The notes under the pieces: generated by a model | Database searches by the model: none | Seen by the model: the letters and a program-made list of their open reading frames with translations, nothing else | Told to the model about the DNA's origin: nothing | Made by a program: the position numbers and the translations under genes | Source of the DNA: a virus | Strand: one strand, 5' to 3' | Length of the DNA: 24,720 bases | Virus record (IMG/VR): IMGVR_UViG_3300035034_002742 | Span: 1-24,720 of that record | Shown here: piece after piece, positions 1 through 24,720 of the stretch | Layout: each line of letters starts with the position of its first letter | How positions within the stretch are numbered: position 1 is the stretch's first letter

Positions 1-3000
1 AATCACCGTTAGCGTCAAACTTTTCTAAATCTTCTTCACTCAAAAGACCTAACATATGTGTTGTTTGAATCCAATTTTCAGATTTTACCATAGGCATTAA
101 AGCTATATCTGTAAAAATTGCATCTAAACCACCTTTCTTTTCCATGTTTACCTCGTCGTAAACATTAATTTCCATAAAGTTTAAATTCTTCATTATACGC
201 TGGTTTCTTTTAAACCTTTGCGTTACACCTTCAATTCCACCTTCAAGACCTTTATCTAAACCCCAATATCTAGCTTCACCCTGAATCCATTTTTTACCAC
301 CTAAATCTTTTATGTTGTGGTACTTTCCGGCTAAGATGTTTCCAATTACATAAAGCCCACCAGTGTTTACATTTGCTTGATAACCTAAAGCATAAAATAA
401 ATTTGCTCTTGTCAATCCACGAACAACACGATCACCTGTCTTTCCTAATACAGAAGTTTGCCTTCTACCTCTTAGAAAATAATCCTTCCATTGCTTTTGA
501 ACATGAGTATTCATATTATTATAACCATGCTGATGATTCCAAGCTAATACACCATCGATTATTCCCTGCATACTTTTCATTCCTTGAACATTATTGTTCC
601 CTTCAACAAATAGCATACTATGAGTGTAATCTACTAAGGCTTTATTTAAATCCATACTAGGTAAAGATTTAGCTTTGATAGACCTGTTTTGAGCAAATCT
701 ATTAATTGCACCAAAACCTAATGCTGTTTCAACTGCAACTTCGCTATATATAATCTTGCTACCGCTTTCATTTAAACCTTGCTTTAGTAGTTTGTTCGCT
801 TTTCTTTTAAGCGCGTTAAACTCTCTTATTTTAGCTAAGTTGTTTTTGTTCCCTTGAGCTTCTATTAAATAGTAGTTTTTTATATGCTTAAATGTAATTA
901 ACTGCTTACCATTACCTTTTCCATTGTCAAAAAACAATTTCACATCATCTAAGTTTTCTTCACTTCGTGAGTTAACCATTAAGCCTAATAAACCTCTGCT
1001 AGATAACATTTCCATGTTTGTCATAGCTGTATGAGGTATATAGTCTTGTTCGGTTTTACCTAATTTCTTAGGCTTAAGTTCTGTAGTAACATTTTTAAAC
1101 ATGTCATAGAACTCTTTTTCAGCTTTACTCACAAATCCTTTTTTAAAATCTTCATTAATTTCCTCTACTGGTCTTAATTTAAAGTCTGTTTGAGGAACAC
1201 CATTTTCATCAATATATTCTTTCCTATTAACTAAATTCCCATAAAGACGTTTGTATATGTCTTCTCTGTTTTTAAATAAAGCATCTTTAATTCTTAATGC
1301 AAAATTTTTAATTCCAGCTATAGATAAATCAGCTTTACCACCATAACCAAGCTTTTCTTCATAAAGTGCATTCGTTACTTTTTCAATTCTCTGATTATAT
1401 TTCTTTTTTTCATTAATAAATTCCTTGTAATTTTTTTCCATCATTCTAATCATACCTTGTGTGGCCGGATGATTTTTAGGAACTGTAGAACCAGTAGTCA
1501 AATAACTATCCATTAAAGAAATATCCTTTCCATCTTCCATAATATCCTTATGAAGCTTTGACTGATCTGCAGCTATGATTTGTGAAATCTGTTTTACAAT
1601 AGGCGTAACTAAAATAGAATAAGCATAGATATCCTCTTTACCATATTTTTTGTAATCTTCTAAAAGCGTGTACAAATCTTTTTCTTCAATATTAGGTAGA
1701 TATTTTTTAGCTAATTCATTAGCTTTTTTTTTCTGCTCTTCATATTCTTTCCACATTCTTATAGCCCGAGATTCACTAAAATTTTTAGGCAGTTGCTTTG
1801 CTCTAGTATATTCATCAAAATTTAAAGGCTTAGTGCTAACAAATTGTTCTTCGTAATAATTTTCATTAGCTCTATAATCCATTCCAGTAGGAATATCTGA
1901 ACCTTGTTCAAAAGCACCATTAGCTAAAGCTTCTTCATAAACTATTGAAGCTTCAACAATAGGATCAAAAGCAGCAGTGTCTTGTTTACCTTCTGGTGGC
2001 ATATATGGATCTGTTACCGAATTATCTTTAATTGTAATAGCACCTATAGAATGATCTTTTCCTAAAATACTATCGTCAACTAAAGTTAAATTCTGTTGAG
2101 CAATATTTATAGCTGATTCCGTTTTTTGCTTAAACGAATTGTTGTCTATAATCTCAGCAGCTTGATCTTTAGTGAATTTAGGAAATTGATAAAGTTTACT
2201 TACATTACTGTTCTTATGTCTTGCTAATACGTATAATGGCTGACCTCTTTGTATTTGATTAATAACAGCAGGATTTTTCATTATTTCGATTAAAACAGCG
2301 TTCTTGTCTTTTAAATTAACACTCTTATCAAAATATGTTTTGATATAAGGGTTACTTCTTTTTTTAGACATTTTAAGAACAATATGTCTTTCTAACAAAC
2401 TTTTAACATGAGGGCTTAATTCATTGTTCTTAGAACTAGAATCTTTCCGGCTTTCATAGTTGATTATACCTTGAGTGTATCTACCAAAAAATGGATACAT
2501 TGATTGACGACTATTCCAGCCATGTTTAGCTAAATCATATATCATTAAGTCTTTTCTTAAGTCTGGTGGTAATTGCTCAAACTCTCTTTGAACAGCTAAC
2601 CTTTCTTCAGGCGTAAAACTGTCATCTAAAAACTTAGTGTCTGCAGAAATATATTTATTATTACCAATAGTGCTATACTTTAAAGCTCTTGAAAATAATA
2701 TACTATTCTCTTTATCAGTAAAGCCTTTTCTAACATCATTAGGATCTTCTTTTATGTTTGATTTTAATTTTTTGAAAAAACTTTCAAGCTTATTATAAAT
2801 ACTTGTGTTGCTATCTGGATCTACTAGATTCTGAACATAATTATCTCCTAAATTATTAAGGCCTAAAAGTCTTGATGTTACAAACCTTTCTAAATCTAGA
2901 GAAATATCTTCAACAGTATCTATAGAAATATTCTCTCCTATCTTACCAACAATATTATCTAAAAGCTCTTTAGTAGATTTTCTATATACAGGGTTAATTA

Positions 3001-6000
3001 TTTTGCTATGTTTCAAAATAACCTCAGCGGTATTCAAGTAATTCAATAAATCAGGATTTTGTTTAAAATCTTCAGTTATTTCTAACGTTTTATCTCTTCT
3101 TTCATTATTCACAACAGAAATATAATCCGCAATTTGTTTTTCTAATACCAGAGGGTTAATGTGAACATTATTATGTCCACTCATAACCTTAGATATTTTC
3201 TGAATATCACTATTCATTTCAGCTAAATACATAAACATTGATAAGATAGCTTTTTTAGAATTTGTAGAATTTACGTTTTCTTCAATTTCGATTGTATCAG
3301 GAAAACGTTTAATATCTCCTAAGTTTAATTCTTTAGCAATATCCTTATTAATAGTAGAACGTTTACGGTAAGAATGAAAAGTACTATTGTTTGTTCTATT
3401 GTGTTTAGTCCAACTTTTAGCTACAGGTGAATTCATTATTTTACCAACTTGTTCTAACGAAAAACCTAAGTTTATTAATATAACAGCTTGTGGTATAGTA
3501 TGCTCATTGATACCAAGTTTATCAGCTAATTGTTGCTTACTATTATCAAGTATGATGTTGGCCAAAATAGCCGATTGTTGGTTTCTTGATTCATTTCCTT
3601 GCATGCCTAGTTCATCTTCAAACTCTTGTTGAAGCTGACCATCAATAGTTATACCTTTACTTGTTTTGATGTTATAAGCAGCTAATAAATTTGTTATTTT
3701 ATGAATATTAAATACAGGGCCAACACTTCTTTTAGCAACCATGGTATTATTATAGTCTTCCATTCTTTGCATAGGACTATAAAACATGTTTTTTGAATTG
3801 TTTTTACTTTGATCAAAAACCTTATTAGCTACTTTTGTAGCATTTTCTTCCCAATCCATAGGCGCATGAGTTTGCTTATGCATATTCTCACTCAACCAAT
3901 ATTCACTCAACAAATCAAAAGCTTCATTCCATGAAGTCATTTCTTTTCCACCTTTAGTTTGAATAAACAAAGCATCACCATCATTATCAGAACCGGTATT
4001 GTAATTAAACTCTTCCGGAACTTGCACTTGATTACCTTCTGTAGTTTCAAATCCTACAACTTCAAAAAATCCTGTAGATGCTGGACCGTGACCAGGTACT
4101 CTAGACATCATTACAGTATCACCTTTAATATGATAACCTGTAATGTTTCCATTAGTGTCTGTGTCGGTTCCTACGAAACGTTTAGCAGCTACTGATGGTA
4201 TTACACCATGACGCTTAGAAGCTTGCGCTACAACGTCTTTTAATAAGCTTTCTAAAGTTTGTCCTTTCGGAGCATAATAATCTTCATCTAATTTTGAATC
4301 GTAAAGTAAATCTCCAGCCTTATAAGGTTTAAAATATTTTCTTGAATAAATTTTACGTTTCTTTTTACCACCTCTAGAATTTGATTTATAATTTGGATCG
4401 TTATAATCTGGATTAAGATGTAATGGTAATATAGCTTCCATTGGACTATAACTACCATCTTCATTTTGAACAGAATCTTTAAGCCTAACATTAGTTTGGG
4501 CACCATCAATATCTGTTCTAAGATTAGGTTTTTGTTGCGAATAACTACCATTAGTTTTAAGCTTATTACCAGCTCTAATAATAGCTTGAGCAAAAGTGTT
4601 TCCAGCTATTTTTGTTAAATAAGGATTTGTAATACTTCCTTTTGCATTAAAAACCATGCGTTGAGCTTGGTCCATATCTTCTTGAGAAAAATGTTTTCCA
4701 ATAAAGTTCTCATAATCTTCCATTTTAGGATTTAACTCTGAAAGTTCTTTAAGCTTATTCTCTAAGTTTTCTGTTTTTTGTTTAGCAATAAGCTTTTGGA
4801 TTTTTAAAACTTTATCAAACTCTCCATTAGCTCTAGCGTTAACCATTGTAGAGTTAACCATTTGAACAGGCGTGTTAGCTTCATAAGTTATTTTATCCAT
4901 GTTTTGTTGTGGACCAAAATTCTCTGACGATAAACCTTGAAAGTTTCCTTTCTTATCATAGTACATACTATCATAATACTCATTAGCTTTATCTATGTTT
5001 TGAGATAATGCTTCAAGTGTAAGCATTTGTCCTTTTTCACTATAGCTAAGGCCGCTATCATTTTTATCTATTAATTTATCAGGAAAAAATGAAGACTTAT
5101 CAGCACTTTCAAACGTTGCTATTAAAACATGGTTTTCAGTACCATCATTTAAAAATTGAGAAGGTTTAGCACCATTGTTTCTGTCAGCAAAGTTTTTAAG
5201 ATACTTATCTTTACGAGAACGCATAATATTATATAAAGGATCACCTTTCCTAACAATAGTAGTAAAGCCTTTGATATAAGCTAATTTGTTTTTAAACATT
5301 TTATTTGGATGATCTTTTTCTACATGACTATTAAGAAACTTAAATCCATTGTTTAAATCCATAACACCTCTTCCCATTATTCGATACTTCTCAGCATCTT
5401 CTTCAAGAATATACATACCACCATCAGTATTAGTAATTCTAGTTCCATCTATAATTTCATCAGCAATAGGTAACATTTCCACTTTAAGATTAGGATTGCC
5501 AGCAGAAAACACAGGAGAACTACTTGCTTTCATTCTCTTAACAGCTGCATCACCTTTTACAGAAGGAATAAACACCTCATGTATATTGTGTCCATTCACA
5601 ATAGCGTTTAAGGCATATTCTTTAACCATTGCTTTACCAGAGTCACTAAGGTTTTTTGTAAAAACTTTTTTATTGTTTTTATCTTTTAGTGTTTTAAACA
5701 ACCATTTTGATTTGTCTAAACTATTAAAGACATCTGCATTTTCTTCTACAAATTTTACGGTTTTATCCATTTCCTCTTTAAGCATATTAAGAAACTCTTG
5801 ACGACTTACATCGCGCATTTGGTTAGTCTTTTTATCCTTAACTTGATTAGCGATTTTTTTATGAATATTATAAATGCTTGTAACAACATTACCATCGTTA
5901 TTTTTGACATTAAGAAAATTTCCTTTTTCATCAAAAACATCACTGTATGAAATTCTCTTCATACTCATATAAAAGTTTCGAGGAGAATCAGACATAGCAC

Positions 6001-9000
6001 CCATACTACCCATGTATTGAGATAGCGCTCGACCCATTCCTGTAGTTCTGGTCTTATTTTGTAATTTACCAGTCGTTTCATTTTTTACCTGATACTTTTC
6101 AGTTTCAAATGTTCTTGAAGAGTTTAAGTAAATTAAAAACTGCTGAATACCTTGCTCTAAATTTGTTGAGTTTTTATAAGTAGTACCATTATCATTTTGC
6201 AAATCTTCAATACCATAATATTGCATAATTTGTGGTGGATATCCTTTTTGAAATCTATCATAAATGTTTTTTAAGAATTGATTAGGTACATAGTTTTTAC
6301 CTTTATCACTTCTTCGGCCATCACTAAAATCATAATTTAAATGAGAATAACGTCTTAGAAATTGTTTTTCAGTTGGTAGCTTTTTAGTGTTTTTATAATT
6401 GTTTCCTAAAAACTCTGTCATACCATCAATTTCTTTAGTCATAAAATTGTTGACTATTCTTGCTGGTTCATAATCACCTGCTGCATTTTTAACTGACGCG
6501 TAAGGTGTGTACTTTCTATTAGTATCAATAAAAGCTTCAACCATAGGTCTAAGATTAGCAAAAAAGACAGGTTGCTTTCCTTGGTTAGTTTTAAACCTTA
6601 AACGTGCGGCTTTTAAAAGCTTTGTTTTTTCAGCTTGTGTTTTAGCATTAATGTATTCTAAACTATTTGCTTTATAACTATTTAGTTGTCCAACAATATC
6701 CATTTTAGTATTAAAAAGTTTATTGCTTTTAACGTATGCAGTAATAAAAGTTTCAATAGGAATATTTAATCCTTTATAAGTGATAATACCGCTTTCCCAA
6801 ACTTTATCTCCTCTAAACTTTGAATTAGTTAGAAAGTCCATGACTTCTATGTAATCACTTTTAGTAGCTTTGTCAGTGTAAATATTTAATATTGCTGTTC
6901 TAAAATCTTCACGTTGTTGTTTAAAAGTGTCATTAACATTATTAAAAGTAAGTGCTTCTCTAGCTTTTTTTAAAATATCTTCTGTATAACCCATTTCTCT
7001 TTGAGAAAATGCAGCTTCATAATTATATTTATCTTGATTTAAAGTGTTTTTAAAACCATTAATATGCTTTGCATTGCTCATAACATAATACATGCTATTA
7101 AGTAATGCTGCTTTTTCTTTTGGCAACACTTTATCCAAATAAGTATTAAACTCTTTTACTTCTTGTAAACTTGAGTTTTGTATTTGATCAATAAAAGTTT
7201 TATTTGAATCAGATTCTCTAGCTAAGTCATAGATTGCTGATTCAAAACTATCTCTATCAAATAACTGGTCAAGTTTTTTATTGACAACTTTATCTTTGTT
7301 TTTCTCTAGTAATTGCTTTCTAAGTTTGCGATTATATATAGCACCAAAACGTCGCATCATTCGACTAGCTTTTCTTATAGCTGTATCAAAGCTTTTATCA
7401 AAAAACTGTTCTCCGTAAGTTTCAGCAGACTCTTCAAGCTCATCTAATATTTCATTCATTTCTACATCTGTAGTCTCTGGTTGATTAATGAACTCTTGAG
7501 ATTTTTGAATGTCTTTAGCAATTTGATCTTTGCGTTTAGATGTTGCTTCGTTAATTTCGTCAACACGCATATCAACACCATAAGAATTAATCTTAATTCC
7601 TTTAGTAGCATTTTTAAAAGCGTTAATAAAAAAAGACTTGTTATCGGTAGTAGATTTTTTAGCTTCTATATCTGTGCCTTGAAGCATAGTTAAAAATGCT
7701 AAATCATTTTCTACCTCTTTACCTTTCTTACGTAACATGCCCCACCACATCTTCACGTCCTTCTGACGCTTCATTTCTCTTGGCTCAAAGGTTTTATCCA
7801 TTGATTCAGCTAAAGGTCCTTCTAACCTCTTTACAAAGGCTTCTTCTAAAATGTGTTTTTGCTCTGCAATAGGTTCAACTTTAAAAGTTCCATTTTTAAT
7901 AAGCTCTTCAAAAACCTGGTTAGATTGCTCTTGAGTATAGCCCTCTTTAGAAAGCATATTTGTAAAACTTTTTTTAGGCTTAGTAAGACCAGTATTTGTG
8001 TCTTGATATATTACCATATCAGGATATAAACCTGTTATCTCACTAATTAGATCTTTGTCTTTTTTAATTTCATTAAGCATTTCTTGAGTCTCAGGTTCAT
8101 CATGACCTAACTGAAAATAGATATGACTCATTTCATGCCAAAAAACACGATCTTGTTCCCAAACTTTTTCATCTATATAAATAGTTCCGGCTAAAGTATG
8201 TCCTACACCTCTTGAACCTACAGCTTCAAATAAGTTTTTAACTGAATAAGCTCTAGGAGTAATTTTAAATGTTCCATCTTCATTTCTTTCACCAGAAGGA
8301 AACATTTTTTTTAGTCGATGATTGACGGTAGCCATTTCCTCAACCTCGCTAGGTACATATATGTTTCTTGCAGTAAAGCTATTTAAAAAATCATCTACCT
8401 CATCTTGAGTAACACGTTCAGTTTTTACATTACTAATAAACTGCATACGCGCTACGGTCTGATTCTTTTGTGCAAGTAGCATTGCGTTTAATTCAGAAAT
8501 ACCAGATAAAGGATCATCTTTTTTAACTCGTTTATCACTGCCTTCTGTAGTTCCACCAATAATACGTTGAGTTTCTTCAAGATCTTCTTTGCTAACTGCT
8601 TGAGCTTGTTGAGCAAGAATTTCTTTCATTCTTTGAGCTTTAACCTCATCAATGTTTTGGCCTTTCTCAATAGGACTAGAGTAATAACTCTTTTCAGCAT
8701 CATTCATTTGATCAAATGAAATCTCATCTTCTATACCATCTTTTTGAAAATCTTTTTTAGTCTTTTCATTTCTAACAACACTTTCCGGTTCAGCGTTAGT
8801 TTTGTTGTTTTTATCGATTTTTAATTTTGCAGACAAGTTTACTATTCTTCCACGAATACGACTCTTGTTTTGATTTCTTATAGCAGTTTCTCTATTACTT
8901 AATTCTTTTTCATCAAACACTTTTTGAGCAATAGAATTAAGCCTATCGTTAGTTACTGTTTCATCTTCATCAAAAGACTTCCATTCATCATCTGAAATAT

Positions 9001-11572
9001 CATCTTTGATTTTAGTGTTAACACTACGTTCTTCTATTTTTTTATTAATAGATTCAGTTTCTAGTTCTTCAGCAATTCTTTCAGCTTCGGTTTGTTCCTT
9101 TTCAGCTTTTTCTTCTTTTTGAGTTTGAGTTTCTTTAGTAGATTCATTAGCCATTACTTCATCGTTATCTCTAGCGACCTCATCAGCTTCTTCTGGAGTT
9201 TTAATATTTTTAGCAACAATATTTCCATCACTACTAATTACTTCAAAAGTGCCATCTTTAGCTTTTTGTACAGAATGAGTTATTTCTTTAGCAGTATCTT
9301 TTTGTGTGGGTTGATTACCAACTTCTTCTTCAGATAATTCTTCTTCTTGCTTTTTTTTAAAGAGAGAATCATAAAGATTATTGAACATACCAGAGCTTTT
9401 TTCTTTCCCTCTAGTAAGAGTTTCTTTAAGCTTTTCACCAGTAGTAGTCTCTTTTAAATTACCTTGTTGTGCTTCTTTTTCACTAGCACCTTTATTAGTG
9501 TACATTTGATACTCTTCAGTAGAAAGACCACCAATAAACATTTCATTACCCCACTTGTTTAATTTAGTGTGAATTTCATAAGGCTTTGCTAATTTACCAA
9601 GCATTAAGTTTTCTTGATTTTGCATAGCTGCCGCTTGAGCAAGTCCTAAAGCGTTTATCTTTTGGTTAAACTCTTCTTTGTATTCTTGAATACGTTTATT
9701 TTTAACATCATCATTAGCTTTTAAACCTTGAATAACTTTTACGTTTTCAGCATAAGTTTCTTGAGTTTCTTTGATTTCTTCATCTAACCAAAGTTGATCT
9801 GCTTTATAACGCATTAAAGCATCGGTACCTTTTACATTAAGTTTGCCAGCTTGTTTTTTAGCTTCTTGAAACTCTTTAAACATCGTCATGTAAGTTTCTC
9901 TTTCTTTGTCGCTAATTACAGTTTCATTGTTATTTAAATAATCAAGAAATTGTTCTGCAGTTTCTTGAGAATCTCCATCGCGCTCACCAGCTATTTCTCC
10001 AAGCTGTCTTCTTATATGTAAACGCTCATAACTATTTGCTAACTTACTACCTTGCTTTTTAAATTGATTTTGAAGATTTGCAGTACGGTTGTATATTTTA
10101 TAGCTTTCATCAGCTTTTTTATTCATAAGAGACTGAATATTAAAAGCACCACCACCAATAGCTCCCATTGCAAAAGAAAGAACTTTAGTAGATTCATTTT
10201 CTTTAGACTTATAGAAATCCCAAAAGCCACCAGGATCTAAAACTGAATCATCACCTTCACCTGTAACAGAAGCAACAGCTTTTTTGCTTGCCCACTCTTC
10301 AAATGTTTCTTGAAATGTTTCTTCAATACCTTCTGGAACAGCTTTTTTAGCTAGTCTAAAAGGTGCTTTTAAAATAGGAGACACATCATATCTAAATTTC
10401 TTTTTAGATATTTCTAAAAGCTCTTTACCTTTTCTGTAATTAGCATTTTTAGTAAAATTTTTAAATGTTCTAGACTGCTTACCAAAAGTTAATCCGTAAG
10501 AAAGCATATTAATAGGCGCGTACATTAAATTATTCGTCATTGTACCAGCAGCCATTTCAGCAACTTCTTCATCACTAAATTGCATCATTTGATTACCTTC
10601 CTCATCTAGTATAGGATTACCATCTTTATCTACTGCCGGTTTATTTGAATATGTTTGAACAATTTGTGAAGCATTAAGAGCACCTGAAAGAATGTTACCA
10701 GTAAGACCACCACCAATAGCTCCAATAATATTATCAGCTCTAGCTGTCAATTTACCCGTTTCTGTAATTGCTTTACCAATACCCTTACCTGTTCCTAAAA
10801 CACCATCTAAAGCTCCTGCAGTAACTTTTTTAGCAGTACCTAAACCAGCTTTGGTTGCACCTTTTAAAAGTTGTTTAGCCCCTTGTCTAGCAACAGCACT
10901 ACCACCTTTAGATATTAAAATGAATTCTACTAATTGAGGTACCATTTCAGCCGCATGAATAGACCAAAACTTAGGATCACCCATAGATGCCCAAGTTAAA
11001 TTTTGAGCTTCCATAGCTTCAGGCATATAAGTTTTAAATCTCTCTTCTATTTCGCCACCTTCTTTTTGTAACCATCTTGATACAGCATTACCATCTACAT
11101 CATCTTCAGAAAAAACAGCAGTAAGACCCTGCATAATATCACCAGTTCCTTTTACAATATGTTTTCCAACACCACGTAAAACACTATTTGCAGATTCTTC
11201 TAAAAAACTTCTATTAGTATATTCAGGACTCCAAGTCTCAGCTTCGGCTTCTAGGTTTTTAAAATTCATTCCACCTAAAACCATATCAGAATACATACTA
11301 GCTTTTCTGTTTTTTTGAACTTGTGAGTTTCTTTCTATAGTTGGATCATTATTATCAGGAATATTAAAAGGTTCTTCATAAAGACCTTCATCATTATTTA
11401 ACTGTTCATCTGTTAAAGAAATTTCATTAGGATTCTGTTCTTGTTTTTCTTTAGCTTCAAGTTCTGCTGCATAACTACTTAAAGTATTGTCTCCTAATTT
11501 TTCTTCGTTTTGGCTATTTGGCTTATCACTAGCAGTCATAGCATTCTGAATTTCTTTAAATAATTCTCCCAT
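1..11572 (-). CDS. Giant virion RNA polymerase-like polyprotein with zincin motif (C-terminus beyond window)
   Basis: The frame is open from ATG 11572-11570 to the left edge, at least 3857 codons with no stop. The ATG lies one base after the stop of the upstream gene, behind an A-rich leader. Seen in order: hydrophobic and Gly/Ala-rich stretches at about residues 207-310 and 460-478; an EGIEETFQE segment near 412; a highly charged, Glu/Lys-rich linker at about 735-1020; HEMSH at 1146-1150; a DGGMY motif at 2050-2054 followed by a lysine cluster (K2091-K2101); SRVP at 2490-2493; GSDNDGD at 2527-2533; and a DNSK...IMNSP block at 2676-2715. The R-x-P plus DxDGD pair matches the catalytic double-psi barrel of multisubunit and crAss-like phage RNAPs, such as Cellulophaga phage phi14:2 gp66 (about 2180 aa). 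This protein is much longer. It contains no cysteine. Inferred role: packaged polymerase, ejected with the DNA to transcribe early genes. The RNAP call is strong; the packaging role is inferred from the family and gene position. Confidence 0.85.
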   Translation of the reverse strand, partial: MGELFKEIQNAMTASDKPNSQNEEKLGDNTLSSYAAELEAKEKQEQNPNEISLTDEQLNNDEGLYEEPFNIPDNNDPTIERNSQVQKNRKASMYSDMVLGGMNFKNLEAEAETWSPEYTNRSFLEESANSVLRGVGKHIVKGTGDIMQGLTAVFSEDDVDGNAVSRWLQKEGGEIEERFKTYMPEAMEAQNLTWASMGDPKFWSIHAAEMVPQLVEFILISKGGSAVARQGAKQLLKGATKAGLGTAKKVTAGALDGVLGTGKGIGKAITETGKLTARADNIIGAIGGGLTGNILSGALNASQIVQTYSNKPAVDKDGNPILDEEGNQMMQFSDEEVAEMAAGTMTNNLMYAPINMLSYGLTFGKQSRTFKNFTKNANYRKGKELLEISKKKFRYDVSPILKAPFRLAKKAVPEGIEETFQETFEEWASKKAVASVTGEGDDSVLDPGGFWDFYKSKENESTKVLSFAMGAIGGGAFNIQSLMNKKADESYKIYNRTANLQNQFKKQGSKLANSYERLHIRRQLGEIAGERDGDSQETAEQFLDYLNNNETVISDKERETYMTMFKEFQEAKKQAGKLNVKGTDALMRYKADQLWLDEEIKETQETYAENVKVIQGLKANDDVKNKRIQEYKEEFNQKINALGLAQAAAMQNQENLMLGKLAKPYEIHTKLNKWGNEMFIGGLSTEEYQMYTNKGASEKEAQQGNLKETTTGEKLKETLTRGKEKSSGMFNNLYDSLFKKKQEEELSEEEVGNQPTQKDTAKEITHSVQKAKDGTFEVISSDGNIVAKNIKTPEEADEVARDNDEVMANESTKETQTQKEEKAEKEQTEAERIAEELETESINKKIEERSVNTKIKDDISDDEWKSFDEDETVTNDRLNSIAQKVFDEKELSNRETAIRNQNKSRIRGRIVNLSAKLKIDKNNKTNAEPESVVRNEKTKKDFQKDGIEDEISFDQMNDAEKSYYSSPIEKGQNIDEVKAQRMKEILAQQAQAVSKEDLEETQRIIGGTTEGSDKRVKKDDPLSGISELNAMLLAQKNQTVARMQFISNVKTERVTQDEVDDFLNSFTARNIYVPSEVEEMATVNHRLKKMFPSGERNEDGTFKITPRAYSVKNLFEAVGSRGVGHTLAGTIYIDEKVWEQDRVFWHEMSHIYFQLGHDEPETQEMLNEIKKDKDLISEITGLYPDMVIYQDTNTGLTKPKKSFTNMLSKEGYTQEQSNQVFEELIKNGTFKVEPIAEQKHILEEAFVKRLEGPLAESMDKTFEPREMKRQKDVKMWWGMLRKKGKEVENDLAFLTMLQGTDIEAKKSTTDNKSFFINAFKNATKGIKINSYGVDMRVDEINEATSKRKDQIAKDIQKSQEFINQPETTDVEMNEILDELEESAETYGEQFFDKSFDTAIRKASRMMRRFGAIYNRKLRKQLLEKNKDKVVNKKLDQLFDRDSFESAIYDLARESDSNKTFIDQIQNSSLQEVKEFNTYLDKVLPKEKAALLNSMYYVMSNAKHINGFKNTLNQDKYNYEAAFSQREMGYTEDILKKAREALTFNNVNDTFKQQREDFRTAILNIYTDKATKSDYIEVMDFLTNSKFRGDKVWESGIITYKGLNIPIETFITAYVKSNKLFNTKMDIVGQLNSYKANSLEYINAKTQAEKTKLLKAARLRFKTNQGKQPVFFANLRPMVEAFIDTNRKYTPYASVKNAAGDYEPARIVNNFMTKEIDGMTEFLGNNYKNTKKLPTEKQFLRRYSHLNYDFSDGRRSDKGKNYVPNQFLKNIYDRFQKGYPPQIMQYYGIEDLQNDNGTTYKNSTNLEQGIQQFLIYLNSSRTFETEKYQVKNETTGKLQNKTRTTGMGRALSQYMGSMGAMSDSPRNFYMSMKRISYSDVFDEKGNFLNVKNNDGNVVTSIYNIHKKIANQVKDKKTNQMRDVSRQEFLNMLKEEMDKTVKFVEENADVFNSLDKSKWLFKTLKDKNNKKVFTKNLSDSGKAMVKEYALNAIVNGHNIHEVFIPSVKGDAAVKRMKASSSPVFSAGNPNLKVEMLPIADEIIDGTRITNTDGGMYILEEDAEKYRIMGRGVMDLNNGFKFLNSHVEKDHPNKMFKNKLAYIKGFTTIVRKGDPLYNIMRSRKDKYLKNFADRNNGAKPSQFLNDGTENHVLIATFESADKSSFFPDKLIDKNDSGLSYSEKGQMLTLEALSQNIDKANEYYDSMYYDKKGNFQGLSSENFGPQQNMDKITYEANTPVQMVNSTMVNARANGEFDKVLKIQKLIAKQKTENLENKLKELSELNPKMEDYENFIGKHFSQEDMDQAQRMVFNAKGSITNPYLTKIAGNTFAQAIIRAGNKLKTNGSYSQQKPNLRTDIDGAQTNVRLKDSVQNEDGSYSPMEAILPLHLNPDYNDPNYKSNSRGGKKKRKIYSRKYFKPYKAGDLLYDSKLDEDYYAPKGQTLESLLKDVVAQASKRHGVIPSVAAKRFVGTDTDTNGNITGYHIKGDTVMMSRVPGHGPASTGFFEVVGFETTEGNQVQVPEEFNYNTGSDNDGDALFIQTKGGKEMTSWNEAFDLLSEYWLSENMHKQTHAPMDWEENATKVANKVFDQSKNNSKNMFYSPMQRMEDYNNTMVAKRSVGPVFNIHKITNLLAAYNIKTSKGITIDGQLQQEFEDELGMQGNESRNQQSAILANIILDNSKQQLADKLGINEHTIPQAVILINLGFSLEQVGKIMNSPVAKSWTKHNRTNNSTFHSYRKRSTINKDIAKELNLGDIKRFPDTIEIEENVNSTNSKKAILSMFMYLAEMNSDIQKISKVMSGHNNVHINPLVLEKQIADYISVVNNERRDKTLEITEDFKQNPDLLNYLNTAEVILKHSKIINPVYRKSTKELLDNIVGKIGENISIDTVEDISLDLERFVTSRLLGLNNLGDNYVQNLVDPDSNTSIYNKLESFFKKLKSNIKEDPNDVRKGFTDKENSILFSRALKYSTIGNNKYISADTKFLDDSFTPEERLAVQREFEQLPPDLRKDLMIYDLAKHGWNSRQSMYPFFGRYTQGIINYESRKDSSSKNNELSPHVKSLLERHIVLKMSKKRSNPYIKTYFDKSVNLKDKNAVLIEIMKNPAVINQIQRGQPLYVLARHKNSNVSKLYQFPKFTKDQAAEIIDNNSFKQKTESAINIAQQNLTLVDDSILGKDHSIGAITIKDNSVTDPYMPPEGKQDTAAFDPIVEASIVYEEALANGAFEQGSDIPTGMDYRANENYYEEQFVSTKPLNFDEYTRAKQLPKNFSESRAIRMWKEYEEQKKKANELAKKYLPNIEEKDLYTLLEDYKKYGKEDIYAYSILVTPIVKQISQIIAADQSKLHKDIMEDGKDISLMDSYLTTGSTVPKNHPATQGMIRMMEKNYKEFINEKKKYNQRIEKVTNALYEEKLGYGGKADLSIAGIKNFALRIKDALFKNREDIYKRLYGNLVNRKEYIDENGVPQTDFKLRPVEEINEDFKKGFVSKAEKEFYDMFKNVTTELKPKKLGKTEQDYIPHTAMTNMEMLSSRGLLGLMVNSRSEENLDDVKLFFDNGKGNGKQLITFKHIKNYYLIEAQGNKNNLAKIREFNALKRKANKLLKQGLNESGSKIIYSEVAVETALGFGAINRFAQNRSIKAKSLPSMDLNKALVDYTHSMLFVEGNNNVQGMKSMQGIIDGVLAWNHQHGYNNMNTHVQKQWKDYFLRGRRQTSVLGKTGDRVVRGLTRANLFYALGYQANVNTGGLYVIGNILAGKYHNIKDLGGKKWIQGEARYWGLDKGLEGGIEGVTQRFKRNQRIMKNLNFMEINVYDEVNMEKKGGLDAIFTDIALMPMVKSENWIQTTHMLGLLSEEDLEKFDANGD
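3974..3988 (-). other. RNAP metal-A motif DNDGD (catalytic double-psi barrel)
   Basis: This encodes residues 2529-2533 of the giant protein, Asp-Asn-Asp-Gly-Asp, preceded by Gly-Ser. In cellular RNAP beta' the equivalent NADFDGD holds the catalytic Mg2+ through three aspartates, and crAss-like phage polymerases carry DFDGD or DFDVD forms. About 36 residues upstream is SRVPGHGPAS followed by FEVVGFE, corresponding to the R-x-P strand that precedes the metal loop in this fold. All three aspartates are present. The aromatic residue usual after the first Asp is Asn here. Confidence 0.85.
5270..5425 (-). other. Candidate first double-psi barrel of the RNAP (lysine-containing)
   Basis: Residues 2050-2101 of the giant protein run from a TDGGMY motif through EKYRIMGRG to a lysine-rich strand (K2091, K2094, K2096, K2101). 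Two-barrel RNAPs have one barrel contributing active-site lysines, which lies before the metal-binding barrel in single-chain phage enzymes. A TDGxxY start followed by a Lys-containing strand is what I recall of crAss-like homologues. The distance to the DNDGD motif is about 480 residues. This assignment rests on motif shape only and is much weaker than the metal-A call. Confidence 0.4.
8102..8137 (-). other. HExxH zinc-metallopeptidase (zincin) motif
   Basis: This encodes residues 1146-1157 of the giant protein, HEMSHIYFQLGH, followed by DEPE. HExxH supplies two zinc-binding histidines and the catalytic glutamate in zincins. The third ligand could be His1157 or one of the acidic residues just after it. 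A preceding segment with a TIYIDE strand and VFWHE gives the hydrophobic strand-helix context expected of a real active site rather than a chance match. Inferred role: self-processing of the giant chain, cleavage of a virion protein, or attack on a host protein. The target cannot be told from sequence. Confidence 0.7.
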
Positions 11573-11573
11573 T

Positions 11574-13586
11574 CTAATTGTTTTTATTTTGTTTAGTAAT
11601 AGCTAACATATTTTTCCATTCTTGAGCTAAAGAATGTATTTCTTTATATTCTTCTGAACTTTCTTGATATCCGTTTTTTTCTATAGCTTTTTCAAACCAA
11701 GTATCTATAATTTCATCCTCACCTTTATCAAATGATTTAACACTTTCATCAATAAATTCTTCTCCAGCTTTACTCATAAAACCTGTAAACAAATTATTTT
11801 TTGTTAAGCTTTGGATTTGCTCTGGTTCAATTGGACCTGCTTGAGATTGTAACATTCCTGAAGCTACATAAAACGATTTTATTAAATCATTTCTGTTTTC
11901 AGACCCACCACTTCCGGGTTTGTAATATTGATAAGACTCGTGAGTATAGCCTGGAGATTCTTCAACAACACCTCCTTGTTCTCTATTAAAAGCATCAACT
12001 TGTTTATCTTCAAAATCAGACTGCGCATCAATATAATTATTAACCGCCATGTTTTGTTTATCTTGATTAACAATACTCGTTAAATCATCAGAAGCTCCTA
12101 ATCCTTCTTCTAACATTTTTCTTTGCTCAAGGTTTTCTAAATTAATTTCTTTATAAACAGTTTGACCACTATCACTTTTTAATGCTAATAAAACTGTCAT
12201 ATTGGCTTGACTTTTTTCTTCATTGCCCATATAAGTTCCATTAATTTTTGTAGTTTCTTTTTGATCAATTGTGCCATCGTTATTATAAGCATCCATCATT
12301 AAAACTTCTTCACCTACTGTTCCTTGTTTATCGTTTGTAACTTTAGTTTTAAAACCAGAAACAAGTCCTAAAACTTTATAACGTTCAGGATTTTCAGTAC
12401 GAACTTTATTTAGTCTAGAACCATCGGCATCAAAGAATGTAGCCCCTTCTGGTTTGTATTCTTCAATGTAACCATCTTTAATATCTTTTTGAAGCGCTAG
12501 TTTAGCAATGTTATTAGTATTAGAAGCCATTATTTGCCTAGCTTCTTTCACCCCATAATTAGATTGATTAAGATTTATTAAAGCGTCAATACCTGTTGTA
12601 AGAGGATTGTAGCTATCTGCGTCTGTCATTTTCTGACCATAAAAGCCTGGGTTAACATTGCTAAACATTTTTTTGAAAAGTGGATTGTCTTTTGTAATTC
12701 CTTCAATATAACCACCAGCATTTTGACCTTCAATAATTTGTTCTGGCGTTAATCCTTTTTCTTGATTGTAAAAAGTATTAGTCAAAGTGCCTATTAAACT
12801 AACTTTATTACTTTTCTTTTTTTGATCAGCACTCCATCTTCTATTTTTTTCGCGCTGAATAGCCATTTGTTGATTAGAGCCCATTCCACCATAACCCATT
12901 TGATACATGAATTTAGTAAGTCTTTGTTGGTCTGCAGGATTTTCTAAATTAATATCAGGTGCGTTAGGATTAACCATTTTGTAGTTAGCCATAATTCTAA
13001 GCATATTACCATTGTAATTAGAAATTTTATCAATAGGAATTTCTTGACCAAACTCAAATTGATTAGCTGGTGGTATTTCTACTCTTGCCATTAAACCGCT
13101 ATAAGTAATTTCTCCGCCATCTTCATTATTATTGTATGCTTCCATACTGGCAACATCATTAGGGTTAACCAAATCTCTTGTAGCTGGACTTGACATAGCT
13201 TGAATAAGCTTAGCGTTGTTTTCCTGATTAGTTAAATATCTAGAGTACTCTTCAGATTGCATTAAACCATTCTTAATCTCATTGATTTTAGAAAGACCAC
13301 CATTCTTCATAAAGTCAGCTTTACTAACTCCAGAACTAGAAATAGCTTCTTTAATTTGTTTTTGGTAATCTAAAAATTTACGATTTACACGTTCTCTATC
13401 TTTACCTAATAATGATTTTGATTGTTCAAAGAAATGCTCATAAACTTGTTGCTCTTGTTGTTGAGCAGCTAAATTTTCTTGTTCAGATCTTTCCTGTCTA
13501 GCATCTAAACGCTCAAGAGCATTTAATTCCATTGCTTGACTTTCTCTATCTTGTGTCGATTGTGTTAATCCTAATAATGGGTTCAT
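11574..13586 (-). CDS. Putative virion cargo/ejection protein, 670 aa
   Basis: I do not recognise a named family. The first 110 residues are Gln/Glu/Arg-rich and predicted mostly helical, with likely coiled coil around 25-85. The remainder is mixed and soluble-looking, with several Asn/Gln-rich stretches and no signal peptide or clear membrane segment. There is no cysteine in 670 residues. The gene lies between the 903-aa transglycosylase-bearing protein (3-base gap) and the giant polymerase (1-base gap), so the three are almost certainly co-translated. In crAss-like phages the genes between the muzzle protein and the giant RNAP encode proteins packed inside capsid and tail and released into the host; that role is inferred here from position and composition. 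Start is ATG 13586; stop is TAG. Confidence 0.65.
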   Translation of the reverse strand: MNPLLGLTQSTQDRESQAMELNALERLDARQERSEQENLAAQQQEQQVYEHFFEQSKSLLGKDRERVNRKFLDYQKQIKEAISSSGVSKADFMKNGGLSKINEIKNGLMQSEEYSRYLTNQENNAKLIQAMSSPATRDLVNPNDVASMEAYNNNEDGGEITYSGLMARVEIPPANQFEFGQEIPIDKISNYNGNMLRIMANYKMVNPNAPDINLENPADQQRLTKFMYQMGYGGMGSNQQMAIQREKNRRWSADQKKKSNKVSLIGTLTNTFYNQEKGLTPEQIIEGQNAGGYIEGITKDNPLFKKMFSNVNPGFYGQKMTDADSYNPLTTGIDALINLNQSNYGVKEARQIMASNTNNIAKLALQKDIKDGYIEEYKPEGATFFDADGSRLNKVRTENPERYKVLGLVSGFKTKVTNDKQGTVGEEVLMMDAYNNDGTIDQKETTKINGTYMGNEEKSQANMTVLLALKSDSGQTVYKEINLENLEQRKMLEEGLGASDDLTSIVNQDKQNMAVNNYIDAQSDFEDKQVDAFNREQGGVVEESPGYTHESYQYYKPGSGGSENRNDLIKSFYVASGMLQSQAGPIEPEQIQSLTKNNLFTGFMSKAGEEFIDESVKSFDKGEDEIIDTWFEKAIEKNGYQESSEEYKEIHSLAQEWKNMLAITKQNKNN

Positions 13587-13589
13587 ATC

Positions 13590-16301
13590 TTATTGTTCTG
13601 AATAATAATCATTTCTTTCTTTCATAGTTAAACCATCAGGGTTTTGCTCATAATATTCTGTGTCCTCTAATGGTTTATTACCAAGTATCAAAGCCGTGTT
13701 TTTTTGTGGTAAAGTAACTGGTGAAACTGAATTGTTTGGTATGTTTGATACTGGTAAAGTAACTGGTGAAACTTTACCTGGTAAAGGTGCTAATCCATTA
13801 CTCGGCATTTTAACTTCTTCTTGTGATGGTGTAGAAGCTATTTCACCTTGAGTCTTATCAATTTGCATTGGGTCAGGCACAGTATTATTTCCTTTTTTAT
13901 CTTTAGGTGGATCAAACAATTTCACATAATCACCTTCAACTTTACCTATGTTATCAGCATTAAATTGTGCAACATCTAAATTAGGGTTTTGACTTAGTGT
14001 ATCAATAAACTTTAAAACGTCACCGCTATTTTTATTGTTTTCATAAAATAAATTAGCAGCATCTTTTTGTTCTTGAGATAAGTTTTGATAAGCTTTACTT
14101 GACTTGTGTAAAACTTTAGCTTCATTAAGTTTTGTGGATTTATTTTTCTCCCAATAACTTTTAGTACCCGGTATAGTTCCACTACCATCATCAACCATTT
14201 TTGGATCGTAACCAAAAACATTCTGCATCATATTACTTCTAAGCATATCATACGCCGAACCCGGTGCTTGAGCTCTAGCAGTTTTAATACCATCAATTAA
14301 TTTAGTAAATCCAGCATTAGCTAAATCTTCTCCATCTTTACGACGTTTTACAGCTTCTTCATATTTAATACCATGATTAGCTATGTCTTTATTAATGTTT
14401 ACACCATCCACATACTGTATAGCTTCACCATACATTTGCATAGCACGTTCTTTAGCTTGTATGTCTGCTAATTGAACTGCTAAGTTACCTTTGTTCTTTT
14501 GCGCGTCTAAACGACCTACATTTCCTAATATAGCTGCGCGACTCCCCGCCGCATTATTTTTTAATTGTTCGAACCCTGCCGAGTAAGCTTCTGTTAAAGC
14601 ATTAGTCATTTGAGCTTCTTCCGCAGGACTTAAACCTTGCTCTTTACGTTCAGCTAATTCTGCTACAAAGTTTTTAACCATGTTAGAGACTTCTTCTGTA
14701 CGCATAGGTATAATTGTGCCATCAGCTTGATTAAGTCCAGCTAAACCTAAAACAAGTCCACTAGCGGCATCTATTGGTAACTGTGATTTAGTTTTATTAT
14801 AAGATTGTTTCCCATCTTGAACATCTGCTAATGTCATTGCATTATTCAGAAACTCATTAACACCATCTGTTTTATTAGATGTTTTTGTATTATTTTCTTC
14901 TGCAAGAACTACAGCTTCTTCACTTTTAGTTTTATTAGGATCAGTTTCTTTACTTGTAGTTTCTTTATCTGGATCTATAATAGTTACTTCATTCTTTTCA
15001 GGCTTAAAATGCGTTGTATCTATAATAGGTTTAAAAGGTTCAAATTTAGTTTCCCCAAATTTTTCTTTTGGTTTAATATCTAAACCAACAAACTCACCAT
15101 CAGTATTAGGATTAGAAACATTTAAATAAATATTTTTACCTGTAATATCGCGATACTCTTTATCAGGTAATTCTAAAAATTTAACCGCATTTTTACCTGT
15201 TATTGTAAGTTTGTTCTTAGTTCTCCATACTTTCTTATCTTTATCATAAACAGAAGTAGCATTACCATCTTTATCATAATTAGAATACTTTCCAAAAACT
15301 CCACCTGTGTCTTTTAATCCTAAACCAATTTTATCATAAATTTCTTTAGGTAGTTTAGACTTTAATTTTGCTTTTAATTTTTTAATGTATTCAGGTGTTC
15401 CATTTATATCTAATTGAAAACTACCATCATCATTAACTTTAAAATCACTATTGTCATTTTGTAAAACATTAGAAAGATATCCTCCCGGTGTTTCACCATT
15501 TTGAAAAGCTTTAAATGCTTCTTGGTTTTTATCAAACTTTATTTTCTTTGCTTCATTAATAATTTGAGCATTTCCATTATTACTCATTTCTTGAAAAAGC
15601 TCTGCTCTTTTAGTTTCTTTTTGGGCAGAATTTAATTCTTGATTATCATCAATAGCTTTATTTCTTTTGTCAAATTCAGCAATAACTTCTTCTTTAGTTT
15701 GTTCTGGAATTTCAATAACTTCATTAATATCAGATTTAGGAATTAAAGGATTTGAATTTTGAATAGTTTTTAAAGTTTTATTCATGTATTCAAGAGAACT
15801 CATGTTTACTCTTTCTCCTTTTTCATTAAAATATTCTTTATCAAAATCTCCTGTTCTAATTTGATATGAAGCACCGCTATTTTTTTTCTCTTTAGAATCT
15901 CCATGTCCTTTAAAATGAATTAAAGCACCTACACCTTCAATTGGAATATTTTTAGGATTAGGACCTTCATAAATCTTTTTAGCTTGAGGCCATAAATAGT
16001 TGTCAGAATAATGCGTAAAATAAGCATCTTGGAATTCCGGATATTTTTTAAAATCTTCTAAAGTAAATTTTGAAACATCTTCTTTTATTTTAAATATTTC
16101 TTTGTTTTTTCTAGCATAAGTTCTGATACCATCAACACCTTTCATGTCATTATCTAGCCAAACTTCTGTAAACTGATAAGTTCCTGCAGCAGTACTATTC
16201 GAGTTTTGAGCACTAGAATCATTATTACTTTCTGTTTTACCTAACGCTCTTTTCATTTGAAGAGTAAAACGTTTTTTTAAATTATTTTCATCTACTAGCA
16301 T
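13590..16301 (-). CDS. Putative cargo/ejection protein with N-terminal lytic-transglycosylase-like domain, 903 aa
   Basis: Residues about 15-140 look like an SLT/lysozyme-fold muramidase: TESNND around a candidate catalytic Glu24, then STAAGTYQF (36-44), matching the usual ES...S.AxGxxQF arrangement, and ALIHFKGHG (126-134), resembling the AHxxG helix late in that fold. Such domains on virion proteins open peptidoglycan during DNA entry. The rest is low-complexity and helical: a Lys/Asp-rich middle (about 200-500), an Ala-rich helical stretch (about 500-700) and a Pro-rich tail with a repeated VSPVTLP segment. There is no cysteine, signal peptide or membrane segment, so delivery with the virion is more likely than secretion. 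ATG 16301 sits behind an A-rich leader (AAAAAAAGATATT). The muramidase call is motif-based; the cargo role comes from context. Confidence 0.65.
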   Translation of the reverse strand: MLVDENNLKKRFTLQMKRALGKTESNNDSSAQNSNSTAAGTYQFTEVWLDNDMKGVDGIRTYARKNKEIFKIKEDVSKFTLEDFKKYPEFQDAYFTHYSDNYLWPQAKKIYEGPNPKNIPIEGVGALIHFKGHGDSKEKKNSGASYQIRTGDFDKEYFNEKGERVNMSSLEYMNKTLKTIQNSNPLIPKSDINEVIEIPEQTKEEVIAEFDKRNKAIDDNQELNSAQKETKRAELFQEMSNNGNAQIINEAKKIKFDKNQEAFKAFQNGETPGGYLSNVLQNDNSDFKVNDDGSFQLDINGTPEYIKKLKAKLKSKLPKEIYDKIGLGLKDTGGVFGKYSNYDKDGNATSVYDKDKKVWRTKNKLTITGKNAVKFLELPDKEYRDITGKNIYLNVSNPNTDGEFVGLDIKPKEKFGETKFEPFKPIIDTTHFKPEKNEVTIIDPDKETTSKETDPNKTKSEEAVVLAEENNTKTSNKTDGVNEFLNNAMTLADVQDGKQSYNKTKSQLPIDAASGLVLGLAGLNQADGTIIPMRTEEVSNMVKNFVAELAERKEQGLSPAEEAQMTNALTEAYSAGFEQLKNNAAGSRAAILGNVGRLDAQKNKGNLAVQLADIQAKERAMQMYGEAIQYVDGVNINKDIANHGIKYEEAVKRRKDGEDLANAGFTKLIDGIKTARAQAPGSAYDMLRSNMMQNVFGYDPKMVDDGSGTIPGTKSYWEKNKSTKLNEAKVLHKSSKAYQNLSQEQKDAANLFYENNKNSGDVLKFIDTLSQNPNLDVAQFNADNIGKVEGDYVKLFDPPKDKKGNNTVPDPMQIDKTQGEIASTPSQEEVKMPSNGLAPLPGKVSPVTLPVSNIPNNSVSPVTLPQKNTALILGNKPLEDTEYYEQNPDGLTMKERNDYYSEQ
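13707..13773. repeat. Two 22-bp direct repeats encoding VSPVTLP units
   Basis: The sequence tggtaaagtaactggtgaaa followed by ct occurs at 13707-13728 and again at 13752-13773, a 45-base period, identical over 22 bases. On the minus strand each copy encodes SPVTLP near the C-terminus of the 903-aa protein, inside a Pro-rich linker. It looks like a recent in-frame duplication of a linker unit rather than a regulatory repeat. Confidence 0.85.
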
Positions 16302-16312
16302 AATATCTTTTT

Positions 16313-17002
16313 TTATGAAGGAATTCCTAATTGTCTTTTTCTTAATGCTTTTAAATCAGCAATTCTAGCTTGACCTTCTTGCATCATATATTCCTGGTCA
16401 AGTTTAGCTTTCTTTTCAGCAGTCTCTTTACCACCTCTTTCTAATTGTTTTTTACCAAATTTTTTCATAGCAGCTTTTTCACCAAAAAAAGTTGTTCCTA
16501 TTTCAGCTAAAGCCATTCCGGCACCAACAAGAGGACCTCCCATTGCAGATCCTTTAGCAAAACCACTAGCAGCTTTTGCAGCGTAACCTAAAGCACCTGT
16601 ATTGTTAGGTTGAAAAGCTCCATCTGTTTTTCTAAGATTTGTAGCTAAACCACTAACTGCATCTAAAGCACCAGTAGCAATTCCAGAAACTTTAGAGACA
16701 TCAAAAGACTTATTAGGTATGTCAGCTAAGTTTTCTGTTTTAACTTCGTTTTTAGCATCTTCTAATCCAGAAGTAACAGATTTACTTAGTCCTGATGATT
16801 TTAATCCTGTATTAGCAATAGTTTGAAATTCTCTACCATTATTAGAAGCGTTAACAGCTCCTTGTTGTGGTGCTAATCCTATATTAGATGTAATACTTTC
16901 TAAATTACTAACAGCATTTTTATTAATCATTGACTGATTATCCATTCTGTTATTGTTCTGATCGGCTTCAAGCCTTTTAATCATTTCTTCAAATGCGTCC
17001 AT
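16313..17002 (-). CDS. Small Gly/Ala-rich putative internal virion protein, 229 aa
   Basis: No named family is recognised. The N-terminal 100 residues are polar and Asn/Ser-rich. Residues about 104-122 and 130-175 are Gly/Ala-rich with small-residue helices (for example GYAAKAASGFAKGSAMGG), able to form amphipathic or membrane-inserting helices like those of short-tailed phage ejection proteins. The C-terminal 55 residues are strongly basic and helical (EKAAMKKFGKKQLERGGKE). There is no cysteine. It begins one base after the stop of the muzzle-like gene and ends 11 bases before the 903-aa gene. Proposed role: a pore-forming or scaffold component of the cargo, inferred from composition and position. 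A minor structural protein is the main alternative. Start ATG 17002, stop TAA. Confidence 0.6.
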   Translation of the reverse strand: MDAFEEMIKRLEADQNNNRMDNQSMINKNAVSNLESITSNIGLAPQQGAVNASNNGREFQTIANTGLKSSGLSKSVTSGLEDAKNEVKTENLADIPNKSFDVSKVSGIATGALDAVSGLATNLRKTDGAFQPNNTGALGYAAKAASGFAKGSAMGGPLVGAGMALAEIGTTFFGEKAAMKKFGKKQLERGGKETAEKKAKLDQEYMMQEGQARIADLKALRKRQLGIPS

Positions 17003-17003
17003 A

Positions 17004-20000
17004 CTACTTATGACTTAATCTTACGTTATGTATTATACTTGTGACTTTCACGTTTTTATTTTCTCTAATATCAATAGTAAAATCTAAATAAATCCAACTA
17101 CCTCTAATCATTCCTGATTGAGAAATGTCTTTAGTTTGGTTAACCATTGGAACACTATGAATACCCTCTCTAATTTTATACCAAGGATGTCGGTCTGATA
17201 TAATTCGTTCTGGCATAATATTACTGCTGATTTTTATTTTTTCAACAGGATAATCAAGATTTGTAAATAGATTTATATTTCTATGCTGAAGAACGTTATT
17301 AATATTTCCATTAACATGAACACCTATTTTTAATTTTTTTAATACACCAAAAATATTAACAAAATCACCATAGCTTAATTTATGTAATTGTGTAGACTCA
17401 AGAACTGGTGTAGTATTTAATCTAGGACTAAAAATATTATTATCAAATTCAATAAATAAATTACTATCCATTTCAAACTCTCCATTAAAAACTTGGTCAG
17501 CTTCATTATAAGAAACTAAATATGTATCACCATTTTTAGTTTTTAAATTAATGTTTGTTTCTTTATTTTCTGCATCATAATAAGATTCTGTATCGACAAC
17601 AGGATTGTTTTTAAACTTTTCTAAATAATTTAATGACAATCCATTTTTAAAAAACAAAGGTTGATCTATCTTAATAAATTCGTTTTTTCTTTCATCATAA
17701 AATGATATTCCATATTCAGAACGCGATAAAGCTCTTCTAATAGAAGTTCCGTATTCGGATATGACTCTATGTCCTTCAACCACAGAACCGCTTCCTTGCT
17801 TTACGTTAATAGGGTTTCCTTCGTTATCTGTAACTAATCTATCAACACCTAAAAGAATAATCGATGTTTGTTGCTCTTGAGTTACAAATATTTGATCTTT
17901 AAATTTATCAATATTAGTAATAGCACCTTTGTTTTTATCAAGTAAATCATAAAAGTTATTTATCTTAAAAGATGTCCAACTATCATAAGGCTCTCCAGCA
18001 ACTTTTACATCACTTACAGCTATTTCGTTTATTTGATTTGGATCATCACGATACTTAAAAGGTTTTACAACAAATGATTTTGAATTATTAACATTAAAAT
18101 AAGCCGGATTAATAGTTTCTGTTCGCGGTTTATTAAAAATATGAGGAGGACTTACTTTATAATTCTCAAAATCATAATTCATTTTAGGCTCTACTTGAGT
18201 TTCTAAAATAACAGCATACATCCATGCACCAGGGTATTTTCTAACATCAAAACTTCCTCTAGCTCTACCTTCTTCATGATTTCTTACACCAACTACAGAC
18301 TGTTCTTCATCACTGTAATCGTTTTTAAGACGTACATTTAAACTTGTATAAGTATCAATACCAGCATCAAAATATTGAACAGCATTAGAACTCTTTTCTA
18401 CAGGTATAGATTTAGTAAAAGGAATATAAGTATTTCGAGTGTAAGCTTCTCTACTTCTTCCACCATAAACTGAAACTCTATTTCCTTTATTAATATTGAT
18501 TAAAGGCAAAGTATCATTTACATCAAAAGTTCGTGAACCCCGATAAATTTGAGCTTTTACTTTAGGTAACCAAGGTCCTACAAATTCATCTGTAAACAAA
18601 TCTGTTTCAGTTTTAATAAATACAGACTTATAACCTACAGAAGTAACTCCGGCACCAAAAATGCTAGTTTCAACTCTAGTTGGATCATTTGACGCATAAT
18701 CCCATCTTCTTTGTTCACCACCAAAAAACCAAGGCTGATAAGGTAAACATAAAGCGTTATTTGAAATGCCATTAAAAACATCAAAAGCTTGTCCGCTTAT
18801 AACTTCGCCTCTAAGCATTTCTCTTGCTTTATTTATTTGAATACTATTACTATAATGTTGAAAGTTTGAATAAACAGACATGTTTATAAAATAACCTCTA
18901 AAAGTATTACCTCCACTATCTGTATTAGTTGCGTTAGGAAGATCTTCAATATTTTCAATACCATCAATTTCAACCTCTTTTATTTTTCTTGAAAATTTAG
19001 GATAAATTTCTTCTCCAATAAAATATCCTGGCGCATCAGTAAACATAGCGTCAAACATTTCCGCAAATGAAGTTCCTCTATTCATTATGATATTAGATGT
19101 ATGATCAGTTTTTAATTTACCTCTAATATCAATAATTGAATCTTCAATAGCTGCTGAAGATACTTTGTTGTAATAAAGATCTGGAGAATCAAAATACATT
19201 AATGCTCTATGTTGCATAACTCTTTTAAACCTGCTTATACCATCATAACCTCCATCTTCTTGATTGTCTTCACCATCTTCATCGTAAGCTTCAAAACCTG
19301 ATTTTTCATAAACAGGACCACCGTAATAAGGTAAACACCATTTATCTAATAAAGGTTCTGGTAATTTATTTTGAGGTAAATCGTTATGTTGAACTCTCAT
19401 TAAAGGTGCCGCTATACCTTGACAAAGTATAGTTCTGTTTTCTTCAGTTCTTTCTACATTCATTAATTGAAACATAGGAATAAACTTTTTTAAATCACAA
19501 CTAAGTCTAACTTCAATATGAAGTTTAATACCATGCGCATAAAGAATTCCATTTTCTACACTCTGATTAACATATTTTTCAGAAGTAATCACGGAATTAC
19601 CAGCATCATCTATTTCAGTTTTTATATCACCAATATTAGGCACCATAATATCTCCTAATGGTACTGTAAATAGATTTGTGCTATCATTATTAAAAGCATT
19701 AAACCCTAGACGATATATTTCGCCTTTCATAGCATATAGAGTTTTTAAAGGCGTTTCATAGTCTAAAAGATTATCACTTCCATTATAAACATCTGTAGCT
19801 TGATTTAAAACAGGTTCTTTAAACTCTCTATAAGTAATACGTATTCCAGTACCTTCATTAAAGCCTAAAGATTGAGCGCCATTAACTAAATTGTTTACAT
19901 TAACTGTAGGTTCTAAAAAAATTAAATTGTTTTCTATTTCTTCAATAAACTGTCCATTAGAGGAACTAAAACTATATAGCTCCATGTTAGTTTGAATTAA

Positions 20001-21668
20001 AGAATCGATTGGGGCAAAAAGAATTTGTTCTAAAGATTCAGAAATAACTAAATTAGGAAAATAAGCTTCCCAATTTAAATTGTTGTCTTGTTCAAATAAT
20101 AACCAAGTTAGAATTTCATTTGTAATATCAGTATATCTATCAATAGGTAAATCACTAAATATAATTTCAATACTATCACCCGTGTTTGAATTACTGAAAT
20201 TAATTGTAGTAGGTCCAAATACTGATATTGTACTATAAAGCTTTTTTTGAATACTATAAAGACTTTCAGTATTACTAGGATCTATTTTGTTATAGTTCCA
20301 AGGTTCAGGATTATATAAACATGTATGAGTGTTTCCATCTTTATTCCAACTATGTAATGGTAATAAATAATCTAATTGATTAAAAATTGTTGGTAATGGA
20401 TCATTTCTTAAACCAACGGCTACAAGCTTATTTTTTTCAGAATAAAAATCGTTGCAATATTTCCAAATGTTATTAGACTGAACGACATCATCAAATACAA
20501 CACTAGACGAAATAGGCTCGTTTCCTAAGTGTTCAAAAAAGACTACAGATTGAGCAGGTTTTAAACCAAGTCTTTTAATACCTGTTGGTGCTCCTTGAGC
20601 TTCATATTCTACAGCAAAACATTCAATTTCAGAACTGTTTTCTAAATTTAGAATATTACATTTTAAATTAACTTTTTTCTGAGTGTTTTCACTAATATCT
20701 CCTCCGCGATATTTAATAGCATTATCTTCTTTAATAATATCTTCGAAAGAACTTGCTGGACTAAAATTACTTACTTGACCATTTTGGGAAACAATTCTAT
20801 AAACATAAAAAACTTTCATAGCTTTAAGTTGACCTCCATTAACTATAGAAGTAACTTCTGGTTGAAGTAAAACATTGTCTAAAATTTGATTAAATTCTTC
20901 ACCACCTCTATAAGCTATAGACTTGTCTTTAATGTTCATTACTTTACGAACATTAAAAGCATCAGTATAATAAACTCTTTTATAAAATTGATTTTCTTCA
21001 ACTCCTTCTGTAGTAATTTTTGAGTTTAAAGGCCAGTTTTGATATCCATACCAAATTAATGTTCCATTAAGATTTCCGTTTTCATCTTTTTTAAAAAGAT
21101 AAAAAGCATCATAATATTCTACATTGTTAGGTGGAATATTAGTGTTATTAGAACTACAAACTTCAAAATTTAAATTAGGAATATATTTTTTATAATATTC
21201 AGATAAATTGATTTCTTGATTATTATCGTTTTCACAACTGAAATTAATTTGAAAATTATTAGGATCTTGACTTACTACTGTTTCTGTAATCGTTTCTGTT
21301 TCAAAAACAGAATTATCAGACAGTTCGTTTATTATGTTTATTGTATTAGTTAAACTTTCAACAATAAAATTATTTGTTACAATATTAAAAGTTTCAATAA
21401 TTATTGTTTCAGTAGGTAAATCTTCTGTTTTAAGAATTTTACAAAAAGCTAAAAATTCATTTCTAAATGAATGTGAACCTAAGTATTTAACAATGTTTGG
21501 GTTTTCATATTCAACTTTAGTTCCCTGTATTGCAGCAAAAGAATAACGACCATCTTTAGAATAAATACGACCATTAATTAATTTTTGAGCACTATTTGTT
21601 TGTTCTAGATTGTTTTCTAAATCAAAAGAAAAACCTTTTTCAAAAGTACTATTAATAGAAGTATTCAT
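17004..21668 (-). CDS. Stabilisation/muzzle-like tail protein (P22 gp10-type), 1554 aa
   Basis: A large, beta-rich soluble protein with no signal peptide. The N-terminus (FEKGFSFDLENN, then NGRIY...AAIQGTK, residues 9-51) has the pattern of phage 'stabilisation' proteins, which open with a short 'KG.d.D......' segment and a strand naming the genome-encoded ground values. Around residues 285-305, YRIVSQNGQVSNFSP fits the fibronectin-like repeat seen in crAss-like members. YSEKNKLVAVGLRNDPLP near 410-425 and IISEYGTSIRRALSRSEYG further on are consistent with the beta-propeller described for this family. The product would close or extend the short tail below the portal and ring proteins. It has 11 cysteines, unlike the four genes that follow it. 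The family call comes from motif memory plus gene order. Start ATG 21668; stop TAG. Confidence 0.65.
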   Translation of the reverse strand: MNTSINSTFEKGFSFDLENNLEQTNSAQKLINGRIYSKDGRYSFAAIQGTKVEYENPNIVKYLGSHSFRNEFLAFCKILKTEDLPTETIIIETFNIVTNNFIVESLTNTINIINELSDNSVFETETITETVVSQDPNNFQINFSCENDNNQEINLSEYYKKYIPNLNFEVCSSNNTNIPPNNVEYYDAFYLFKKDENGNLNGTLIWYGYQNWPLNSKITTEGVEENQFYKRVYYTDAFNVRKVMNIKDKSIAYRGGEEFNQILDNVLLQPEVTSIVNGGQLKAMKVFYVYRIVSQNGQVSNFSPASSFEDIIKEDNAIKYRGGDISENTQKKVNLKCNILNLENSSEIECFAVEYEAQGAPTGIKRLGLKPAQSVVFFEHLGNEPISSSVVFDDVVQSNNIWKYCNDFYSEKNKLVAVGLRNDPLPTIFNQLDYLLPLHSWNKDGNTHTCLYNPEPWNYNKIDPSNTESLYSIQKKLYSTISVFGPTTINFSNSNTGDSIEIIFSDLPIDRYTDITNEILTWLLFEQDNNLNWEAYFPNLVISESLEQILFAPIDSLIQTNMELYSFSSSNGQFIEEIENNLIFLEPTVNVNNLVNGAQSLGFNEGTGIRITYREFKEPVLNQATDVYNGSDNLLDYETPLKTLYAMKGEIYRLGFNAFNNDSTNLFTVPLGDIMVPNIGDIKTEIDDAGNSVITSEKYVNQSVENGILYAHGIKLHIEVRLSCDLKKFIPMFQLMNVERTEENRTILCQGIAAPLMRVQHNDLPQNKLPEPLLDKWCLPYYGGPVYEKSGFEAYDEDGEDNQEDGGYDGISRFKRVMQHRALMYFDSPDLYYNKVSSAAIEDSIIDIRGKLKTDHTSNIIMNRGTSFAEMFDAMFTDAPGYFIGEEIYPKFSRKIKEVEIDGIENIEDLPNATNTDSGGNTFRGYFINMSVYSNFQHYSNSIQINKAREMLRGEVISGQAFDVFNGISNNALCLPYQPWFFGGEQRRWDYASNDPTRVETSIFGAGVTSVGYKSVFIKTETDLFTDEFVGPWLPKVKAQIYRGSRTFDVNDTLPLININKGNRVSVYGGRSREAYTRNTYIPFTKSIPVEKSSNAVQYFDAGIDTYTSLNVRLKNDYSDEEQSVVGVRNHEEGRARGSFDVRKYPGAWMYAVILETQVEPKMNYDFENYKVSPPHIFNKPRTETINPAYFNVNNSKSFVVKPFKYRDDPNQINEIAVSDVKVAGEPYDSWTSFKINNFYDLLDKNKGAITNIDKFKDQIFVTQEQQTSIILLGVDRLVTDNEGNPINVKQGSGSVVEGHRVISEYGTSIRRALSRSEYGISFYDERKNEFIKIDQPLFFKNGLSLNYLEKFKNNPVVDTESYYDAENKETNINLKTKNGDTYLVSYNEADQVFNGEFEMDSNLFIEFDNNIFSPRLNTTPVLESTQLHKLSYGDFVNIFGVLKKLKIGVHVNGNINNVLQHRNINLFTNLDYPVEKIKISSNIMPERIISDRHPWYKIREGIHSVPMVNQTKDISQSGMIRGSWIYLDFTIDIRENKNVKVTSIIHNVRLSHK

Positions 21669-21679
21669 TTATTATGAGT

Positions 21680-22678
21680 TTATGGGTAATTTGTATTTAA
21701 AGTTAAAACATTATTTGTTAATGCTACAAGGTTAGTGTTGCCATTAACGTTTAATACAGTTAATGTTACACCTCCTGTTTTTAATTCTACAGCATCTTCA
21801 ACTATAAGATTTATCAAATCAAATTGAGCTTTACCTTTTGAATCTGTTACAGTTGTTATATTGAAAGTTTCATTAGCAAATTTTTCTAACGTACCAAAAG
21901 AACCTTGAATTAACACTTTATTATAAGTGTTTAAATTTAAAAAAGGTGAGTTTATATTTACTTCAATTTCAACTTCTGCATTCGCGTATGCGTTTTGAAT
22001 TTCAATTATAAAAGATTGTTGTATGGTATTGTAAGTATCTGGAACAGCTCCGTAACTATCAGTGTATTGAATTTCGGATTCATTAATATTAAAAATCTCA
22101 GCTAATGTATCTACTAATATTTGATGAGAATATTTTGAATTCGAAATTTCTGTTTTATTTCCTACATTAAAATTTAAACTTGAATAAGGTCGACCACCAC
22201 CAGTTTCATTTGGTTCAAAAAAAACTTGATTTAAAACTGCAGTTGGTATTCTTGTGCCAGGATAAATAATATTTCCATTTAATTTCCAATTATTAATTCC
22301 GACAATTGTATCAATTTCTATAAATTCTACATTATCATCAATAGCTGTAGTATCTATTAAATTAAACGTTTCATTATTTAATAAAACAGTATTGTCGTTT
22401 CCTCCAGTAGGTGTTTCATCAAAAGCATTAACTCTTTTTAAAAATTGTAAAACACCTTTACTAACATTACTTTCAACATTGTTAACAGAATCAATTAATT
22501 GCCATTCAAAATAATTTATAATACTATAATCACTAAAGACTATTGCTCTTTCAAAAGACAAAAGGTTTTGATCAGCAATAGGATAAAGTTGATTTAAAAC
22601 AATAGGCGCACCATCATAAAAACCATTAACACTGATTGGATAAAGATATCCTGTTATTTTAAAATGAGTTATTGCCAT
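21680..22678 (-). CDS. Beta-rich putative structural protein of unknown function, 332 aa
   Basis: I do not recognise this protein. It is rich in Asn, Thr, Ile and Val, with alternating strands throughout, and has no signal peptide, membrane segment or cysteine. The C-terminal part (about 230-332) has repeated strand-turn units such as VEIEVNINSPFLNLN and GGVTLTVLNVNGNTN that suggest an Ig-like or jelly-roll fold, as in appendage, fibre or decoration proteins. The ATG at 22678 is chosen over an in-frame TTG at 22702, because the ATG follows an A-tract leader (ten A, then CACA) and gives a plausible first strand (AITHFKITGYLYP). Its first 20 bases overlap the end of the lipoprotein gene. It lies between lysis and tail genes, so a tail-associated role is plausible but unproven. 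Confidence 0.6.
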   Translation of the reverse strand: MAITHFKITGYLYPISVNGFYDGAPIVLNQLYPIADQNLLSFERAIVFSDYSIINYFEWQLIDSVNNVESNVSKGVLQFLKRVNAFDETPTGGNDNTVLLNNETFNLIDTTAIDDNVEFIEIDTIVGINNWKLNGNIIYPGTRIPTAVLNQVFFEPNETGGGRPYSSLNFNVGNKTEISNSKYSHQILVDTLAEIFNINESEIQYTDSYGAVPDTYNTIQQSFIIEIQNAYANAEVEIEVNINSPFLNLNTYNKVLIQGSFGTLEKFANETFNITTVTDSKGKAQFDLINLIVEDAVELKTGGVTLTVLNVNGNTNLVALTNNVLTLNTNYP

Positions 22679-23210
22679 TGTGTTTTTTTTTTGCAAAAGC
22701 AAGCAACGGATTTGTAATCATTGTTACTCGATTTATTATTTGTGGTAAAAATATAATTCCTAAACCAACCCAAAGATACCAAGGAATCATTTTAATTATT
22801 TTTTTAGTATTAGTTTCTACTTGCTGTTCAAAACTTAATTCAGTTTTAGTATCACTATTTGTAGCTAACTGCTTGTTTTGAGTTTGACCAACTATAAAAT
22901 CTAAAAGTAATTGCCTAGTTTCTGCATCATAACGCATATTATAACTATTACTGCCAGAACTTTTAGAAGTGTTAAGTTGCTGCATTAATCTTTCAAACAT
23001 TGCTGTAACCTCTTTATTATCGCTTTTAGGAACGTTAATAACTACTCGATCTTGAATAGCTTTATTAGTTTCAACAGTAGAAGATGAATCTTTAGTTGTT
23101 TTTGTTTTTTTAGTTTGTTTTGTCGCGCTACTTGATTCAATAGTTTTTTTGGTGCCTAAACAACTTGTTAACGTAAACATTAAAACAATAATATATATCA
23201 GTTTTTTCAT
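22659..23210 (-). CDS. Lipoprotein with C-terminal membrane segment; candidate unimolecular spanin, 183 aa
   Basis: Residues 1-17 form a lipoprotein signal peptide: MKK, a hydrophobic core, then the lipobox LTSC with Cys17. Residues 18-50 are Ser/Thr/Lys-rich and probably extended, and 51-142 are polar with short helices. Residues 143-164 (PWYLWVGLGIIFLPQIINRV) are a strong membrane helix, followed by a short basic tail. An outer-membrane lipid anchor at one end and an inner-membrane helix at the other, with about 125 periplasmic residues between, is the architecture of unimolecular spanins such as phage T1 gp11, which fuse the two membranes in the last step of lysis. The ATGA overlap with the endolysin stop supports coupled expression. 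No acidic surface-export signal follows Cys17. The spanin role is inferred from topology and context. Confidence 0.7.
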   Translation of the reverse strand: MKKLIYIIVLMFTLTSCLGTKKTIESSSATKQTKKTKTTKDSSSTVETNKAIQDRVVINVPKSDNKEVTAMFERLMQQLNTSKSSGSNSYNMRYDAETRQLLLDFIVGQTQNKQLATNSDTKTELSFEQQVETNTKKIIKMIPWYLWVGLGIIFLPQIINRVTMITNPLLAFAKKKHNGNNSF

Positions 23211-23632
23211 TTGTTTATAGTTCTATATTGTAAAAGTCTATGTTTTGGATAAGCTGAAATTTTTACTCGATTATTTTGATTTCCACCTAAAATATTAATG
23301 TGATTTTCACTTTCGTTAATATAAAAACCTACATGACCTTTCCAACTATGTATACTTTCACGCCACAATACAACAATATCACCTAATTTTGGGTCAAAGG
23401 TTTGCTTTCCTAATGTCAAAAAACTTCTTGCATTTAATTTTTTTTGATAAGACTTACCAGCTCTTTTTAATATTGTATTTGCGAATGCAGCACACCAAGC
23501 TGTTTCATCTTTTAAAACTTTTCCATCAAAATACAATTCTTCAAATAACGCTATTATTTTAGGGTTGTCTTTAGCTCCAGAAACTTCTGTAACACCGTAC
23601 ATTTTAAATGCTTCTTCTATTACTTTACACAT
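23207..23632 (-). CDS. CHAP/NlpC-P60-like endolysin, 141 aa
   Basis: A single-domain cysteine amidase/peptidase of typical length for this family (TIGR02594-like). Visible catalytic features are TAWCAAFAN with the nucleophile Cys47, a GDIVVLWR strand (84-91), KGHVGFY with His100, and LGGNQNN (115-121) supplying the third polar residue. This fold cleaves peptide cross-links or the muramyl-Ala bond in peptidoglycan. There is no signal peptide or wall-binding domain, so release to the periplasm would need a holin, and candidate membrane genes lie immediately upstream. It starts two bases after the stop of the 119-aa gene and its TGA overlaps the ATG of the lipoprotein gene. Substrate bond is not determinable from sequence. 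Confidence 0.8.
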   Translation of the reverse strand: MCKVIEEAFKMYGVTEVSGAKDNPKIIALFEELYFDGKVLKDETAWCAAFANTILKRAGKSYQKKLNARSFLTLGKQTFDPKLGDIVVLWRESIHSWKGHVGFYINESENHINILGGNQNNRVKISAYPKHRLLQYRTINK

Positions 23633-23634
23633 AA

Positions 23635-23994
23635 CTAATTGCTTTTAATTTTTTGGTTAAGTTGATAAATTTGGTCTGATGTTAATAGATTAACGCTATC
23701 CAAATGGTGAACGTGTTTTTTAACGTCTCTTGCAGATTGTGCGTTTTGAATTAACAACTTTTTTATTTCTGCAATCTGAATACTATCAAAGATTGCTTTT
23801 TCTCTTTGCTTATCTGGTGTAGGTACGCTTTTTACATGGTAAATATGTTCTACTTTCTGCTCTGGACTATCAAACGTTCTACCATCATATTGTTTACTTT
23901 TTGCACCAGAATCATATAACCATGCAGAAGCAGCTAATAAGCCTGTTATAATAGCTGTAATCAATAACCACCACCCGTTTATTTTATCACTCAT
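23635..23994 (-). CDS. Single-pass membrane protein with periplasmic helical domain; lysis cassette, 119 aa
   Basis: One N-terminal membrane helix (about residues 8-27, GWWLLITAIITGLLAASAWL) is followed by about 90 polar residues, with likely helix or coiled coil at 62-116 (EKAIFDSIQIAEIKKLL). That is the type II topology of inner-membrane spanins (Rz) and of some small holin-associated proteins. It sits directly upstream of the endolysin and overlaps the end of the 199-aa membrane gene by 8 bases. It could be an i-spanin partner of the 183-aa lipoprotein, but that lipoprotein has its own inner-membrane helix and would not need one. An endolysin regulator is another option. Function is unresolved. 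Start ATG 23994; stop TAG. Confidence 0.55.
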   Translation of the reverse strand: MSDKINGWWLLITAIITGLLAASAWLYDSGAKSKQYDGRTFDSPEQKVEHIYHVKSVPTPDKQREKAIFDSIQIAEIKKLLIQNAQSARDVKKHVHHLDSVNLLTSDQIYQLNQKIKSN

Positions 23995-24586
23995 AATGAT
24001 ATTTATTTTTTAATAAATACCTAATCCAAAATAATAAAGGTATTGAAACCAAAACTTCTGACCAACTTACACTATACAAGTGAAACGCAAATCCTAAACT
24101 AAAAAGTATCGCTCCAAATGTAACACCTATATAAGACCATAAACGTTCTTTTTTTGTATCAAAATAAAATAACATTGTTAAGTAACCACTAATGATAGAT
24201 AAAGCTGTAAAAACATAATGTAATACATGGTAAGTAATTACAATACTTATTTTATCATTTAATGACAGATTTAATAGCACTGTTTTATTATTAAGCTCAA
24301 AAATAATAATGCAAATAAATAAAAAGCCGGTAACACGTAATGCCCAGCCTAATCTTAAAGGTATGTAAAACACTTTAGTGAGAACTTTGTCTTTTTCTAC
24401 TGCTTTAATTGAAGTAAATAAAAACACTAAAGAAATCATTATTAATATTAGATTCAAAACAGGTCTGTATCTATCATCAACAACATGATCGGACCAGCTA
24501 TTATAATAATCAAGAACAGCTAAAGCCACTCCTATTGATACTATAAGAACTTTAAAAATTCTTATTATTAAATCTAACCCTTTCAT
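23987..24586 (-). CDS. Multi-spanning membrane protein, possible holin-type, 199 aa
   Basis: I do not recognise a family. There are five or six membrane helices, at about 6-26, 42-61, 80-97, 113-142 (one long or two short), 148-171 and 174-192, joined by short loops. The only sizeable polar loops are 28-41 and 62-78. Position at the head of the visible lysis genes makes a role in membrane permeabilisation or host-envelope modification plausible. It is longer and has more spans than classical holins, so a superinfection or membrane-modifying protein is equally possible. The ATG overlaps the upstream stop as TAATG, and its own TGA lies inside the next gene, so translation is probably coupled. 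Confidence is high that it is a gene and low on function. Confidence 0.6.
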   Translation of the reverse strand: MKGLDLIIRIFKVLIVSIGVALAVLDYYNSWSDHVVDDRYRPVLNLILIMISLVFLFTSIKAVEKDKVLTKVFYIPLRLGWALRVTGFLFICIIIFELNNKTVLLNLSLNDKISIVITYHVLHYVFTALSIISGYLTMLFYFDTKKERLWSYIGVTFGAILFSLGFAFHLYSVSWSEVLVSIPLLFWIRYLLKNKYHYE

Positions 24587-24720
24587 TATATAAGTTTATT
24601 TGCAAATAATTTAACTATCCAAACTACAATTCCAAATATTCCTGCACCGACAAAACCATAAGCACCGTTAACCTTTTTTACGATCTCTCTTTCTCTTTCA
24701 AGTTTAGCGATTCTAACTTC
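24586..24720 (-). CDS. C-terminus of a small tail-anchored membrane protein, holin-like (start beyond window)
   Basis: An open frame enters at the right edge and ends at TAA (24588-24586), leaving 44 residues. The first half is strongly charged and helical (EVRIAKLEREREIVKKVNG), probably the end of a coiled coil. It is followed by a Gly-rich membrane helix (AYGFVGAGIFGIVVWIVKLF) and a short basic tail. A cytoplasmic coiled coil plus one C-terminal membrane span resembles XhlA-type haemolysin/holin-associated proteins. The stop overlaps the next start as TAATG, tying it to the lysis cassette. The N-terminus is not in view, so length and family cannot be checked. Confidence 0.6.
   Translation of the reverse strand, partial: EVRIAKLEREREIVKKVNGAYGFVGAGIFGIVVWIVKLFANKLI

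Follow-up and report, generated by a model that had tools for sequence, protein, structure and literature searches.

Crass-like phages appear likely to inject their three-part virion RNA polymerase as a train of chains, A-B-C, coupled by disulfides, with gene fusions repeatedly swapping these couplers for peptide bonds. Where the parts are encoded by separate ORFs, a single cysteine lies close to the ends which face a neighbouring part; there is no such cysteine at the outer ends and no excess of cysteine at fused boundaries. The giant ORF described here would be the fully fused, coupler-free end state of this arrangement. It is located in the stretch of DNA that was analysed (IMG/VR record IMGVR_UViG_3300035034_002742, 24,720 nucleotides, referred to as the window), in which it forms part of a block of four ORFs that encode no cysteine. 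We consider it probable that a crass-like podovirus injects the proteins of this block as its cargo, made up of a giant virion RNA polymerase together with channel or cargo proteins, and that A, B and C, where separate, are joined by interchain disulfides with their other cysteines purged.

Table 1. Features of the window, with positions given as window coordinates (aa, amino acids).
Feature	Position	Strand	Remarks
Giant virion RNA polymerase, a fusion of parts A, B and C (predicted)	2..11572	-	3857 aa seen, open at the window edge, ~170 more expected; 0 Cys
Catalytic motif DNDGD, residues 2529-2533 of the giant (putative)	3974..3988	-	Context RxP...G...GSDxDxD
HEMSH, residues 1146-1150 of the giant, zincin-like HExxH motif	8123..8137	-	phiCrAss001 gp47 has HEAFH in the corresponding region
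670-aa cargo protein, C2-like position (predicted)	11574..13586	-	0 Cys; L201 homologue (30% identity) directly upstream of the L201 giant
903-aa cargo protein, C1-like position (predicted)	13590..16301	-	0 Cys; assigned from its position alone; nothing matched in the databases
Gly/Ala-rich protein of 229 aa, located between muzzle and cargo	16313..17002	-	0 Cys; no database match
Crassvirus muzzle protein, 1554 aa	17004..21668	-	11 Cys; PF25731, E 3.4e-53; phrog_28748
340-aa ORF on the far side of the muzzle gene	21680..22702		0 Cys
Probable lysis cassette, upstream of the muzzle gene	22659..24586	-
Lipoprotein-like protein	22659..23210	-	Lipobox LTSC; C-terminal membrane helix
CHAP-like endolysin	23207..23632	-
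Membrane protein	23635..23994	-
Membrane protein	23987..24586	-

Judged from its sequence, the window belongs to a Crassvirales-like phage, as its muzzle ORF has the PF25731 match listed in Table 1, and this ORF also gave tblastn matches to 42 crass phages. The order of the genes (muzzle - 229 - 903 - 670 - giant) agrees with that described for crassviruses, which is muzzle, cargo C1, cargo C2 and the RNA polymerase parts (PMC10172136). Capsid, portal, terminase and tail-ring genes were not found within the 24,720-base record. By analogy with phi14:2 and phiCrAss001 (PMC7886860, PMC10172136), the 229-, 903- and 670-aa proteins and the giant would be packaged and ejected, and the giant would transcribe the early genes. 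The muzzle protein is not ejected and serves as an internal control. On its sequence, the 229-aa protein is possibly a membrane-channel component. By eye the N-terminus of the 903-aa protein looked lysozyme-like, but Pfam and PHROGs gave this no support and the idea was dropped.

The four minus-strand cargo ORFs (3857, 670, 903 and 229 aa) contain no Cys in 5,659 codons, as had been reported in a first-pass annotation made from the sequence. Its estimate of what should be expected also held, as the rate in the adjacent muzzle ORF predicts ~40 Cys in the cargo (probability of none, 3.5e-18; at 1% Cys, 2e-25). The two other frames of the DNA encoding the giant contain 67 and 185 Cys codons; base composition therefore does not explain the absence, which is set at the level of the protein. 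Trp, His and Met are all still present in the cargo. With 0 Cys over 5,659 aa, a length for which many would be predicted, the block is a candidate for the class of Cys-free ejected phage proteins. The same annotation had placed the boundary exactly between muzzle and cargo; the contrast between the two is real across 18 complete related genomes, but the claim was slightly overstated as the 340-aa ORF (P 0.09, too short to carry weight) and a 119-aa ORF of the window also lack Cys.

To identify the giant, the polymerase parts were defined from 17 Crassvirales genomes and Flavobacterium phage Fpv1, with A corresponding to phiCrAss001 gp47, B to gp50, which carries the GSDFDxDK motif, and C to gp49. 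The giant matched part B (HMM E 2.8e-7; hhalign in local mode, 94.4%), its head matched part A (hhalign 95.7%, E 9e-9, with relatives included), and the tail of its clade matched part C (hhalign 97.7%, E 1.6e-12; single relatives 5e-12 to 2e-8), the last match lying mainly in the tails of L199, L201 and L205, beyond the window edge. As the head matches A, the tail C, and the B match includes the catalytic context, the giant is read as A, B and C fused. Its catalytic motif reads GSDNDGDALF, and the R, P, S, G, G, D, D and D of the context are invariant between the giant and six crass-like polymerases. It thus has sequence features of a crass-like virion RNA polymerase, namely part B with the D-x-D-x-D context together with parts A and C. 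No sign of an N4-type (T7-like) single-subunit polymerase was found, as the giant matched no PDB chain at E 0.1 and had no match in Pfam. An AlphaFold2 model of the catalytic region (pLDDT 47.5) was too poor for a fold search.

Searches of 50,697 phage records by tblastn gave no match to the giant or to the 903- and 670-aa proteins, and neither the muzzle nor the catalytic region of the giant retrieved a relative when used as a single-protein query against viral contigs. Four relatives (L199, L201, L205 and L214) were found with a DNA pattern for GSDNDGDA. The other matches to this pattern, mostly of the PGTDNDGDAL type, lie in shorter proteins that do not resemble the giant and were not used further. 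L201 shares 40% identity with the giant over 3,888 aa and has a complete C-terminal end, which runs for 170 residues past the point aligned with the window edge to a stop codon and contains no Cys. A Cys in the remaining C-terminus of the giant had been named beforehand as an observation that would count against the Cys-free reading; L201, L205 and L199 have none down to the stop codon.

The first-pass annotation missed where the leftover Cys of the relatives are located, which is at the junctions between polymerase parts. Part ends were compared in 80 environmental loci, fetched out of over 500 that matched one scan, and in complete genomes, giving 92 non-redundant sources once near-copies had been removed (85% dedupe). 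Junction ends were taken as the C-terminal end of A, both ends of B and the N-terminal end of C, and outer ends as the N-terminal end of A and the C-terminal end of C. Of the 185 junction ends, 179 had a Cys no more than 15 residues from the terminus, compared to 0 of 117 outer ends (Fisher 2.5e-77), a contrast that is partly definitional because fused ORFs end in outer ends, the independent evidence being the lack of Cys excess at fused boundaries. Among 421 control ORFs, a terminal Cys was present at 26 N-terminal (6%) and 52 C-terminal ends (12%). Three of the six misses are due to ORF starts called too far upstream: the annotated starts in cr85 and cr11 put the Cys at position 3, which disposes of the apparent lack there, and in crAss002 an internal MSC start would bring the Cys near the end. 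The other three belong to one phage group with longer tails, where a single Cys lies 16, 29 or 50 residues from the end.

Exactly one Cys was present per junction end (66/66 and 73/73), at a distance from the end that varies from 1 to 11, and the tails around it are otherwise very divergent (for example NTIC, KNCKGK, KFICNL and RKEC). Separate B proteins had exactly two Cys, one per end, in 16 of 22 complete proteins (~2,290 aa), and separate A proteins exactly one in 14 of 16. For phiCrAss001 the sole Cys of gp47 is at 2339 of 2341 and that of gp49 at 5, and gp50 (2412 aa) has three, at 5, at 2404 and at one internal position; for phi14:2 the positions are 1797 of 1797 in A, 3 and 2179 of 2180 in B, and 3 in C. 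The A and B genes are on opposite strands and kilobases apart in phiCrAss001, cr85, DAC15 and cr116, and so an explanation of the junction Cys at the DNA level fails. Both codons are used (TGT 40, TGC 6). Lone terminal Cys were also seen in two cargo proteins of Intestiviridae, at 856 of 857 in Carjivirus (L086-L090, 50140-52713) and at 550 of 557 in crAss002 (L076-L080, 40547-42220); each is the only Cys of its protein, and neither has an evident partner at the neighbouring end.

The part arrangements found were A|B|C, AB|C, A|BC and ABC, and fused ORFs retain Cys at the junction that is still open. The single Cys is fourth from the end in the 4522-aa AB fusion of L123, at position 4400 in that of Fpv1 (4401 aa) and at position 7 in the BC fusion of L159 (3525 aa), and the ABC fusions of L190 (5005 aa) and L201 (3945 aa) have none. 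The fused A/B zone has no excess of Cys (0.147% vs 0.148% in the rest), and the fused B/C zone has 2 Cys in 5,400 aa. In the phylogeny of part B, six independent contrasts for fusion to C and four well-supported ones for fusion to A were all in the expected direction. The complete absence of Cys in the giant of the window would therefore reflect the fusion of all three parts, which makes couplers unnecessary, as well as the general purge.

The polymerase ORFs of cr116 (L045-L050, 39997-47520 and 48361-50862) and cr108 (L102-L107, 49505-58408 and 58699-61095) are interrupted at or inside the catalytic GSDFDxDK. The first part in cr116 reads GSDFDKSYVEIK; in cr108 the first part ends in AGSD and the second begins with MYDIDK. 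These sequences suggest that an intron or intein has split the active-site codons, and L142, L146 and L157 perhaps have the same interruption.

The pattern of the junction Cys, its conservation and its behaviour on fusion were directly observed, and from them we infer the following course of events. Cargo chains would cross the envelope after leaving the head via the tail in an at least partly unfolded state. Unwanted thiols could give rise to wrong disulfides in the virion or the periplasm, and this would be why selection has purged Cys, a pattern that is itself plain. In separate chains one Cys is kept near each end that faces a neighbour and none at the outer ends, and each facing pair would form an interchain disulfide; such bonds are proposed because the facing single Cys vanish once the chains share a peptide bond. 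The product, A-SS-B-SS-C, would be a single thread (~6,000 residues) drawn through the narrow tail in a fixed order and at a 1:1:1 ratio, with internal Cys purged so that only the couplers can form. These bonds may then be reduced in the cytoplasm. On gene fusion, a peptide bond would take the place of the disulfide, and the Cys are lost. Many interchain disulfides have been documented between the virion proteins of phiCrAss001, in the tail barrel, the fibre hubs and the portal-vertex dimer (PMC10172136), and the particle is therefore oxidised. Counting against the coupler reading, only segments of gp45 have been resolved among the cargo chains of the crassvirus structure.

The purge itself extends beyond the window. 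Cys counted across the 18 complete related genomes came to 291 in 26,085 aa of muzzle (1.12%) and 25 in 25,646 aa of cargo between muzzle and RNA polymerase (0.10%), which upholds the contrast drawn from the window, with the qualification that cargo Cys is low and not zero. The interior of A, B and C contains 0 to 0.33% Cys, compared to ~1% in the remaining ORFs of these genomes; it is 4 to 60 times poorer across 17 genomes, and empty in phi14:2. Gut crassvirus polymerases nonetheless have 0.02-0.33% internal Cys, which counts against the coupler reading. Internal polymerase Cys number 0 and 1 in the aerobic-host phages phi14:2 and Fpv1 (~5,300-5,900 aa) and 3 to 24 in most gut phages, with phiCrAss001 (gut, 1 internal Cys) as an exception to this split, and are highest in the TAG-recoded gut phages cr6 and cr7. 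The constraint on Cys may be relaxed in anaerobes. Where C1-like cargo has Cys, they occur as pairs 8 or 9 residues apart (phiCrAss001 gp45, 390 and 398; cr111 742-aa cargo, 224 and 232; DAC15 832-aa cargo, 211 and 219, 273 and 281; phi14:2 gp080, 369 and 378), a spacing suggestive of disulfide loops formed locally within one chain.

Selection against Cys in ejected proteins, as first suggested for this window, recurs in unrelated ejection systems. N4 gp50, gp51 and gp52 have 0 Cys in 4,294 aa, so that the annotation's statement on a Cys-free N4 virion polymerase was right; T7 gp15 and gp16 have 0 in 2,065 aa and gp14 has 1 in 196 (1 in 2,261 aa for the three), P22 gp7, gp16 and gp20 have 0 in 1,309 aa, and the tape-RNAP of P23-45 has 0 in 5,002 aa. 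The virion RNA polymerase of phiKZ is a counter-example to this, and to the coupler reading, with 5 Cys in the 1451 aa of gp178 and 2 in the 490 aa of gp180. The contractile tail of phiKZ should shield its cargo from the periplasm. The 2237-aa tail-associated endolysin of this phage, gp181 (L218, 11334-18047), has 1 Cys and is poorer in Cys than the polymerase subunits. The T7 and P22 scaffolds and the N4 major capsid protein are short, are not ejected and are also Cys-free. The absence of Cys accordingly fails as a clean signature of ejection, given the phiKZ subunits with Cys, the many short non-ejected proteins without it and the internal Cys of gut crassvirus RNA polymerases (up to 0.33%).

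The reason offered for the absence, passage through the tail and across an oxidising periplasm, has a published precedent and is not new, since fact and reason alike are in print for N4-like phages: the lack of Cys in their virion polymerases was explained by tail passage and a disulfide-forming periplasm (PMC3715699, 2010), as it was in PMC3915230, citing Kazmierczak et al., and in PMC4837373. A Cys-free ejected polymerase and the general reason for it were thus already known from N4, and what is new is the junction-Cys pattern across the order. The key structural paper on the phi14:2 RNA polymerase is reportedly that of Drobysheva et al. 2021. Outside that paper, in which a remark is possible, no mention of junction or terminal Cys was found in PMC10172136, in PMC7886860 or by full-text search.

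The terminal Cys could be functional without pairing with each other, as anchors for a third partner, in metal binding or in homodimers, with the purge then being the general one for ejected proteins. The evidence is one of sequence, a lone Cys on a flexible tail could serve any of these purposes, and terminal Cys without an obvious partner do exist, as in the Carjivirus cargo protein. This explanation is nevertheless unlikely, as Cys are present on both sides of every open junction and never at outer ends, are absent where precisely the two parts in question have been fused, and at one per side are too few for a usual zinc site. It is similarly doubtful that Cys were purged for fast threading and refolding, or for packing beside DNA, and not because of oxidation. 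In its favour, Cys was removed while Trp, His and Met stayed, although sequences cannot separate oxidation from misfolding, and Bacteroides hosts are anaerobes; however, it is Cys on which oxidation acts, phiKZ, with a cargo presumably shielded by its tail, is not Cys-free, and the aerobe phages have fewer internal Cys than most gut phages, phiCrAss001 excepted.

Two further explanations have very little probability. Some short virion proteins, scaffolds and capsid proteins among them, lack Cys, and the absence might simply follow from composition or from a general poverty of Cys in virion proteins; this is hardly compatible with Cys codons in the other frames of the same DNA, with the difference between the large muzzle and the adjacent cargo, or with the depletion of the polymerase interiors relative to other ORFs. 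Terminal Cys codons adjoin start and stop codons, and could for this reason belong to a signal, in the DNA or for translation, that marks gene junctions, and not be the result of amino-acid selection, but this is highly improbable given the facing ends on opposite strands in four phages, the use of both codons and the variable distance from the end.

Disulfide coupling of separate parts, with its loss on fusion, remains our preferred reading. Several known systems come close to that of the window. The virion RNA polymerase and cargo of Crassvirales (phi14:2 gp66; phiCrAss001 gp45, gp46, gp47, gp49 and gp50) resemble those of the window in their muzzle - cargo - polymerase order, D-x-D-x-D context, zincin motif in part A and very low Cys. 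The polymerase of the window differs in having all three parts in one chain, DNDGD in place of DFDxD, and no Cys, whereas known Crassvirales have separate or partly fused parts, with Cys at the junctions that remain open. P23-45 gp96, a two-barrel polymerase of 5,002 aa (PMC10770324), is like the giant in being a Cys-free virion RNA polymerase of great size, but it is fused to a tape measure protein and belongs to a thermophile siphovirus whose other proteins are also Cys-poor. N4 gp50 is likewise a giant ejected RNA polymerase without Cys, as are its partners gp51 and gp52, but it is a T7-like single-subunit polymerase, unrelated in sequence to the giant and always one chain. The internal podovirus proteins of T7 (gp14, gp15 and gp16) and P22 (gp7, gp16 and gp20) are released into the envelope and share the scarcity of Cys; they include no polymerase, and no sequence relation was found between them and the 229-, 903- and 670-aa proteins of the window.

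Crass-like phages are the most abundant group of phages in the human gut. For the passage of megadalton protein cargo through a phage tail channel, current models invoke partial unfolding, and to our knowledge they do not address how the order and stoichiometry of the parts would be maintained. If the coupled train is true, it would represent a natural design rule for threading multi-part machines across an envelope, in which terminal disulfides act as couplers and all other thiols are purged. Scarcity of Cys in proteins above ~1,000 aa would then be a usable, though fallible, flag for ejected proteins, and terminal Cys would flag those ejected proteins that travel together.
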